Part shown: positions 1-64,000 of the stretch, piece after piece
Numbering within the stretch: the stretch's first letter is position 1
Layout: every line of letters starts with the position of its first letter
Origin: Peristeroidobacter soli
GTDB lineage: Bacteria; Pseudomonadota; Gammaproteobacteria; Steroidobacterales; Steroidobacteraceae
Length of the DNA stretch: 64,000 nt
NCBI RefSeq assembly: GCF_004138485.1
Contig: NZ_RYEV01000003.1
Coordinates: 558,001-622,000 of the forward strand
Reading direction: 5' to 3'
The notes under the pieces: model-generated
What the model was told of the DNA's origin: nothing
The model's database searches: none
What the model saw: only the letters and a program-made list of their open reading frames with translations
Made by a program: the position numbers and the translations under genes

Positions 1-129
1 TGGCAGCAGCGCGATGACGACGCCGGCCACGGCCAGCATCGTGGGATAGGGGACTGCGAAGCGTCGCGTCACCTGCAATAGCAGGATGGCGACGAACAGG
101 AGGATGAGCAAAGTCTCGAAAAACGCCAT
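1..129 (-). CDS. Na+/H+ antiporter, NhaP/CPA1-like (N-terminal fragment)
   Basis: Only the first 43 codons lie inside the window; the gene continues past position 1. The peptide starts MAFFETLLILLFVAILLL, a first transmembrane helix, and continues with RRFAVPYPTMLAVAG. The PYP motif after the first helix is typical of CPA1-type sodium/proton antiporters, which exchange cytoplasmic sodium for external protons. Start ATG is at 127-129. The family call rests on this short stretch only, and another polytopic antiporter family is possible. Confidence 0.6.
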   Translation of the reverse strand, partial: MAFFETLLILLFVAILLLQVTRRFAVPYPTMLAVAGVVIALLP

Positions 130-256
130 GACAGTGCGGAGCTCCGGTTAGCAGGCGGTCACATTCCAAAGTGTGGACCATCTTGACTCTAATTTTATTA
201 AGGCCGCCAGAGGTGTCGGTACAGTGGGCGCCCTGCATTCCAACAACGGTGGCCGA

Positions 257-868
257 ATGTCTAACTCACTGCGGGCGGTGAAGGTTCTTGTGGCGCTTAC
301 GGTTGCCGGCTGCCTGGCGGCGTGCGGCAAGACCGGGCAGCCAGCCGCCACGCCCGCGCCGAGCGCCAGCCCGGTCAAATTGACCGCGGGCGTTCAGGAC
401 ATCATGCGGGACATGATCGATCCGGCCGCGGATTTTCTGTGGGAATCGGTCAGCACCACCGAAACTGCCCAGGGCGTCGAAGAGAAACAGCCGCGCACCG
501 ACGAAGAGTGGGCCGAGGTCCGCAAGCACGCGCTCATCCTCGCTGAATCCGCAAATCTGCTGCTGCTCGATGGCCGGCATGTCGCGCGTGAAGGCAAGCA
601 GCTCGAAGATCACGGGACGCCGGGCAATCTCACGGCCGCCGAATCGGAGCAGGTCATCGCCGCGGATCGCGCGACCTTCATCGGGTTCGGGCAGGCGCTG
701 CACGATGTGGGTGTCGCGTTCCTCAACGCGGCCGAAGAGCGCAGCCCGCAAGGAATCATGAATGCCGGCGAAACCATGGATCACGTGTGCGAAGGCTGTC
801 ACCTGAAGTTCTGGTATCCCGGTCAGGTCATTCCGCCGCTGCCGGATCAGGCTCCCGAAAAGAAGTGA
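257..868 (+). CDS. lipoprotein with one C-terminal c-type heme motif
   Basis: The protein has 203 residues if translation starts at the ATG at 257. This start gives a clean lipoprotein signal (hydrophobic LVALTVAGCLAAC with the lipobox Cys near residue 23); the longer upstream frame has no signal. A Pro/Ala linker follows, then a helical domain and a CEGCH heme-attachment motif near residue 178, close to the C-terminus. A single CxxCH at the end of a helical bundle resembles cytochrome c'/c556-like proteins. It is inferred to be periplasmic and membrane-anchored, with an electron-transfer role. Its 3' end overlaps the convergent PepSY gene by 41 bp. Partner and substrate are unknown. Confidence 0.7.
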   Translation: MSNSLRAVKVLVALTVAGCLAACGKTGQPAATPAPSASPVKLTAGVQDIMRDMIDPAADFLWESVSTTETAQGVEEKQPRTDEEWAEVRKHALILAESANLLLLDGRHVAREGKQLEDHGTPGNLTAAESEQVIAADRATFIGFGQALHDVGVAFLNAAEERSPQGIMNAGETMDHVCEGCHLKFWYPGQVIPPLPDQAPEKK

Positions 869-2291
869 CGGCGGGCGTCGCCCGCTTCATGCCCATCAAT
901 AACAGCACGGCCGCGCTGGCCAGCATGCTCGCATTCACGCCGATGGGAATCGGTGTGAGCGCAGCTGCGCCGAACTTCACGAAGTAACCCACGATCAGCG
1001 CGGCGATCGTCACGGCTCCCGCGATCTGCAGTCGCTGCTTGGCCAATGTTTCATCGTTCCAGTGATGCGCGATGGCGCATGAGATTGCGACGACGATCCA
1101 GAACACCGGCGTGCCCGGGATGCCGAGCAACACCAGCGCGACCGCCGACAATGCCAGCGCCGGCACCGTGCCCCACACGAGCCCCGCCCAGACCGTGTTC
1201 AGGAAGTCCTGTCGCTTGCGTTTGGCCAGCCAGACGTTGAAGCCCGTGACCGACACGACCGACATCGCCAGACCAAGGATGAAATACAGCACTTTGACGC
1301 CAAAGCCGCCGAAATGTCCGAAGTGCAGCCGATACGTCGAGTAAACGACCTGCCGGCCGGGTGGGCCGTCCGAGTAACCGACTTTGTCGATGAAGTTGCC
1401 GGCGGTGTCGAAGTGATATTGCTCCACATAGATCAGCCGGTCCGGCAGCTGCGTGCCCACCAGCATGAACTGCCCGGGCTTGCCGGCTTCCTCGATGGTG
1501 ACGTACAGCGGTGTCGTCCCGGGCGCCATCGCTTTGGTCTGAGCGATCGCCTTGCTGAGCGCGATCGGGGTGAGCTTCTGTTCCAGCTTCGGTTCTTCGC
1601 CGAACACCTGTGCGAACAGCTTGGTGGTGTCGCCGTTGGTGTAGATGCCCGCGAACACCATCGCCATCAACTGCGCGAAGCCGAAGTACGCACCGGTGAT
1701 TGCAATCATCAGCTGGAACGGCGAGCTCCACACACTGAGGCGATTGTGAATATCCGCCTGCTCCAGGTGTTTCGAGCCCCCCAGCCGAAGCACGAACGCA
1801 TCCTTGAAAATGCGCGGATGCGCGATCAGCCCCGACACGATCAAGCCGCACAGGATGGCGCCCAGCGCGCTCACGATGTACATGCCGAAGCTTTCCGGCA
1901 GATGCAGATAGAGATGCAGATTGATCAGCAGGTGGGTCCACTCATGATTCACTCGCTCGCCGCGGGAACCGTCGGGATTGATGAACCAGCCCTCCTTCTC
2001 GCTCGAGATGCTGGCGCGCGGCGACTCCGGAGAGGGCAGATTGACGAACATGTGTTCGGTGACTTCGACGCCGCTGGCCACGAGCTCGTGATAGGCGCGC
2101 TCCAATGTGGCCGGGTCGTACTCCTTCACTTCCTGGATCCGCGGCTGTTCCCAGCGCTCCAGCTCCGGATAGAACACCGCCAGCGTGCCCGACAGACACA
2201 CCAGATACATCAGCGCGCCCACCATCAGGCCGAGCCACGAATGACTCGACAGCGATTGTTTGACCAGGCTTGCGGAAGGAATGAGGTTCAT
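828..2291 (-). CDS. PepSY-associated transmembrane protein
   Basis: This 487-residue integral membrane protein has an N-terminal helix (WLGLMVGALMYLVCLSGTL, about residues 20-38), a large periplasmic region and further helices near residues 140-165, 195-215, 330-355 and at the C-terminus. The first helix with its conserved LSGTL and following W/E-rich segment, and the HLH/HLPE and RLHFGHFGG motifs, match the PepSY_TM family. Members occur next to iron-siderophore uptake genes and are proposed to act as periplasmic reductases or export modulators; that role is not established here. The gene lies 1 bp downstream of the next minus-strand membrane gene, so the two form an operon. No TonB receptor is visible nearby. 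Confidence 0.8.
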   Translation of the reverse strand: MNLIPSASLVKQSLSSHSWLGLMVGALMYLVCLSGTLAVFYPELERWEQPRIQEVKEYDPATLERAYHELVASGVEVTEHMFVNLPSPESPRASISSEKEGWFINPDGSRGERVNHEWTHLLINLHLYLHLPESFGMYIVSALGAILCGLIVSGLIAHPRIFKDAFVLRLGGSKHLEQADIHNRLSVWSSPFQLMIAITGAYFGFAQLMAMVFAGIYTNGDTTKLFAQVFGEEPKLEQKLTPIALSKAIAQTKAMAPGTTPLYVTIEEAGKPGQFMLVGTQLPDRLIYVEQYHFDTAGNFIDKVGYSDGPPGRQVVYSTYRLHFGHFGGFGVKVLYFILGLAMSVVSVTGFNVWLAKRKRQDFLNTVWAGLVWGTVPALALSAVALVLLGIPGTPVFWIVVAISCAIAHHWNDETLAKQRLQIAGAVTIAALIVGYFVKFGAAALTPIPIGVNASMLASAAVLLLMGMKRATPAVTSFREPDPAAAE

Positions 2292-2292
2292 A

Positions 2293-2847
2293 TCAGAGCC
2301 CCGCGGTGACGACGCCGATCAGGCCCAGCACGACAATGGTGACAACGGGACGTGCGAGCTTGCTGTCGGCGAGCGCCCAGTATGCCGCGCAGCCCCACAG
2401 GAACGGCATGAGCAGAATGGCGAACGCGAGATGACTCACGTAACTGAACGGCAGCGCTCGCGCCAGGGCGACGCTGAACAAAGTCGCGGCGGCTGCGCTC
2501 AGCGGGACGGTGATTACAAACAGCAGCAGATGACGCGACAACGAACGCGTGCCGTCCGTTTCGATGGACTCGACCTTCTCAGTGGCTTTGCGTTTGCGAA
2601 CCTTGGCCTGGCGCAGCTCCAGATTGGTGGCGACCAGCAGCCACGCGACCAGGGCGGGCGCGGTGACAATCAAGGTGGTGCCGAATTCCGCACCGCTGGC
2701 TCGGATCGCGAAATAGCCGGACGCGATCAGCAACAGCCAGCCCAGCAACGTCGGCCGGAGTTGCGCCGGCAGCCGATCTTTCCACGAGCTGTACAAGCAG
2801 CCCACGCCCGCGATGCCGAGCGCGAAGGCCGCGATGGTGTTGATCAT
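2293..2847 (-). CDS. small polytopic membrane protein, partner of the PepSY protein
   Basis: The protein has 184 residues from the ATG at 2845-2847, and five to six hydrophobic segments. The first half (GWLLLIASGYFAIRASG followed by a second helix) recalls DUF3325 proteins, and the second half (LARALPFSYVSHLAFAILL ... AYWALADSKL) recalls DUF3649. Both are small membrane families that usually sit as separate genes beside PepSY_TM proteins in iron-uptake loci. If correct, this gene is a fusion of the two; this is a pattern judgement from memory. It is directly upstream of and co-directional with the PepSY gene, which supports a shared function. An upstream in-frame ATG adding ten residues lacks a hydrophobic reason to be preferred. 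Confidence 0.6.
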   Translation of the reverse strand: MINTIAAFALGIAGVGCLYSSWKDRLPAQLRPTLLGWLLLIASGYFAIRASGAEFGTTLIVTAPALVAWLLVATNLELRQAKVRKRKATEKVESIETDGTRSLSRHLLLFVITVPLSAAAATLFSVALARALPFSYVSHLAFAILLMPFLWGCAAYWALADSKLARPVVTIVVLGLIGVVTAGL

Positions 2848-2956
2848 CGCCGGGGCCTGGTGTCTGGAGGGATCCAAGCCTAGCGCGGCGCATTTTTATC
2901 GACAATGGGCCGCAGCGCGGCCTACCCGAGGCTGGCGAATGCCTACCCGGGGCGGG

Positions 2957-3505
2957 TTACTTGAACCGTCCGATCCAGGTCTCGAAGTCGTTGAGCAGGG
3001 TGGTGAGCAGCTTGATCGTGTCTTCGCTGGTGAGCTTGCCGGTGCTGTCGAACAGCTTCGAAGCCTCGGAGAGATAGATCTCCGGCGACGGCATCACCGG
3101 TACGCCAATCACAGACAGCAACAAGCGCAGCTGCTGATGCGAAGCCATTGCGCCCAGCCTGCCCGGGCTCAGCGAGATCACGGCGGCCGGTTTACCCTTC
3201 CATACCCCTTGCTTCGGCGGCCGCGTGCCGACATCGATGCAGTTTTTCACAGCGGCCGGCATGCCGCGGTTGTATTCGGGAGTAATGAACAGAATCGCGT
3301 CGCTGCTCTTCACCTGGTCCCGAAACGTCGTCCACGCGGGCGGCGGCGTGTCCGTCTCCAAATCCTGGTTGTAGAGCGGCAGCTCGCCGATGCCGATCTC
3401 GGTGAGCTTGAATGACGACGGCGCGAGATCCGGCAGCGCGCGCGACAACATCCGGGTGTACGCGCCTTTGCGAAGGCTGCCGACGATGTAACCGATGTTT
3501 GTCAT
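2957..3505 (-). CDS. NAD(P)H-dependent FMN reductase
   Basis: This 182-residue flavodoxin-fold protein has the FMN-phosphate-binding motif GSLRKGAYTRML at residues 9-20 and the family motif TPEYNRGMPAAVKNCID near residues 77-93. Both are typical of the NADPH_dep_FMN_red family (ChrR, SsuE and azoreductase relatives). Such enzymes use NAD(P)H to reduce FMN, quinones or chromate in the cytoplasm. The start codon overlaps the stop of the upstream lipocalin gene (ATGA, 3502-3505), indicating translational coupling. The physiological electron acceptor cannot be deduced. Confidence 0.88.
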   Translation of the reverse strand: MTNIGYIVGSLRKGAYTRMLSRALPDLAPSSFKLTEIGIGELPLYNQDLETDTPPPAWTTFRDQVKSSDAILFITPEYNRGMPAAVKNCIDVGTRPPKQGVWKGKPAAVISLSPGRLGAMASHQQLRLLLSVIGVPVMPSPEIYLSEASKLFDSTGKLTSEDTIKLLTTLLNDFETWIGRFK

Positions 3506-4047
3506 GGAGTGCTCCGGGGCGGGGGTTGAGTCTGTTGGGGCACGCGTCGCAGAAGGCTCATGTCGTAGCCCATGGCGCGTACTCGCTCCGACAGTGCATC
3601 GTATTCAGCTGCTGAAATGCGCGGCGTGCGCGACATGATCCAGACATAGTCGCGCTGTTTGCGGGCGATGATGGTCTGTTGATACTGCGGGTCGAGGTAG
3701 GCGATGACGTAGTCGGCCTGCAGCGGCCAGACGAATTGCATGCCCCACTCGGCGTTACTGCGAGTGTTGCGGACGTGGCCTTTGGGCCGATACGTCTTGA
3801 GCGGCCCGTCCGGTGCGTCTTGATTGAACGTGAATGTCGTGATGATCGTGCCGTCGGAGCGCAGCCGATACGACTCGACGGCGTTGTATGCGCCCTTCTC
3901 CAGAAAGGTCGGGATGTGCGCGATGACGTACCAGTCGCCCATGTAGCGCGGCAGATCCACGCTCGCGACCGGTTGCAGCGGCGGCTTCGGCGGTGTGGAC
4001 TGGCAGCCGGCCAGCAGTGCGAGCAGCAGGTAAACAATGTGCTTCAT
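3502..4047 (-). CDS. blc: outer-membrane lipocalin (Blc-like lipoprotein)
   Basis: The protein has 181 residues, with a lipoprotein signal MKHIVYLLLALLAGC (lipobox LAGC, Cys15) and then the lipocalin signature GDWYVIAHIP at about residues 36-45. Beta-strand-rich sequence follows, with YRLRSDGTI and the closing motif DYVWIMSRTP. This is the expected size and layout of bacterial Blc, an outer-membrane lipoprotein binding lysophospholipids or fatty acids. It is translationally coupled to the FMN reductase downstream. The divergent gene on the plus strand begins 62 bp away, so the two share a promoter region. Confidence 0.88.
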   Translation of the reverse strand: MKHIVYLLLALLAGCQSTPPKPPLQPVASVDLPRYMGDWYVIAHIPTFLEKGAYNAVESYRLRSDGTIITTFTFNQDAPDGPLKTYRPKGHVRNTRSNAEWGMQFVWPLQADYVIAYLDPQYQQTIIARKQRDYVWIMSRTPRISAAEYDALSERVRAMGYDMSLLRRVPQQTQPPPRSTP

Positions 4048-4109
4048 GGCCCACCCATCTTATTATCGAATCGCGACAGGTCGCCATTCGTTCCACTGGG
4101 AGAGGCTGG

Positions 4110-4637
4110 ATGCGTTTTCGTGTGCTGTTGATTTCGCTGGGGGCGCTGGCCACTGGCAATGCGGTCTCGGCGGAGCGCGGTGTCGAAGCGCTTGCCTGGC
4201 TCGCCGGCTGCTGGCAGCCGGAAAAGGGCGATGCGGGATCGCTGGAACATTGGCTGCCGCCGGCCGGTGGCACCATGCTGGGTGTCAGCCGCACGGTGAA
4301 GAACGGCAAGACCGTGGAGTTCGAGTTCATGCAGCTGCGGACCAATACCGAGGGCAAGGTCGTGTTCATCGCGCTGCCGTCGGGGCAACAGGAGACCACG
4401 TTTGTCGCTGCAACCGTCGATCATGACTCGGCGACGTTCGAGAACCCCGGGCACGACTTTCCGCAGAAAGTGATCTATCGGTTGCAGCCGGACGGCCGGC
4501 TCGTCGCGCGTATCGAAGGCACGCGCGACGGCAAGGTACGAGGCGTGGATTTTCCCATGAAGCGCGTCTCGTGCGACGCGCTCTCGGGGGTTACGGCTTT
4601 ACCGGCTTCAACAGCAGATCGTGGTAGTCGAAACTGA
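4110..4637 (+). CDS. secreted DUF6265-type protein
   Basis: The protein has 175 residues starting at the ATG at 4110 and a cleavable signal (FRVLLISLGALATGNAVSA). The mature part contains LAWLAGCWQPE near residue 30, then GGTMLGVSR, FEFMQL, and FENPGHDFPQKVIYR near residue 115. The W(L)xGCW ... GTMLG(V/M)SR ... NPxHDFPxxIxY arrangement is that of the DUF6265 / lipocalin-like periplasmic family. The function is unknown and a small beta-barrel binding a hydrophobic ligand is plausible. It is divergent from blc and its 3' end overlaps the convergent serine hydrolase gene by 47 bp. Confidence 0.75.
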   Translation: MRFRVLLISLGALATGNAVSAERGVEALAWLAGCWQPEKGDAGSLEHWLPPAGGTMLGVSRTVKNGKTVEFEFMQLRTNTEGKVVFIALPSGQQETTFVAATVDHDSATFENPGHDFPQKVIYRLQPDGRLVARIEGTRDGKVRGVDFPMKRVSCDALSGVTALPASTADRGSRN

Positions 4638-6180
4638 AATCCGCCAGCGGTGAAATCGCCTGCAGCCGCGCGAAATCGACGCTGCCATCCGCCTTCAGCG
4701 TGAATGTGATGTAAGCGTCTTCCATGCGGCGATCGGTGAAGCGCGTGCGAAAGGTGTCGAAACGCACGTGCTCCAAGAGGCCGTTCATGCCGGGCGAGCT
4801 CTTGAAGTCGATGTTCAGCGTGCCACCGTTGTTGGTGACGACCACGTCGCCATACCAGGCGTCGCGATAGGTCGCGGCGTAGGCCTGCGGTTCCAAGGAC
4901 GGGCCCTTGGCGTTCTGCTCTTTCTTGGCAGCATCGGCTGCGTCGAGCACGCGGATTGCGTCGGCGATCTTGGCGTCGTATGCCTTGGTGAAAGCAGCCA
5001 CCCAATCGGTGCGGGCCAGACCGAGGTAGTGATCCAGCAAGGTGTAAGAGATGGCTTCACGCGCCTCGGTATCTTCCGAGTTGATCATCACCATGAAGCC
5101 GACTTTCTTCTCGGGGATCAGGAACGTCACCGAGGCGGCGCCTTCCAGAAAGCCCTGATGAGTCACGATGCGATGACCGCGATAGTCCTTCACGTTCCAG
5201 CCCAGTGCATACGTCTGGAACGTCGGATCGAGCGCGGCGAGGGCCGGGTGCTCGGGGCTGACCGGCATGAGCACGTGCGGCTTCCACATTTCATTCGCCT
5301 GCGCTTCGCTGAACAGGCGCGAGCTGCCCAACACACCGCGATCGAGCTGCAATTGCATCCAGCGCACCATGTCGTGCGGGCTGGCGTTGATTCCGCCGGC
5401 GGGCGCGGCGTTGTCCCAGCCCGAGGCGATCGACAACGGCTCGACGTTGCCGCCGACGTTGCGTGAGCGCCCGTTGAGACGGGCATGCGGCCAGCTGCGG
5501 TTGTCGGTTTTGACTCGGGTGGACGAAGGCACGGATTCATTCATGCCGAGTGGCGTGAAGATGCGTTTGACGATGAAGTCTTCCCAGGAGTCGCCGCTGA
5601 CCGCTGCGATAACCTGGCCGGCCACGACATAGAGAATGTTGTCGTAGGCGTAACCGCTGCGGAAGCTGGTCGCGGGCGCGATGTAGCGCAGGCGATGCAC
5701 GAGATCTTCCCGCGAAATGGTGGTTTCGGGCCAGAACATCAGGTCACCGGCGCCGAGTCCGAGGCCGCTGCGATGAACCAGCAGATCGCGAATGGTCATC
5801 TCATGTGACGCGAAGGCATCGTACATGCGGAAGCCGGGGAGCCGGTCGGCGACCTTGTCGTCCCAGCTCAACTTGCCTTCATCGACCAGGATCGCCAGCG
5901 CCGCGGAGGTGAAGGCCTTGGTGTTGGAGGCGATCGAGAACAACGTGTGCTCGTTCATCGGCGCGCCGTTGCCGAGCTTGCGCACGCCGTAGCCCTTGGT
6001 GAGCGGCGCGCGGCCCGGCTCGACCACCGCGAGCAATGCTCCGGGCACCTCGAACTTTCGCATCGACTTTTTCACCAGGGCATCGAGGTCCGAAGGCGGG
6101 GCCGCGAAGCTCAGAGGGCTGAGGCCGAGGAGCGCCGTGCAGAGCAGAGCGGAGACCGAGCGTTTGATGGTGGAGTTCAT
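4591..6180 (-). CDS. secreted serine hydrolase, beta-lactamase/CubicO family
   Basis: The protein has 529 residues from the ATG at 6178-6180, with a signal peptide ending near SFA. The class C beta-lactamase-like catalytic motifs are present: SNTK (SxxK) near residue 88, YDN (YxN) in SGYAYDNILYVVAG near residue 186, and HQG near residue 334. The C-terminal about 110 residues (YRDAWYGDVVVTNNGG ... FDTFRTRF) are a DUF3471-type lipocalin-like domain often fused to these enzymes. It is likely a periplasmic peptidase or esterase rather than a resistance beta-lactamase. Upstream positions to 6269 hold no gene. Confidence 0.88.
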   Translation of the reverse strand: MNSTIKRSVSALLCTALLGLSPLSFAAPPSDLDALVKKSMRKFEVPGALLAVVEPGRAPLTKGYGVRKLGNGAPMNEHTLFSIASNTKAFTSAALAILVDEGKLSWDDKVADRLPGFRMYDAFASHEMTIRDLLVHRSGLGLGAGDLMFWPETTISREDLVHRLRYIAPATSFRSGYAYDNILYVVAGQVIAAVSGDSWEDFIVKRIFTPLGMNESVPSSTRVKTDNRSWPHARLNGRSRNVGGNVEPLSIASGWDNAAPAGGINASPHDMVRWMQLQLDRGVLGSSRLFSEAQANEMWKPHVLMPVSPEHPALAALDPTFQTYALGWNVKDYRGHRIVTHQGFLEGAASVTFLIPEKKVGFMVMINSEDTEAREAISYTLLDHYLGLARTDWVAAFTKAYDAKIADAIRVLDAADAAKKEQNAKGPSLEPQAYAATYRDAWYGDVVVTNNGGTLNIDFKSSPGMNGLLEHVRFDTFRTRFTDRRMEDAYITFTLKADGSVDFARLQAISPLADFSFDYHDLLLKPVKP

Positions 6181-6269
6181 GCGCCTGTCCGAGGTTGAAC
6201 GGCGCATTGTAATCAGATCCCGCCGGGCGCTTCATCGCCTTCGGGTTGATGACTGCCATCAACGGGCCA

Positions 6270-6923
6270 TCATTTCAGACGCCAGGGCAGGTCCAGCCAG
6301 CCGCGCTCGGTATGCGCGGCGACTTTCTGGATCGTCGATGCGGAGCCGTTCTTGGGCAGGATCAGCCGCTGATCCTTGCGCAAGGTGCGCGGCACTCCCG
6401 ACGCGCTCATCCCGAGGCCTCTCGGCGAGATTTCGACGACGCCTTCTGAAACCGTGACGACGATGGATTGCTCGGTGTTGCTGACACTGAATTCGGTGCC
6501 CGCGCCTTCGATGCGTGCCAGGTCGGTGGTGACGATGAAGCGCCGCTGCCGATCGATGGCTTCGGCCAATGCCTTGATCTGGGCATCCTGATATTCCGAT
6601 TCCGCGGAGGGCCGCTGGTCGTCGAGCTACACGGTGTCGCGCAGGAGCGTTTCGTTGTCGAGGCGGCATTTCTGTTTGCGAAATTCATCGATGGCGCGGT
6701 TTCTCACCGCCGCGACGATGTATCGATCCAGTTCCTCGATGCCGGCGGGATGCTCGACTTTCAGCACCTGCGAGATCGCCTCATGGATGATTTCCTTGGC
6801 CAGATGCGGCGGGTGTCCGTACTTGCGGACCAGGCGGATCAGATCCGGCAAACGTCGCTGGTAGACCTCGTCGATGTTGCGAGCATGCTCGCTCGTCGCC
6901 GGCCGTCTTTTATTGTTGTCCAT
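6270..6923 (-). pseudogene. decayed ECF sigma factor / FecR fusion remnant
   Basis: Read on the minus strand, the first 98 codons (from 6923) encode sigma-70 region 2: RLPDLIRLVRKYG, AKEIIHEAISQVL and YIVAAVRNRAIDEFRKQK, as in FecI-type ECF sigma factors. An in-frame amber codon sits at 6627-6629. The same frame then continues with a sigma linker (SAESEYQDAQIKALAEAID) but never reaches region 4. It passes straight into FecR-like sequence (RRFIVTTDLARIEGAGTEF, VTVSEGVVEIS), which itself stops at 6270 before the FecR C-terminal domain. The simplest reading is a deletion that fused sigma region 2 to the middle of FecR, plus a nonsense mutation. The downstream TonB receptor is missing. Confidence 0.75.
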
Positions 6924-7048
6924 GCGTACTTAGACGACCCAGGCGGCACCCGCAGAGAATGTTTTTTAGGGGGCCATCGCACCGGTTGACATCGGAACCG
7001 TGTTCTATGGACCGCGCGGATCGGGGTCGGATTCGTTAGGATGACGCC

Positions 7049-7825
7049 ATGTGTGGCCGCTATGTCTCTCCCGCAGAAGCCGCGATCGTGCGCGCGATCG
7101 AAATCCAGCGTCACAGCTGGTCCTCGCGCTTGCGTTCGCAGGGGCTGTTCGGGATGCGTTACAACGTTTCGCCGACCGATCCCGTGCCGGTCGTGCGCGT
7201 GGTGCGCGAGCTGGATGGAGAGCGCGAAGGCACTCATCTGCGTTGGGGATTGATTCCGCACTGGGCCCGCGGCAAGGCCATGGGCAACACCATCAATGCA
7301 CGTATCGAAACATTGCGGACCAATGCTTCGTTTCGGGATGCGTGGCAGCGGGGGCAACGATGTCTGGTGGCGCTGTCCGGTTTCTATGAATGGCAGGCAC
7401 AGCCGCCGGACTGGCAGGTCGCCGTGCCTTACTACATCACCGTCGTCGATCAGGATCCGTTCTTTCTTGCCGGCCTCTGGGATCGTTCGGTGACGCCGGC
7501 GGGCGAAATGATCGAGTCCTGCACCGTCATCACTATGCCGGCGAACGAGCTGATGGCTGACATACACAATTCCAAGAAGACCGCCGGCAAACGGGTGTTG
7601 CTGGCTCAGGAAGAGCGCCGCATGCCCGCGATCCTCGCCAGGGAAGATCACCAGACCTGGCTGAGCGGCGCGCCCGAGGAGGCCTTCAAGGTGCTCAAAC
7701 AGTTTCCCTCCGGAGAAATGTTCGCTTATCCGGTCAGCAACCGGGTCAACAGCAATCGCAACGACGGTCCGGATCTGATCCAGCCGCGCGGGGAAGAAGG
7801 CGGGCAGTCGGATCTTTTCAGCTAG
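7049..7825 (+). CDS. yedK: SOS-response-associated peptidase YedK (HMCES/SRAP)
   Basis: This 258-residue protein starts MCGRY, with the catalytic and crosslinking Cys2. It carries the SRAP landmarks YNVSPTDPVPVV near residue 36, RWGLIPHWA near residue 67, NARIETL near residue 83, SGFYEW near residue 111, and TMPAN...DIHN near residues 165-175 (the usual His position). SRAP proteins form a thiazolidine crosslink with abasic sites in single-stranded DNA and shield them. Length and motif order are normal. It sits between two FecR remnants that point away from it on opposite strands, so the gene may lie at a rearrangement junction. Confidence 0.93.
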   Translation: MCGRYVSPAEAAIVRAIEIQRHSWSSRLRSQGLFGMRYNVSPTDPVPVVRVVRELDGEREGTHLRWGLIPHWARGKAMGNTINARIETLRTNASFRDAWQRGQRCLVALSGFYEWQAQPPDWQVAVPYYITVVDQDPFFLAGLWDRSVTPAGEMIESCTVITMPANELMADIHNSKKTAGKRVLLAQEERRMPAILAREDHQTWLSGAPEEAFKVLKQFPSGEMFAYPVSNRVNSNRNDGPDLIQPRGEEGGQSDLFS

Positions 7826-8044
7826 CTGAATCGGACATCGCTGCGACAGGCGTTGGAGCAGATCGGTCGCTATCGCCGCGGCTACCTCGTATGGCTCGCC
7901 GACGACGGTGCCGATGCTGCTGTCAGCGGCGTACTGCGTTTGGAAACATTGGATGAAGGCGTCGATTCGCTGCTCGCCGGTCGCGGTCTGCGACTGCTGC
8001 GCCTGCCCGGCGTCTCGATCGTGATCAAAGACTCAACGCGATAG
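7826..8044 (+). pseudogene. FecR C-terminal domain remnant
   Basis: The frame immediately after the yedK stop (and in the same frame as it) reads LRQALEQIGRYRRGYLVWL, then SGVLRLETLDEGVDSLL and LRLLRLPGVSIVI, before a stop at 8042-8044. That is the C-terminal STN-like/DUF4974 domain of FecR-type anti-sigma regulators (L..NRYrrg.ivl, SGvfrl.dld..L). No start codon with a ribosome site is evident; a TTG at 7853 is the only internal candidate. It matches the part missing from the minus-strand FecR remnant at 6270-6569, but lies 1.3 kb away in the opposite orientation. Confidence 0.6.
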
Positions 8045-8118
8045 CACCGTGATCCACGATGAACAAACACGTCGCTCTCATCGTTGCATGGCAGGAGGTG
8101 TGTCGAGCTTTCGAGAAA

Positions 8119-8495
8119 TGGTGGGCCCGGCAGGATTCGAACCTGCAACCAAGGGATTCACTGTTGCCCCGATGTTTCCAAAGGGAGTGGACTATCTCTT
8201 CACCCGCGCCTCGAGCGACGAATCGCTCCGGGCGGTGGGGTGCGGGACGCTCCAGCCTGTTATCAAGGGCGCTCGGCATTCGCGCCGGGACCGAAGTCCG
8301 CGGAGTGAGGCCGCCCTCAGGTAGTCTCTGCACCTTCCGGCGGTGTACCGCCGGCTTGGCTCAGGGTTGCCACGCCGCACCCGCGAGGGTGGGGCGGAAG
8401 GGTTCCCTGAATTCATCCCGTCCACTTCGTGGCTTTCGCGACGAAGGCACCTTGTATCGATGAGTCCCCTGCACTAACCGTTGTGCTACAGGCCC
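8119..8495 (-). tRNA. ileX: tRNA-Ile(CAU), interrupted by a group I intron
   Basis: The exons are 8495-8460 (36 nt) and 8158-8119 (40 nt, CCA encoded). Joined, they make a 76-nt tRNA. The 7-bp acceptor stem is GGGCCTG with CGGGCCC and the D stem is GCAC/GTGC. The anticodon stem is GGGGA/TCCCT with loop CTCATAA (anticodon CAT), and the T stem is GCAGG/CCTGC with loop TTCGAAT. The CTCATAA loop and closing stems resemble bacterial tRNA-Ile2, whose C34 is converted to lysidine by TilS, rather than elongator or initiator Met. The anticodon is split from its 3' neighbour by 301 nt of intron. The symbol follows E. coli usage and is tentative. Confidence 0.88.
8159..8459 (-). ncRNA. group I self-splicing intron in tRNA-Ile(CAU)
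   Basis: The 301-nt intron begins right after the CAT anticodon and ends in G (omega-G) before AATCCC. An internal guide GTG (8450-8448) within GGTGCC can pair with the CAT end of the 5' exon, including the U.G wobble required at the splice site. The core is recognisable: CAGGG (8409-8405) pairs with CCCTG (8366-8362), CCTGAGCCAAGCC forms the J6/7-P3 segment, and GCAGAGACTACC pairs with GAGATAGTCC (GACTA 8326-8322 with TAGTC 8194-8190) as P7. The order and wording of these elements closely follow the Azoarcus tRNA-Ile(CAU) IC3 intron. A long GC-rich peripheral insertion makes it larger than that roughly 200-nt relative. There is no homing endonuclease frame. Confidence 0.88.
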
Positions 8496-8739
8496 ACATG
8501 TCTCGAAGTGGGTAATTCTAGCGCACCCTCGCGAGGCCGCACAGATATCCACAGAAGCGGTGGATAACTTCTGAATAACCGAGGCTTGACTTCGCGTATT
8601 CGCGGCGGAAGATGGCTCGAGCGTTGGATTGGTCGTTCATTGATCAATGCCCGTCCATCCAGATGCAACGGCTGCGAAGGGGGTCATTGTTCCCGCCGGG
8701 AACGATGGCAGACAAAAAAATCAAGATGGCGGAGGTCAC

Positions 8740-9339
8740 TTGCGAACACCTCACCCGGTCTCTGATCGCGCGCTCGCGCTATTGGGATTAATACTGCTGG
8801 CGCTGTGTCAGGTCGGCGCCGGCTCCGAGCCCGAACCCACCAAGCTCAAGCGCAAACTCGATGTCTGGTACGTCGCCACGCCGCATGAAGTGGTCGACCG
8901 GATGCTCTACGAGGCCAAGATCCGACCGACCGACGTGGTCTACGATCTGGGGTGCGGCGACGGTCGCATGGTCATCGCCGCCGCCAAACAGTACGGCACG
9001 CGCGGCATCGGAGTGGATCTCGATCCGGCCAGGATCAGAGAGGCGCGCGCCAATGCGAAAGCGCAGGGCGTCGATAAGCTGGTGACCTTCCAGGTCGGCG
9101 ACATGTTCGAGACCGATCTACGTGAAGCGAACGTCGTACTGTTGTATCTGTTGCCCGAATTGAATCGGCGTCTCAAACCGAAGTTCTTTGCCGAGCTGCC
9201 GCCGGGGGCGCGAGTGGTCTCGCACGATTTCGACATGGGTAAGGATTGGGTGCCGGATCGTTCGGTCAATCTCGGCTCCGATGGGATCTATCTGTGGGTG
9301 ATGCCACCGCTGGCTGAACGGCCGGTCGCGAAACACTGA
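8740..9339 (+). CDS. exported class I SAM-dependent methyltransferase
   Basis: The preferred start is the TTG at 8740, preceded by GGAGG 4 nt upstream. It yields 199 residues with an N-terminal hydrophobic segment (ALALLGLILLALCQVGAG), so the protein is probably exported or membrane-anchored. The methyltransferase core shows VYDLGCGDGRMVIAAA (motif I) near residue 69, GVDLDPARI (motif II) near residue 91 and VGDMFETDL near residue 116. The TPxEVVxRML opening is shared with a family of small periplasmic-looking methyltransferases in proteobacteria. The substrate is unknown. A longer upstream ATG at 8647 would bury the signal. Confidence 0.78.
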   Translation: MRTPHPVSDRALALLGLILLALCQVGAGSEPEPTKLKRKLDVWYVATPHEVVDRMLYEAKIRPTDVVYDLGCGDGRMVIAAAKQYGTRGIGVDLDPARIREARANAKAQGVDKLVTFQVGDMFETDLREANVVLLYLLPELNRRLKPKFFAELPPGARVVSHDFDMGKDWVPDRSVNLGSDGIYLWVMPPLAERPVAKH

Positions 9340-9467
9340 ATCACGATTGAAGTGATTGAAAATGAACAATGTCCTCATGCGCAGTCCGGAACCGGAGACT
9401 ACGATGGGGCATTCAAAGAGGTAATGTTCATTACACGCCCGGCCGCGCCCGGCCATCGGAACACGGC

Positions 9468-10880
9468 ATGCGTCTCGATCTACCCAGCTCCGGTTCGCAA
9501 CAGGCTCACGAGGCGTTCGTATTTTCCGACAACGATGAGCCGATATCTCACGACGGGCCGCCGTTGCGAGTGTTGTTGCTCACCTCGGGTCTGGGACTGG
9601 GGCATGTGCGTGCGGCCCAGGCGGTCGCGGCGGCGTTGCAGGACCAGGCTGAAGTCGCGACCGTCGATTTCTGGTCGTTGATGAACGCCGGCGCGGCGCG
9701 CGCCATTCATGCGACCTATCTGGATCTGGTTCAAAACCATTCCGATTTGTATGAACGGTTGTATCACCTGGAGGCCGGCACCTGGCGCCAGGTGTTGGAG
9801 AGCCGTTCCGGGCCTCCGCGTGCGGTGCTCGAAGTGCTCGAGCTGATCTCCTCGGTTGCCTCCAAGGAAGGGCAAAGCATCCCGCGCGGCGGTCGCTACG
9901 CCTCCGACAAACTGCTGTATTCCTTGCTGTGCGCGTCGATGCCGTATGACGGTGACAGTCTTGCGGGCAATGGCGTGCGCGCTCGTTTGGCTTTGTGGAA
10001 ATTCACGTACCTGCGGCTGATCCGGCGGCTCGATCCCGCGATCCGCAAGTTCGCGCCCGATGTGATCGTCAGCACCCAAATGATCCCCGCGGCCATGACC
10101 TCGTACCTGAAGCAACGCGGCAAGGTGCACGCGTCCATGGTCGGAGTACTGACGGACTTTGGCGTGCACGATTTCTGGAAGCAGCGAGGAGTGGATCGCT
10201 ACTGTGTGGCGCATGCGTCCATCCTGGAAGGGGATGGTTCGTCGACGTCTTCGCGTGCTGCCGCGACTGGCGTGCCATTAATGCCGGATTTTGCGTTTCC
10301 ATTGTCACAAGCCGAAGCGCGTCGTGCGTTGGGGTTGCCCGAGGAGGCGCAGATCGTGCTGGTGCTCGGCGGCGGCCTGGGGTTGAGTGTGGACTCGGCC
10401 GCGCTGTCGCTGTTGCAGCGGCCGGCGTCGACGCACGTCGTCGTCATGCCTGGCACCAACAATAAAGCGCGGGTGTCGCTGGACCGTCTCGCGGCTCAGC
10501 ATCCGCAGCGGTTGAAAGTTTGCGAGTGGACCGACCGCATGGATATTTATCTGCGCGCGGCCGATGTGGTCGTCGGCAAGCCCGGCGGCATCACGGTTGC
10601 CGAATCGCTGGCGTGCGGCCGGCCGTTGCTGGCGACCCGTTCGCTGGGCGGCCAGGAAGGATTCAACGTCGATTTTCTTACGCGTCACGAAGTCGGCGGC
10701 CTGGTCGCCGATGGCGAGTTGCTCGATCGCGTCGATGCGCTGCTGCGGGACCGGGATGCATTGCAGAGCATGCAGCGTCGTGCCTGGCTGCTCGGTCAGC
10801 GCGATGGCGCGGCGAGAGTGGCGCAACTGGCGCTCGATCTGGCCTCCGTCAACCGGGCAATGGCTCGACAAACCCGATGA
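9468..10880 (+). CDS. glycosyltransferase, MGDG synthase-like (GT28)
   Basis: The protein has 470 residues from the ATG at 9468. After a short N-terminus it shows LLTSGLGLGHVRAAQAVAAAL (about residues 32-52), the MGDG_synth signature. YLDLVQNHSDLYERLYHLE and a C-terminal GT28 UDP-sugar-binding half follow (VLVLGGGLGLS, then VVVGKPGGITVAESLACG near residue 366, and the GQEGFNVDFL segment). Relatives transfer galactose or glucose to diacylglycerol at the cytoplasmic membrane face. The stop overlaps the start of the next gene (ATGA), and a deacetylase follows, suggesting a glycolipid or polysaccharide modification unit. Confidence 0.82.
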   Translation: MRLDLPSSGSQQAHEAFVFSDNDEPISHDGPPLRVLLLTSGLGLGHVRAAQAVAAALQDQAEVATVDFWSLMNAGAARAIHATYLDLVQNHSDLYERLYHLEAGTWRQVLESRSGPPRAVLEVLELISSVASKEGQSIPRGGRYASDKLLYSLLCASMPYDGDSLAGNGVRARLALWKFTYLRLIRRLDPAIRKFAPDVIVSTQMIPAAMTSYLKQRGKVHASMVGVLTDFGVHDFWKQRGVDRYCVAHASILEGDGSSTSSRAAATGVPLMPDFAFPLSQAEARRALGLPEEAQIVLVLGGGLGLSVDSAALSLLQRPASTHVVVMPGTNNKARVSLDRLAAQHPQRLKVCEWTDRMDIYLRAADVVVGKPGGITVAESLACGRPLLATRSLGGQEGFNVDFLTRHEVGGLVADGELLDRVDALLRDRDALQSMQRRAWLLGQRDGAARVAQLALDLASVNRAMARQTR

Positions 10881-11431
10881 AACTGCTGCATCGATTCGCG
10901 CAAGGCGCGCTCGGCGTCGTCGACGCCTGGTACTACCGGCGTTACAAGTTGAAGACGCTCGGACCGGTGTTGTTCATCGGTCGGGCGCAGTATCGCGGGC
11001 CGGATCTGACGTTCGAGGATGGCACGCTTCTGCGCGACAACGACGTCATCGGCCGTTTGCACTTCAACAATGCGAGCATCGCGGCGCTGGGCGAGGGCTC
11101 CATGCATCGGGTTGGATTTCGGTTCGCCAAGCTGATGCGCGAGTCGCTGCGCAAGCTGGCGGAAGCGGCGCATAGCGATCCCGCGTTTGCCGATGTGCGA
11201 GTGTTTCAGGGAACGACGTGGATTCCCGCGCACGGCGAGGTCGTCGGGTTCGTCAGCACGCCGATGCCCAAAACGTGGCGAACCAGATTGCTGTCGGCGC
11301 ACTTCAAGATGCTGATGTGGGTGTTCGCACCCGCTGCGCGAATTCGCGATCGCGAGCAGGCTGAGCCGCGCCTATACTGGCTGACACGCGCAGCACTGTC
11401 GCGCAATCTGGGTAAGTTGAAGGTCGGTTAG
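10877..11431 (+). CDS. YkoP-like conserved protein
   Basis: The protein has 184 residues and starts at an ATG overlapping the preceding stop (ATGA). It contains WYYRRYKLKTLGPVLFIGR near residue 16, DGTLLRDNDVIGRLHFNN near residue 50, and RVFQGTTWIPAHGEVVGF near residue 112. The pattern (disposition toward lipid-like binding, no catalytic motif) recalls the YkoP family, found in Bacillus beside a GT28 glycosyltransferase. The recall is from memory and needs a profile search. Its stop and the deacetylase start overlap (TAGTG), so the three genes are translated as a unit. The role is inferred to be accessory to the glycosyltransferase. Confidence 0.6.
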   Translation: MKLLHRFAQGALGVVDAWYYRRYKLKTLGPVLFIGRAQYRGPDLTFEDGTLLRDNDVIGRLHFNNASIAALGEGSMHRVGFRFAKLMRESLRKLAEAAHSDPAFADVRVFQGTTWIPAHGEVVGFVSTPMPKTWRTRLLSAHFKMLMWVFAPAARIRDREQAEPRLYWLTRAALSRNLGKLKVG

Positions 11432-12000
11432 TGGATCGCGTCTTTCTCACATTCGACGACGGGCCGGATCCCGAGTGGACACCGCAGGTGCTCGATGCAC
11501 TTGCGCACGCCGGGGTGAAGGCAACGTTCTTTGTCATCGGGCAGCAGGCGCAGCGCACGCCCGATCTCATGCGACGCATTCACTCGGCGGGACACGCCGT
11601 CGGCAATCACACCTTCAGTCATCGACATCCCTGGTTCATGTCGTCGCGGACGGCGCGGGCACAGGTACGCGATGGCGCGAAGGCGATCAGCGACGTGGTC
11701 GGTGCGGAGCCGAAGTTCTATCGTCCGCCGCATGGGCGCGAACGTGCGTGCATGACCGATGAGGCGCATCGCTGTGGCGAGCAGGTCGTGCTGTGGAATG
11801 TCAGTGCGATCGATTGGGGGCCGCTGGGGGCGGCCGATGGCATCGAAAAGCGGCTCGATGCCGTGAAGGGCGGCGATATCGTGCTCATGCACGACGGCCA
11901 GAACAAGCACAATCGGCCGGACCAGCTGCTGAAGATTCTGCCGCTGTTTCTGCGCAAGCTGTCCGATCGTGGGCTGCGCGCCTCGTTATTGCCGTCCTAG
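11431..12000 (+). CDS. polysaccharide deacetylase (NodB homology domain)
   Basis: The protein has 189 residues and starts at a GTG overlapping the upstream stop. The metal-dependent carbohydrate esterase 4 motifs are present: TFDDGPD at residues 6-12 (catalytic Asp plus metal Asp), HSAGHAVGNHTFSH near residue 50 (H...H metal ligands), RPPHGR near residue 96, and a C-terminal DIVLMHDGQ near residue 150. There is no signal peptide, so the enzyme would act in the cytoplasm or be exported by another route; most CE4 peptidoglycan deacetylases are secreted. It probably deacetylates the product of the preceding glycosyltransferase. Confidence 0.85.
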   Translation: MDRVFLTFDDGPDPEWTPQVLDALAHAGVKATFFVIGQQAQRTPDLMRRIHSAGHAVGNHTFSHRHPWFMSSRTARAQVRDGAKAISDVVGAEPKFYRPPHGRERACMTDEAHRCGEQVVLWNVSAIDWGPLGAADGIEKRLDAVKGGDIVLMHDGQNKHNRPDQLLKILPLFLRKLSDRGLRASLLPS

Positions 12001-12722
12001 CCATCCAGCTCCGGGTAATCGCGGAACAAGTCGTCGTTGTTGAAGGCGAGGCGTCGGCCTGATTCGGCGTAGCGCTTGATGCGCGGGCGATCGAAGACGG
12101 CGTCATGCAGTTTCAACAGTCGCGGATGTTTGCGGAGTGCCTTTGTTGAGGCTTTCGGGAACGCGTAACGAATTCCCGCGACGACTTGAGCCAGCGACAG
12201 GTCCGCGTAGGTGACGCGAGCGCCGACCAGCCACGGGCCAGCGCTTCGATTGCGGGTCAGTACTTTCTCGAAATAGTTGAAGAATTTTGGAATGCGGTGC
12301 TCGCGGAAGTCTGCGGCGCGGCGTTTCGCGGCCGCCTTTTGCTCTTTGTAGTAGAGACCTGCGGCGATCGGGTGATGTGTGTCGTGGGCTTCGACGACGA
12401 GATCCGCGACTGTCAGCTGCAGCTGATGCACCCAAAGTTTGCCCGCCTCGTCGTGCGGCGCGAGCTTCAACGGGCCGCCGAGGTAAAGCAGGATGTTCGA
12501 GGTCTGACCGATGAGTTGCTTGCCGACCTTGAGAAAGGGCGGCGCGAACGGCGGATGCGGGACGCGCGGGCCGTCGAGGAATTTATTCATGGCGGGCACG
12601 CCGCCGCCCTGGTTCTCGGGCTTCAGCGCGATGTCGACGTACTTCGCGCCGCCTTCTTCCAACGCCAGTCGGACAAATTCTCCGCGGCCCTGGATGCCTG
12701 GCCAATAATAAAGCTCGTACAT
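11997..12722 (-). CDS. glutathione S-transferase family protein
   Basis: The protein has 241 residues. It has an N-terminal thioredoxin-like domain beginning YELYYWPGIQGRGEFVRLAL, with the Tyr/Arg positions typical of sigma/mu-like GSTs. A PPFLKVGKQLIGQTSNILLYLG segment near residue 77 contains the cis-Pro/QTSNI glutathione-gamma-glutamyl binding motif. A helical C-terminal domain with GPWLVGARVTYADLSLAQVV (the N-capping box S/T-x-x-D) lies near residue 163. Its 3' end overlaps the convergent deacetylase gene by 4 bp. The substrate is unknown. Confidence 0.85.
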   Translation of the reverse strand: MYELYYWPGIQGRGEFVRLALEEGGAKYVDIALKPENQGGGVPAMNKFLDGPRVPHPPFAPPFLKVGKQLIGQTSNILLYLGGPLKLAPHDEAGKLWVHQLQLTVADLVVEAHDTHHPIAAGLYYKEQKAAAKRRAADFREHRIPKFFNYFEKVLTRNRSAGPWLVGARVTYADLSLAQVVAGIRYAFPKASTKALRKHPRLLKLHDAVFDRPRIKRYAESGRRLAFNNDDLFRDYPELDG

Positions 12723-12942
12723 GTGGGGTCCTCGTCCGGGTTGGGTTCATTTCTTTGAAGGCTTCGCGGCCAGATATCGTTCCCGGATGCTGAACGCACC
12801 GCGCCGCCGGTGCCGATAAGTTAAATCACACAGCAGCCGGGGCGGCAAAGCGAGACTTGCTGCTCAATCCAATCGAGTTCCTACAGACCGGAACCGGAGC
12901 CGGTGGCACATTGCCGGCTCTTATCTTACGTAGTGATACTGG

Positions 12943-15621
12943 ATGGAGCTTCCTCCAAGCCGAACCGATGGGATCGACTCTGGCGAAGGAACATCGCGTC
13001 CAGTCTTCGGTCTGCGTTCAGGACAATGGCGGCCGGGCATGGCCCTGCGCGTGGCCATCGGTTTCGCGGCGGTGGCGCTCACGGTCATCGTAGCCAACGT
13101 TTCCACCCAGCAAAGCGCCCGCGAGGCCCGGGAAAAGGTTCGTGAGCTGCTGGTTCAGCATGAGCCGTTGGTGCGCGCCACCGAGTCGCTGGCCGCCGCC
13201 GTCTCCATGTATGAACGCGCGGTGATCGACCAGAGCGAGACCAGCACCATCGCGCAACAACCGGTCAAAGCCGCCGCCCAGCGCATGACCGAAGCCGCCA
13301 ACGATTATCAAGAGGCTGCCGGCCGTTTCTCCGAGTTCGATAGCCCCGCTCCCGCATTCACCGCGGAGCTCAACAATTTTCTCAAGGCGGGCGACGATCT
13401 TCTTCGCAGCAGTGTGGCGCGTCGCTCACGCATGCGTGACTGCTGGGCGCGCTTCGATACCTTGGAGACGAGCCTCAACGCCCCGCAGGCGAATGCGGTG
13501 CGCTTTGCCGGCGCGGTATTCGCGAGCGAGAAGCTGATGGATCTGTCGCGCATGCTGTCCGGCATTCGTGAGCAAGTCAGCGCCGCCGCGAGTCTGTCAT
13601 CGCCGCGTTCGTTGCAGTTCATCATCGCCAGCGAGAACGCGTTCCGCTCGCGACTTCAGCAGCATTCGGCTGAGCTGGCGAAACTGCATGGCCAGCCGTG
13701 GCTCGATCAAGTGAAGGCCAACTTCAACAACGTGGTTGCCGGCCGGCGCGCCGCGTTCGAAAGCATCGAGGCATTCAACGAGCGGTCGGTGATGTTCCGC
13801 GATCACACCGCTGAGATCTCGGGCATGGTCGTCAACAAGCTGGTCGAGCCGGCACGGCGAGCGCTGGCGGATGCGGATCGACTGGCGGTGCAGGCGTCGG
13901 ATCGCGCGGACAGTCAGCTCGGTTGGGCGAGTGCCGTCGCCATGCTGTTGTTGATCGGCATTGCCATTGCCACGGTCACCGGCGTGACCGCGCCGGTGCG
14001 TCGATTGACCGAAGCGACGCGGCGTTTGGCTGGAGGTGCAGTCAGAACGCGAGTGGTGCGTGGTGGTGTGCGCGAGCTGGATACGTTGGCCGAGGCGTTC
14101 AACCAAATGGCCGAGCAGCTTCAGCAGGCGCAGAACGCGGTTCGCGTGCATCAGCTGGAATTGGAAGCGCGCGTCGATGAGCGCACACGCGAGCTGAATC
14201 ATCTCGCGCATCACGATCCGCTCACCGATCTGCCGAACCGCCGCCATTTGCTGGCGCATCTCGATGAAGCCCTCGACAGGGCGCGTCTGCGCAACGGCCG
14301 CCTGGCGTTGCTGTTCATCGATCTGGATAACTTCAAGACCATCAACGACAGCATGGGTCACGCGTTCGGCGACCGCGTGCTGCAGGCGGTGAGTGAGCGG
14401 TTGCGCATGAACAGTCTGTTCTCGCGCTCGTTCAGTGCCCGTTTGGGTGGCGATGAATTCACGGTTGTTTGCGAAGAAGTAAGTCAGCTAGGGGATGTCG
14501 AGAGGCTGAGCCGTTCGGTGCTGGAGGAATTCCAGCGCTCGCTGAGCGTGCATGGCCGCGAGCTAAGGATCAGCGTCAGCGTCGGCGCGTGTGTCTTCCC
14601 GGATCACGCGTCCGACTCTCATGCTTTATTGCGAGCGGCCGATTCGGCGTTGTTCCGCGCCAAGGAGTCGGGCCGCAATTGCTGGAGCCTGTACGCGCCG
14701 CAGCTGCTCGAGGCGGCGGCGTCGCGGTTCAAGGTCGAGCAGTCGTTGCGTCGGGCGGTGGAGCAGGGCGAGTTCGAACTGCTCTACCAGCCCGAAGTTT
14801 GTTTCGAAACCCTGGAGACCCACACCGTCGAGGCGCTGCTACGCTGGCGTCAGCCCGATGGCAACGTGGTGTCGCCGGCGGACTTTTTTGCGGTTGCCGA
14901 GCAGACTGGCCTGATCGCCGATATCAGCGACTGGGCGCTGCGTACGGCGATCCAGACCGCGGCAGTATGGAACAATGGCCCGTGGCCCAAGGCGCGCGTT
15001 GCCGTGAATATTTCTTCGCAGCAGCTGATGAGCGCCAGCTTCGTCACTCGCCTGCAATCGCTGCTCAATCAGTATCAGCTGCCGGCGCACTGCCTGGAAA
15101 TCGAGCTGACCGAAAACGTGTTGCAGACGGGCGCGAACACCATCGCGACGTTGAAGCGGTTGCGTGATCTCGGCATCAGCATTGCACTGGATGATTTCGG
15201 TACGGGCTATTCCTCGCTCACCTCGCTGGAGCGCTTGCCGCTGACTCGCGTGAAGATCGATCGCAGCCTGGTCAGGACGATCGATACGGGCGGCCGATCG
15301 CCGGCCATCGTGCGTTCAATCATCGGCCTGTGTCATAGCCTCGGCTTGCAGGTGACGGCCGAAGGCGTCGAGCGGCCGGCGCAGCTGGGCGTGCTGCTGA
15401 ACGATCGCGGCGTGCAGATCCAGGGCTATCTGGTATCCCGGCCCATCAACGCGGCGACGGTGCCGGTGTTCATCGATCAGGCCCGCGCGCATCTGGAGCA
15501 ATTGATGATCGGCGCGCCCGCGCCGGCTCAGGACAACGAAAGCACGACGCGGCTACGTACTTTGCGAGCGTCGTCTGCGCGCGGCACGCGTTCTGGAAGG
15601 CCTCCCGCCGACGAGAAGTGA
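12943..15621 (+). CDS. membrane HAMP-GGDEF-EAL cyclic-di-GMP protein
   Basis: This 892-residue protein has a first helix near residues 33-53 (ALRVAIGFAAVALTVIVAN), a helical periplasmic sensor of about 270 residues and a second helix near residue 325. HAMP follows (VTAPVRRLTEATRRLAGG), then a short coiled coil, GGDEF (motif LGGDEF near residue 505, preceded by DLDNFKTINDSMGH) and EAL (VEALLRWRQPDG near residue 632, DDFGTGYSSL near residue 752). Both active-site signatures are intact, so synthesis and hydrolysis of c-di-GMP are both possible. The upstream 220 bp contains no gene. The internal ATG at 13039 would remove the Pro-rich N-terminus and is an alternative start. Confidence 0.88.
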   Translation: MELPPSRTDGIDSGEGTSRPVFGLRSGQWRPGMALRVAIGFAAVALTVIVANVSTQQSAREAREKVRELLVQHEPLVRATESLAAAVSMYERAVIDQSETSTIAQQPVKAAAQRMTEAANDYQEAAGRFSEFDSPAPAFTAELNNFLKAGDDLLRSSVARRSRMRDCWARFDTLETSLNAPQANAVRFAGAVFASEKLMDLSRMLSGIREQVSAAASLSSPRSLQFIIASENAFRSRLQQHSAELAKLHGQPWLDQVKANFNNVVAGRRAAFESIEAFNERSVMFRDHTAEISGMVVNKLVEPARRALADADRLAVQASDRADSQLGWASAVAMLLLIGIAIATVTGVTAPVRRLTEATRRLAGGAVRTRVVRGGVRELDTLAEAFNQMAEQLQQAQNAVRVHQLELEARVDERTRELNHLAHHDPLTDLPNRRHLLAHLDEALDRARLRNGRLALLFIDLDNFKTINDSMGHAFGDRVLQAVSERLRMNSLFSRSFSARLGGDEFTVVCEEVSQLGDVERLSRSVLEEFQRSLSVHGRELRISVSVGACVFPDHASDSHALLRAADSALFRAKESGRNCWSLYAPQLLEAAASRFKVEQSLRRAVEQGEFELLYQPEVCFETLETHTVEALLRWRQPDGNVVSPADFFAVAEQTGLIADISDWALRTAIQTAAVWNNGPWPKARVAVNISSQQLMSASFVTRLQSLLNQYQLPAHCLEIELTENVLQTGANTIATLKRLRDLGISIALDDFGTGYSSLTSLERLPLTRVKIDRSLVRTIDTGGRSPAIVRSIIGLCHSLGLQVTAEGVERPAQLGVLLNDRGVQIQGYLVSRPINAATVPVFIDQARAHLEQLMIGAPAPAQDNESTTRLRTLRASSARGTRSGRPPADEK

Positions 15622-15701
15622 GGAACCGGCGCCTGCGGCGCGGAGTTTCTGCATCGTCGTCTTCCAAACAAGCCGTCCCCCGGCGCAGGGGCTGATTTCA
15701 G

Positions 15702-17474
15702 GTGCCGCAGAATCCTTTACCCGCACGTTTGAACGGCCCGTGGGTCACGTTGCTCACGCTCGTGCTGGTGGTCGGCATTCTGTACACGGGCAAACAAGTG
15801 TTATTGCCGATGGCGCTGGGGGTGGTGCTGGCCTTCGTGCTCACGCCGCTGGTACGCCAGTTCGACCGCATGCATTTGCCGCGCTTCGCCGGGGTGACGC
15901 TGACCATGGTGCTGGCGCTGAGCGCCGTGAGTGGCATGGGCTATGTGGTGTACGACCAGTTTGCCCAGCTGTCCGGCGAGATCAGTCAATACACCTCATC
16001 CATGCGTCGCAAGGTCGGTGAACTGCGGCTCGGGAACGACGCCGCCATCCGACAGTTCACGCGCACGCTGGATCGTGTCACGGACCAGCTGTACGACGAT
16101 CCCGACCAACGCAAAGCGCAGCCGGTGCGAGTCGTGCCGCCGAAGCCGTCGCCGACGGAGCGGCTGCGCGGGTCGTTTGGCGCCATGTTCGAAACGATCG
16201 CCAGTGCATTCATCGTGGTCGTGCTGGTGGCGTTTCTCCTCGGGCAGCGCGAAGACTTGCGCGATCGTTTCATACGGCTGATCGGCGCCGGCAATGTGAC
16301 GATGACCACGCGGCTCATGAACGAAGCGGCGTATCGGGTCAGTCAGTTCCTGGTGTGGCAGACGCTGATCAATCTCACGTTCGGCGTGCTGGTGGGATTG
16401 GGGCTGTACTGGATCGGGGTTCCGTATGCGGCGTTGTGGGGTGGCATCACGGCACTGCTGCGTTTCGTGCCCTACGTCGGAACGGTGTTGTCTGCGTTGA
16501 TGCCGGCGCTGCTGGCGTTCGCGACGTTTCCTGGCTGGGCTGAGACGGTACAGACCCTGGCGCTGTTCCTGGGGCTGGATTTGATCACTGCCTATTTCGT
16601 CGAACCGGTGGTGTTCGGTTATCGAACCGGTGTTTCGTCGTTTGCGTTGCTGGTGTCGGCGCTGTTCTGGATCTGGGTGTGGGGGCCGGCGGGACTGCTG
16701 CTCGCGACACCGCTGACTGTATGTATCGCCGTGCTGGGGCGGCACGTGCGCTCGTTGCGTTTTCTCGCGGTCATTTTCGCGGATGAGCCGGCGTTGCAAC
16801 CGCATGTTCGTTTCTATCAGCGGTTGCTGGCGCGTGATGAGGACGAAGCCAGCGTGCTGGTGAGTCGCAAACTTCAGGAGGCCGGGCCGATCGGGGTGAT
16901 CGATCAGGTGCTCATGCCCACGATCACACTGGTCCTGAGTCATCGCGAGCAGACCGAAATCACCGAGGACGATGCTGCGTTCGTGCTGGATGTGGTCGCC
17001 GAGACGTTGCAGCAGCTGCCAAGTACGGCGCATGCGATGCTGCCGAGGGCAAGCATCATCGGCTTGACGGTACGCGCGCCGGCAGATGAGTTGATACTTG
17101 CGATGTTACGGACGGCCTATGGTCGTGAGCGCATCACACTCACGTCGCCGGAGCTGACGGCGGAAGAGGCCTTGCGTGCCGCCATTCGTCAGGCGCCCGC
17201 GATGATTTGTATCGCCGCTGCCGCGTCGACTCGCGGATCCGAGTTGCGAAATTATTGTCGCCGCATTCGCAGCGAGCTGCCTGACACGCGCATCGTCGTG
17301 TTACGTCCGCAATTGCCGGAGGAAGAGGCACCGCGCGCGATTGATCGCTTCCGTGAGGCGGGTGCTGACAGCCTGGTGGTTGACGTCAAGGAAGCGGTGG
17401 TCACCATCGATCGGCTGTTGCCGGCGACCGAGGAACTGGCGAGCAAGCCGCGTCCGCTCTCGGCGCACGCTTAG
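15702..17474 (+). CDS. AI-2E family transporter with long cytosolic C-terminal extension
   Basis: This 590-residue protein starts at a GTG (15702). Residues 1-345 form the AI-2E/PerM permease module, with two N-terminal helices, helices around residues 160-180, and the family core WQTLINLTFGVLVGLGLYWIG, ALLRFVPYVGTVL and FWIWVWGPAGLLLATPLTVC. Classic members are 340-400 residues long. About 230 more soluble residues follow, including a stretch (ASIIGLTVRAPADELILAML) reading like a Rossmann-type or B12-binding-like sensor. This suggests transport coupled to a cytosolic regulatory domain. The transported compound is unknown, and AI-2 itself is not implied. Confidence 0.82.
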   Translation: MPQNPLPARLNGPWVTLLTLVLVVGILYTGKQVLLPMALGVVLAFVLTPLVRQFDRMHLPRFAGVTLTMVLALSAVSGMGYVVYDQFAQLSGEISQYTSSMRRKVGELRLGNDAAIRQFTRTLDRVTDQLYDDPDQRKAQPVRVVPPKPSPTERLRGSFGAMFETIASAFIVVVLVAFLLGQREDLRDRFIRLIGAGNVTMTTRLMNEAAYRVSQFLVWQTLINLTFGVLVGLGLYWIGVPYAALWGGITALLRFVPYVGTVLSALMPALLAFATFPGWAETVQTLALFLGLDLITAYFVEPVVFGYRTGVSSFALLVSALFWIWVWGPAGLLLATPLTVCIAVLGRHVRSLRFLAVIFADEPALQPHVRFYQRLLARDEDEASVLVSRKLQEAGPIGVIDQVLMPTITLVLSHREQTEITEDDAAFVLDVVAETLQQLPSTAHAMLPRASIIGLTVRAPADELILAMLRTAYGRERITLTSPELTAEEALRAAIRQAPAMICIAAAASTRGSELRNYCRRIRSELPDTRIVVLRPQLPEEEAPRAIDRFREAGADSLVVDVKEAVVTIDRLLPATEELASKPRPLSAHA

Positions 17475-17478
17475 TCGA

Positions 17479-19467
17479 TCAGCTGCCGTCCTCCGCCAGG
17501 CCGAGCATCGCCGAATCGCTCAAGGGGGCGATTCGCGCCAGCCAGCCATCGACCTTCTGCGGCTCGCCCGTCTCGAGCCAAGAGAACACCACGTTGTGCC
17601 ACAGGATTCGCTGCACGTAGTTGCGGGTCTCGTTATAGGGAATGTTTTCGACCCAGACATCGGGGTCGAGCGATTCCGAAGGCATCCAGCGCGCGGCGGC
17701 GTTCGGACCGGCGTTGTAGCCCGCCAGGGCGACGATGGTTTGACCGCCAAACTTATCCACCAGTCCCCGCAGATTGGCCGCGCCCAGCGGCACGTTGATC
17801 ACAGGGTTGAACAGATCGTCGGGTGAGGGGCGCGGCTTCTTCCACTTGCTGGCTGTGCGACGCGCGGTCTCCGGCAACATTTGTAACAGGCCGCGCGCGC
17901 CAGCCGACGATTGCGCGTCCCGGCGATACAAGCTTTCCTGCCGCATCACGCTGTAGATGAGTTGCGGCGGCAGGCTAGTCAGTTTCGCGGCGGACAAGAC
18001 TTCCGCGTCGTACGGCTGCGGATACAACAGCTCGTAGTCATTGAACACTTTCTGCTGACTCGCAGTGGCGATGGCCTGATCGTAATAGCCCCAGCGCGCG
18101 GCGAGATGAATGGACTGCTTGCGGGCCGAGTCCATCAATTGATCGAAGCCGAATGCCCATTCGCTGTTCGCTTGATTGCGCATGTCGCTCATCAACAGCT
18201 CACGCGCGCGCACCATCGGCGGCAGCTGTTCCATGCGGTTGACCTGCGCCTGATCCAACACCAGCTTTTCCGGATGGGGTGCCACCGGCCGATCGAGCCG
18301 CGCGCCAGCCATGATGGAATAGAAGTTGTCGTCGATCAGCACGGACTCATACAGCTCGCGCGCGAGTTTCGGATCGCCGGTCTTCTCGGCGGCGCGCGCC
18401 GCCCAGTAACGCCAGCGAGCCAACGCGCGCTGTTGATCGGGCATGGCCGCGATGATGTTGCCGACGAGTTTCCAATCGCCTGCCCACAGCGCGGCGCGGG
18501 CGTGCCACTCGCGAGCGACCTCGTCGAAATCTTTCAGCTGCACCCGCTTGAAGTAGTCGAGTGCTTCGGTGCGCCGACTCCAGGCCAGGCCGAGCCCCAA
18601 TGCCAGCGCGTACGGGCTGGCGGTCTCTTCGGTGAGCTTGCGAGCGCGGACAAAATTTTCGTAGCGACGCATGGCGCCGTCGCTGTCGGCGCGAACCAGC
18701 CGCGACCAGCCGGCGAGCTGCGCTTTGGGTTCGACTTCCAGCGCAGGCGACGCGATCAACGCATCGATCTGTTTCTGCGGATTCTCCAGCAGCGCGGCCC
18801 ATCGCAGCAGCGGCGCGGCCCGATCGGGCGGCAAGCCGGTGGCGATTTGTTTCGCGAAGCCCGGATTGTTGTTTTCGAGCGCGCGCCGCACGCGTTGCTC
18901 GACCAGGTCCGGCGTCAGCGCGTTCTGAGCGCGCATCCATGCAAACGCCTGTTCGCAGTCTGGCAGGCTGGTGGGAGTGAGCCACTGACGCGCGACGTCT
19001 AGCGACAAGTCCTGCGTCTGACCCAACGCGATGCGAGCGGTGAAGCTGTGACAGCGCAGTGAATCACTGGCTGAATCATCTTTGTAATACTTCAGGAACG
19101 GCTGCCACTGCTGACGGGCAGCGAGACTCGTCAACCAGGCGCCACGCACGTCGCGCCCGACGGGTTCGCGTTCATAGTAGGAGATGAAGGTCTCGGCGCT
19201 CTGATCGGCGGGGCCGAGGTCATTTGTTGCCACCGACAGGGCTCGTTTGATACGCGCGGCCTGCAGGTACGGATACAAGGGGTAGCTGCGCAGCGCCTCG
19301 CTGTCCTTTTTCCCGTCGCTGGGCTGCGTGCTTGCTTCGGCGTACGCGTCTTTGAAAACGTCGCGGGTGTGCTTGAACGGGTCTTTGGCGGCGAGCGCCG
19401 TGCCGCCAGTCAGCGACAGCGCGGTCAGAGCGAGCAACGACGATTTCATCAGCCGGAATCGATTCAT
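17479..19467 (-). CDS. slt: soluble lytic murein transglycosylase
   Basis: The protein has 662 residues with a signal peptide (LLALTALSLTGGTALA). A long alpha-superhelical U/L domain occupies residues 30-470. The C-terminal lysozyme-like domain has the catalytic Glu in YSVMRQESLYRRDAQSSAGA near residue 506, then GLLQMLPETA and AGYNAGPNAAARW near residue 582. It cleaves peptidoglycan between MurNAc and GlcNAc with 1,6-anhydro product formation, in the periplasm. Size and layout match E. coli Slt70. The divergent mgtC-like gene starts 114 bp away. Confidence 0.92.
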   Translation of the reverse strand: MNRFRLMKSSLLALTALSLTGGTALAAKDPFKHTRDVFKDAYAEASTQPSDGKKDSEALRSYPLYPYLQAARIKRALSVATNDLGPADQSAETFISYYEREPVGRDVRGAWLTSLAARQQWQPFLKYYKDDSASDSLRCHSFTARIALGQTQDLSLDVARQWLTPTSLPDCEQAFAWMRAQNALTPDLVEQRVRRALENNNPGFAKQIATGLPPDRAAPLLRWAALLENPQKQIDALIASPALEVEPKAQLAGWSRLVRADSDGAMRRYENFVRARKLTEETASPYALALGLGLAWSRRTEALDYFKRVQLKDFDEVAREWHARAALWAGDWKLVGNIIAAMPDQQRALARWRYWAARAAEKTGDPKLARELYESVLIDDNFYSIMAGARLDRPVAPHPEKLVLDQAQVNRMEQLPPMVRARELLMSDMRNQANSEWAFGFDQLMDSARKQSIHLAARWGYYDQAIATASQQKVFNDYELLYPQPYDAEVLSAAKLTSLPPQLIYSVMRQESLYRRDAQSSAGARGLLQMLPETARRTASKWKKPRPSPDDLFNPVINVPLGAANLRGLVDKFGGQTIVALAGYNAGPNAAARWMPSESLDPDVWVENIPYNETRNYVQRILWHNVVFSWLETGEPQKVDGWLARIAPLSDSAMLGLAEDGS

Positions 19468-19581
19468 GGCGTCAGATTAATGGCAAATGCCGCGCCTGAC
19501 CATTGCGGGAGCTGGCGCGGCGGAGCGACGGAGCACACCGCATCAGAGGAACCCTACGGCCGGGCGCAACGTTCCGGCCGC

Positions 19582-20094
19582 ATGGACTGGTATGTCGCAT
19601 TGGGCGGTCACCACACCACGCTGCCGCCGCTGGAAACCACGCTGCGCGTGCTGGCAGCGGTGGTGGTCGGTGCCCTGATCGGGCTGGATCGCGAGCTGCG
19701 TAACAAGCCGGCCGGTCTGCGCACCCATATTTTGATATCGCTGGCGGCCGCTTTGTTCACTGTGATCGCCTTCGAAATCCATATTCAGTTCGCCGGCGGC
19801 GACAGCTCCAAGACGGCCGATCCGGTTCGTATCATCAACGCAGTGACCGCCGGGGTCGCGTTTCTGGCCGCGGGCGCGATCATCCAGAGTCGCGGCAATG
19901 TGCATGGCCTGACAACGGGCGCCAGCATGTGGCTGGCGGGCGCGCTCGGCACGTCATGCGGAGCGGGTTACTACTTCGTCGCCCTGGTCGGCATCGTGCT
20001 GGCGCTCACGGTGCTGGTGGCGGTGTCGAAGCTGGAACGGTGGATGAACACCAAACCCGATTCGGAGCAGCGGGATAAGGATGTCCCTAGTTGA
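19582..20094 (+). CDS. MgtC/SapB family membrane protein
   Basis: The protein has 170 residues from the ATG at 19582. The N-terminal MgtC motif VGALIGLDRELRNKPAGLRTHI lies near residues 28-49, followed by four to five helices with NAVTAGVAFLAAGAII and GLTTGASMWLAGALGTSCGAGYY. It lacks the long C-terminal ACT-like domain of Salmonella MgtC. The short SapB-type members are poorly characterised. A role in magnesium or membrane-potential homeostasis is inferred from family only. Confidence 0.87.
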   Translation: MDWYVALGGHHTTLPPLETTLRVLAAVVVGALIGLDRELRNKPAGLRTHILISLAAALFTVIAFEIHIQFAGGDSSKTADPVRIINAVTAGVAFLAAGAIIQSRGNVHGLTTGASMWLAGALGTSCGAGYYFVALVGIVLALTVLVAVSKLERWMNTKPDSEQRDKDVPS

Positions 20095-20124
20095 GACGGG
20101 GCCGCTCGTGTAACGTGCGCGCCC

Positions 20125-20667
20125 GTGAACGCCGCTGTTACCTCCGAGCCGCCGCGATACATCGACTGGTACGAGTCGCCGGTCGGGCCGCTGATTGCCA
20201 GTGCAACCGACAGCGCGCTGTGTAGCCTGTCGTTCTGCGATGCCGAGCGACTGGAAGAGCGGCTGCAGGAACTGCGGCACCAGTACGGGGCGCCGGTTCG
20301 AGGTGGCGACAGCGCGGTGCTGAGCGATCTAAGAGTGCAGCTCGCGGAATATTTCGCGGGTCGGCGCCGGGATTTCGAGCTGCCGCTGAGCGCAGCCGGC
20401 ACGCCGTTCCAGGAGCGGGTGTGGGCGGCCCTTTGCGAGATTCCCCATGGCGAGACCTGGTCGTATCTGCAGCTGGCCGTGCGTATCGGTGACGCGCTGG
20501 CGACCCGCGCGGTCGGGTATGCGAATGGCGCGAATCCCATCGCCATCGTCATTCCCTGCCATCGGGTCATCAACGCCGATGGCGGCGAGGGGGGCTACGG
20601 CGGCGGGCTGTGGCGCAAACGAATTCTGCTGGATCTGGAACGGGGTCAGGGCTGTTTAGCGCTGTGA
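20125..20667 (+). CDS. ogt: methylated-DNA--protein-cysteine S-methyltransferase
   Basis: This 180-residue protein starts at a GTG. The C-terminal domain contains the acceptor IPCHRVI near residue 146 and the wing motif GGLWRKRILLDLE. The helix-turn-helix FQERVWAALCEIPHGETWSY lies near residue 96. The N-terminal ribonuclease-like half is present, as in Ogt/AdaB. It repairs O6-alkylguanine by irreversible transfer of the alkyl group to the active Cys. It follows the MgtC-like gene at 30 bp and may be co-transcribed. Confidence 0.92.
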   Translation: MNAAVTSEPPRYIDWYESPVGPLIASATDSALCSLSFCDAERLEERLQELRHQYGAPVRGGDSAVLSDLRVQLAEYFAGRRRDFELPLSAAGTPFQERVWAALCEIPHGETWSYLQLAVRIGDALATRAVGYANGANPIAIVIPCHRVINADGGEGGYGGGLWRKRILLDLERGQGCLAL

Positions 20668-20796
20668 CGGGGTTGTGAGCGCCGGTTCAGCCGCCATATA
20701 GGCGTTCAGGATGAACATTTGGTAACACGTCGCGCCGGAACTCGCACCGGGACGATGCGACTAATCAGTAAGCTGATGCGGACGAGGTAGTAAAGC

Positions 20797-21399
20797 ATGT
20801 CCTTCAAGCCTGCCAATACATCATTGTGGTCGAAGGCGGCGGCGGCGCTGGCGCTGACGGCCGCGCTGTTCGCGGCCGGTTGTGCCACCACCTCCGGCCC
20901 CAAGACCCGGATCGACTACGACAAATCGGCCGACTTTTCGGTGTATCGGACTTACGGATTCCCGAAGGAAACCGGCACCGATCGCGGCGGTTATTCGACG
21001 CTGGTGACCAGCTACCTGAAGAGCGCCATGTCGTCGCAGATGGAAGCCCGCGGTTACAAATACAGCGAGGATCATCCGGACCTGCTGGTGAACTTCTACA
21101 TGAACACCCGCGAGCGCACCGAGATCCGCCCGGACGCCCGCGCGTCGGTGGGCTATGGCTATTACGGCTATCGCTACGGCCTGTACAACGCCTGGCCGAT
21201 GTATGACGAAGACCGCACGGTCACGTACAAGGTCGGCACGTTGAACCTCGACATCGTCGATGCCGAGAAAAAGCAGTTGGTGTGGGAAGGCGTGGCCGAA
21301 GGCCGCGTCAGCGAAGAAGAGCTGCAGAATCCCAAGGTCGCCATCAATGGCGTCGTGACCGAGCTGATGCGTCAGTATCCCGGCCGGCCGAACATGTAA
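20797..21399 (+). CDS. DUF4136 lipoprotein
   Basis: The protein has 200 residues with a signal ending in a lipobox (AALFAAGC, Cys about 28). The DUF4136 pattern follows: DYDKSADFSVYRTYGF near residue 42, SAMSSQMEARGYKYSEDHPDLLVNFY near residue 77, a Tyr/Gly-rich loop (GYGYYGYRYGLY) near residue 125, then YKVGTLNLDIVDAEKKQLVWEG. Members are periplasmic or outer-membrane lipoproteins of unknown function. Confidence 0.85.
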   Translation: MSFKPANTSLWSKAAAALALTAALFAAGCATTSGPKTRIDYDKSADFSVYRTYGFPKETGTDRGGYSTLVTSYLKSAMSSQMEARGYKYSEDHPDLLVNFYMNTRERTEIRPDARASVGYGYYGYRYGLYNAWPMYDEDRTVTYKVGTLNLDIVDAEKKQLVWEGVAEGRVSEEELQNPKVAINGVVTELMRQYPGRPNM

Positions 21400-21457
21400 C
21401 CTGTCCTTTCCAGCCGACCGTCAGCTCGTGCTGTCGGTCGGCGCGTCCGCGCCGCCG

Positions 21458-21736
21458 TTATCTGATGTGCCCGCTGAGCATCGAGTCCATCTGCTCGGCG
21501 CTGAGCTCGATCTCGATTTCGATGGTGTCGTCGTCGAGTGCCGGGTCCGGCATCGGATCGGCCGGCGACAGCACCGCGCCGTCGTTGTTGGCGGCCGGCA
21601 GCGGCTTGAGCAGGGGATCGAACTCGCAGATGTCGTCGACTTCGATTTCGGTGCTGGGGGAGAGCGGGGCGACGGAGGAGGGATCCGTCAGCTCCTGGGC
21701 GGTGAGATCGATGGAGATCTCGGCGATCGGATTCAT
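21458..21736 (-). CDS. small acidic hypothetical protein
   Basis: This 92-residue, strongly acidic protein has a good ribosome site (GAGGG, 8 nt upstream of the ATG at 21734-21736). There is no signal or membrane segment. Two short stretches repeat a pattern: ISIDLTAQEL near the N-terminus and IEIELSAEQM near the C-terminus, separated by an Asp/Pro-rich linker. The convergent DUF4136 gene ends 58 bp away. I do not recognise a family. The ribosome site and bias against Lys/Arg argue that it is translated. Confidence 0.5.
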   Translation of the reverse strand: MNPIAEISIDLTAQELTDPSSVAPLSPSTEIEVDDICEFDPLLKPLPAANNDGAVLSPADPMPDPALDDDTIEIEIELSAEQMDSMLSGHIR

Positions 21737-21925
21737 GAATTCACGCCCTCATTCGACTTCGACGCCCTGAATGCTGCCAGAGCCGCGCGGGTCGAGCCTG
21801 CAACGCAGTTCACACACGGGAGTCGCGAGGATCATGAAATCCGGCGACTTACCGTAATCCCGCGATTATGACCGTCGCCTGTGACCGTTCTGGAACCATT
21901 CCAGGGCGTCGTTCATTGGGCCGCG

Positions 21926-23764
21926 ATGACAACGATTCCCATGCCCGACCCGCACGCGATCGCTGTCATGCTCCTGACCCTGGTCGCGCTCTATCTGTTC
22001 TCGCGCGACTCTCTGCCCATCGAAACTTCCAGCCTGCTGGTGGTGGCGGCCCTCGCCATCGGCTTCAGCGTGTTTCCGTATCGGCCGCCGGAGGGTGGCG
22101 AGCTGGATCCCATCCGATTCTTCGCGGGCTTCGGCAACGAGGCGCTGATTGCGATTTGCGCCCTGGTGATGGCAAGTCAGGGGCTGGTCGCCACCGGAGC
22201 GCTGGCACCGATCGGGCGCGTCGTGCATCGGGTGTGGCAGATCAGTCCGATCCTGGCCATGGGGGTCGTGATCCTGGTGACGGCGGTCGTCAGCGCGTTC
22301 ATGAACAACACGCCCCAGGTCGTGTTGATGATCCCGATCCTCACGGCCGTGGCCATGCGCTCGGGCATGTCGCCGTCGAAGCTGCTCATGCCCATGACGT
22401 TCGCGTCGCAGATCGGCGGGATGGGGACGCCGATCGGCACGTCGCTGAACCTGCTGGTGATCGGCAGCGCGGCCAGTCTCGGCGTCGAGCGATTCCATAT
22501 GTTCGACTTCATTGCGCCGGCGTCCCTGGCGGCGATTCCCGGATTGCTGTTCCTGTGGCTGGTCGCGCCGCGACTGCTGCCTGACAAGCAGCCGGCATTC
22601 GTGAATGCCTCGCCGCGCATTTTCGATGCGCAGCTGCATATCACCGAGACCAGCCCGGTCGCGGGCAAGACACTGGCGGATGCGAAGAAGCTCACGCAGG
22701 GCGAAATGGCCGTCGTGTCGGTGCGGCGCTCGGCGGATCTGGTGATTACGCCGTTGCCGGATGTGATCTTGCGGCCCGGTGACCAATTGTCGGTGCGCGA
22801 TACGTCGGAACAGCTGATGGAATATTCGCGCGTTCTCGGTGCGACGCTGTTTTCCGGCGATGTGCGCGTCGACGCGGAACATCCGATCACAGCGCCGGAT
22901 CAGCAGACGGCCGAGTTGGTGCTGACACCGGCTTCACCGTTGCGAGATCGCACGCTGGCCCAGGCCAACTTCGATTGGCATTACCAACTGATCCCGCTGG
23001 CGGTTCATCGGCCCGGTGAAGAGCAGGCGCTGAGTCCGGCGACGCCGCTGCGAGATGTGCGGCTGGGCGTCGGCGACGTGTTGCTGGTGCAGGGACCGGC
23101 GGAACAGATCGAAGCGCTCAAACAACGCAGCGAAATGCTGGTGCTCGACGCCACGAGCAATGTGCCGCTGACCGCCAAGGCGCCGCTGGCGCTGGGCATC
23201 ATGGCGGGCATCGTCCTGATCGCGTCGTTGCGAATCGCACCGGTCGCCATCGCCGCGATTTGCGGCGTGCTGGTGATGGTGACGACGGGATGTTTGAAGT
23301 GGCGTCATGCGACGCGGGCCCTGGACTCGTCGATGATTCTGTTGACGGTGGCGAGTCTGGCGTTGAGTCTGGCGCTGGTGACGACCGGCGGTGCTGCCTT
23401 CATCGCGCAAGTCGGTGCCGTGCTGGCGAAGTCCATGCCGCCGCTGGCCGTGTTGAGTGCGACGATGCTGTTCATGGCGATCATGAGCAGCGTGATTTCC
23501 AACAGCGCCGCGGCGGTCATCGGCACGCCGATCGCGATCGAGTTGGCGCGTCAGCTGGGTCTGGCGCCCGAGCCGTTCGTGCTGGCGGTGATGTTCGGCG
23601 TGAACATGGGCTTCGCGACGCCCATGGCCGATAACTGCAACTTGCTGGTCTATAGCGCGGGTGGCTATTCCTTCGGGGATTTCCTGCGTGTCGGTCTGCC
23701 GCTGACCTTGATCATGTGGCTGGCACTGACCTGGGTCCTGCCGCATTTCTACCCATTGGGGTGA
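21926..23764 (+). CDS. SLC13/DASS-type anion permease with two TrkA-C domains
   Basis: The protein has 612 residues from the ATG at 21926. The N-terminal half has helices and the conserved NNTPQVVLMIPILTAVA segment, then SQIGGMGTPIGTSLNLLVIG near residue 168. Two RCK/TrkA-C regulatory domains occupy residues 230-410 (for example VISVRRSADLVITPLPDVIL-like and GVGDVLLVQGPAEQIEAL). A second membrane half carries SSVISNSAAAVIGTPIAIELA and FATPMADNCNLLVYSAGGY. This CitMHS/ArsB-like layout is typical of sodium-coupled dicarboxylate or sulfate importers. The substrate is not predictable. A GTG at 21881 is an alternative start. Confidence 0.83.
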   Translation: MTTIPMPDPHAIAVMLLTLVALYLFSRDSLPIETSSLLVVAALAIGFSVFPYRPPEGGELDPIRFFAGFGNEALIAICALVMASQGLVATGALAPIGRVVHRVWQISPILAMGVVILVTAVVSAFMNNTPQVVLMIPILTAVAMRSGMSPSKLLMPMTFASQIGGMGTPIGTSLNLLVIGSAASLGVERFHMFDFIAPASLAAIPGLLFLWLVAPRLLPDKQPAFVNASPRIFDAQLHITETSPVAGKTLADAKKLTQGEMAVVSVRRSADLVITPLPDVILRPGDQLSVRDTSEQLMEYSRVLGATLFSGDVRVDAEHPITAPDQQTAELVLTPASPLRDRTLAQANFDWHYQLIPLAVHRPGEEQALSPATPLRDVRLGVGDVLLVQGPAEQIEALKQRSEMLVLDATSNVPLTAKAPLALGIMAGIVLIASLRIAPVAIAAICGVLVMVTTGCLKWRHATRALDSSMILLTVASLALSLALVTTGGAAFIAQVGAVLAKSMPPLAVLSATMLFMAIMSSVISNSAAAVIGTPIAIELARQLGLAPEPFVLAVMFGVNMGFATPMADNCNLLVYSAGGYSFGDFLRVGLPLTLIMWLALTWVLPHFYPLG

Positions 23765-23848
23765 TCCCACGCAGCTGCGCAGGATCGGGCAAGAATCCGC
23801 CAGCTTCGCCTAACGCTCAGCTAAGTCTGCCGGGGCAAGATAGCTGCC

Positions 23849-24946
23849 ATGCGCCTCATTGGTTGGGTGTTGTTATTGGGAGTTGTCGCTATGAGCGCGG
23901 CCTACGGCAATCGACCTGCTTCTTCCTCGAGTCAGTTTCGCGACGGTCAATTTCACAATGTCACGACGCCCAAACAGCCGGGCGGCTGGCAGATCGTGAA
24001 GTTGTGGTGGCAGTTCATGTTCAAGGACGCGAGCCGGACCGTGCCGCCCGAGGCGCTGCCCGTGACGCCGCTGACGCGGGAGCACTTGGATCAGGCGCCG
24101 GATGGCTCGATCTATCGGCTCGGGCATTCGACCGTGCTGCTGAAATTGAACGGCAAATTCTGGCTGACCGATCCGGTGTTCTCCGAGCGCGCCTCGCCGG
24201 TGCAATGGGCCGGGCCGAAACGTTTCCTGCCGACACCGATCTCGTTCGAGGAGTTGCCGCCGCTGGCCGCGGTGATTCTGTCGCACGATCACTTCGATCA
24301 TCTCGATCGCGACACGGTGCTGAAGCTGCAGGCCAAGACGAATAAGTTTCTGACGCCGCTCGGTGTCGCCGATCATCTGATCGAGTGGGGCATTCCCGCC
24401 GGCAAGACGCATCAGCTGGATTGGTGGCAGACGATCGAGGTGGACGGGATTCAGTTCACCGCCACGCCGGCCCAGCATTTTTCCGGGCGCAGCATGTTTA
24501 CCAAGAATCCGACGTTGTGGGCGTCGTGGTCCATCTACACCGGTACGCATCGCATCTTCTTCAGCGGCGACACGGGTTATTTCGACGGCTTCGCCGAGAT
24601 CGGCCGGCGTCACGGGCCGTTCGATCTGACCTTGCTGGAAGCGGGCGCGTACGACAAGCAATGGGAGGGCGTGCACATGCTGCCCGAGCAGGTCATGCAG
24701 GCGCATAAGGATTTGCAGGGCGACTGGTTGCTGCCGATTCACAACGCCACGTTCGACCTGGCGTTCCATGCGTGGGACGAGCCGATGGAAAAGATGTTGG
24801 CGCTGTCGGCGCAGCACGGTGTTCGTCTCACCATGCCGCGTATCGGAGAGCCGGTCCGCCTGGATCATTACCAGTCGGCCCAAGCGTGGTGGCGTTTGAA
24901 GCCGCAACGTCGGCCCAGCAACGTGCCCGCAACAGCGACTTCATAG
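23849..24946 (+). CDS. exported metallo-beta-lactamase-fold hydrolase
   Basis: The protein has 365 residues with an N-terminal hydrophobic signal (LLLGVVAMSAAYG). Metal-site motifs are LSHDHFDHLD (HxHxDH) near residue 149, HF near residue 212, FFSGDTGYF near residue 235, and LPIHNATFDLAFHAW near residue 292. The HSTVLLKLNGKFWLTDPVFSERASP opening is shared with the UlaG/NAPE-PLD-like branch. It is probably a phosphodiesterase or lactonase in the periplasm. The actual substrate is unknown. Confidence 0.85.
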   Translation: MRLIGWVLLLGVVAMSAAYGNRPASSSSQFRDGQFHNVTTPKQPGGWQIVKLWWQFMFKDASRTVPPEALPVTPLTREHLDQAPDGSIYRLGHSTVLLKLNGKFWLTDPVFSERASPVQWAGPKRFLPTPISFEELPPLAAVILSHDHFDHLDRDTVLKLQAKTNKFLTPLGVADHLIEWGIPAGKTHQLDWWQTIEVDGIQFTATPAQHFSGRSMFTKNPTLWASWSIYTGTHRIFFSGDTGYFDGFAEIGRRHGPFDLTLLEAGAYDKQWEGVHMLPEQVMQAHKDLQGDWLLPIHNATFDLAFHAWDEPMEKMLALSAQHGVRLTMPRIGEPVRLDHYQSAQAWWRLKPQRRPSNVPATATS

Positions 24947-25097
24947 CCGACCTCGACCAGCGGGCCTTCGGCCCGCTGCCGCGATTGCAGCTTCGATCCT
25001 GCCGCATCGTGTGAACCCGGCGACGGCGCGCTGCCTCTAAAACCGGCGGGCACCGTCAGGGTTTGCGGCTAGACTGCGCGCTTCCTGACACTCGGGG

Positions 25098-26330
25098 ATG
25101 CGGGTCGGCATGGGCGCGGCGAAGGACTCTCTCTCGATCGGCGAAGCGCGACGAGTCGCAATAGCGGCCCAACAATTCCTGGGCGGCGGCAGTGCGCCAC
25201 GCAGTGGCAAGGCGTTCGCGGAGATCGTGCGGCGCCTGGGCGTCGTGCAGATCGATTCAGTCAATGTCCTGGTCCGTTCGCACTATCTGCCGATATTTTC
25301 CCGGCGCGGTCACTACAAGAGCACGCTGCTCGAGCGCGCGGCTTATGACGATCGACTGTTGTTCGAATACTGGGGCCACGAAGCTTCGTTGCTCCCCGTC
25401 GAATCGTATCCATTGTTCCGCTGGCGCATGGACGATGCGCGCAACGGCGTCGGCACGTGGGGCCGGCTCAAACGCTATGCGAACGATCACCAGGATCTGG
25501 TGAAAGCCGCGCTCGATCAGATTCGCGAGCGGGGTCCGCTGGGCGCGAGTGAATTGACCGGCGCGGGCAAATCCAAAGGCAGCTGGTGGGGCTGGAGCGA
25601 GGGCAAGGAAATCCTCGAGTGGCTGTTCTGGATCGGGGACGTGACCACCGCGCGCCGGCGCAACTTCGAGCGCATCTACGACCTGCCCGAACGCGTGTTG
25701 CCCGAGGCGCCGCGAAATGCGCCTGTGCCTTCACGAGAGCACGCCCAGCGCGAGCTGACGATGATTGGCGCCAGAGCCATGGGGGTGGCAACGGCGCGCG
25801 ACCTGCGCGATTACTTCCGGCTTCCGGCGAAGGAAGCGGCGGCGCGGCTGGGTGAGCTGGTGGAAGAGGGCAAGCTGGTGCCTGTCAACGTGGAAGGCTG
25901 GAAGCAGCAGGGTTATTTGCATCACGAAGCGAAGCTTCCGCCGGCGGGCAAAGTCGCCGATATCGCGGCGCTGTTATCGCCGTTCGATTCATTGATCTGG
26001 GAACGTCAGCGCACGCAACGGCTGTTCGATTTTCATTTTCGCCTGGAGATCTACACGCCGAGTCACAAGCGTTTGCATGGTTACTACGTGCTGCCGCTGC
26101 TGCTGGGCGAGCGCATCGTCGGACGCGTCGATCTGAAATCGGAACGGCAGAGCGGGGTGTTGCAAGTGAAGGGTGGCAGCGTCGAGCCGGGGATCAAACC
26201 GGAGAGGGCAGTCGAGCCGCTGGCGAAACAGTTGAGCGAGTTGGCCGCCTGGCTGGGGTTGGAGAGTTACGCGGTCACAACTCGAAAAGGTGAACTCATG
26301 CGCGAACTCAAGAAGCTGAAGTCGCGCTGA
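25098..26330 (+). CDS. YcaQ-like winged-helix DNA glycosylase
   Basis: The protein has 410 residues. HTH_42 family motifs include VQIDSVNVLVRSHYLPIFSR near residue 51, FEYWGHEASLLPVESYPLFRWR near residue 94, DVTTARRRNFERIYDLPERVLP near residue 182, and a C-terminal LLSPFDSLIWERQRTQRLFDF near residue 290. The QxD-type residues in the first motif correspond to the catalytic position proposed for E. coli YcaQ/AlkX, which unhooks interstrand crosslinks. The start codon could be the ATG at 25098 or at 25110. Two DNA-alkylation repair genes (this and ogt) lie within 6 kb. Confidence 0.85.
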   Translation: MRVGMGAAKDSLSIGEARRVAIAAQQFLGGGSAPRSGKAFAEIVRRLGVVQIDSVNVLVRSHYLPIFSRRGHYKSTLLERAAYDDRLLFEYWGHEASLLPVESYPLFRWRMDDARNGVGTWGRLKRYANDHQDLVKAALDQIRERGPLGASELTGAGKSKGSWWGWSEGKEILEWLFWIGDVTTARRRNFERIYDLPERVLPEAPRNAPVPSREHAQRELTMIGARAMGVATARDLRDYFRLPAKEAAARLGELVEEGKLVPVNVEGWKQQGYLHHEAKLPPAGKVADIAALLSPFDSLIWERQRTQRLFDFHFRLEIYTPSHKRLHGYYVLPLLLGERIVGRVDLKSERQSGVLQVKGGSVEPGIKPERAVEPLAKQLSELAAWLGLESYAVTTRKGELMRELKKLKSR

Positions 26331-26348
26331 ATAAAGGTGACTGTGGCT

Positions 26349-26423
26349 TCAGCCCCCGCCGCGGACCGACCAGCCGAACACGCACATCACGATGAACAGT
26401 GTCAGATAAAACAACACGCTCAT
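26349..26423 (-). CDS. possible 24-residue single-pass membrane peptide
   Basis: On the minus strand, ATG at 26421-26423 opens a 24-residue frame reading VLFYLTLFIVMCVFGWSV, a complete hydrophobic helix, ending RGGG before TGA. A GGAG element lies 9 nt upstream. The frame fills the gap between the rpoD terminator and the end of the YcaQ-like gene. Its small size means chance cannot be excluded; the hydrophobicity and ribosome site are the only support. Confidence 0.3.
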   Translation of the reverse strand: MSVLFYLTLFIVMCVFGWSVRGGG

Positions 26424-26516
26424 TGCCGCCCACTCCAATCTCCCGTCTTGTCGAAAAAACGCGAGGCGGGGGTGGTCGGTTCCCGTTGTAGAAAATGCGT
26501 ATTCTGCCCTCGGGCC

Positions 26517-26547
26517 CAAAAAACAAAGCCCCCGTGAGGGGGCTTTG
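26517..26547 (-). terminator. Rho-independent terminator after rpoD
   Basis: Read on the minus strand, the stem AAAGCCCCC / GGGGGCTTT with a four-base loop TCAC is followed by G and TTTTTT. The tract runs downstream of the rpoD stop and before the YcaQ-like gene. This is a strong intrinsic terminator for the rpsU-rpoD block. Confidence 0.85.
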
Positions 26548-26578
26548 TCAGCTCACCAAAGAAAGCTGAACTTTAGTT

Positions 26579-28468
26579 CTAGTCATCCATCAGGAAGCTG
26601 CGCAGCTGCTCGCTGCGGCTCGGATGACGCAGCTTGCGCAGCGCCTTCGCTTCGATCTGACGAATGCGCTCGCGCGTCACGTCGAACTGCTTGCCCACTT
26701 CTTCCAGCGTGTGGTCGGTATTCATGTCGATACCGAAACGCATCCGCAGGACCTTCGCTTCGCGCGGCGTCAGGCCGGCGAGAACGGAGTGCGTGGTCTC
26801 GCGCAGGGATTCCATCGTGGCGGAGTCGATCGGCGAGTCCACCGAAGTGTCCTCGATGAAATCGCCAAGGTGCGAATCCTCGTCGTCACCGATCGGCGTT
26901 TCCATGGAGATCGGCTCCTTGGCGATCTTGAGCACGCGGCGGACCTTGTCCTCCGGCATTTCCATGCGCACCGCCAGCTCTTCCGGCGTCGGCTCGCGAC
27001 CCATCTCCTGCAGCATCTGCCGCGAAATGCGGTTCAGCTTGTTGATGGTCTCGATCATGTGCACCGGGATACGGATGGTGCGTGCCTGGTCGGCGATCGA
27101 ACGCGTGATGGCCTGGCGAATCCACCAGGTCGCATAGGTCGAGAACTTGTAACCGCGACGGTATTCGAACTTGTCGACGGCCTTCATCAAGCCGATGTTG
27201 CCTTCCTGGATCAGGTCGAGGAATTGCAGGCCGCGGTTGGTGTACTTCTTCGCGATCGAGATCACCAGACGGAGGTTGGCTTCCACCATCTCCTTCTTGG
27301 CGCGGCGGGCCTTGGCTTCGCCCACGGCCACTTCGCGGTTGATCTCTTTGACTTCCGCGATCGTCAGGTGCACGCGCTCCTCGAGCGACATCAGCTTCTT
27401 CTGCTGCTTCTCGATCTCTTCACGCAGACGCGCGAGCGCGGCCGAGTGCTTGCGCTTGGCGCGGATGTGCTTGTCGAGCCACTTGGTGTTGGTCTCGTTC
27501 TTCGGGAAGGTCGAGATGAAATCCTTGCGCGGCATGCCGGCATCGCGCACGCACAGGATCATGATCTGCTTCTCGAGGTTGCGGATCTCGGCGACGTTGT
27601 CGCGCAGCTGCACGATCAGCGCGTCGAACATCTTCGGCGACAGCTTGAGCTCCATGAACTCGCCGGCGACCTTCTTGCGCAGCTTGACCGACTTCGGGTC
27701 CTTGCCGGTCTTGTCCTCGGCCATGGCCTTGAGCACCTGCTGGTGCCCCTTGGCGATGGATAGGAAGCGGCGCGCGGCCTCTTCCGGATCCGGACCGGTC
27801 TCGAGGGTCTCTTCGTCCTCGCTGTTGCCGTCGCCTTCCTCGTCCTCGGTCTCTTCCTCAGCCGGCGCGGCAGCCGCCGCCAGTTTCGGATTGACCGGCG
27901 CGGCGATTTCGTCCGGCGCGTTCGGGTCGATGAAGCCGGTGATGATGTCGACCAGGCGGCCCTGACCGGCCTTCACCTGCTCATACTGGTTGAGCATGAA
28001 GTTGTAGGTGAGGGGATAGCTGGACAGCGCACCCCGCACCGTGTCCAGGCCTTCCTCGATGCGCTTGGCGATACGGATTTCGCCTTCGCGGGTCAGCAGC
28101 TCGACCGTGCCCATTTCGCGCATGTACATGCGGACCGGGTCGGTCGTGCGGCCGAATTCGGCGTCGACCGTGGCGAGCGCGGCCGCGGCTTCTTCGGCGG
28201 CCTCCTCGTCGGCGACTACCGGCTCGGCCAGCAACAGGGCTTCGGACTCCGGTGCCTTCTCGTACACCGTGATGCCCATGTCGTTAATCATGTTGACGAT
28301 ATCTTCGATCTGTTCCGGATCGACGATTTCGCTGGGCAGATGGTCATTGACCTCGACGTACGTCAGGTAGCCCTGCTCCTTGCCACGGGCAATCAGCAGC
28401 TTCAATTGCGATTGACGCTCATCGGCGATCTGCGCCGGTTCCTTTTTTGCTGCCAAGGTTTTGCTCAA
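26579..28468 (-). CDS. rpoD: RNA polymerase primary sigma factor
   Basis: This 629-residue protein has region 1.1 at the N-terminus (residues 15-90) and region 1.2 with [16 protein letters not shown] near residue 111. A non-conserved acidic insertion ([17 protein letters not shown]) lies near residue 205. Region 2 contains [21 protein letters not shown] and [10 protein letters not shown] near residue 450, and region 4.2 ends [17 protein letters not shown] near residue 600. All core contacts for -10 and -35 recognition are present. It is the last gene of the macromolecular-synthesis block and is followed by a strong terminator. Confidence 0.97.
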
Positions 28469-28557
28469 GTCGGGGCCCTCACGTGCTGTCGGGGGTGGGC
28501 GGGCTTAAAAAGACCGCGCAGTGTACTTTGATCGTTTTCCGGGCGCTAGGTTCGCGT

Positions 28558-30321
28558 TCACGCACCATTATCGACCGGAGGTTTACGGGCCAGCAGCCCC
28601 TGTAACTCGGCCTTTTCCGCATCGGTCCGGTCCGTCTTCTTTAACAAAAAGTCGGTTCGAAGCCGCGCCGCCTCCTCGCCAAGCCGCTGGACTGCGTCGA
28701 CCAGCTCCCTGGCGGCGCCGGCGGCATCGACCAGGCACTCCTGAGCGGCCAATTTCGCCAGGTGCTCAACATCGGGGCGGTCCCGCCAGCGTTCAAGCAG
28801 CGCTCCTGTGTTAGCGCATGGCCGGCGGCCTAGTTCCTCGATCAAATCGATCAACAAGGCGATTCCCGGCCTTGCCAGCGTGGCCAGGGCCGGATTCAAC
28901 ACGACTTTGTCGGCAATTTGCGGGTAATGCACCAATAAAGAGATCGCCTGACGGACCAGATTGCGCCGGCCCGCCTGAACCTGCGGCCGGGCCGGGGTAC
29001 GTGCCGGCTCCACGGTCGCGGGTTTCGTTTCCGCGCCCTCACCTAACATAGACGTCAAACGACCGCTTTTCAGGCCCACGGTTTTCGCAACTTCGTCGGC
29101 CAGCAATTCACGGAATATTCCGGCGGGGATGCGCTCGAGCAATGGTCGTGCCAGGGCCCCCAGCTGAGCCCGTCCGTCGATGCTGCGGATATCGACCTGC
29201 GCGCTCAGCTGATTGATGAAATATTCAGACAACGGCAGCGCCTGTTTGATCCGGGCCTCGAACGCTTCGCGGCCTTCCTCGCCGACCAGGGTGTCCGGGT
29301 CGTGGCCCTCGGGCAGAAACAGGAACCGGATCTGACGGCCCTCGCGCACCTGACTCAGCGAATTCTCCAGCGCCTTCCACGCGGCCGCCCGGCCGGCGCG
29401 GTCGCCGTCGAAACAGAACGTCACTTCGTTACAGATGCGGAACACGCGTGCCAGATGCTCCGGGGTCGTGGCCGTGCCCAGCGTGGCCACGGCATAAGTG
29501 ATGCCAGCCTGATGAAGACGAACCACATCCATATAGCCTTCAACGATCAACAGCCGGGTCAGGGTTCGGCTCGCCTGCCGGGCTTCATATAAGCCATAAA
29601 GCTCCCGGCCTTTGTGAAACAGTTCCGTTTCCGGCGAGTTCATATACTTCGGCTCGCCCTTATCGAGCACTCGCCCGCCGAAACCGATGGTGCGCCCGCG
29701 CGCATCCCGGATCGGGAACATCACCCGATCCCGAAACCGGTCGTAATGACCTGAACGGTTGTCCCGCTCGATGATCATTCCCGTCTGCAGCAGCCGCTGC
29801 CGTTCGGCGTCGCTGCCACCCAATAGCTTGAGTACCGAGTCCCAGGCATCCGGGGCGTATCCGAGGCCAAAAGTCAGGGCCGTTTCGCCGGTGATACCAC
29901 GGGCCTTGAAATAGTCCTTACCGCGATCCGTGTTCATCAACTCGCTGCGGTAGAAACCCGCGGCTTTCTCCAATGTCGCGAACAATGCATCCGAGGGCGG
30001 CGGCCGCTGGCCCGGGGTTTGCTCGCGCGGCACTTCGACGCCGATCCGGTCCGCCAGTTCCTCGATCGCGTCGACGAAGCCCATGTTGTCGTGCTTCATC
30101 AGGAAGCCGAGCGCGTTGCCGTGCTCGCCGCAGCCGAAGCAGTGATAGAAGTTCTTGTCCGGGACCACGGTGAACGACGGTGTCTTCTCGCCATGGAACG
30201 GGCAGCAGCCCTTGTATTCCTTGCCGTGCTTTTTCAACGGCACGCGGCTGCCGATCAGCTCGACCAGGTCGACCCGGGTGATCAGATCTTCGATGAAATG
30301 TTTGGGGATGAGGCCGGACAC
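28558..30321 (-). CDS. dnaG: DNA primase
   Basis: The protein has 587 residues. The N-terminal zinc finger is CCPFHGEKTPSF...YHCFGCG (CHC2, residues 37-66). The RNA polymerase core has YMNSPETELFHKGRELYGL near residue 230, then the TOPRIM domain with LIVEGYMDVV near residue 262 and FDGDRAGRAA near residue 312. The C-terminal helicase-binding domain is present. It synthesises RNA primers at the fork with DnaB. Located between yqeY and rpoD as in E. coli. Confidence 0.96.
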   Translation of the reverse strand: MSGLIPKHFIEDLITRVDLVELIGSRVPLKKHGKEYKGCCPFHGEKTPSFTVVPDKNFYHCFGCGEHGNALGFLMKHDNMGFVDAIEELADRIGVEVPREQTPGQRPPPSDALFATLEKAAGFYRSELMNTDRGKDYFKARGITGETALTFGLGYAPDAWDSVLKLLGGSDAERQRLLQTGMIIERDNRSGHYDRFRDRVMFPIRDARGRTIGFGGRVLDKGEPKYMNSPETELFHKGRELYGLYEARQASRTLTRLLIVEGYMDVVRLHQAGITYAVATLGTATTPEHLARVFRICNEVTFCFDGDRAGRAAAWKALENSLSQVREGRQIRFLFLPEGHDPDTLVGEEGREAFEARIKQALPLSEYFINQLSAQVDIRSIDGRAQLGALARPLLERIPAGIFRELLADEVAKTVGLKSGRLTSMLGEGAETKPATVEPARTPARPQVQAGRRNLVRQAISLLVHYPQIADKVVLNPALATLARPGIALLIDLIEELGRRPCANTGALLERWRDRPDVEHLAKLAAQECLVDAAGAARELVDAVQRLGEEAARLRTDFLLKKTDRTDAEKAELQGLLARKPPVDNGA

Positions 30322-30370
30322 GAATACAAGAGTATGCGCGGCGACGGGGCCGGCATAGAGCCCGGTTGTC

Positions 30371-30820
30371 TCAGCCGCCGAGCTTGGCCTTCAGCTTGGC
30401 ACTGGCACTGGCCATGTCGGTGCGACCCTGCGCCTTCTGCTTGAGCAGCGCCATGGCCTTGCCCATTTCCTTGATGGACGTGGCGCCGGCTTCGGCGATG
30501 GCCTGGGCGATCAGGGCGTCGACTTCCGCCTCGCTGAGTGCTTCAGGCATATAGACCTGCAGCAGGTCGATTTCCTTCTGTTCCTTGGCGACCAGGTCCT
30601 CGCGACCGCCGCTCTGGAACTGCGCGATGGATTCCTTGCGCATCTTGATCATCTTCTCGATCACGGCCAGCACCTGGGTGTCGTCGAGCTGAATGCGCTC
30701 GTCGACTTCGCGCTGCTTGATGGCGGAGGTGATCATCCGGATGGTGCCGAGGCGCTCGCTGTCCTTGGCCTTCATCGCCGTCTTCATGTCTTCGGTGATG
30801 CGGTCTTTGAGTGAGGACAT
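30371..30820 (-). CDS. yqeY: GatB/YqeY domain protein
   Basis: This 149-residue, all-helical protein starts SLKDRITEDMKTAMKAKDSERL and has IRMITSAIKQREVDERIQLDD near residue 26. The GatB/YqeY helical domain ends PMxxGKAMxxL-like (SIKEMGKAMALLKQKAQGRTD). The domain resembles the tail of aspartyl/glutamyl-tRNA amidotransferase GatB, though free-standing YqeY has no proven enzyme activity. It lies between rpsU and dnaG, a common placement in proteobacteria. Confidence 0.92.
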   Translation of the reverse strand: MSSLKDRITEDMKTAMKAKDSERLGTIRMITSAIKQREVDERIQLDDTQVLAVIEKMIKMRKESIAQFQSGGREDLVAKEQKEIDLLQVYMPEALSEAEVDALIAQAIAEAGATSIKEMGKAMALLKQKAQGRTDMASASAKLKAKLGG

Positions 30821-30895
30821 GGCGGCTATCGAACTTCGGCGGGGAGGGGAATCGGCGGGGACGGGGCTTGCGGCCCCATCCCGGAGACAGATCTA

Positions 30896-31123
30896 TCAGT
30901 AAGCGCGGACGCGAGCCGGGCCGCGGCTGCTGCCGTCGCGGGTGACGCGCTTCATGTGGCGCTTCACGGCGGCGGCCTTCTTGCGTTTACGTTCCTGAGT
31001 GGGCTTTTCGTAGAATTCCCGGCGGCGCAGTTCCGTCAGGACCCCGGCCTTTTCGCAGGCGCGCTTGAAGCGCCGCAAGGCGGCATCGAAGTACTCGTTT
31101 TCTCGGACGCGAACGCTCGGCAT
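30896..31123 (-). CDS. rpsU: 30S ribosomal protein S21
   Basis: This 75-residue basic protein starts [26 protein letters not shown], the universal S21 opening, with the [25 protein letters not shown] core. It is slightly longer at the C-terminus ([16 protein letters not shown]) than the 71-residue E. coli protein. It is the first gene of the rpsU-yqeY-dnaG-rpoD block. The divergent tsaD gene starts 271 bp away; the intergenic segment holds promoters for both, but I cannot assign -10/-35 boxes confidently. Confidence 0.96.
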
Positions 31124-31394
31124 TACTAACCTCGGAATGTGAACACGGCCCGCTTCGGTCGATTCGAGCCGACGACGAGCGCCGAAGACTGGCGTCGGGG
31201 TCGAGGACGAAACGAGACGGGGACGATTGAGAGCGCGGCAGTCTAATGGCCCGCGCGGGGAAAAGCAAAATTCCCGGGCTTCCGGCCGCCCGGGGCACGA
31301 TCGCGGCCCGTTTTTGCCGCTTGGGGGTTAAGCTTCGCGCCCCCAAAGTTGGCTTTTGGGCATTTTCCTACGCAACCCGCCCTACGCAGTTCAA

Positions 31395-32423
31395 GTGAAA
31401 GTCCTCGGCATCGAAACCTCCTGCGACGAGACCGCCGCCGCCGTTTACGACGGCGAACGCGGGCTGCTGTCCCATGCCCTCTATAGCCAGGTCCAGCTGC
31501 ACGCCATTTACGGCGGCGTCGTGCCTGAACTGGCGTCGCGCGACCATGTGAAGAAGCTGCTGCCGCTGGTTCAGCAGGCGCTGGCCGAGGCGAAAATCGA
31601 GGCGGATCAGCTGGATGGCGTCGCCTACACCGCCGGCCCGGGCCTGGTCGGGGCATTGCTGGTAGGCGCTTCGGTGGCGCGCAGCCTGGCGTTTGCCTGG
31701 GGCAAGCCGGCGGTTGGAGTCCATCATTTAGAAGGACATTTGCTGGCCCCCATGCTGGAGACCGCCGCGCCGGACTTTCCGTTCCTGGCGCTGCTGGTGT
31801 CGGGGGGCCATACCTTGCTGGCCGAAGTGCGCGGCTTGGGGGAGTACCAGATCATCGGATCGTCGCTGGATGATGCCGCCGGGGAGGCCTTCGACAAGAC
31901 GGCCAAGATGCTCGGCCTGCCGTATCCCGGCGGCCCGGCGCTGGCCAGGCTGGCGGATACGGGCAAGCCCGGCGGCTTCGACTTCCCGCGCCCCATGCTC
32001 GACCGGCCGGGGCTGGATTTCAGCTTTAGTGGGTTGAAGACCGCGGTGGTGGTCGCGATTCGCGGCCGGCAGCTCGATGAACAGACGCGCGCCGACGTTG
32101 CTTATGAGTTTCAGCAGGCTGTGGTCGAAACGCTGGTCGCCAAATGCGCGCGCGCCGCGAAGCAGACGGGGCTGAAGACGTTGGTCGTTGCGGGCGGTGT
32201 GGGTGCGAATCGACGGTTGCGCGCGGAGCTGCAGGCGTTGGGTGAGAAGCGCGGCTTGCGAGTGTTATATCCGCGCCCGGAGTTTTGCACCGACAACGCA
32301 GCGATGATCGCGTACGCTGGTTATCGCCGGCTCGCGGCGGGCGAGCACGACGACCTGAAGATTCGCGCCACCGCGCGCTGGCCGCTCGATACGCTGCGCA
32401 ACCCTTCCGTCATTGGTCATTAG
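31395..32423 (+). CDS. tsaD: tRNA threonylcarbamoyladenosine transferase TsaD
   Basis: The protein has 342 residues with start GTG at 31395, giving [19 protein letters not shown], the canonical TsaD N-terminus; a longer in-frame extension has no homology. Metal-ligand motif [11 protein letters not shown] lies near residue 110, then [25 protein letters not shown] near residue 157, and [13 protein letters not shown] near residue 297. It completes t6A37 synthesis with TsaB, TsaC and TsaE. The classic tsaD/rpsU divergent pairing is present. Confidence 0.95.
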
Positions 32424-32433
32424 TCATTTCTCA

Positions 32434-32826
32434 ATGGACAAGATCTTTCTTTCCCAGCTCAGCGTTGAATGCATCGTCGGCATTTGGGATTGGGAACGGC
32501 GCGTCAAACAGACCGTCATCATCGATGTCGAGATGGCCGCCGATATCCGCAAAGCCGCGGCGACCGATCACATCGACGACACGATCGATTACAAACGAGT
32601 CGCCAAGCGATTGCTGTCGTTCGTGGGTGAGTCGCAGTACCAGCTCGTGGAGACCCTTTGCGAGGCGATTGCGCGAGTGATCGTGACGGAGTTTGGCGTG
32701 GCGTGGGTAAAGGTGCGGCTGAACAAGCGTGGCGCGATTCGCGGCGCGAAAGATGTCGGTATCGAGATCGAGCGGCGCGCGGAGGATTACGCCGGCGTGG
32801 CAGTGGCGCAGCAGACTCAGCCATGA
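32434..32826 (+). CDS. folB: dihydroneopterin aldolase
   Basis: The protein has 130 residues. It contains LSVECIVGIWDWERRVKQTVIIDVEM near the N-terminus (the conserved active-site Tyr position here reads IVGIWDWE), IDDTIDYKRVAKRL near residue 47, and FVGESQYQLVETLCEAIARVI near residue 59. A C-terminal VKVRLNKRGAIRGAKDVGIEIER follows. It converts dihydroneopterin to 6-hydroxymethyl-dihydropterin. The stop overlaps the start of a small repeat gene (ATGA at 32823-32826). Confidence 0.9.
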   Translation: MDKIFLSQLSVECIVGIWDWERRVKQTVIIDVEMAADIRKAAATDHIDDTIDYKRVAKRLLSFVGESQYQLVETLCEAIARVIVTEFGVAWVKVRLNKRGAIRGAKDVGIEIERRAEDYAGVAVAQQTQP

Positions 32827-33086
32827 CGAATAACTCAGCCACTGATTTAAAAGAGAAGACTTGCGCGCTGGCACGGAAAGGAGCCGCCGCTGCTGAACCG
32901 TTGAACAACGCAGTCTTCTCAGCTGTTCGGAAAGGAGCCGCTGCTGAGCCGTTGAACAACACGGTCTTCGCAGCTGTTCGGAGAGGAGCCGCTGCTGAGC
33001 ATCTGAGCAAGGGGTTCTTCATGTCGGCTGGGAAGGGCACGGCCGGTGGGCATAGGGCGGCTTGTTTGAACGGGCGGCGGGCATGA
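32823..33086 (+). CDS. 87-residue repeat protein between folB and folK
   Basis: The frame starts at an ATG overlapping the folB stop and ends at a TGA overlapping the folK ATG (both ATGA), so it is positioned for coupled translation with both folate genes. It encodes three imperfect 17-18-residue repeats with the pattern RKGAAAEPLNNxVFxA, then a basic tail (GGHRAACLNGRRA). There is no signal peptide or known motif. I do not recognise it. It could be a real small protein or an in-frame remnant of an expanding DNA repeat. The ATGA at both ends favours translation. Confidence 0.55.
   Translation: MTNNSATDLKEKTCALARKGAAAAEPLNNAVFSAVRKGAAAEPLNNTVFAAVRRGAAAEHLSKGFFMSAGKGTAGGHRAACLNGRRA
32874..33029 (+). 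repeat. three tandem 51-54 bp repeats
   Basis: The units begin at 32874, 32928 and 32979 with CGG(A)AAGGAGCCGC or close variants, and each contains GCTGCTGA(G/A)CCGTTGAACAAC. The third copy diverges in its second half. Spacing is a multiple of three, so the reading frame is preserved. Each copy carries an AAAGGAG-like (or AGAGGAG) element resembling a ribosome site. Confidence 0.8.
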
Positions 33087-33625
33087 CGGCCGTTTATGTA
33101 GCGGCCGGCAGCAATGTCGAGCCGGAGCGATATTTGTCGGTGGCGTTACGCGCGCTGGCCGCGACCTTCGGGCCGCTGACGTTGTCGCCGGCTTACAAGA
33201 ACAAAGCCGTGGGATTCGAGGGCGCGGACTTCATTAATCTGGTTGTCGGCTTCGGCACGCAAGAGCCGGTTGCCGAAGTCCGGCAGCAATTGCAGAAAAT
33301 CGAAGCCGTCTGCGATCGCCCGCCGGGCGCGCCGAAGTGGGCGCCGCGGACCATGGATCTCGACATCCTTCTCTTTGGCGATCTGATCAGTAACGACCCT
33401 GGCCTGATCATTCCTCGGCCCGATCTGCTGAAGCGACCGTACATGCTCAAGCCGATGGCCGACATAGCGCCCGACGTCCAACATCCGGCGCTGGGCAAAA
33501 CGATGCGCGAGCTCTGGGAGACCTTTCCGGGGCGCGGCGACCATCAGATGGTCGAGGTGCTGCTCGGTGGCGAGCCTACCAACCCACACTCCGCCCCCCG
33601 TCGACAGCCAGAATCTGGCCGGTGA
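33083..33625 (+). CDS. folK: HPPK: 6-hydroxymethyl-dihydropterin pyrophosphokinase
   Basis: The protein has 180 residues from the ATG at 33083. HPPK motifs are VYVAAGSNVEPERYL at the N-terminus, then FINLVVGFGT near residue 51, and the signature PKWAPRTMDLDILLFGD near residue 85, which holds the Mg-ATP Asp pair, followed by IIPRPDLLKRPYML. It acts after FolB. Its 3' end overlaps the convergent pteridine reductase gene by 50 bp. Confidence 0.93.
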   Translation: MTAVYVAAGSNVEPERYLSVALRALAATFGPLTLSPAYKNKAVGFEGADFINLVVGFGTQEPVAEVRQQLQKIEAVCDRPPGAPKWAPRTMDLDILLFGDLISNDPGLIIPRPDLLKRPYMLKPMADIAPDVQHPALGKTMRELWETFPGRGDHQMVEVLLGGEPTNPHSAPRRQPESGR

Positions 33626-34328
33626 CGAACGGCGCGTCCTTCGCGAAGAACAGGGCCGTGCGCACGATGTCCGGCGGCGAGCCGCTGCGTTTGAGCAACG
33701 TCTTATCGATGATTTCCTGTTTCACCGTTTCATCCAAGCCGCCCTCGGGCCACAAGATCGGCCCGGGCGCGATGCCGTTGACCCGCACTTCCGGCCCCAG
33801 CTCGCGCGCCAACGAACGCGTAAGCATTACCAGTCCGGCCTTGGCGGTGGAATAAACAGGATGCTGTGGCAGCGGGCGCTGGGCGTGGATGTCGATCATG
33901 TTGATGATCAGACCCTGCGTTTCCTTGAGCGCCGGCGCGGCGGCCTGCGACAGGAACAGCGGCGCGCGCACGTTGGTGCCCATCAGGTCGTCCCACTGCT
34001 TGCCCGTGACAGTCCCGAGCGGAGTGGGATAAAACGACGAGGCGTTGTTGATCAGCACGTCGAGGCGGCCGAACGCGCGCGTGGTTCGTTCGACCAGCGA
34101 CGACAGTGCCTCGAGGTCGAGCAGATCGGCGGTGGCGCAGATGGCCGAGCCGTCGCGGCGGGCGTTCAGCTCGTCACGCAACTGTTCCGCTTCGCCGGCC
34201 GAACGGTGAAAATGAATGCAGACGTTGGCGCCCTCGGCATGAAAGCCGCGGGCCAATGCCGCACCGATGCGGCGGGCCGCGCCGGTGATCAGCACCGAAC
34301 GCTGGGCGAGTGCGTTGGAAGTGTCCAT
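33576..34328 (-). CDS. short-chain dehydrogenase, pteridine reductase-like
   Basis: This 250-residue SDR protein has VLITGAARRIGAALARGFH near residue 12. The basic TGxxRRIG cofactor loop is typical of pteridine reductases that use NADPH. NNASSFYPTPLG near residue 93 and the catalytic YSTAKAGL (YxxxK) near residue 158 follow, then VNGIAPGPILWPEG. Members reduce dihydrofolate, dihydromonapterin or biopterin (FolM/PTR1). Its position beside folB-folK supports a folate or pterin role. Convergent overlap with folK. Confidence 0.85.
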   Translation of the reverse strand: MDTSNALAQRSVLITGAARRIGAALARGFHAEGANVCIHFHRSAGEAEQLRDELNARRDGSAICATADLLDLEALSSLVERTTRAFGRLDVLINNASSFYPTPLGTVTGKQWDDLMGTNVRAPLFLSQAAAPALKETQGLIINMIDIHAQRPLPQHPVYSTAKAGLVMLTRSLARELGPEVRVNGIAPGPILWPEGGLDETVKQEIIDKTLLKRSGSPPDIVRTALFFAKDAPFVTGQILAVDGGRSVGW

Positions 34329-34390
34329 GCAGGTATGGTGAACGAACGGATGATTGCTGCAAGTCCGGCGGATTTGTCGGGGCAGGGCGC

Positions 34391-35569
34391 TTGAGCGTCC
34401 CGTCGTCGCTGCCAGCTTTGACGCCGGAGGAATCGGCGCACAGCGAGCGGCTGGTCCAGCGCATCCGCGAGGCTATCGATGCCGCCCGCGGCTGGATCAG
34501 CTTCGAGCGCTTCATGGAGATGGCGCTCTATGAACCGGGCCTCGGCTACTACAGCGCCGGCTCGACCAAGCTGGGCAGCGAAGGCGATTTCGTCACCGCG
34601 CCGGAAATCTCTCCGCTGTTCAGTCGCTGCCTCGCCAATCAGTGCGCGCAGGTGCTGGAGACCGTCGCGGGCGGTCACATTCTCGAGCTGGGGGCCGGCT
34701 CCGGCGTGATGGCCGCCGACGTGCTGACCGAGCTCGACCGACAACAGCGGACGCCGGATCGATATCTGATCCTCGAAGTCAGCGCCGACCTGCGCGAGCG
34801 GCAGCGCGCCTTGTTACAGCGCCGCCTGCCGCATTTGATGGATCGCATCGAATGGCTGGACCGTCTGCCGGAAGACTTTCGCGGCGTGCTGCTAGCGAAT
34901 GAAGTGCTCGACGCGCTTCCCATCCAGCGGTTCCGGATTCGCGGCCTGCACGTGAATCAGCTGGGCGTCACGTGGCAGCTCGGCCGGCTCGACTGGTCCG
35001 AGGTTCATGCCGACGCCAGCCTCGAATCGAAAGTCCGCGAGATCGAATTCAACCTGGGCGAGCCGTTTGCCGACGGCTACACCTCCGAGCTCAATCTTCG
35101 CTTGCAGCCCTGGATTGCCGGCATCGCCGCCGCAATGAAAGAAGGCGCGGCCTTCTTCATCGACTATGGATTGCCGCGACGACAGTTCTACGCGGCGAGT
35201 CGCAGCACCGGCACGATGCTGTGTCACTTCCGCCATCGCTTCCATGACGATCCGCTCATCAACGTCGGCGTGCAGGACATCGGCGCGTGGGTGGACTTCA
35301 CCGCGGTCGCTGAAGCGGCCGTCGCGGCTGGCATGAGTGTCGCGGGTTACACGACTCAGGCGCACTTCCTCATCGGCAACGGCATCGAGCAGTTCCTCGC
35401 GCCGAAGGACGATGACGAGCTGGCGTCGCGATTGCAGATGGCGCGGCAGGCGATGCTATTGACGCTGCCCGGTGAGATGGGCGAGCGCTTCAAGGTCATC
35501 GGCCTCACCAAAGGCGTCGACCTGCCGTTGCGTGGCTTCAGTGTGCGGGATCTCGCGGCGTCGCTTTAG
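34391..35569 (+). CDS. MidA-like SAM-dependent methyltransferase
   Basis: The protein has 392 residues, starting at a TTG (34391) with GGGGCAGGG upstream; a GTG two codons later is equally possible. Motifs are [22 protein letters not shown] near residue 38, [20 protein letters not shown] near residue 64, [16 protein letters not shown] near residue 99, and [14 protein letters not shown] near residue 173. These are the DUF185/MidA (NDUFAF7) signature motifs. The mitochondrial homologue dimethylates an arginine of a complex I subunit. Convergent with cca by 32 bp. Confidence 0.88.
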
Positions 35570-36797
35570 TTTCGTACTGACGCTTCAGCTCTTTCAGCGC
35601 ATGCACGCGCTTGTCGTGCAGCCGCTTCGCGATCTCGAAACCTTGCAGCCCCTCGCGTTCTTCCGCGCTCAACGTCGTGCTGGCAGCCGCTTCGCGCGCG
35701 CGGCGAAGATATTCCGACTGCGGATAGTCGCGCTCCTCGAGTCCTTTGCGGCCGCGAGCATCCGCCTCGCACGCGAGCAGAAATTGTTCGAATCGCGCCG
35801 GTCGACGGAAGGCGTCGAGACTTTCCAGCAGTTCGAGCACCGTATTGGGGCGCAGCTCGACGACCTTATGCATGTGCAGGTGATACCGGGAGACCAGCAC
35901 ACCCAGCTCGCGATACGCATTGGGAATGCGCAAGCGATCGCACAGCTCCTCGACGATGCCGACGCCTCTTTCCTCGTGCGCAACGTGTCTCGGCAACTCG
36001 TGGGTCGGCGTTGTCGCCTTGCCCAGATCGTGAACCAGCGCGGCGAATCGAACCACCGGGTCTTCGGTCAGCTGGGTGGCTTGATCGAGCACCATCATGG
36101 TGTGCACGCCCGTATCGATTTCGGGATGCCATTGTTCCGGTTGCGGGACGCCGAACAGCGCATGGATCTCAGGGAAGATCACTGGCAACGCATTCCCTTC
36201 GCGCAGCACTTCGAAGAACTGTCGCGGCGCGGGCATTTCCAGCGCGCGCTGCGTTTCCTGCCACACGCGTTCCGACACCAGTGCATCGAGTTCACCGCGG
36301 GCCGCGATGTCTCTCAGCAGCTCCATCGTTTCGGGGGCAACTCGAAATCCCAGCGGCGCAAAGCGGGCCGCGAATCGCGCCAGGCGCAGCACTCGAACCG
36401 GATCTTCGACGAACGCGGGAGACACATGCCGCAGCCACCGCTCTTGCAGATCGCGTTGACCGTGGAAGGGATCGACCAGCTGGCCGGTCGCCTCGTCCCG
36501 CGCGATGGCGTTGATGGTCAGGTCGCGGCGTTCGAGATCCTGCTCCAGCGTCACGTCGGGCGAGAACATGGTGTCGAAGCCGCGATAGCCCGGTCCCGTT
36601 TTGCGCTCGGTGCGTGCCAGCGCGTACTCCTCGCCGGTTTGCGGATGGAGGAATACCGGGAAGTCCTTGCCCACGGGCTTGAAGCCCTGATCCAGCAATT
36701 CTTCGGGGCGCGCGCCCACCACGACCCAGTCGCGCTCACGCACGGCCAGGCCGAGCAGCTCATCGCGGACCGCGCCACCGACCAGATAAATCTTCAT
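35538..36797 (-). CDS. cca: CCA-adding tRNA nucleotidyltransferase
   Basis: The protein has 419 residues from the ATG at 36795-36797. [16 protein letters not shown] is the class II nucleotidyltransferase motif A, with the metal-binding DWVVVG following. [12 protein letters not shown] lies near residue 109, [14 protein letters not shown] near residue 146, and an HD domain (HTMMVL...VHDLGKA) near residues 231-255. It adds or repairs the CCA end of tRNA. The local tRNA-Ile gene already encodes CCA, so repair is likely the main role. Confidence 0.94.
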
Positions 36798-36889
36798 ACT
36801 GTCCATCGCACTTCGATGCCGGCATTTTGTCTCACTTGACCCGGTGGGACAAAATATCCGCCACCGTGAGCCGATTCCCGTAACGAGCG

Positions 36890-37987
36890 ATGCCCCGAAC
36901 GGACCACACTTCGAGCTTCCTTTGCCGCCTCTGCCGGCTGTTCATCCTGCTGGCGGCGTCGTTGTCGACGGGCGGTTGCTACCTGATGCAGGCCGCCACC
37001 GGCCAGATGGAGCTCACCTCGAAGCGTCAGCCCATCGCCAAGCTGCTGACCGACGAGCGGACGCCCGAGAAGTTGCGCGGCCGGCTCGAATACGTATCCG
37101 CTGCACGCACGTTCGCTTCCCGAGAGCTCGGGCTGCCGGATAACGACAGCTATCGCAGCTATGCCGATGTGGGCCGACCGTACGTCGTATGGAACGTGTT
37201 CGCGACCGACGAGTTCTCGGTACAGCCCAAGCGCTGGTGTTTTCCGATTGCCGGCTGCGTCGTCTATCGAGGCTACTTCAAAGAAGACAACGCGCAGAGC
37301 TATGCCCGTGGCTTGCGATTGCGCGGCAGCGACACGGCGGTTGGCGGTGTGGCGGCGTATTCGACGCTCGGTCATTTCAAAGATCCGGTGCTCAACACCA
37401 TGCTCGGCTGGAGCGATTTGCAGCTGGCATCGACGTTGTTTCATGAGTTGGCGCATCAGGTCGTGTATGTGCCCGGTGACTCGGAGTTCAACGAAGCGTT
37501 CGCGACAGTGGTCGAGGAGGCAGGCTTGCAGCGCTGGCTCGCGTCGCGTGGTCGACTGCAAGACCTCGATGCTTGGAATGAACAGCGCGATCGAAACGCT
37601 CAGTTCGTGGCACTGCTGTTACAAACGCGCGAGCGCCTCGACGCGCTGTATCGATCCGACCTGCCCGACGATCAGAAGCGCGATCGCAAACAATATGAGT
37701 TCGGTGTCTTGAAGCTGGAGTACGCGCAGCTCAAGACGGAACAGTGGGAAGGGTATCGTGGCTACGACGCATGGTTCAGTCGCACGCTGAACAACGCTCA
37801 TCTGGTGTCGGCCGCGACGTACTACGGATGTGTGCCGGGGTTGCGCCGAGTGTTGCAAGCCGTGGACGGCAATCTGCCGCTCTTTTATGACAAGGCTCGC
37901 GAGCTGGCCAAAGAAACAAAAGAGGCGCGGACCGCGGCTGTGTGCGCGGACCAGACTCCAGCTCCCGTCGCGACGGCCACCCACTGA
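36890..37987 (+). CDS. Aminopep-family zinc aminopeptidase, lipoprotein
   Basis: The protein has 365 residues, with a signal and lipobox ([11 protein letters not shown], Cys about 30) followed by [12 protein letters not shown]. The zinc site is [32 protein letters not shown] near residue 183 (HELAH with the downstream Glu). The motifs GWSDLQL and FNTNxxF-like features match the Aminopep (PF10023) family of predicted aminopeptidases. It is probably periplasmic and anchored. Co-directional with the next two hydrolase/transferase genes. Confidence 0.87.
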
Positions 37988-38109
37988 GCGCGGCACTAGT
38001 TTCTCCGCTCATGCGTCGGCAAATTTCTGAGCCGGCGCATGTGAAATATACATCGTATTGCTCACGATCAAACTCGCGTATCGTCCGCCGCTGAGCACGA
38101 GGGAGTCCT

Positions 38110-38865
38110 ATGCGGCTGTGGGCGCGGACGAGTGTCGCCATCATTTGCGCCGGTTATCTGATCGTCGCGGGCGCGCAAGCAACTATTTCAAACGCAGGGC
38201 CGTCACCGTACCCGCAGGCCGCGAAGGACTGGCCCGGAGAAGGGGTGATCCGTGTCTTCGGGTGGATGAAACAGAATCGCGAAAGTTTCTGGAAACAACG
38301 CGAGCGCAAGCAAGGTGCGTGGGTGTTGGCGGGCGACTCGTTACTGGGCAACTGGAAGACGTCGGAACGCGATCTGGCGCCGACGCCGACCGCGAACCGG
38401 GCCATCGGTGGCGATGTCAGTCGTGGGCTGCTGTTTCGCTTTCAGGAAGATGTGCTCGATCTGCATCCCAGCGGCATCGTCGTACTGATCGGCGGCAACG
38501 ATCTGAGTGCTCAGCAGAAGACCGATCAGACCGCGCGCAACATCGACCGCATGCTCCAGGAGATCCGGTCGCAAAGTGCCGACCTGCCCGTGATCCTGTG
38601 CACGTTGCCGCCGCGGGATAGTGAGAAGGCGCCGATCAAGCCGTCGGAACTCACCAATCTCAACGCGAGCATTCGGGAGCTGGCGAAGAAGTACGGCAAC
38701 GTCGAATTGCTCGATTTGTATCCACTGTTCTCGAGTGCCGATGGACAGCCGCAGCTGCAATTGCTCGCGGCGGATCGCTTGCATATCGGTGCAGCGGGCT
38801 ACGAAGTGCTGGGCCGGGCGCTCAAGGCGAAGATTGAATCGATGAAGGCGGCCGCCAATGGCTAG
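38110..38865 (+). CDS. SGNH/GDSL hydrolase
   Basis: The protein has 251 residues and a signal-like N-terminus (VAIICAGYLIVAGAQA). The catalytic blocks are WVLAGDSLLGNW (block I, Ser) near residue 71, IVVLIGGNDLS (block III) near residue 124, and DRLHIGAAGYEVLG (block V, Asp-His) near residue 225. These are esterases or acetylesterases of glycans. It overlaps the acyltransferase gene by 8 bp, so an acetylation-deacetylation pair acting on a surface polysaccharide is plausible. Confidence 0.87.
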   Translation: MRLWARTSVAIICAGYLIVAGAQATISNAGPSPYPQAAKDWPGEGVIRVFGWMKQNRESFWKQRERKQGAWVLAGDSLLGNWKTSERDLAPTPTANRAIGGDVSRGLLFRFQEDVLDLHPSGIVVLIGGNDLSAQQKTDQTARNIDRMLQEIRSQSADLPVILCTLPPRDSEKAPIKPSELTNLNASIRELAKKYGNVELLDLYPLFSSADGQPQLQLLAADRLHIGAAGYEVLGRALKAKIESMKAAANG

Positions 38866-40090
38866 CGTGCTACCGGCTCAATCGGAAAGCAGCGTGGCTC
38901 AAGGAGTGCGGCCTGAGGTCGCCAAGGCGCGGGACTCTCGGGGGACCAGTGCGTCGGCGACCGCGTTTCTGGATACGTTACGGTTCACGGCGGCCAACCT
39001 GGTGTTGTTGTCCCATATCATGGTGGTCTATTTCGACAACAAGATGACCTACAAGGGTCGCGGTGTGGCGGTCATCATTCTGTTCGTGCTGTCGGGATTC
39101 CTGATCACGCGCTCGTTGCTGTATCGAGCGAAGAAACCCGGCGAGCACATGCCCGCGTTTCTGGCGGATCGTGTCGCCAGGATCATGACGCCGCTCGTGC
39201 CGGTGGTGCTGTTGATCGCCGTGCTCAACGCCACGGTGATTCACACGCGCTGGAGCCTCGATGGGCTGAGCACGGGGTTCGTTGCCTTGGTCGGAAATCT
39301 GTTTCTCTTGTTCGACTATCCATTGTTCCAGTTGCTGGATCTCGCGCACTTTGATGTCTGGTGGCGCATCCGCCCGTACAACACTGCGGAACCGTTTTGG
39401 ACAGTCGCAATCGAGTTCTGGATTTATATCGCCGCCAGCCTGCTGTTCTTCTGCGCGATCCGGCGCGAGCGGATTCGATTTGGCTGGGTGCTGTTGCTGG
39501 CGGCGATCAGCATTCCGGTGGTCATCTGGAATGCGGCGGATGGTGCGGGCAAGTCGTTGTCGCTCGTTTGGCTGGTGGGCGGCATGGCGGGATTTCTGGT
39601 TGTCTATATGGGCCTCGACGGCCCCGCCGCCCGTTCGAAGTTACTCGCTGCATTGATCGTCGCTTGCGGCGCCGCTGCCCTCGGTGCGCGCACCGTGAAA
39701 CACGGGTTCGATCCATACGATCTGCAGACGGCGTTTCTGATGACCCTGATCTTCTTCGGCATCTTCCTCCGTCTCAACCAGGCGGCGACGGCATGGAAAA
39801 TTCCCGCCGCTCTGGCCAGGTTTGGCGCCTCCTACAGTTACAGCCTGTACCTGGTCCACAACACCGTGATGGTCATCGTGTTCGAACATACCCACGGCTG
39901 GCCCAAGGCCGCCGCCATCGCCCTCGGCGTCGTCCTGGCGCATCTGGTGGCGCTGCTGGTGTATCACTCGTTTGAGAAACATCACCGCGCCGTCGGGACG
40001 TATCTTCGGCCGGTCTTTGCTCGGGCGCTGTTGCGCTCCAAGGAGCCTGTCGCTCAGGCGCAGGTCACTTCGCCTGCGGTGCCGGGCTGA
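38858..40090 (+). CDS. acyltransferase family 3 (OafA-type) membrane protein
   Basis: The protein has 410 residues and about ten hydrophobic helices. SATAFLDTLRFTAANLVLLSHIMVVYF is the family opening with the catalytic His region, and FVLSGFLITRSLLY lies near residue 74. WTVAIEFWIYIAASL (the WxLxxE-like motif) lies near residue 181 and YSYSLYLVHNTVMVIVFE near residue 328. It transfers acyl groups to sugars in the periplasm. Overlaps the SGNH hydrolase upstream. Confidence 0.88.
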   Translation: MASVLPAQSESSVAQGVRPEVAKARDSRGTSASATAFLDTLRFTAANLVLLSHIMVVYFDNKMTYKGRGVAVIILFVLSGFLITRSLLYRAKKPGEHMPAFLADRVARIMTPLVPVVLLIAVLNATVIHTRWSLDGLSTGFVALVGNLFLLFDYPLFQLLDLAHFDVWWRIRPYNTAEPFWTVAIEFWIYIAASLLFFCAIRRERIRFGWVLLLAAISIPVVIWNAADGAGKSLSLVWLVGGMAGFLVVYMGLDGPAARSKLLAALIVACGAAALGARTVKHGFDPYDLQTAFLMTLIFFGIFLRLNQAATAWKIPAALARFGASYSYSLYLVHNTVMVIVFEHTHGWPKAAAIALGVVLAHLVALLVYHSFEKHHRAVGTYLRPVFARALLRSKEPVAQAQVTSPAVPG

Positions 40091-40101
40091 GGCGTTTCGG
40101 C

Positions 40102-42513
<2,412 letters not shown>

Positions 42514-42516
42514 ATC

Positions 42517-42984
42517 TCACTCCGCCGGCGGCAGGCCGGCGAGATCGGCAAGGATGGGACATTCCGGTCGCGAGTCGCCGTGACAGTGCCCGGCCAGCTG
42601 CGCCAATGCCGCGCGCATGGACTGCAGCTCGGCGATTTTCTCATCGAGGTCCGCGACATGTTTGATCGCGAGCCGCTTCACTTGTTCGCTGGCGCGGCGC
42701 TGATTGCGCCACAGCCCGAGCAGCGTCCCGATCTCTGCCATCGAAAAGCCGAGACCCCGGGCGCGACGGATGAAACGCAATGTATGAATGTCTGCGGCCG
42801 AGTAGACGCGATAGTCGCCCGCCGTGCGTGCGGCCTTGGGAATCAGCTCCAGCGCCTCATAGTGCCGGATCATCTTCGGGGTGATGCCCGACAGCTCGGC
42901 GGCCTTGCCGATGCTGTAGTAACCCTGATCCTTGGCTTCGGACAACTCCGCTGGCGCTTTGACAGAAGGCATGACGGTACTCAT
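42517..42984 (-). CDS. MerR-family copper-responsive regulator (CueR-like)
   Basis: The protein has 155 residues if started at the ATG at 42982-42984. The winged helix begins YYSIGKAAELSGITPKMIRHYEALELI near residue 22, and the C-terminal metal loop CHGDSRPECPIL near residue 136 is a two-Cys Cu+ site as in CueR. It is upstream of and co-transcribed with copA. It has an N-terminal extension of about 20 residues relative to CueR. The promoter TTGACC-N19-CATCAT starts 15 nt upstream of the ATG, leaving a very short leader and no clear ribosome site. Confidence 0.87.
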   Translation of the reverse strand: MSTVMPSVKAPAELSEAKDQGYYSIGKAAELSGITPKMIRHYEALELIPKAARTAGDYRVYSAADIHTLRFIRRARGLGFSMAEIGTLLGLWRNQRRASEQVKRLAIKHVADLDEKIAELQSMRAALAQLAGHCHGDSRPECPILADLAGLPPAE

Positions 42985-42999
42985 TCGTAACACACCGAC

Positions 43000-43030
43000 A
43001 TGATGAACCTTGCCATGGTGGTAAGGTCAA
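43000..43030 (-). promoter_or_regulatory. CueR-type promoter of merR-copA
   Basis: Minus strand: -35 TTGACC (43030-43025), 19-bp spacer, -10 CATCAT (43005-43000). The spacer holds an imperfect dyad ACCTTAC...GGCAAGGT. The overlong 19-bp spacer with a central dyad is the hallmark of MerR-family metalloregulated promoters, where the regulator unwinds the spacer on metal binding. Confidence 0.8.
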
Positions 43031-43144
43031 GCGATCGTCAGAAATTCCGACGTTTGCTATCTCGCTCCGATTCCGCAGGTACACTTTACTTACAAACAAG
43101 AGCGGGTGATTGCGCCGGACACGGCGCGCACGGAGGAGATCACG

Positions 43145-45964
43145 GTGGCGAGTTCGATGTGGCGTGCCTGCGTGGCTGCGTTCTATGCGTTTTTTCCTTG
43201 GGTCTCGCCGAGGCGGCGACGGGCGATTGGGATCGCTCTTATGGCGCCGAGGGTCATCTGTCGTTGACTGACTGGTTCACCGAGCCGGGTGGCTTTCAGC
43301 CCTCGACCTGGCAGCCTCAGGCCGACGGCAAGCTCCTGCTCGCGGGATGGGGTCACACCGCCAGCAGCGCGCAGAGCTATTGGGTCGTGCGCCTCAACGC
43401 GGATGGCACGCGCGATACCAGTTTCGGCGGTGGCGACGGTATCGCGACCCTCACATTCGGCAACTCGGGGTGGATCGATCTGGCGCTACAGGCGGATGGG
43501 CGAATCCTGTTCGTGGGAGGCGGAACCAGCTCGCAGGAGATCCGGCTGGTGCGCCTGAATACCGATGGCTCTCGCGACACCAGCTTTGCGACCGGCGGCG
43601 AGCTCGTGATCGGCGACACCCGGCGTATCGAAAACCCGCGCCTCGCGCTGGCGCCGGACGGCTCCGCAATCGTCCTGGCGAAAATCGGCACCAGCAATCA
43701 GACCATGAGGATGCTCGTTGCCAAAGCGACTTCCGCCGGCGTGCTCGATGCGTCGTTCGGCACCGGCGGGCTCACCGAAATCGTGCCACCTTTCACGGTG
43801 GTGGAAGCCGGCGCGCTGGCGGTGAACGGCAACGGTGTCATCGGGATCGGCGGCGCCTACAGGCAGTCCATTGGACGGATTCCATTCGTCGCGCGCGTGA
43901 GGAGCAACGGACAGCCGGACAGCGCGTTCGGCACCAACGGTGTCGTGGAGGTGCCCTTCTTCAACGGTGACGGCACGGTGGGCAGCGTGGCTGTCACCTC
44001 TGACGGCAAGGTCGTGGCGGCGGGCGAGGGCGGCGACAACAACGGCTGGCGGCAACGTTTCATTGCACGCTTCAATACAAATGGCGCACTCGATCCGACC
44101 TTCGGCAGCGGCGGTCGTATCGTCGCGAGCGGTACCTGGATCGCCTCCATGCTGCTCGAGCCCGATGGCAAGCTGGTGGTCGCCGGCGACGTCTCCGAAC
44201 CGGTCTGGAATATCGGCTGGCTGGCCCGTTACAACGTCGATGGTTCTCCGGATGTGACGTTCGGTTTGCGGGGAAGCAGCCCCGTGGACTTCGCTGTGAT
44301 GGCCGGCACGCGACTGCAGCGGCTCGATCGTCTGCATCGAGATGCAGATGGGAGTTATCGCGCCATCGTGATGGCTTGGCGGTACCGATAGAAGCTTCAC
44401 GCTGGCTCGCTTCATGGGCAGCAGCGGCACCTCCGCCGGTGTCATCGGCATACGCACTGAAATCCAGTATCCGCCCGATCAGACCCTCCGGGTGACCGAA
44501 GACGACACCTCCATGCCGCTGCGGGTCTATCGCTCGGGCGGGACGGATGGCACCGTCAGTGTGCAGTACCGAGTGGTGGGTTTGACCGCGACTGCCGGTC
44601 AGGACTTCGTCGCCGATCCGGGCACCGTCACCTTCAACCCGGGCGAAGCCAGCAGAGTCATCTACGTTCCCATCCTCGAAGACTCACTCGTGGAGAGTGC
44701 CGAGGATCTCTATGTGGAATTGTTCGCCCCGACCGCTGGCGCGACGCTGTCGCGCTCGCGCGCGGATTTTGGCATCACCGACGACGACCGCGTCAGCTCG
44801 CCGGCGCAGCCGGGCGTCGGCATTTCAAGTGATGTCACGGTGAATGAGGGCGCCGGCACGGCAACGCTGACCGTGACGTTGGCCGAGCCGCCCAACCAGA
44901 ATTTCAACGTCTCGTATTGGCTCAGAGACGGTACCGCGACCAGTCACGATTTCTCCGGCGGCTCGACGACGATGACATTGACGTGGGTGGCGGGTGACTC
45001 CGCGCCAAAGCAGATCGTCATTCCGATCGTCGACGACAGTCTCGATGAGATTGACGAGACGTTCATGGTGTACGTGTCGAACGATCAGGGCTCGGAGAAG
45101 CGCGCCTCCGCGAGTGCGCGCGTTACCATCGTGGACAACGATCCGACGCCAGCCGGCCAGAGCGGGCCGACGGCGCAGGGGATTCAATTCTCGGCAACCT
45201 CGCTGACCGTGCATGAGGGCGGGTACAGCGTTCCGCTGACATTGTCGCGCGTCGGTGGCAATCACGGAAAATTGGACGTGAACTGTGCGTACGTTGCAGG
45301 GTCTGCAACCGAGCCCGACGATTACCTCCGGCTCGAGATTGGCACAAGCTGGGAGGACGGCGCGGACGCCGCCAGGAATTTCGAGATCCATCTCAATGGC
45401 GATACCCAGGTCGAGGCGAATGAAACATTCACCCTGCGGTGTTCGCCGCGCATGGGGCTCGTCGATCTCACGCCGGTCGACGTGACTGTCACCATCGTCG
45501 ATGACGACGTGGCCAGCGGGACGCCGGCGCGCGTCGAGTTCGTCAGTGCGACTCAATCGGTGAACGAGAATGTCACATCGGTGACGTTGCAAGTCGCGCG
45601 CTCGGGCAATACCTCGATCGCGTCGAGCGTCGAGTACACGACGCTTGCGGGCACGGCCGCCAGCGGAGATTTCACAGCGGCATCGGGAACGCTCACGTGG
45701 GCGGCGAACGATGTCTCGACCAAGCTCATCACGGTCGCGCTGACGCCGGATGCTGTCGATGAGTCGGACGAAAGCTTCACCGTCTCATTGCGGAATGCTT
45801 CCGCGGGGACCGAATTGGGCGTCGCGACCGCCACGGTGACCATCGTCGATGACGATGGAGCGGCGTCGACTCCCTCGAATTCGGGCGGCGGCGGTGGAGG
45901 CCAGGAAAGCTGGCTCGCTCTGCTGCTATGGGCGACGCTCGTCGCGATTCGCCGGCGGGCCTAG
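43145..45964 (+). pseudogene. delta-60 repeat / Calx-beta / GlyGly-CTERM surface protein with two frameshifts
   Basis: The GTG at 43145 (GGAGGAG upstream) begins a signal peptide. A T6 run at 43190-43195 then puts the next segment (SLGLAEAATGDWDRSYG) in a different frame; adding one T joins them into a perfect signal sequence. The frame then carries at least six delta-60 repeats (xLxADGKxLxxG...LNxDGxxDxxFG) to a premature stop at 44391. Removing one base near 44386 joins it to the next segment (RSFTLARFMGSS). That segment continues with three to four Calx-beta domains (DDxxxE-rich) and ends in a Gly-rich stretch, a helix and Arg residues (the GlyGly-CTERM signal). Both lesions could be mutations or assembly errors. 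The segment from 44414 would otherwise be a separate 516-residue frame. Confidence 0.65.
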
Positions 45965-45993
45965 GCGATCGCCTCATGATTCGGGAAGGGGGG

Positions 45994-46024
45994 ATGATGA
46001 ACCTTGCCATGGTTGCAAGGTCAA
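45994..46024 (-). promoter_or_regulatory. second CueR-type promoter copy (orphan)
   Basis: Minus strand: TTGACC (46024-46019), 19-bp spacer, CATCAT (45999-45994); 30 of 32 bases match the merR-copA promoter. The dyad ACCTTGC...GCAAGGT is perfect for seven bases. The segment downstream on the minus strand is the antisense of the 3' end of the frameshifted gene, and no copper gene follows. It lies about 95-125 bp upstream of the plus-strand gene at 46118, the same distance at which the first copy lies from 43145. Confidence 0.6.
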
Positions 46025-46117
46025 GGTCGCGCTTGGCGTCGAGTCGGATGCTCGGGAGTTCGCGCTGCATCACGCTTTGTTCGCGCCGCTCCTCGCACAA
46101 TTGTTCGTCGTTCATTG

Positions 46118-47971
46118 ATGAAGGATTGTGTGGTGAGAGTGCACGGTTGGGTGATGAGCGCGGTGGCGCTCGCGTTGGCGGGTTGTAACGGCAGCAATGG
46201 CAGTGACTATAAGAATCTGACGTTTTCCGCGGGTGTCGGCGGCACGGTCACGGGTTTGGAGGGAGAGGTCACGCTGGTTTTGAATGGCGCCGAGTCGCTG
46301 CGGGTTTCCGCCGACGGCGCCTTCCGCTTTTCCCGCATGTTGACTGCGCAGACCGCATATTCAGTCACTGTCGGTTCGCAACCGGCCGGGCAGAACTGTT
46401 CCGTGACCAACGGCACAGGCACGATGGCCAACTCGACGATCAACAACATCGTCGTCAGCTGCGCGGCCAGCACGCATCCGCTCGGTGGCCACATCTCGGG
46501 CCTCATCGGCACCATCACGTTGGCCAACGGCAGCGAGGTCTATACGACCAGCACCGATGGCACGTTCGAGTTCGACACGCCCGTCGAGGAGGGCGCCGCT
46601 TATTCCGTCAGCGTTCAAGCTCAGCCCGCGACCCAAACCTGCTCGGTCAGCCACGGCGCCGGGACGATGGGCGGGAGCGCGATCGACAACGTCACGGTCG
46701 TTTGCTCGACCCATACCTTCGCCGTCGCGGGTTCGGTGAGCGGTCTGATGGGCACTGTCCTGATTCGTAACAACGGCGGCGATGAGCTGGCCCTCAGCAG
46801 CAACGGCGCCTTCGAATTTCCCATCGCCATCGCGCATGGCAGCCCTTACGCCGTCACGATTCAAGCTCAGCCCGCGACGCAGACGTGCAGCGTGAGTCAC
46901 GGCACAGGCACGGTCACTGGCGATGTCAGTGACGTAGCGATCGTGTGCTCGAACAACGGCTTCAATCTGGGCGGTCTCGTCTCTGGATTGCACGGCACCG
47001 TCGTCCTGCAAAACAACGGCGCGGACGATCTGTCGATCAACAACGACGGTCCCTTCACCTTCTCGACCGGTGTCGCGCAGGGCAGTCCTTATAACGTGAC
47101 CGTGTTCACGCAGCCTGCCTCGTCCACCTGCGTTGTGAGCAACGGCTCAGGCGTGATGGGCTCGACTGACATTGCCAACGTGACGGTCAATTGCTCGCTC
47201 AACGCCACGACGCTGTCGGTCGTTGCCGATACCGTGGTCCCGGTGCACACCGGCTCCGGCCTGCTCACCGTCACGAATACGGGCTCCAGCACCGCGGTGA
47301 ATATCGGGATAGACCTGCCCCCGGGTTGGACGAGCGTCGTCGTCGATGCTTCGGATTGCGTCGACCTCGCGCCGGGCGCCTCGTGCAATCTGGAGTTCAC
47401 TTCGTCGGCGCCGTACGTGGCGAAGGATGGCATCGAGATCACGGCGGACAATGTGTCCTCGCCGCCGACCACGACGCTGGGTTTCTCCATCGACAGCTAC
47501 CTGGTGTTCGCGGTCGAGTCCGCGAGCGCTGCCACGGTGATCGACAACAACACCCAGGGCAATTTGCAGTGGGCGGATTTGCAGGGATCGACGACCGCAA
47601 ACAGCCTCACCAACGGCAAGGCGAATACGCTGACGGCGGTTGCCGAGCTGTCGCTCGATGCGATCGCGGCCAAAGCCTGTAACAACAGCGCCGAGGGTGG
47701 CGCCGCTCCGGGCACCTGGTATCTGCCGGCGATCTGTCAGCTGTCCAGCTCCAGCAGCTGGGCGAGCTGCCCGGCGGGCCTGCCGAATATCTGGGACAAC
47801 TTGTTCCGGTTCGGCTTGAACCCGGTCGCGCAGGGCACGTATTGGAGCTCCACGGATTCGAGTTTTCCCGGTGCCTGGAATGCTCAACTGACCGGCAGCT
47901 CGCCGGTGGAGATGCAGGACGTCAAGCCGAACTCGGCGGCAGTGGTCTGCGTCCGTTCGATGTCGTATTGA
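46118..47971 (+). CDS. four-repeat lipoprotein with C-terminal Lcl/DUF1566-like domain
   Basis: The protein has 617 residues from the ATG at 46118. A GTG at 46133 has the better ribosome site (AAGGA, 7 nt) and keeps the lipoprotein signal (AVALALAGC). Four 75-85-residue repeats (GG.SGL.GT..L.NNG...L....G.F.F......G..Y.VT...QP..Q.CSV..G.G....) each hold two Cys residues. They span about residues 28-365, with a duplicated stretch sharing IQAQPATQTCSVSHG-like sequence. A DUF1573/Calx-like bridge follows, then a Lcl domain (GTWYLPAICQL ... TYWSSTDSS ... VVCVRS). The paired Cys residues suggest disulfides in the periplasm or outside. Likely an adhesin-type surface protein. Confidence 0.75.
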   Translation: MKDCVVRVHGWVMSAVALALAGCNGSNGSDYKNLTFSAGVGGTVTGLEGEVTLVLNGAESLRVSADGAFRFSRMLTAQTAYSVTVGSQPAGQNCSVTNGTGTMANSTINNIVVSCAASTHPLGGHISGLIGTITLANGSEVYTTSTDGTFEFDTPVEEGAAYSVSVQAQPATQTCSVSHGAGTMGGSAIDNVTVVCSTHTFAVAGSVSGLMGTVLIRNNGGDELALSSNGAFEFPIAIAHGSPYAVTIQAQPATQTCSVSHGTGTVTGDVSDVAIVCSNNGFNLGGLVSGLHGTVVLQNNGADDLSINNDGPFTFSTGVAQGSPYNVTVFTQPASSTCVVSNGSGVMGSTDIANVTVNCSLNATTLSVVADTVVPVHTGSGLLTVTNTGSSTAVNIGIDLPPGWTSVVVDASDCVDLAPGASCNLEFTSSAPYVAKDGIEITADNVSSPPTTTLGFSIDSYLVFAVESASAATVIDNNTQGNLQWADLQGSTTANSLTNGKANTLTAVAELSLDAIAAKACNNSAEGGAAPGTWYLPAICQLSSSSSWASCPAGLPNIWDNLFRFGLNPVAQGTYWSSTDSSFPGAWNAQLTGSSPVEMQDVKPNSAAVVCVRSMSY

Positions 47972-47977
47972 GGGCGA

Positions 47978-48015
47978 GTCCCGGCCCCTGTCCTGAAAGG
48001 GACAGGGGCCGGGAC
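47978..48015. terminator. bidirectional terminator hairpin
   Basis: A perfect 16-bp GC-rich inverted repeat (left arm 47978-47993, right arm 48000-48015 plus one extra G) with a short TGAAA loop lies between the convergent genes ending at 47971 and 48029. No long T tract follows on either strand, so it may terminate or simply stabilise 3' ends in both directions. Confidence 0.7.
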
Positions 48016-48028
48016 CGATCCGAACGTT

Positions 48029-49381
48029 TTATTGAATCGTAAAGACCAGCGTCGAATTGCCGCGACGGATGGTCAGCGCGAAAGCCGTCGCGCCATTCAC
48101 TGCCTGACGCAGTTGGTCCACCGTGCTGATGCGCACGCGGCCGATCGCAAGAATCACGTCGTTCGCGCGCAGGCCTGCCTGCTGAGCCGGGCTGCCTTCG
48201 ATGACGTTCTCCACCAGCACGCCGGCATTGTTTGCAGCGTTGGTCAGCGCGGCACCTTCCAGCGCCGGATGAATCTGCGCGGCGCCTTCAGCGTCAGCGC
48301 CATCGCGCTCGCCGATCACTGCACTCACACGACGCGGCTTGCCTTCGCGAATCAGACCGAGCTCGACCTTCTCGCCGATGCGCAGCAGGCCGATGGTGTT
48401 TCTCAGCTCGCCCGCGTTGGCGACGTTGCGGCCGTTGATCGAGGTGATCACGTCACCGGCCTTGATGCCCGCCTTGTCGGCCGGCGAGCCTTCGATGACC
48501 TGCGACACCAGCGCGCCACGCGCATTGTCGAGGCCGAGGTTTTCAGCGATGCCCGGCGTGAAGTTGTTGGAGAGCTGCACGCCGAGCATGCCGCGTTTGA
48601 CTTCGCCGTACTGAACGAGCTGCGCCATCACGGCCTTCACCATGTTGGACGGGATGGCGAAGCCGATGCCGATGTTGCCGCCGCTGCCGGAGAAGATGGC
48701 GGTATTCACGCCGACCAGCTGGCCCTTGAGGTCGACCAGCGCGCCGCCGGAATTGCCCGGGTTGATGGGCGCGTCGGTCTGGATGAAGTCCTGATACGAC
48801 TCCGGGTTGTTGTCGGAGCGGCCGAGCGCGCTGATGATGCCGGAGGTGACCGTGTGGCTGAGCGCGAAGGGATTGCCGATCGCGAGCACGAAATCGCCGA
48901 CTTCAGCTTTGGAGGAATCGGCCAGCGGCATCTCGACCAGATTCCTGGTCGGGACCTTCAGCACCGCGACATCGGAGGCCTTGTCGCGACCGACGATTTC
49001 GGCCTTGACCTGGCGGTCGTCGAGCAGCGTCACGGTGATCTCATCGGCGTTCTCGATCACGTGCGCGTTGGTGATGATGTAGCCGTTCTTGGCATCGACG
49101 ATGACGCCCGAGCCGGCGCTCTGGAATTGTCGCTCGCGCGGCCCCACATCTGGAGCATCGAAGAAGCGGCGGAAGAACGGATCTTCCAGCAACGGATTGC
49201 GCGGCCGCTGTTCCTTGACCGTGCCCCGGGTGGCGATATTCACCACCGCCGGCGAAGCCTTTTTGACGATGGGTGCCAGCGACGGCATCGGCGTGTCGCC
49301 GACCTTTTCCGGCAGTTGGGCGGCGGAACCCACGTTGTAGAGCAGAGCCGTCGCGGCCAACAGCGCGTAAACCTGTCTCAT
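48029..49381 (-). CDS. degQ: periplasmic serine endoprotease DegQ/DegP-like
   Basis: The protein has 450 residues with a signal peptide (LLAATALLYNVGSAA). The trypsin-like domain has the catalytic triad in TNAHVIENAD (His), DVAVLKV (Asp) and NPGNSGGALV (Ser, near residue 215). Two PDZ domains follow (GMLGVQLSNNFT... and VLVENVIEGSPAQQAGL...). The insertion between the first and second strands is short, closer to DegQ/MucD than to DegP. It acts as protease and chaperone in envelope quality control. Confidence 0.9.
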   Translation of the reverse strand: MRQVYALLAATALLYNVGSAAQLPEKVGDTPMPSLAPIVKKASPAVVNIATRGTVKEQRPRNPLLEDPFFRRFFDAPDVGPRERQFQSAGSGVIVDAKNGYIITNAHVIENADEITVTLLDDRQVKAEIVGRDKASDVAVLKVPTRNLVEMPLADSSKAEVGDFVLAIGNPFALSHTVTSGIISALGRSDNNPESYQDFIQTDAPINPGNSGGALVDLKGQLVGVNTAIFSGSGGNIGIGFAIPSNMVKAVMAQLVQYGEVKRGMLGVQLSNNFTPGIAENLGLDNARGALVSQVIEGSPADKAGIKAGDVITSINGRNVANAGELRNTIGLLRIGEKVELGLIREGKPRRVSAVIGERDGADAEGAAQIHPALEGAALTNAANNAGVLVENVIEGSPAQQAGLRANDVILAIGRVRISTVDQLRQAVNGATAFALTIRRGNSTLVFTIQ

Positions 49382-49565
49382 GAAGCAATCCTACTTTGGA
49401 GCATGAACGGCTGAGCGGCCGCCCTTGTGAAGACCAACGGTGATGTTATGGGTTCGATGTCAGGCCCGGATTCTATGGTGACTGGCAACTCCCGTGCATA
49501 TCCCTGTGCGCAGCCCGGTGGGCAGGATGTGGATAACTTGTGGGCTTACCGTTGATGGTCGGTGG

Positions 49566-49581
49566 ACACAAGATGTTGTGG
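49566..49581 (+). promoter_or_regulatory. NrdR box (weaker)
   Basis: ACACAAGATGTTGTGG matches the arms of the NrdR dyad with three mismatches. It is 176 bp from the strong box. NrdR sites usually lie about 30 bp apart, so the wide spacing is unusual and looping would be needed for cooperative binding. Confidence 0.45.
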
Positions 49582-49741
49582 TTTGCCGCGTTTGCGGAGA
49601 TACTGGCGTTCTCTTTTCGGCAGCGCCGAAATCCTCCCGCAAAACCTCGCAAGCCCTTGAACTATACGGGCTTTCCGAGCCTATTTTTCGCAGGAGGGTT
49701 TCTTGACGGCTTCATGACATGGGTCTAGGCTCGTGCCCCTG

Positions 49742-49757
49742 ACACAATATGTAGTGT
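49742..49757 (+). promoter_or_regulatory. NrdR box (strong)
   Basis: ACACAATATGTAGTGT is near-perfect against the NrdR consensus acaCwAtATaTwGtgt, differing at one core base. It lies 155 bp upstream of the nrdJa start and is the expected target of the ATP/dATP-sensing repressor NrdR. Confidence 0.75.
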
Positions 49758-49911
49758 CTCGCCGCGGAAAGAAAAACATGACCGGCGAGCTCGCTGCGCA
49801 GGTCAGATATGGACCGCCTGCTTGGGCTTGAAGGGGCCTGGGGGGAGGGAGTTATGGGACGTCAGTTGGGGACGATTGGCTCCCGCTCGCAATCCGGAGT
49901 TCTTTGCCGGC

Positions 49912-52056
49912 ATGAAGACCGCAATCAAACTTGAGCCCATGGATGTCAACAGCATTCCGTTCCAGGAAGCCTCGCTGGATATCTGGGACAAAAAATATCG
50001 ACTCTCCGCGAAAGACGGCACGCCCGTCGATCGCTCGATGGACGACACCTATAAACGGGTCGCCCGTGCCCTCGCCGACGTCGAGAAAGACGACGTGCGC
50101 GACACCTGGTACGAACAGTTTCTCTGGGCCCTGCGCAAGGGCGCGATTCCGGCCGGCCGCGTCACGTCGAACGCCGGCGCGCTGGAGCACAAGCCCGCCA
50201 CTTCCACGATCAACTGCACCGTGTCCGGCACCATTCTGGACTCGATGGATGACATTCTCGCGAAGGTCCACGAAGCGGGCCTGACGCTGAAGGCCGGCTG
50301 CGGCATCGGTTACGAATTCTCGACCATGCGCCCCAAGGGGGCGTATGTCTCCGGCGCCGGCGCATACACGTCGGGCCCGCTCTCGTTCATGGATATCTAC
50401 GACAAGATGTGCTTCACCGTGTCGTCGGCCGGCGGCCGTCGTGGCGCGCAGATGGGCACGTTCGATATCGGCCATCCGGACGCGATGGATTTCATCCGCG
50501 CCAAGCGCGAAGCCGGCCGGCTGCGTCAGTTCAACCTGTCGCTGCTGATCACCGACGATTTCGTCGAGGCGGTGAAGAAAGATCAGGATTGGCAGCTGGC
50601 CTTCCCGGTTAGCCAGCGCGAGCTGGAGGGCGATGAGAACCTGCAGGACAAGACCCAGTACCTGTGGCGCGAGTGGCCGACCAAGGAAGGCTATGTCGTG
50701 AACGACACCGGTCTGGTCTGCTGCAAGATCTACAAGACCCTGCCCGCCAAGCGCATGTGGGACGTCATCATGTCGTCCACCTATGACTTCGCCGAACCGG
50801 GCTTCGTGCTCATCGACAAAGTCAACGAAATGAACAACAACTGGTGGTGCGAAAACATTCGCGCCACCAATCCTTGCGGCGAGCAGCCGCTGCCGCCGTA
50901 CGGCTCGTGCCTGCTCGGCTCGATCAACCTGACGCGCTTCGTGCTCGATCCGTTCACCGAAGACGCGCGCTTCGATTGGGAAGAGTTCCGCAAGGCCGTG
51001 AAAGTGTTCACGCGCATGCTGGACAACGTGGTCGAGATCAACGGTCTGCCGCTCGGGCAGCAGCGCGACGAGATCATGCGCAAGCGTCGCCATGGCATGG
51101 GCTTCCTGGGCCTGGGCTCGGCGATCACCATGCAATGCATGAAGTATGGTTCGAAGAAGTCGGTCGCGTTCACGCAGAACGTGTCGCGCGAAATGGCGCT
51201 GGCGGGCTGGGAAGCGGGCCTCGAGCTCGCCCGTGAGAAGGGCCCGGCCCCAATCATGGTCGAAGAGTTCGAGGTCACGCCGGAGATGCTCCGCAAGCGT
51301 CCCGAAATGGTGAAGGACGGCTGGCGCGTCGGCCAGAAAGTTCACGGCCGCACGTTGCACGCCAGGTACAGCCGCTACATGCAGCGCGTCGCCGAAGCCG
51401 CGCCGGAGCTGGTCGATGAGCTGGCCGAAGTCGGTGCGCGCTTCACGCATCACAGCTCGATCGCGCCGACCGGCACGATTTCGCTGTCGCTGGCGAACAA
51501 TGCTTCGAATGGCATCGAGCCGTCGTTCGCACATCACTACTTCCGCAACGTGATCCGCGAAGGCAAGAAGAGCAAGGAGAAGATCGACGTGTTCTCCTTC
51601 GAGCTGCTGGCCTATCGCGAGCTGATCAATCCGCGCGCGATGCCGAACTCGAATGTTCCCGCCGAGAAGCTGCCCGAGTACTTCACTACGGCCGACAACA
51701 TCACGCCGAAGGAACATGTCGACATCCAGGCGGCCTCGCAGCTGTGGATCGACTCCTCGATCTCCAAGACGGCGAACGTGCCGACGGATTATCCGTACGA
51801 GGATTTCAAGAACATTTATCTGTATGCCTACGAGCAGGGCCTGAAGGGCTGCACCACGTTCCGGTTCAATCCGGAAGCGTTCCAGGGCGTGCTGGTCAAG
51901 GAAGAGGACCTGAAGAACACGACCTACGTGTTCACGCTGGAAGACGGCACCGAAGTGAAGGTGCGTGGCGATGAAGAGATCGAGTACGACGGCGAGAAAC
52001 ACACCGCCGCCAATCTCTTCGACGCGCTCAAAGAAGGCTACTACGGGAAATTCTAA
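49912..52056 (+). CDS. nrdJ: B12-dependent ribonucleotide reductase, large part (NrdJa)
   Basis: The protein has 714 residues from the ATG at 49912. RNR core motifs are GRVTSNAGALEHKPATSTINC near residue 84 (substrate-binding Cys), NPCGEQPLPPYGSCLLGSINL near residue 322 (catalytic NPCGE), and APTGTISLSLANNASNGIEPSF near residue 518. It reduces ribonucleoside diphosphates using adenosylcobalamin and works without oxygen. Unlike full-length NrdJ it stops before the C-terminal Cys-rich region, which is encoded by the next gene. Spacing to that gene is 59 bp. Confidence 0.92.
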   Translation: MKTAIKLEPMDVNSIPFQEASLDIWDKKYRLSAKDGTPVDRSMDDTYKRVARALADVEKDDVRDTWYEQFLWALRKGAIPAGRVTSNAGALEHKPATSTINCTVSGTILDSMDDILAKVHEAGLTLKAGCGIGYEFSTMRPKGAYVSGAGAYTSGPLSFMDIYDKMCFTVSSAGGRRGAQMGTFDIGHPDAMDFIRAKREAGRLRQFNLSLLITDDFVEAVKKDQDWQLAFPVSQRELEGDENLQDKTQYLWREWPTKEGYVVNDTGLVCCKIYKTLPAKRMWDVIMSSTYDFAEPGFVLIDKVNEMNNNWWCENIRATNPCGEQPLPPYGSCLLGSINLTRFVLDPFTEDARFDWEEFRKAVKVFTRMLDNVVEINGLPLGQQRDEIMRKRRHGMGFLGLGSAITMQCMKYGSKKSVAFTQNVSREMALAGWEAGLELAREKGPAPIMVEEFEVTPEMLRKRPEMVKDGWRVGQKVHGRTLHARYSRYMQRVAEAAPELVDELAEVGARFTHHSSIAPTGTISLSLANNASNGIEPSFAHHYFRNVIREGKKSKEKIDVFSFELLAYRELINPRAMPNSNVPAEKLPEYFTTADNITPKEHVDIQAASQLWIDSSISKTANVPTDYPYEDFKNIYLYAYEQGLKGCTTFRFNPEAFQGVLVKEEDLKNTTYVFTLEDGTEVKVRGDEEIEYDGEKHTAANLFDALKEGYYGKF

Positions 52057-52115
52057 CGAGTTGTCGGCGGCGCGCGCGGAGCGCGCTGCCGCCGCACTGG
52101 AAGCAGGTTGAAACC

Positions 52116-52832
52116 ATGAGCTCCAAGATCGACAAGAAAATCGTCAAGTACCGGGTCGAGAAGCCCGAGGACCGGGCCGCGGCCGAAAAGGCCGCCGCCG
52201 AAGCCGCGCAGGCCAAGGAGCGCAAGGAAGAATCGAACGTCGTCTGGATGCACGAGAAAGTCGAGCGTCCGGACGTACTGATCGGCTCGACCTACAAGAT
52301 CAAGACGCCGGTGTCGGATCACGCCATGTACGTGACCATCAACGACATCATCCTGAACGAAGGCACCCGCCACGAGCAGCGCCGCCCGTTCGAGATCTTC
52401 ATCAACTCCAAGAACCTGGATCATTTCCAATGGATCGTGGCGTTGACCCGGATTCTCTCGGCCGTGTTCCGCAAGGGCGGCGACGTGACCTTCCTGGTCG
52501 ACGAAATGAAAGCCGTGTTCGATCCTCGCGGCGGCTACTGGCAGACCGGCGGCAAATTCATGCCGTCCATCATCGCCGAGCTGGGCTACGTGGTCGAAAA
52601 GCATCTGCAGACCATCGGCCTGCTGAAGAAGCCGGAAATGGAAGAGGAACGCAGGAAGCTCATCGAGGAGAAGAAGGCTGAATACGAAGCGCGCAACAAG
52701 CAGCAGGACGCCTTCGCCAAGAGCCACTTCCCCGAGGGCGCGCAGCTGTGCTCCAAGTGCAGCACCACCGCCGTGGTGCTGATGGACGGCTGCATGACCT
52801 GCCTGAACTGCGGCGACTCGAAGTGCGGATGA
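52116..52832 (+). CDS. B12-dependent ribonucleotide reductase, C-terminal part (NrdJb)
   Basis: The protein has 238 residues. A charged helical linker (residues 15-42, Ala/Glu/Lys-rich) is followed by a TSCPD-like domain (YVTINDIILNEGTRHEQRRPFEIF near residue 69). The C-terminal zinc/redox Cys cluster is CSKC...CMTCLNCGDSKC near residue 210. It is the separated C-terminal half of NrdJ and would re-reduce the active-site cysteines. The same split into NrdJa/NrdJb occurs in Pseudomonas. Confidence 0.88.
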   Translation: MSSKIDKKIVKYRVEKPEDRAAAEKAAAEAAQAKERKEESNVVWMHEKVERPDVLIGSTYKIKTPVSDHAMYVTINDIILNEGTRHEQRRPFEIFINSKNLDHFQWIVALTRILSAVFRKGGDVTFLVDEMKAVFDPRGGYWQTGGKFMPSIIAELGYVVEKHLQTIGLLKKPEMEEERRKLIEEKKAEYEARNKQQDAFAKSHFPEGAQLCSKCSTTAVVLMDGCMTCLNCGDSKCG

Positions 52833-52893
52833 GCACTGTCGCCTGATACCAGTTTGATTGACGGCCTTGGGGACTACCCGCGCCGACCACCTG

Positions 52894-52924
52894 CGCCCCG
52901 CCTCGTGCGGGGCGTTTTCTTTTT
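52894..52924 (+). terminator. Rho-independent terminator after nrdJb
   Basis: Stem CGCCCCGC / GCGGGGCG with loop CTCGT, followed by TTTTCTTTTT. It ends the nrdJ operon. Confidence 0.85.
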
Positions 52925-52955
52925 GAGCGGACTGGACGGCGTTTGAATCTGAAGG

Positions 52956-53387
52956 CTAACCCCCGAACACACGCGGGTGGTTTTTCTTGACCCACGTGAC
53001 CGTCTCGTTGATCAAGCGATCCGCCCACTTGATGGCGCGTTCGACCTGTACTTCATCGGCCAATTGCATGTTGCCCTTGTATGTCACGTCGTTCCTGGCT
53101 TGACTCATGGCTTTAGCCTCGGCTACGGCTCCGCCCTTGAACCCGAGCGTCGTAAGCAGGTGCTGGAAGGATTCGGCATGGTGTCCCTCTCCTCTGGTCT
53201 GCTGTCTGTTGAGTTCGAGCACCGCTAATGCACAGTGGAGGCCTGCATCATAGGCAGCAAGAAATCGACGATAAGGTGTAATTACTTTCTTGTCCGCACG
53301 GGCATCCTGTAGATCAAGAACCGCTTGATGCAGGAGGTTTCTGGCCTTCTCGATATTGATATGGCGTTGTTGAGTCAGATCTGCCAT
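52956..53387 (-). CDS. HEPN-domain protein (putative toxin partner)
   Basis: This 143-residue all-helical protein has RHINIEKARNLLHQAVLDLQDA near the N-terminus, RRFLAAYDAGLHCALAVLE near residue 42, HHAESFQHLLTTLG near residue 69, and QARNDVTYKGN near residue 96. The last motif corresponds to the HEPN RNase motif, but the usual His is absent; instead it reads R-N-D-V-T-Y, as in UPF0332-like HEPN proteins. The start overlaps the 3' end of the MNT gene by 13 bp. HEPN partners of MNT are RNases or targets of AMPylation by the partner. Confidence 0.75.
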   Translation of the reverse strand: MADLTQQRHINIEKARNLLHQAVLDLQDARADKKVITPYRRFLAAYDAGLHCALAVLELNRQQTRGEGHHAESFQHLLTTLGFKGGAVAEAKAMSQARNDVTYKGNMQLADEVQVERAIKWADRLINETVTWVKKNHPRVFGG

Positions 53388-54001
53388 GGCACCTCTCCGA
53401 TCAGGTCAATCCGAGGATTGGCCAGGATGCTGCGGGCCACGGCCTCGCCCTTGTCGAGATCCGCGATGAACACGGCCGTGCCCAGGAACTGCGGGCTGAT
53501 CTCGTGCGAGAACTTGAGGCCGGTTTCTTGGAGCGACGTACGAATGTCCCATTCATCTTCCGCAGAGGCGCCGAGAATCAGTACGTCGATGTCGCTCTTC
53601 TCATGGGTTTGACCGCGTGCAAAGGAGCCGAAGACACAGGCGTAGTCGATCGATTTGAAGCGCCGAAGTTTGGATCGCAGCATTGCAATGAACTCGCTGT
53701 CCTGTCGAAGCAGCAAAAACAAGTGCTTCAATCGGGGATCCTCGAATGGAGCTCGATACTCCACGCCCCGTGGGGATTCTTGAACGCTCACGAGCCGGGC
53801 TTTGACAAGGTCGTTCAGGGTCTTATGGACCGAGCCGTAGGGAATCCCGGCCAGGCGGGCGAGCGCTCGCGGCGGATAGGTGTCCTTGGGGTCGGCCTGG
53901 GTGTAGAGCCACTGCACGATACGGGCTTTTGCACCGCTCCCGAACAGGGATGCCACCATGGGGCTGATTGAATTTTTTCCTTTAGATGCTTTGGCTTGCA
54001 T
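53375..54001 (-). CDS. wHTH-fused MNT nucleotidyltransferase (putative antitoxin)
   Basis: The protein has 208 residues. An N-terminal winged HTH (LFGSGAKARIVQWLY ... PPRALARLAGIPYGSVHKTLNDL, residues 18-67) is followed by the minimal nucleotidyltransferase motif GSFARGQTHEKSDIDVLI near residue 124 (GS-x10-DxD). MNT proteins of HEPN/MNT pairs neutralise the HEPN toxin by polyadenylylation or AMPylation. The HTH suggests it also represses its own operon, and the three palindromes just upstream fit that. Confidence 0.8.
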   Translation of the reverse strand: MQAKASKGKNSISPMVASLFGSGAKARIVQWLYTQADPKDTYPPRALARLAGIPYGSVHKTLNDLVKARLVSVQESPRGVEYRAPFEDPRLKHLFLLLRQDSEFIAMLRSKLRRFKSIDYACVFGSFARGQTHEKSDIDVLILGASAEDEWDIRTSLQETGLKFSHEISPQFLGTAVFIADLDKGEAVARSILANPRIDLIGEVPWQI

Positions 54002-54014
54002 GGCATCAGTGTAG

Positions 54015-54067
54015 CTACCTTTTGTAGCGATTGGCTACTAAAGGTAGTCGTTCACTACGAAAGGTAG
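54015..54067. promoter_or_regulatory. three CTAC-N5-GTAG palindromes with exact 20-bp period
   Basis: The sites at 54015-54027, 54035-54047 and 54055-54067 read CTACCTTTTGTAG, CTACTAAAGGTAG and CTACGAAAGGTAG. The first is the inverted form; its reverse complement CTACAAAAGGTAG shares the AAAGGTAG core. They lie 14-66 bp upstream of the HTH-MNT start codon. Two-turn spacing would put bound dimers on one DNA face, giving a candidate autoregulatory operator. Confidence 0.7.
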
Positions 54068-54377
54068 TCATTGGGTCACGGGCCTTCTGCGCAAAGTGTG
54101 CACGGCGTGGAGCGGCAAATTTTTGTATGCCGTCGCTCTATGCGGCCTATTCGTGTAAATCGCGGGCCGATTTTGTGGAGGCTCAGTATGCGTGAGCCGC
54201 TTGGGCGCGCAGCGGAGATTACGCGCTCCGTGTATGGAGGTAGTTCGTGCTTCGTTACGAAGGTTTGCAGCCGACCGTGCCTGTGCTGCCTTTAGCGGAT
54301 CTGTACTCGGATGACCGCGCAAGAGACCTCGCTATGATCGTTTTATTTTTCTGCGCACCTCGCGTACCGTCACGCGC
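54068..54377. other. 310-bp intergenic region without a clear gene
   Basis: No convincing gene is seen. A minus-strand frame (54068-54322, Arg/Pro/His-rich) lacks a ribosome site and homology that I can recall. The local composition is less GC-biased than the neighbours. The stretch likely contains the start region of the HEPN/MNT operon and the promoter of the endonuclease-family gene. Confidence 0.5.
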
Positions 54378-55109
54378 ATGCCGCTAAAACTCCTGACGCT
54401 GAACATCGAGCACGATCGTCATCTCGATCGGGTGGCGCAGACGATTGCCACGCATCTGCCTGACATCGTCTGTTTACACGAAGTGTTTGAGAAAGATTGC
54501 GCGACGCTGGCGGCTGTGGGCGATTACCAGGTGAAGTACGCCATCAGCACGCTCATGCCGGAGAGAAGCGGCGGTGGCAGCAGTCCGCGCAGTTGGGGGG
54601 TGGCTGTGCTGACGCGCGTGCCGGTGCATGCTCAAACCGTCGCCTACTATGCCGACGATCCGCGCATCCGGATCTTCGCTCAGCCGAACGATCCGCGGCG
54701 GCTCTTGGTCATGACTGAGATCGATCACGAGGGGCGGAGCTACAAGATCGGCTCCACTCATTTCACCTGGTCGATGGACGGCGAAACCACCGACGAACAG
54801 CGCGCGGATTTCGCCAGGCTCAAGCAGGCGCTGCTGCCCTATCCAGACTATGTGCTGTGTGGCGACTTCAACGCGCCGCGCGGCAGAGAAATGTTCGCCC
54901 TGTTCACCGACGAGCTGGGGCTCATCGATCACCTACCCGCCGATGTCACCACCACGATCGATGCGCAGTTCCACTATGCCGGCGCGCTCGAGTACGCGGT
55001 CGATACGATTTTCGCCACGCCGGAGTATCGGCTGACGGACGTGCAGGTGCTCGAGGGGATCAGCGATCACAAGGGCATATTGGCGAGCGTCGAGCGGCGG
55101 GCGCCGTGA
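54378..55109 (+). CDS. endonuclease/exonuclease/phosphatase-fold hydrolase
   Basis: The protein has 243 residues. Motifs are LKLLTLNIEHDRHLD at the N-terminus (Asn-Glu), DIVCLHEVFEKD near residue 29 (catalytic Glu), IGSTHFTWS near residue 127, YVLCGDFNAPRGREMF near residue 156 (DxN), and ISDHKGILASV near residue 230 (SDH). This is the full Mg-dependent EEP catalytic set. The substrate (nucleic acid, phosphoinositide or sphingomyelin) is unknown. There is no signal peptide. Confidence 0.88.
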   Translation: MPLKLLTLNIEHDRHLDRVAQTIATHLPDIVCLHEVFEKDCATLAAVGDYQVKYAISTLMPERSGGGSSPRSWGVAVLTRVPVHAQTVAYYADDPRIRIFAQPNDPRRLLVMTEIDHEGRSYKIGSTHFTWSMDGETTDEQRADFARLKQALLPYPDYVLCGDFNAPRGREMFALFTDELGLIDHLPADVTTTIDAQFHYAGALEYAVDTIFATPEYRLTDVQVLEGISDHKGILASVERRAP

Positions 55110-55181
55110 AGGAATCACCTCGGAATTTGCGGCGAGCAGGCAGGTCAATCACCTCATGCGCGTGGGTGTAGGGGCGTAAGC

Positions 55182-55847
55182 GTGAAAACCCTGGTTTTAG
55201 TCCTCGACCTCGCGGGCACCTTCGTCTTTGCCCTGGCCGGCGCGACGGCGGGCGCGCGCAGGCAGCTCGATATCTTCGGCGTTCTGGTGCTGGCGTTTGC
55301 GGCCGCATGCGCGGGTGGCATCGTGCGTGATGTATTGATTGGCGCTACGCCGCCGGGAGCGATTACCGATTGGCGATTCCTGGCGGCATCGGTGCTGGCG
55401 GGGGTCATTGCGTTCAAGTGGCATGCGGCGATCGAGCGCATGGCGAATCCGGTTCGAATGTTCGATGCCGCGGGGCTCGCGTTGTTTGCAGTCGCGGGCA
55501 CTCAAAAGGCGCTGGCGTACGAACTCAATCCGGTGATGGCGGCGCTGCTCGGCATGCTCACGGGGATCGGCGGTGGTGTCGTTCGCGACGTGTTGCTGGC
55601 ACAGATTCCGTTGGTGCTCCGGGCTGAGCTCTACGCAGTGGCGGCGTTGGGTGGTGCGACGGTGGTCGTGTTGGGCGATCAGTTCGGCGCGCCGCCGGTG
55701 CCCGCGGCATTGTGTGGGGCGGCTTTTTGTTTTGTCTTGCGCGTGCTGGCCATCAGGCGGGGCTGGCAGTTGCCGAAGGCGCTTCAGCAGCCCGCGGGCG
55801 CCGCCGGCGAAAAGCCCGCGAGCGAGCGCAAAGACGCCAGGCTGTAG
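55182..55847 (+). CDS. TRIC-type trimeric cation channel family (UPF0126)
   Basis: The protein has 221 residues in two repeated halves, each with three helices: LDLAGTFVFALAGATAGARR near residue 5, AACAGGIVRDVLIGATPP near residue 40, and the second copy FDAAGLALFAVAGTQKAL near residue 95, GIGGGVVRDVLLAQIPLVL near residue 127. The GGxxRDxL motif pair is the TRIC/UPF0126 hallmark. A trimeric potassium-permeable channel is expected. Confidence 0.88.
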   Translation: MKTLVLVLDLAGTFVFALAGATAGARRQLDIFGVLVLAFAAACAGGIVRDVLIGATPPGAITDWRFLAASVLAGVIAFKWHAAIERMANPVRMFDAAGLALFAVAGTQKALAYELNPVMAALLGMLTGIGGGVVRDVLLAQIPLVLRAELYAVAALGGATVVVLGDQFGAPPVPAALCGAAFCFVLRVLAIRRGWQLPKALQQPAGAAGEKPASERKDARL

Positions 55848-55907
55848 CGATTGTCGTCACCAGGAATGAGCTAGTATTCAGCGGCATTTTGTCGCTCAGG
55901 ATCCGGC

Positions 55908-57491
55908 ATGTCCGCATTCGACCTGTTCAAGCGAGTCTCCAAGGCACCGACCAATCCGCACGTCAGTCCCGCCCGCCGGACCTTCGACATCGCCGATCTG
56001 TATCGCGGGCCGGTGGTCATCGCCGATGACAAAGCCGAGGGTCAGGAGCTGGCGCTGGATGAGAAGCTGCGCCAGGCCTACTTCTGGATCGTCAACACGG
56101 CCATCATCAGCCCGCACTACGACATCGAGTACAACGAAGAGCCGCCGCAGGAATTCAGCATCGGCGATCACAAGAGCCGGCTGACGCTGCCCACCGGGCA
56201 AAGTTATTCCAGCTTCGTGCTGTTGCCGCTGCTCACATTCGCCCTGCGTCGCAAGTGCCTGCTGATCGGCGGGCCGGGGCGCGGCAAGACCGCCAGCGCA
56301 ATTCTGATGGGCGTGCTGGGCGGCTACTCATTGAAAGACGTGCGGCGCTCGATGCTTCACGGTCACCCGCAGATGACCACGGCCGACCTGCTCGGCAATC
56401 CACTGCCGGCCGATCTCATCAACGCGCAGAAGGTCGAAGACATCCGCATCGCCTGGCGCAAGTGGCTGTCGATGCGTGTGAAGATCGTGGACGAATACAA
56501 CCGCATTCCGACACGCACCCAGAGCGCGCTGCTCACCGTGATGGGCGACAACTACGCCGAGCTGCTTGACCAGATTCACGAATGTCCCGAATCGGCATGG
56601 TTCCTCACCGCCAACGACGAGCAGGGCGGCGGCACGTATCAGGTGATCGAAGCGTTGCGCGATCGTATCGACGTGATCGTACAGGCGCTGTCCTTCAATC
56701 CGCGTTTCCTGGGGCAGCTGCTGACCCGGATCGAGGAAGGCATTCGTCCGGAAGAGGCGATGCCCAAAGAAATCGTGTTCACGGAAGCGCAGATCGATCG
56801 CATGGGGGCGCAGATTCGCGCCATCCAGTTGAGTCCGGAAGTGCGCCGGCGCATCGAGTTCTTCTCGAGTCAGTTCGAGTTCTGCGATGTCGCCGCCGAG
56901 CAGTTCGAATACAAAACCAAGGACACGGCGCGGCTGGCCGGAGTCGAGTGGCACACACTGACTGCGCAGGAAACCGGCAAGGATCGGCTCAAGGATCTCG
57001 GCGCGCAGTCGAAGAACGGCATCTCCGTGCGCATGTTGATGACCTTGCTTCTCTATGCCAAGGCGATGGCGTTCTTCCGTGGTAACCCCGCAGTGGAACT
57101 GAGCGATGTTCGCCAGATCCTGCCGTTCGTATTCCACGACAAGCTCATCCCGGACATCGACGCGCCGTTCTTCGAAAGCGCCGGCAACGCCATGTTCCGC
57201 AGCGATCGCGTCGGCTGGTTGCGCCGGCTGTTCGATCTTTCGTGTGCCGAGTACGAACGACTGAATCTCGACCAGGACGATGCGGTGCTGGCGCTCACCA
57301 CTCAGTTCGATCGCGGTCTGGAGGGCTTGAGCGAGAGCGACACGCGCCAGCAGTTGTTTCAGATCGAGCGCACCGTCAATGAGCTGATCAAAGGACAGAA
57401 GCTGTACGGTCACTTATATGACGACCTGCTCAAGCTGAAGTATCTGCATCAGCGTTACACCAATTATCTGCGCTGGCTGCGCGCGGGTTGA
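55908..57491 (+). CDS. MoxR-type AAA+ ATPase
   Basis: This 527-residue protein has an N-terminal extension of about 110 residues, then Walker A CLLIGGPGRGKTASAIL near residue 119. Walker B reads VKIVDEYNRIPTRTQSALL near residue 196, with the ExN-type substitution of this group. Sensor 1 WFLTANDEQGGGTY lies near residue 227, and EALRDRID and arginine-finger sequence near residue 248. MoxR ATPases partner with VWA-domain proteins to insert metals or remodel complexes. The stop overlaps the start of the next gene, which begins the coupled cluster. Confidence 0.85.
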   Translation: MSAFDLFKRVSKAPTNPHVSPARRTFDIADLYRGPVVIADDKAEGQELALDEKLRQAYFWIVNTAIISPHYDIEYNEEPPQEFSIGDHKSRLTLPTGQSYSSFVLLPLLTFALRRKCLLIGGPGRGKTASAILMGVLGGYSLKDVRRSMLHGHPQMTTADLLGNPLPADLINAQKVEDIRIAWRKWLSMRVKIVDEYNRIPTRTQSALLTVMGDNYAELLDQIHECPESAWFLTANDEQGGGTYQVIEALRDRIDVIVQALSFNPRFLGQLLTRIEEGIRPEEAMPKEIVFTEAQIDRMGAQIRAIQLSPEVRRRIEFFSSQFEFCDVAAEQFEYKTKDTARLAGVEWHTLTAQETGKDRLKDLGAQSKNGISVRMLMTLLLYAKAMAFFRGNPAVELSDVRQILPFVFHDKLIPDIDAPFFESAGNAMFRSDRVGWLRRLFDLSCAEYERLNLDQDDAVLALTTQFDRGLEGLSESDTRQQLFQIERTVNELIKGQKLYGHLYDDLLKLKYLHQRYTNYLRWLRAG

Positions 57492-57493
57492 CG

Positions 57494-58480
57494 ATGATCA
57501 GCGCTCCTCTCGCCGAGGCGTTACAGGCGCGACGTGCGGATTTCAACGCGCGCTTCAGGCTCGCCGCGCAACGCTATCCGCAGCTCGATGGTCAGGAGCT
57601 GCTGCGATTCATTGCCGATGCGGTCGAGCCACTCGCACAGGCGGTTCATGCAAATCATCCTGATGCCGTCGGTGATGTTGTCAGTGTCGCGTACGACTGC
57701 TCGCTGCAACTGGTAGGGCAGCGACTGTCGCTCGATGCGGGTCGCTATGGCGCGATTCCTGAAACCTGGCGCGAGGTGTTGCCGCCAGCGGCTGGCCTGA
57801 TCGCCTCTCAGCCCGCGCGTGTAATGGCGTCGCTAACGAATGCGGCCCATCAACTCGCAAGCACGGAGTCCGCCGACGTGAATCGATGGGTGCGCGCGTT
57901 GAAGGGCATCGCATCTCAATGCGCAACGCCGGACGAGTTATTAATGGTGGGGCAGGTGGGCGCGTGGCAATGTGGGCTGGCGCACTATCGCGAGGGTGCA
58001 CTCGGCGCGATTCCGTCGCTGCCGACCAAACTTGCGTGCACGGTGCTGGGTATCGAGTCGAAACAATTTGAACCCGTGCTTCGGCGATTGCAGGAAGATC
58101 GCTGGTTCGATCCCGCGCACCCGAATGCAGAGTCGTTACGCATCGTGCGCAGCGCCGGCGCGTTTCGTGGTTTCGGCGGCCCATTCCTGCAGCCGCCTTT
58201 GCTCAAAAGCGCGGACAGCGGCTGGCTCGTGCAGAGTGCCGATGACTATTGGTTCCTGGTCGCGGACGCATTCGGCGCGACACTTCATCGCAGTACCGCC
58301 GAAGAGTGGCGTGCGCAGCCGGCGAAGAAAGAAGAACACGTCGGCACGCGAGTGGTCTACAACGGCAAGTCGCTCGATATGCCGGGCGCGGGCCCCATCA
58401 CCAGCAGCGGATCGAGCACGGGCGCGATTGCCTGTACGTTCGCTCATTCGCATCAGATCGTGCTGGTCGCGCTGAAGTAA
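57494..58480 (+). CDS. hypothetical protein, middle member of the MoxR-VWA cluster
   Basis: The protein has 328 residues from the ATG at 57494; a TTG at 57488 that overlaps the previous stop is an alternative. The first 180 residues are helical (DAVGDVVSVAYDCSLQLVGQ, VMASLTNAAHQLA), and the C-terminal part has beta-rich sequence with PGAGPITSSGSSTGAIACTF. I recognise no domain. It sits between a MoxR ATPase and a VWA protein, where adaptor proteins are common. It could recruit a client or a substrate. Confidence 0.65.
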   Translation: MISAPLAEALQARRADFNARFRLAAQRYPQLDGQELLRFIADAVEPLAQAVHANHPDAVGDVVSVAYDCSLQLVGQRLSLDAGRYGAIPETWREVLPPAAGLIASQPARVMASLTNAAHQLASTESADVNRWVRALKGIASQCATPDELLMVGQVGAWQCGLAHYREGALGAIPSLPTKLACTVLGIESKQFEPVLRRLQEDRWFDPAHPNAESLRIVRSAGAFRGFGGPFLQPPLLKSADSGWLVQSADDYWFLVADAFGATLHRSTAEEWRAQPAKKEEHVGTRVVYNGKSLDMPGAGPITSSGSSTGAIACTFAHSHQIVLVALK

Positions 58481-58485
58481 CTATC

Positions 58486-60285
58486 GTGCTCAACGACGAG
58501 CCACTTTCACGGTTACGCGAACGCTGGACGGCGGCCTGGCCGAAAGCGCTCGCTGCGTGGAGCAGGCACGTCGTGCTTCATGCGCCGTCTTTGTGTGCGG
58601 ACGATCGTGAAGCGGAGCAGGAAGGGCTGACCGAGAGCTTCGCGATGATCCGTCTGGCGGATCAGTCCATCATCATCAATCTCGCGGCTATCGAACGGCA
58701 CGGGCTCGGCGATTACGCCGAAGAAATCCTGGCGCACGAGATCGGCCATCATGTCCTGGCGCCGGCGAATCTGACGGATCACGCTCGTTCGCTCGCGCGT
58801 ATCCGACAGGCGCTGCCGACGCTGGAAGCGCATGCGCCGATGATTGCTAACCTGTTCACCGATCTGCTGATCAACGATCGGTTGCAGCGGAGTGCCGAGC
58901 TGCGGCTCGCCGAGGTGTTCAAGAAGCTGACCCTCGACAAGAGGGAAGCGGGCGGAACCCTGTGGCGAATCTATCTGCGGACCTACGAGTTGCTGTGGTC
59001 GCTGGAGCGCGGCTCGCTGGCCGATGGCAAGTTGAGCGCGGAAGCCGAGGGTGATGCGTGGCTGGCGATGCGCATCGTTCGTCACTATTCGCGCAACTGG
59101 ATCGAAGGCGCGGCGAAGTTTGCGATGTTGATGTTGCCGTATCTCGCCAAGGACGCGCTCGACGCGAGTGCCGCCCGCGCCTGGCACGACACGCGCGCGG
59201 CTGGAGCGGGCGGTGAGCCGTCAGGGTTGGCGGAAGCGGATGAGAATGATGGCAAGCCGATGGTGCATCCGTCGCGTGATCCGGAAATCACCGGACATGA
59301 AGGGCCGGGTTCGCAAACGGAGTCGAAGAAAACACTTGAAGCGGCGACTCAAAACCGGCCCGGCGGGCAGACTCGCCAGCCGTTCGAATACGGTGAGATT
59401 CTGCGCGCCGCCGGCGTGACTCTAAGCGATCACGACATCGCCGTCTCGTACTACCGCGAGAAGGCCGCGCCTCATTTGATTCGGTTCCCGGCGCGGCGCA
59501 AGCCGGCGAGCCTCGATCCGTTGCCGGAAGGCATCGAGCCGTGGCAAATGGGCGAGTCCTTCGACAGCATCGATTGGCTGCAAACCATCATGCAGAGTCC
59601 GAGGATCGTTCCCGGCATGACGACGGTGCAGCGGGTGTGGGGAGTGTCGCCAGGTGCCGAGCCGGCCAGCGTGCCGCTGAATCTGGACGTATTCATCGAC
59701 AGCTCGGGCAGCATGCCCAATCCGCAGCAGTTTTTGTCTTTTCCGACTTTGGCGGGCGCGATCCTGTGTCTGTCGGCGCTGCGGGCCGGAGCGAGGGTCA
59801 AAGTCACGGTTTGGAGCGGCAAGAATCAAGTGACATCGACGCCGGGTTTCGTTCGCGATACCCAGGAAGTCATGCGCGCCTTGATCAGTTACTACGGTGG
59901 CGGGACACAGTTTCCGCTGCACGAGCTGCGCGAGACGTATCTTGAAACGAAGCGCGCGCTCAATCCCACGCATCTGCTGTTCATCTCCGACGACGGCATC
60001 ACGACGATCTTCGATAAGGATGAGCGCGGACACGAGGGTTGGGATTTGTTTCGCGCGGCCCTGGCCAAGGCCGCCGGCGGTTCGACTTTTGTCTTGAATC
60101 TGGGCAAGGAGTGGGAGACCGCTCAGTACGCCTTCCCGCATCGGGAGCTGTTGATTCGCGCTCGTGATGAGCTCGGCATTCGCATCGCTCGTATCGAAGA
60201 TTGGGAACAACTGGTGGAATTCGCGCGGGACTTCGCGAGAACCGTCTATCAACCGGCGGAGCCGTCCGCGAGAGCGACGGCATGA
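58486..60285 (+). CDS. metallopeptidase-like (HEXXH) protein with C-terminal VWA domain
   Basis: The protein has 599 residues, starting at a GTG 6 bp after the preceding stop. Residues 1-220 are helical and hold the zinc-type motif ILAHEIGHHVLAP near residue 84. A low-complexity linker (Gly/Glu/Pro, residues 230-300) follows. A VWA domain with MIDAS DVFIDSSGSMPNP near residue 402, and GGGTQFPLHELRETY near residue 473, ends it. The pairing of a predicted peptidase with VWA resembles the DUF2201/COG3864 family. MoxR-VWA partnership is known. The HEXXH suggests it may process a precursor. The stop overlaps the radical SAM start (ATGA). Confidence 0.8.
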   Translation: MLNDEPLSRLRERWTAAWPKALAAWSRHVVLHAPSLCADDREAEQEGLTESFAMIRLADQSIIINLAAIERHGLGDYAEEILAHEIGHHVLAPANLTDHARSLARIRQALPTLEAHAPMIANLFTDLLINDRLQRSAELRLAEVFKKLTLDKREAGGTLWRIYLRTYELLWSLERGSLADGKLSAEAEGDAWLAMRIVRHYSRNWIEGAAKFAMLMLPYLAKDALDASAARAWHDTRAAGAGGEPSGLAEADENDGKPMVHPSRDPEITGHEGPGSQTESKKTLEAATQNRPGGQTRQPFEYGEILRAAGVTLSDHDIAVSYYREKAAPHLIRFPARRKPASLDPLPEGIEPWQMGESFDSIDWLQTIMQSPRIVPGMTTVQRVWGVSPGAEPASVPLNLDVFIDSSGSMPNPQQFLSFPTLAGAILCLSALRAGARVKVTVWSGKNQVTSTPGFVRDTQEVMRALISYYGGGTQFPLHELRETYLETKRALNPTHLLFISDDGITTIFDKDERGHEGWDLFRAALAKAAGGSTFVLNLGKEWETAQYAFPHRELLIRARDELGIRIARIEDWEQLVEFARDFARTVYQPAEPSARATA

Positions 60286-61238
60286 TCGTCATCTGGCGCG
60301 TCACGACTCATTGCAATCTCGGCTGTGGCTACTGCGCCTATGATCGCAATCTGCCGTTCGAGCGCGCCGACGTCGATGAGGGCACGGTGCTGCGGATGGC
60401 GCGGTTGTTCTCTGAGTATCAATCGCGAACCGGCGCTACGGTGATGATCAGCTGGCTGGGCGGTGAGCCGCTGCTCTGGAAGCCGCTCGCGTCAGTGTCG
60501 AAGATGCTGTCCAAGGAGCTTGGCTTGCAGCTCAGTGCAACGACCAATGGCACCGCGCTGAAGTCAGCGGCACTGCGCTCGATGATCGCCGACGACTTCG
60601 CCGAGCTGACCGTGAGCGTCGACGGGCCAGCAGCCTTTCACGACCGCGTCCGGCGCTGGCCGGGCGGGTTCGAGCACCTGCGATCCGTGGTCACACAGTT
60701 GCGGGCCGACACGCAGAGTCGCGAACGCAGGCTGCGCTTGCGAGTGAATACAGTGTTGATGGCGAAGAACATTCACCTGTTCGGTGAGCTGTGCGAGCAG
60801 CTGATCTCGTGGGGCATCGATGAGATCACGTTCAACCAGCTCGGCGGCAACGATCGGCCGGAGTTTTATCGGGAGCATCGTCTGCGCCCCGAGGACGTTG
60901 AGACGCTGACAAAGATGCTGCCCCGATTGCGGGACCGACTCTGGGCGCATGGCATTCGACTCAGCGGTGGCTCGCAGTACTTGCATCGGTTCCGAGCCAG
61001 CGCGTCGGGCGAGCGATTGCGCGTCGATAGTTGCAATCCGGGTAAGAAGTTTCTGTTCATCGATGAGCGCGGCCAGGTCGCTCCGTGCAGCTTCACGCTG
61101 GCGGACTACGATGTGCATGTCGACGAACTGCGCTCAGTCGAGGATTTGATGACGTTGCACAGTCGCTATGAGCAGCGCCGGTCGCATTGGTGCGATGATT
61201 GTCCCAGCACCCAGGTCTTCGAGAAGTTCGTGGCGTAA
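60282..61238 (+). CDS. radical SAM protein with C-terminal Cys cluster
   Basis: This 318-residue protein starts at the ATG overlapping the preceding stop. The SAM [4Fe-4S] motif is CNLGCGYCAYD near residue 12 (CxxxCxxC), and WLGGEPLLW near residue 64 is the SAM-binding GGE. VSVDGPAAFHDRVR lies near residue 113. The C-terminal third has extra Cys residues (CNPGKKFLFIDERGQVAPC near residue 248, CDDCPS near residue 305) resembling a SPASM/twitch auxiliary-cluster arrangement. SPASM enzymes modify peptides or activate partner enzymes. The substrate is unknown; the nearby peptidase and ligase point to a small-molecule or peptide product. Confidence 0.85.
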   Translation: MIVIWRVTTHCNLGCGYCAYDRNLPFERADVDEGTVLRMARLFSEYQSRTGATVMISWLGGEPLLWKPLASVSKMLSKELGLQLSATTNGTALKSAALRSMIADDFAELTVSVDGPAAFHDRVRRWPGGFEHLRSVVTQLRADTQSRERRLRLRVNTVLMAKNIHLFGELCEQLISWGIDEITFNQLGGNDRPEFYREHRLRPEDVETLTKMLPRLRDRLWAHGIRLSGGSQYLHRFRASASGERLRVDSCNPGKKFLFIDERGQVAPCSFTLADYDVHVDELRSVEDLMTLHSRYEQRRSHWCDDCPSTQVFEKFVA

Positions 61239-61240
61239 CC

Positions 61241-61825
61241 ATGCAAAAAGAAGGACCCCCGCTTCAGCAGCTCCTGCATCGGATCACGGCGACCCCGCCG
61301 GACTTCATGGCCGAGCCGCGCATCGGCAACAAGGGCGAGGTACATACGGTCGCCGTCGTGCGGGACCTGCTTGCGTCCAAGGGACACGTCGTCGAGCTTG
61401 CCAGCTTGAGCGCGCTGGCGGGGCGGGACGTGAAGGCCGACCGGAATCGCCTGTCGATCACGTTGCTCATCGCGTGGTTGCTGGCCGATCCAGCGCTGAC
61501 GATAGAGCGTGAGCGCCTGGTCGACATACTGACTTTGTTGAAGGACGATGCCACGCGCCTTGCCGGATACACGAACGCTCGGCAGCTGTTCGAGGACCTG
61601 GAGCGTCGTGAGGAGTTGGCGCGACTGACTTTGTCCAAGCTCGGGCTGCGGCCTGCCGGCGAGACGATGGCGCAAGCGCAAGACCGATTCACGAGCATCA
61701 GCTCGCTGGAGCGGGCGCGATTGCTGGCGGCGTCGCAGGAGGCCGAGGCGCGGGCGCGTGCTATCCGCGAGCAACTGGCGAAGAAGGCGGCTGAAGAGTC
61801 CGCGAACAAGTGGACGCGCGAGTGA
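61241..61825 (+). CDS. small helical protein, possible substrate or adaptor
   Basis: The protein has 194 residues starting 2 bp after the radical SAM stop. The first part (EPRIGNKGEVHTVAVVRDLL) is basic, the middle hydrophobic (LLIAWLLAD), and the C-terminal 60 residues form a charged coiled coil (SLERARLLAASQEAEARARAI...). There is no signal peptide or Cys motif. I recognise no family. The location directly between the radical SAM gene and the ligase makes it a candidate partner or carrier. It has no Gly-Gly-type leader site that would mark an obvious RiPP precursor. Confidence 0.6.
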   Translation: MQKEGPPLQQLLHRITATPPDFMAEPRIGNKGEVHTVAVVRDLLASKGHVVELASLSALAGRDVKADRNRLSITLLIAWLLADPALTIERERLVDILTLLKDDATRLAGYTNARQLFEDLERREELARLTLSKLGLRPAGETMAQAQDRFTSISSLERARLLAASQEAEARARAIREQLAKKAAEESANKWTRE

Positions 61826-63165
61826 GCGACGAAGAGAGTCGCCATCCCAATATCTCGGAGCACGGCCAGCGCATGCTGGCGCAGCTCAGAGAGCATCCGA
61901 GCGCACCGATCTATCGGAATCAAAGCGGGCACCGTCTGTTGCCCGGCGAGGTTGATCGAGCGCGAGCGTTGGAAGACGAAGCAGTTCGCGCCACGATCGA
62001 TTGGCAGCCCAATGTGCCGCCCGCCTGGGTGAAGTCGTTCGTCGAGCGATGTTTCAGCGCGTCGCCTTTCTATCGTCGTTACGGCGCCATGCCTCGCAGC
62101 TTCACCGAGCTGCCAACGATGACACGCGAAGATCTCGCGCGTGACATGCCGTATCTGGTGCCGGACGACATCGATATCGACCGGCTCATCAACTTTCGAA
62201 CCAGCGGCACCAGCGGCCATCCGTTGCTGATGGCATCGCATCCGCTGGTCGCGGCTCAGTACCTCGGTTATCACAAACGGGCGCTGCGCCGGTTCGGTGT
62301 GACGCTCAGGCACGGGCGCGGCCAGGTTGGCGTCATCCTGCTGGGCGTGCAGTCCATCTGCTTCACGTATGTCTCCATCACGCCGACCATGGATGATTCG
62401 GGTCTGGCGAAGATCAATCTGCATCCTAACGACTGGCGCTCGCTCGACGACCGGGCGAAGTATCTGGAGGCGATGAATCCGGAGGTGCTCGCGGGCGATC
62501 CCATTTCGTTCGCGACGCTGCTCGACATCGATCCCAAGCTCCGACCCGCCGCGTTGCTATCCACGTCGATGACGCTCATGCCGGCGCTTCGCGAGCGGCT
62601 CGAGGAACGTTTCGGCTGTCCCGTGCTCGACCTCTACTCCATGAACGAAGCGGGGCCGATTGCGGTGCTCGATGAGACAGCGGGCGGTCATGTGCTGCTT
62701 CAACAGCGCATGTATGTGGAGATTCTGGATGATGCCGATCGGCCTGTCGCTCCGGGCCAGCGCGGCGAAGTGACGCTCACCGGCGGCTTCAACTTCTGCC
62801 TGCCGCTGGTTCGTTATCGCACCGGAGATCACGCGTCGCTGGAACGTCGCGGCGACGATCTCGTGCTGATCGGGCTCGAAGGCCGGCCGCCCGTGAAGTA
62901 CCGGCGTCACGATGGCCGGTGGCTCAACAACATCGAGATCACGCATGCGTTACGCCCGATGCCCATCGTGCAGTTCAGCGTGCATCAGGATGCGTCGGCG
63001 CATATCCGCGTCGACTACGTTGCGGCGTCGGTCGCGCCGGGCGATGTGGAGCGGGCGCTGCGAGCGCTGTTTGGTGAGGAAACTTCGTTGCAAGTCAGTC
63101 AGGTCGACAGCTTCGATCGCAAGATCATTCAATACACGTCTGCGTTGCCCGGAGCGCAGGCGTGA
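61822..63165 (+). CDS. PaaK-like adenylate-forming enzyme
   Basis: The protein has 447 residues from the GTG at 61822, overlapping the previous stop; the GTG at 61810 is possible. ANL-type motifs are FRTSGTSGHPLLM near residue 125 (P-loop-like), LLSTSMTLMPALRERLEERFGCP near residue 246, LYSMNEAGPIA near residue 270, and RYRTGDHASLE near residue 332. The family (phenylacetate-CoA ligase, coenzyme F390 synthetase) activates carboxylates as acyl-AMP before thioester or amide formation. Likely ligates or activates a product of the radical SAM step. Confidence 0.82.
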   Translation: MSDEESRHPNISEHGQRMLAQLREHPSAPIYRNQSGHRLLPGEVDRARALEDEAVRATIDWQPNVPPAWVKSFVERCFSASPFYRRYGAMPRSFTELPTMTREDLARDMPYLVPDDIDIDRLINFRTSGTSGHPLLMASHPLVAAQYLGYHKRALRRFGVTLRHGRGQVGVILLGVQSICFTYVSITPTMDDSGLAKINLHPNDWRSLDDRAKYLEAMNPEVLAGDPISFATLLDIDPKLRPAALLSTSMTLMPALRERLEERFGCPVLDLYSMNEAGPIAVLDETAGGHVLLQQRMYVEILDDADRPVAPGQRGEVTLTGGFNFCLPLVRYRTGDHASLERRGDDLVLIGLEGRPPVKYRRHDGRWLNNIEITHALRPMPIVQFSVHQDASAHIRVDYVAASVAPGDVERALRALFGEETSLQVSQVDSFDRKIIQYTSALPGAQA

Positions 63166-63758
63166 GAGCGTGGGAGATCGCCGCCAATCTGGCGTATCTG
63201 GTTTCCATCCTGCTCGCGACCCGGAACAGTGGGCACACGTGGTGGACCGGCATCGTCGGCTGCTTGCTGTTCGGTTGGGTGTTTCTGCAGACGCAGTTGT
63301 ACGCGGATCTGACGCTGCAGGGGTTCTTCATCGTCACCAGCATCTACGGCTGGTGGCATTGGCAGCGAGGTTGCGAAGGCGCGCCGGCGCCAATCCAGAG
63401 AAGCTCGGCGCGCGAGATCGTCATGTGGGCGGCGGCGGCAATTGTTGGTGCGATCGGCTACGGGGCGCTGCTGCTGAGGTTTACGGATGCGTATGCGCCG
63501 TTCGTCGACTCGCTGGTGCTGACGTTCAGCATTCTGGCGCAGCTTTTGTTGATGCGTCGGCGTGTCGAGACCTGGTGGTGTTGGCTGGTCGTGAACACCA
63601 TCGCGGTGCCCCTTTATCTGAGTCGTGATTTGCAGCTGACCGCCGCGTTCTACGCCGCCTATTGGGTCAATGCATGCGTGGCGATGCCACGCTGGTATGC
63701 GTTGTTGTGTCGGGAGCGGAGTCTGCAGGTGTCGCAGGTTTCCGCCGGTGCTCAGTGA
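63162..63758 (+). CDS. pnuC: nicotinamide riboside/mononucleotide transporter PnuC
   Basis: The protein has 198 residues starting at a GTG with overlap to the preceding stop. Seven hydrophobic segments are seen, with the PnuC hallmark FIVTSIYGWWHWQRG near residue 58 and the C-terminal AAFYAAYWVNACVAMPRWYALL segment. It imports vitamin B3 nucleosides by facilitated diffusion. The next gene begins with overlap (GTGA) and encodes the expected NadR kinase/adenylyltransferase. Confidence 0.88.
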   Translation: MRAWEIAANLAYLVSILLATRNSGHTWWTGIVGCLLFGWVFLQTQLYADLTLQGFFIVTSIYGWWHWQRGCEGAPAPIQRSSAREIVMWAAAAIVGAIGYGALLLRFTDAYAPFVDSLVLTFSILAQLLLMRRRVETWWCWLVVNTIAVPLYLSRDLQLTAAFYAAYWVNACVAMPRWYALLCRERSLQVSQVSAGAQ

Positions 63759-64000
63759 GTGCTCGATTTGAATGGGGTCTGGTGGTGGGGAAGTTCGCGC
63801 CGCTCCACCGAGGGCATCAGCATGTGATCGACACGGCATTGAGCCAGTGTCGTCACGTCGTTCTGCTGTCGTATTCGAATCCAGAGATGCCTGGCTGCGA
63901 GCCGGCGCGACGCGAGGGCTGGCTCGCGGCGCTATATCCGCAAACGACGCGGCTGGTCGTGACGAATGAGCGACTGGCGATATGGTTCGGCGATCAGCAG
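63755..64000 (+). CDS. nadR: NadR-like nicotinamide-nucleotide adenylyltransferase (N-terminal part)
   Basis: The first 82 codons lie in the window and the gene continues beyond it. GTG at 63755 overlaps the pnuC stop. The opening LVVGKFAPLHRGHQHVIDTAL holds the HxGH adenylyltransferase motif at its expected N-terminal position, and CRHVVLLSYSNPEM follows. It lacks the DNA-binding domain of E. coli NadR at its start. It converts nicotinamide mononucleotide to NAD; a C-terminal kinase would be expected past the window. Confidence 0.8.
   Translation, partial: MSARFEWGLVVGKFAPLHRGHQHVIDTALSQCRHVVLLSYSNPEMPGCEPARREGWLAALYPQTTRLVVTNERLAIWFGDQQ

Follow-up and report, generated by a model that had tools for sequence, protein, structure and literature searches.

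Locus organisation

The window, the whole 64,000-nucleotide stretch of DNA that was analysed, closes with eight co-directional genes that run from a MoxR-type ATPase to NadR, the last of which extends past the window end (Table 1). The NadR stop lies at L002:12855, 855 bases beyond the window, and the next gene is a convergent gene for an RpiR-type regulator, so we take NadR to be the end of the unit. From MoxR to NadR, the genes are spaced by +2, +5, −4, +2, −4, −4 and −4 bases, values that depend on the gene starts chosen in our analysis. Overlaps of at most 4 bases and gaps of at most 5 bear out the tight packing described in the initial annotation, and the motifs it listed are all present in the translations: GGPGRGKT and DEYN in MoxR, HEIGHH and DSSGS in the VWA protein, CxxxCxxC in the radical SAM protein, TSGTSGHP and YRTGD in the PaaK-like protein, WxxWxxxN in PnuC, and GKFAPLHRGH and GGESSGKS in NadR. 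Six Pfam families are matched above cut-off in the operon (AAA_3, AAA_lid_2, Radical_SAM, AMP-binding, NMN_transporter and AAA_28). A Gly_transporter (PF03458) gene lies 60 bases 5′ of MoxR, a neighbour otherwise found, among the compared loci, only at the other Steroidobacter locus. A search of window positions 48000-64000 for regulatory RNA gave no Rfam match at gathering scores.

Table 1 Genes of the operon in window coordinates
Gene product	Position	Strand	Length (aa)	Remark
MoxR-type AAA+ ATPase	55908..57491	+	527	
'Middle' protein	57494..58480	+	328	
HExxH (zincin-like) protein with C-terminal VWA/MIDAS domain	58486..60285	+	599	
Radical SAM enzyme	60282..61238	+	318	
orf5	61241..61825	+	194	
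PaaK-like ANL-superfamily adenylating enzyme	61822..63165	+	447	
PnuC, nicotinamide riboside transporter family	63162..63758	+		Pfam NMN_transporter
NadR, NMN adenylyltransferase and ribosylnicotinamide kinase	63755..64000	+		Cut by window end

Distribution of the system

A scan that demanded an exact match to either of two short peptide patterns returned 35 further loci, a number from which divergent relatives are missing because of that demand. The resulting 36 loci come from records whose titles name five phyla and mostly share the same gene order; they are mutually related rather than independent, and many are metagenome-assembled genomes (MAGs). The complete operon is present in, for example, Paucimonas lemoignei DSM 7445 (L023) and Pseudoxanthomonas daejeonensis DSM 17801 (L020). 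Acidobacteriota, Actinomycetota and Chloroflexota are represented by MAGs only, so binning errors are possible for these three phyla. We define the core as MoxR (at 34 of the 36 loci), the middle protein (35), the HExxH–VWA protein, orf5 (33) and the PaaK-like enzyme (32). NadR was called at 25 loci, PnuC at 15 and the radical SAM enzyme at 15. Gene starts at these loci come from a codon-usage caller that missed or shortened some genes, including PnuC at L024 and L050 and NadR at L028, which were recovered by tblastn. The system is patchily distributed, occurring in 2 of 98 relatives and 3 of 398 genomes of a phylum sample (its own genome counted in both), and the VWA tree disagrees with taxonomy. 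Plasmid or viral carriage was considered and rejected, as no relative was found in the plasmids and viral contigs searched. In a Chloroflexota MAG, orf5–PaaK–PnuC–NadR is separate from MoxR–middle–VWA; in a Lysobacterales MAG, radical SAM–orf5–PaaK is set apart; and in the L045 genome the parts are scattered, with no MoxR or middle gene seen at the locus.

Proteins of the operon

MoxR matches AAA_3 (8.3e-08) and AAA_lid_2 (4.8e-05), both above cut-off, has about 115 residues on either side of these matches, and is 67-69% identical to Stenotrophomonas and Pseudoxanthomonas proteins. Its Walker motifs are conserved across the called proteins, fragments counted (GGPGRGKT in 32 of 34, [IV][IV]DEYNR in 33 of 34). 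With Walker A and B motifs in a MoxR-clade AAA+ protein and a MIDAS in a nearby VWA protein, the two have the sequence features of a MoxR AAA+/VWA pair. In the VWA protein, the HExGHH motif (36 of 36), residues H84, E85 and H88, and MIDAS residues D405, S407, S409, T474 and D502 are invariant in 36 sequences; Pfam VWA_2 scores below its cut-off in this protein and reaches E ≤ 0.1 in 17 of the 36 members. The middle protein is predicted to form 12 helices followed by a beta domain (AlphaFold pLDDT 93.6). Its Pfam matches all fall below cut-off and point to no known family, and no Pfam family matches more than one of 32 members.

The radical SAM protein matches Pfam Radical_SAM above cut-off (2.3e-14), and C11, C15, C18, C251, C269, C304 and C307 are invariant in 13 aligned sequences; the four C-terminal cysteines may be of the auxiliary-cluster type. 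Among the matches listed, its best NCBIfam match is the peptide maturase PapB (6.4e-19, below cut-off). No radical SAM/SPASM RiPP maturase model reached its cut-off among the best 25 of 68 matches (best 68.4 bits against 340), and the viperin (pVip) model NF038283 scored 55.5 bits against a cut-off of 180. The gene is an optional part of the system: 21 of the 36 loci lack it, as do, at E ≤ 1e-20, 20 of the 36 core genomes. A product shared by all of them therefore cannot depend on this enzyme, and the role of product maker that the initial annotation gave to this enzyme was overstated.

At 14 of the 15 loci with the radical SAM gene, orf5 comes after it (at the 15th, L017, the contig ends first). 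The orf5 protein is all-helical by prediction (AlphaFold pLDDT 92.8) and has no Pfam match; in an alignment of 33 of 33 sequences its C terminus is near-invariant and ends in K-x-[TS]-R-[ED]. Foldseek found no PDB match at E ≤ 0.001 for the predicted fold of orf5 (best 1.3) or of the middle protein (best 0.066), and neither best hit was accepted as a known fold. The title of the initial annotation names neither protein as a family, and its inference leaves orf5 without a role. In the 398-genome sample, orf5 was found in three core genomes only, plus one weak broken match; these are the same three genomes that encode the VWA protein, and orf5 is as system-specific as the VWA protein in this sample.

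The PaaK-like protein matches Pfam AMP-binding above cut-off (3.1e-09), and its PDB matches include phenylacetate-CoA ligases; the best NCBIfam model, DVU_1553 AMP-dependent CoA ligase (1.1e-24), is below cut-off. The AMP-binding domain, together with A3, A7 and A10-type motifs in the alignment, places it among ANL ligases. The C-terminal A10-type lysine is present in 25 of 26 complete sequences (28 aligned) and missing in L030. An assignment as the PaaK phenylacetate-CoA ligase equivalog was rejected (TIGR02155, 34.7 bits against a cut-off of 646.3). PnuC matches NMN_transporter (1.5e-46) and, above cut-off, TIGR01528, aligns with the solved PnuC 4qtn, and carries the PnuC motif WxxWxxxN in 13 of 14 proteins. 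NadR matches AAA_28 above cut-off (2.7e-34), CTP_transf_like (nucleotidyltransferase) and TIGR01526 (3.4e-39) below cut-off, and the solved NadR structures 9x6f, 8x7f, 1lw7 and 6gye. Its NMNAT and RNK domains are both evident from motifs and structure matches: GK[FL]xPxHxGH occurs in 24 of 25 called proteins, the exception being L028, whose gene call lacks the N terminus; a PxSG[TS]xxR-type motif and a P-loop are present in all 25, the former starting with R in L038.

NadR is linked to the core

NadR adjoins the PaaK-like gene, or lies beyond PnuC alone, in 28 of 34 readable cases. PnuC is present alongside in only 18 of these 28; Oxalobacteraceae are among the genomes with NadR but no PnuC at the locus. 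In the six unlinked cases NadR is not beside PaaK; four have a PnuC–NadR pair elsewhere in the genome, and two, both MAGs, have no NadR found in the genome. NadR is encoded in 33 of 36 core genomes, compared with 38 of the 395 sampled genomes that gave no core match, at E-value limits of 1e-5 and 1e-10, respectively; all 33 best matches in core genomes are below 1e-10. Because at most 3 (VWA), 5 (NadR) and 8 (orf5) candidates were scored per genome in the 398-genome searches, whose sample we take to be the same set throughout, and up to 20 in the core-genome NadR search, the control was examined less deeply than the core genomes. The initial annotation would have called the linkage accidental had co-occurrence been no more frequent than chance; core and NadR, often with PnuC, co-occur far above the sampled background.

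On the NadR tree, built without L049 (only 11 residues as cut), linkage to the core needs 6 changes, at least 4 of them forced by supported branches. In two lineages a divergent PnuC–NadR pair occupies the position beside the core, so NAD salvage genes were probably recruited repeatedly to this one system. Pairwise distance correlations (n = 28) are highest for MoxR–VWA and orf5–PaaK, at 0.86 each; middle–orf5 (0.82) and middle–PaaK (0.79) exceed middle–VWA (0.77) and MoxR–middle (0.76); PaaK–NadR reaches 0.73, and the values for MoxR–NadR (0.51) and VWA–NadR (0.45) are low.

Comparison with known systems

CbbQ–CbbO and NorQ–NorD are examples of MoxR/VWA pairs. Further pairs named in section 8 of PMC7159879 are CoxD–CoxE, RavA–ViaA and the chelatase type. 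As in all of these, an AAA+ MoxR ATPase here has a nearby MIDAS-bearing VWA partner, and the initial suggestion that the pair acts in maturation fits, by analogy, the pairs as that section describes them. Unlike its counterparts, the VWA protein here bears a HExxH domain at its N terminus, a new middle protein separates it from MoxR, and genes for an ANL enzyme, orf5 and NAD salvage lie alongside. Among the matches listed, the operon proteins matched no Cox, Rubisco, NO reductase or chelatase model. A DUF2201 (PF13203) HxxxH–VWA protein at L063 likewise has a putative metallopeptidase domain followed by a VWA-like region, and a P-loop protein is encoded immediately upstream, the latter two features read by eye. 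Membership of this family was rejected: PF13203 and PF09967 have no match in the 36 VWA members at E ≤ 0.1, hhalign aligns the VWA part only (probability 1.6%, single-sequence template), an expected shared metal-ligand motif was not confirmed, and the ATPases upstream of the two proteins have no detectable likeness.

Our literature searches, whose scope excluded most subscription journals and all bioRxiv preprints, found no description of the gene set. They returned no joint literature for MoxR with PnuC, for MoxR with radical SAM, PnuC and NadR, or for radical SAM with NadR, nicotinamide riboside and gene cluster, and for MoxR with NadR returned jumbo phages only.

A proposed two-module system

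From the gene set, order, co-occurrence and motifs observed at these loci, we tentatively favour a two-module system in which a MoxR/VWA machine remodels or loads an orf5/PaaK-like client that depends on locally made nicotinamide nucleotides; the client role, the use of the nucleotide and all of the chemistry are what we infer. Module A (MoxR, middle and HExxH–VWA proteins) would be a putative MoxR/VWA remodelling machine whose VWA MIDAS may capture an acidic client peptide while the ATPase ring restructures the client; such peptide capture is described for MoxR–VWA systems in section 8 of PMC7159879. Module B (orf5, PaaK-like, PnuC and NadR) would supply the client and its substrate, with PnuC importing nicotinamide riboside, NadR converting it to NMN and NAD, and the adenylating enzyme activating a carboxylate for a nicotinamide-nucleotide-dependent product. 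The conserved acid-ended tail of orf5 is a candidate for the peptide docked by the VWA domain, and the radical SAM enzyme may add an optional modification. In its favour are the physical split of the modules in the Chloroflexota and Lysobacterales MAGs and the highest distance correlations, those of MoxR–VWA and orf5–PaaK, together with the linkage of NadR to the core, its repeated recruitment and the shared occurrence of orf5 and the VWA protein. The low VWA–NadR and MoxR–NadR values and the high middle–orf5 and middle–PaaK values both weaken the two-module reading, and the six cases of unlinked NadR, the loci with NadR but no PnuC and the scattered parts in the L045 genome also count against the model.

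Alternative explanations

An alternative purpose would be NAD supply itself, the operon being a nicotinamide riboside salvage unit whose salvage enzymes are assembled, controlled or tuned by the MoxR, VWA, zincin and PaaK-like proteins. NadR is indeed encoded in nearly all core genomes, and NadA was not matched in six of the 36 (three being Lysobacteraceae records that carry no MAG label), so de novo NAD synthesis may be lacking there. Yet NadA is present in the other 30, this genome included, which makes salvage unlikely to be their sole source of NAD and led us to reject NAD auxotrophy as the whole explanation. Both proteins resemble the PnuC and NadR of ordinary nicotinamide riboside salvage, but here the pair closes an eight-gene unit, whereas PnuC–NadR pairs occur with no core nearby in three sampled genomes (those with the close NadR subfamily) and three others. 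None of these six genomes has a VWA match, so salvage can be independent of the core. This explanation also leaves the adenylating enzyme and orf5 without a part; we regard it as unlikely.

The nickel-pincer nucleotide pathway offers a parallel for another reading, with unrelated enzymes. The operon could be an undescribed pathway to a nicotinamide-nucleotide prosthetic group, in which NadR would convert imported nicotinamide riboside to the nucleotide, a carboxylate on or for this nucleotide would be adenylated by the PaaK-like enzyme, and the MoxR/HExxH–VWA proteins would insert the group, perhaps with a metal, into an orf5-held client; we consider this doubtful.

Pfam contains models for VMAP, iSTAND and FtsH components, which bear on a role in conflict or defence. 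There, the MoxR/VWA/peptidase proteins would sense and act while PnuC and NadR refill NAD during attack, much as in the MoxR–vWA ternary conflict systems of the FtsH type described in PMC7159879, which likewise have MoxR and VWA, one class including a radical SAM gene as well. The patchy distribution and the discordant VWA tree are consistent with such a role. Unlike those systems as presented there, however, the operon ties MoxR and VWA to an ANL enzyme and to NAD salvage, and no FtsH, VMAP or iSTAND match was found among the eight proteins or 32 middle members, nor any toxin family among the operon proteins. At E ≤ 0.01, the only PADLOC models to match any of the eight proteins are viperin-type ones, which hit the radical SAM protein. 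A scan of 108 neighbour proteins (from 170 listed, mostly the nearest two per side, with some long ones left out) gave matches to 16 PADLOC models at E ≤ 1e-10, each to a single protein, including an Avs3b-like model and one for a type IV restriction enzyme; the best 25 of the 128 Pfam families matched by neighbours are of ordinary kinds. These scans lend no support to a defence island, which we rejected, and with no relative in plasmids or viral contigs a defence role appears distinctly improbable.

Peptide or protein modification would cast orf5 as a precursor that the radical SAM enzyme modifies, the HExxH protein cleaves and the adenylating enzyme finishes, with the NAD genes feeding a redox step. 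The auxiliary cysteines and best score against PapB, the almost unchanging orf5 C terminus and the position of orf5 after the radical SAM gene all agree with this. But most loci lack the radical SAM gene while orf5 and its tail are kept in most, orf5 is a predicted folded helical protein of 194 residues, above the usual precursor size, and its end is its least variable part; such a pathway is hard to credit. Finally, although 8 of 36 cases have no NadR beside the PaaK gene of the core (in two, the contig ends first), an accidental linkage is exceedingly improbable given the linked majority of readable cases, the repeated recruitment on the NadR tree and a commonest other nearby gene family found at only 6 of 36 loci, and we conclude that the link of NadR and PnuC to the MoxR/VWA core is not accidental.

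Implications

MoxR/VWA machines are widespread, and the clients of many are unknown. The rare set of up to eight genes described here connects a machine that probably remodels proteins, and an enzyme that activates acids, with the uptake of a vitamin B3 compound and the steps that turn it into NAD. Gene order, in five phyla by title, ties the machine to a few candidate clients and to nicotinamide riboside, and this short client list and single metabolite make its function directly testable. The system also provides two conserved proteins, orf5 and the middle protein, whose folds are predicted with confidence but were not matched in the PDB by Foldseek, and an example of NAD salvage genes that were probably recruited repeatedly into one system.

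Operon layout and flanking genes

The initial annotation had described eight tightly packed, co-directional genes, and gene prediction bore this out: MoxR, a middle gene, HExxH-VWA, radical SAM, orf5, PaaK-like, PnuC and NadR follow one another on the plus strand with spacings of +2, +5, −4, +2, −4, −4 and −4 bases, NadR running 855 bases past the window end. GC content is 0.622 in the operon versus 0.626 in the remaining window, and an Rfam search around the operon returned no family. The upstream Gly_transporter gene (PF03458), which we take to be of the TRIC/UPF0126 type, is unlikely to belong to the system, because among the loci compared it recurs only at the other Steroidobacter locus. 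Beyond the RpiR-type regulator, inspection by eye found aldolase-, sugar kinase- and dehydrogenase-like genes on the plus strand.

Coordinates of the window and of features discussed in the text
Feature	Coordinates	Setting
Window	contig 2, 558001-622000	host genome of 9.4 Mb
Gly_transporter gene	window 55182-55847	60 bases upstream of MoxR
RpiR-type regulator	L002 (stretch running past the window end):12836-13729	convergent to NadR, overlapping its end by 20 bases
NadR-PnuC pair, divergent	L044 (Rhodobacteraceae MAG):8578-10163	immediately beyond the PaaK-like gene, convergent to the core

Conserved features of the operon proteins

Pfam matches above cut-off identify MoxR, radical SAM, AMP-binding, NMN_transporter and NadR kinase domains, and the VWA and NadR nucleotidyltransferase matches fall below it; the middle protein has a chance-level match only and orf5 has none. 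Among the NCBIfam matches listed, PnuC alone reaches cut-off and the family nearest to the PaaK-like enzyme is that of DVU_1553 AMP-dependent CoA ligases. Across 36 HExxH-VWA sequences, H84, E85 and H88 are invariant, as are the MIDAS residues D405, S407, S409, T474 and D502. In 13 radical SAM sequences the three cluster cysteines and four others are conserved, and the C-terminal lysine of the PaaK-like enzyme is present in 25 of 26 complete sequences. All 33 orf5 proteins end in K-x-[TS]-R-[ED]. In eight of the 33 a custom gene caller placed a gap, not an overlap, between orf5 and the PaaK gene, and a ninth orf5 has no adjoining PaaK gene; the conserved end is present in all nine and is therefore not merely a side effect of gene overlap. 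AlphaFold confidently predicts an all-helical orf5 whose final helix is long (pLDDT 92.8, about 59 for the last four residues) and a middle protein of twelve helices and a beta domain (pLDDT 93.6), neither with a Foldseek match in the PDB at E ≤ 0.001.

Distribution of the system

The HExxH-VWA protein is rare, occurring in 2 of 98 relatives and 3 of 398 phylum-sample genomes (its own genome included in both), and in 2 of 99 genomes from the family to which one hit belongs, neither of the two being new; it was absent from the plasmids and viral contigs searched. The nearest named relative is a Steroidobacter MAG, whose protein is 86% identical. In the phylum sample orf5 marks the same three genomes, plus one weak 59-residue hit containing a stop. 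A scan of genome contigs yielded 35 loci (L011–L045) from five phyla by record title, those from Acidobacteriota, Actinomycetota and Chloroflexota all being MAGs. With the window added (n = 36), VWA is present at 36 loci, middle at 35, MoxR at 34, orf5 at 33, PaaK-like at 32, NadR at 25, and radical SAM and PnuC at 15 each, counts that include some contigs ending early.

Two Acidobacteria MAG loci (L014 and L016) nest among Burkholderiales on the VWA tree (support 97), a placement that suggests inter-phylum transfer or wrong binning. In a Lysobacterales MAG, VWA-radical SAM-orf5 (L045) and PaaK-like (L083) lie on different contigs, with neither MoxR nor the middle gene seen at L045; this may be a decaying copy, a scattered copy or an assembly effect.

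NadR is linked to the core beyond chance

NadR adjoins PaaK, or is separated from it by PnuC only, in 28 of 36 cases, or 28 of the 34 with a readable stretch after PaaK, L016 and L037 being left out since their contigs stop inside PaaK. PnuC is also present in 18 of the 28, and at one of the 28, L044, the NadR-PnuC pair runs towards the core. Separate contigs carry the apparent remainder, PnuC and NadR after PaaK, of two loci (L074 for L017, L075 for L011). The linkage is missing in six: L014, L015, L022 and L030, whose genomes hold a PnuC-NadR pair elsewhere, and the genomes of L040 (at L046) and L045 (at L083), in which a search found no NadR. Ten Oxalobacteraceae loci (L026, L028, L029, L031, L033, L036, L038 and L041–L043) have NadR without PnuC beside the core.

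The initial annotation had allowed that the linkage would be accidental if co-occurrence did not exceed chance. Such an accident is hard to reconcile with this adjacency and with the NadR matches in 33 of 36 core genomes (all below 1e-10; the remaining three are MAGs) versus 41 of 398 phylum-sample genomes, three of them core genomes, leaving 38 among the 395 that lack a core hit, although the core genomes are mutually related, come in part from phyla other than the control's and were scored for up to 20 NadR candidates each versus at most 5 in the control. NadR matches of at least 280 bits, which make up the close subfamily, occur in 27 of 36 core genomes versus 3 of 395 without a core hit; those three (G243, G397 and G447) carry PnuC-NadR pairs with no other core genes within the 19 kb read. 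Because the core–control comparison is not clean, the NadR tree matters. On it six changes are needed to account for the linked label, supported branches forcing four or more of them, and 0 of 500 shuffles came as low; the linked L044 NadR is sister to an unlinked alphaproteobacterial NadR (support 98). Together these indicate that NadR was recruited to the system repeatedly, on a tree that leaves out the L049 NadR and places the Chloroflexota NadR with weak support.

NadA matches in 30 of the 36 core genomes imply that the majority should not need salvage to obtain NAD. The six genomes in which a search found no NadA include three Lysobacteraceae records not labelled MAG. The operon with PnuC-NadR occurs without a NadA match in L021 (Xanthomonas sp.), L024 and L025 (Stenotrophomonas spp.), and these genomes may depend on NAD precursor salvage.

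Around the loci, the commonest non-operon gene family occurs at 6 of 36. PADLOC searches of 108 of the 170 neighbouring genes gave 16 models at E ≤ 1e-10 with one protein apiece, and the 25 of 128 Pfam families listed comprise transporters, glycosidases, chemoreceptors, regulators and ordinary enzymes.

Two proposed modules and a variable radical SAM gene

Distance correlations, calculated for 28 protein pairs, peak at 0.86 for both MoxR-VWA and orf5-PaaK. The middle protein follows with orf5 (0.82) and PaaK (0.79) and therefore fits both modules. NadR correlates with PaaK at 0.73, orf5 at 0.67, MoxR at 0.51 and VWA at 0.45. The modules are physically separate in L032/L050 and L040/L046; L032 comes from a Chloroflexota genome that has orf5-PaaK-PnuC-NadR at a locus of its own (L050).

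The radical SAM gene occurs in 16 of 36 genomes (E ≤ 1e-20), and its presence needs eight changes on the VWA tree, at least six of them forced. Wherever at the locus, it sits after VWA and before orf5, except at L017, where the contig stops within the gene; this constant slot suggests an old gene repeatedly lost.

A candidate remodelling system

By sequence, the operon core has the membership of MoxR/VWA remodelling systems. The operon proteins do not qualify as a PADLOC defence system, nor as one of the published ternary conflict systems in the accessible part of their description, and family search and profile alignment do not place the HExxH-VWA protein with DUF2201. The literature accessible to us held no description of this gene set.

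In MoxR-VWA pairs, according to the accessible part of the source, the VWA MIDAS captures a client peptide and ATP drives restructuring (PMC7159879). Here the MIDAS would capture the acid-ended tail of orf5 and MoxR would restructure the client using ATP, a scheme that fits the tail itself, the MIDAS, which is complete, and the motifs of the ATPase, which are intact. An ANL enzyme beside genes converting NR to NAD would imply a product or client requiring a nicotinamide nucleotide. We advance this combined reading, drawn from motifs and gene content, tentatively, as somewhat short of an even prospect; that the operon makes a new prosthetic group derived from a nucleotide seems unlikely. We have little doubt of something more modest, that the genes work as a single functional unit. 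On the VWA tree L018, which lacks the radical SAM gene, is sister to L019, which has it, and the two are suited to asking what that gene contributes.
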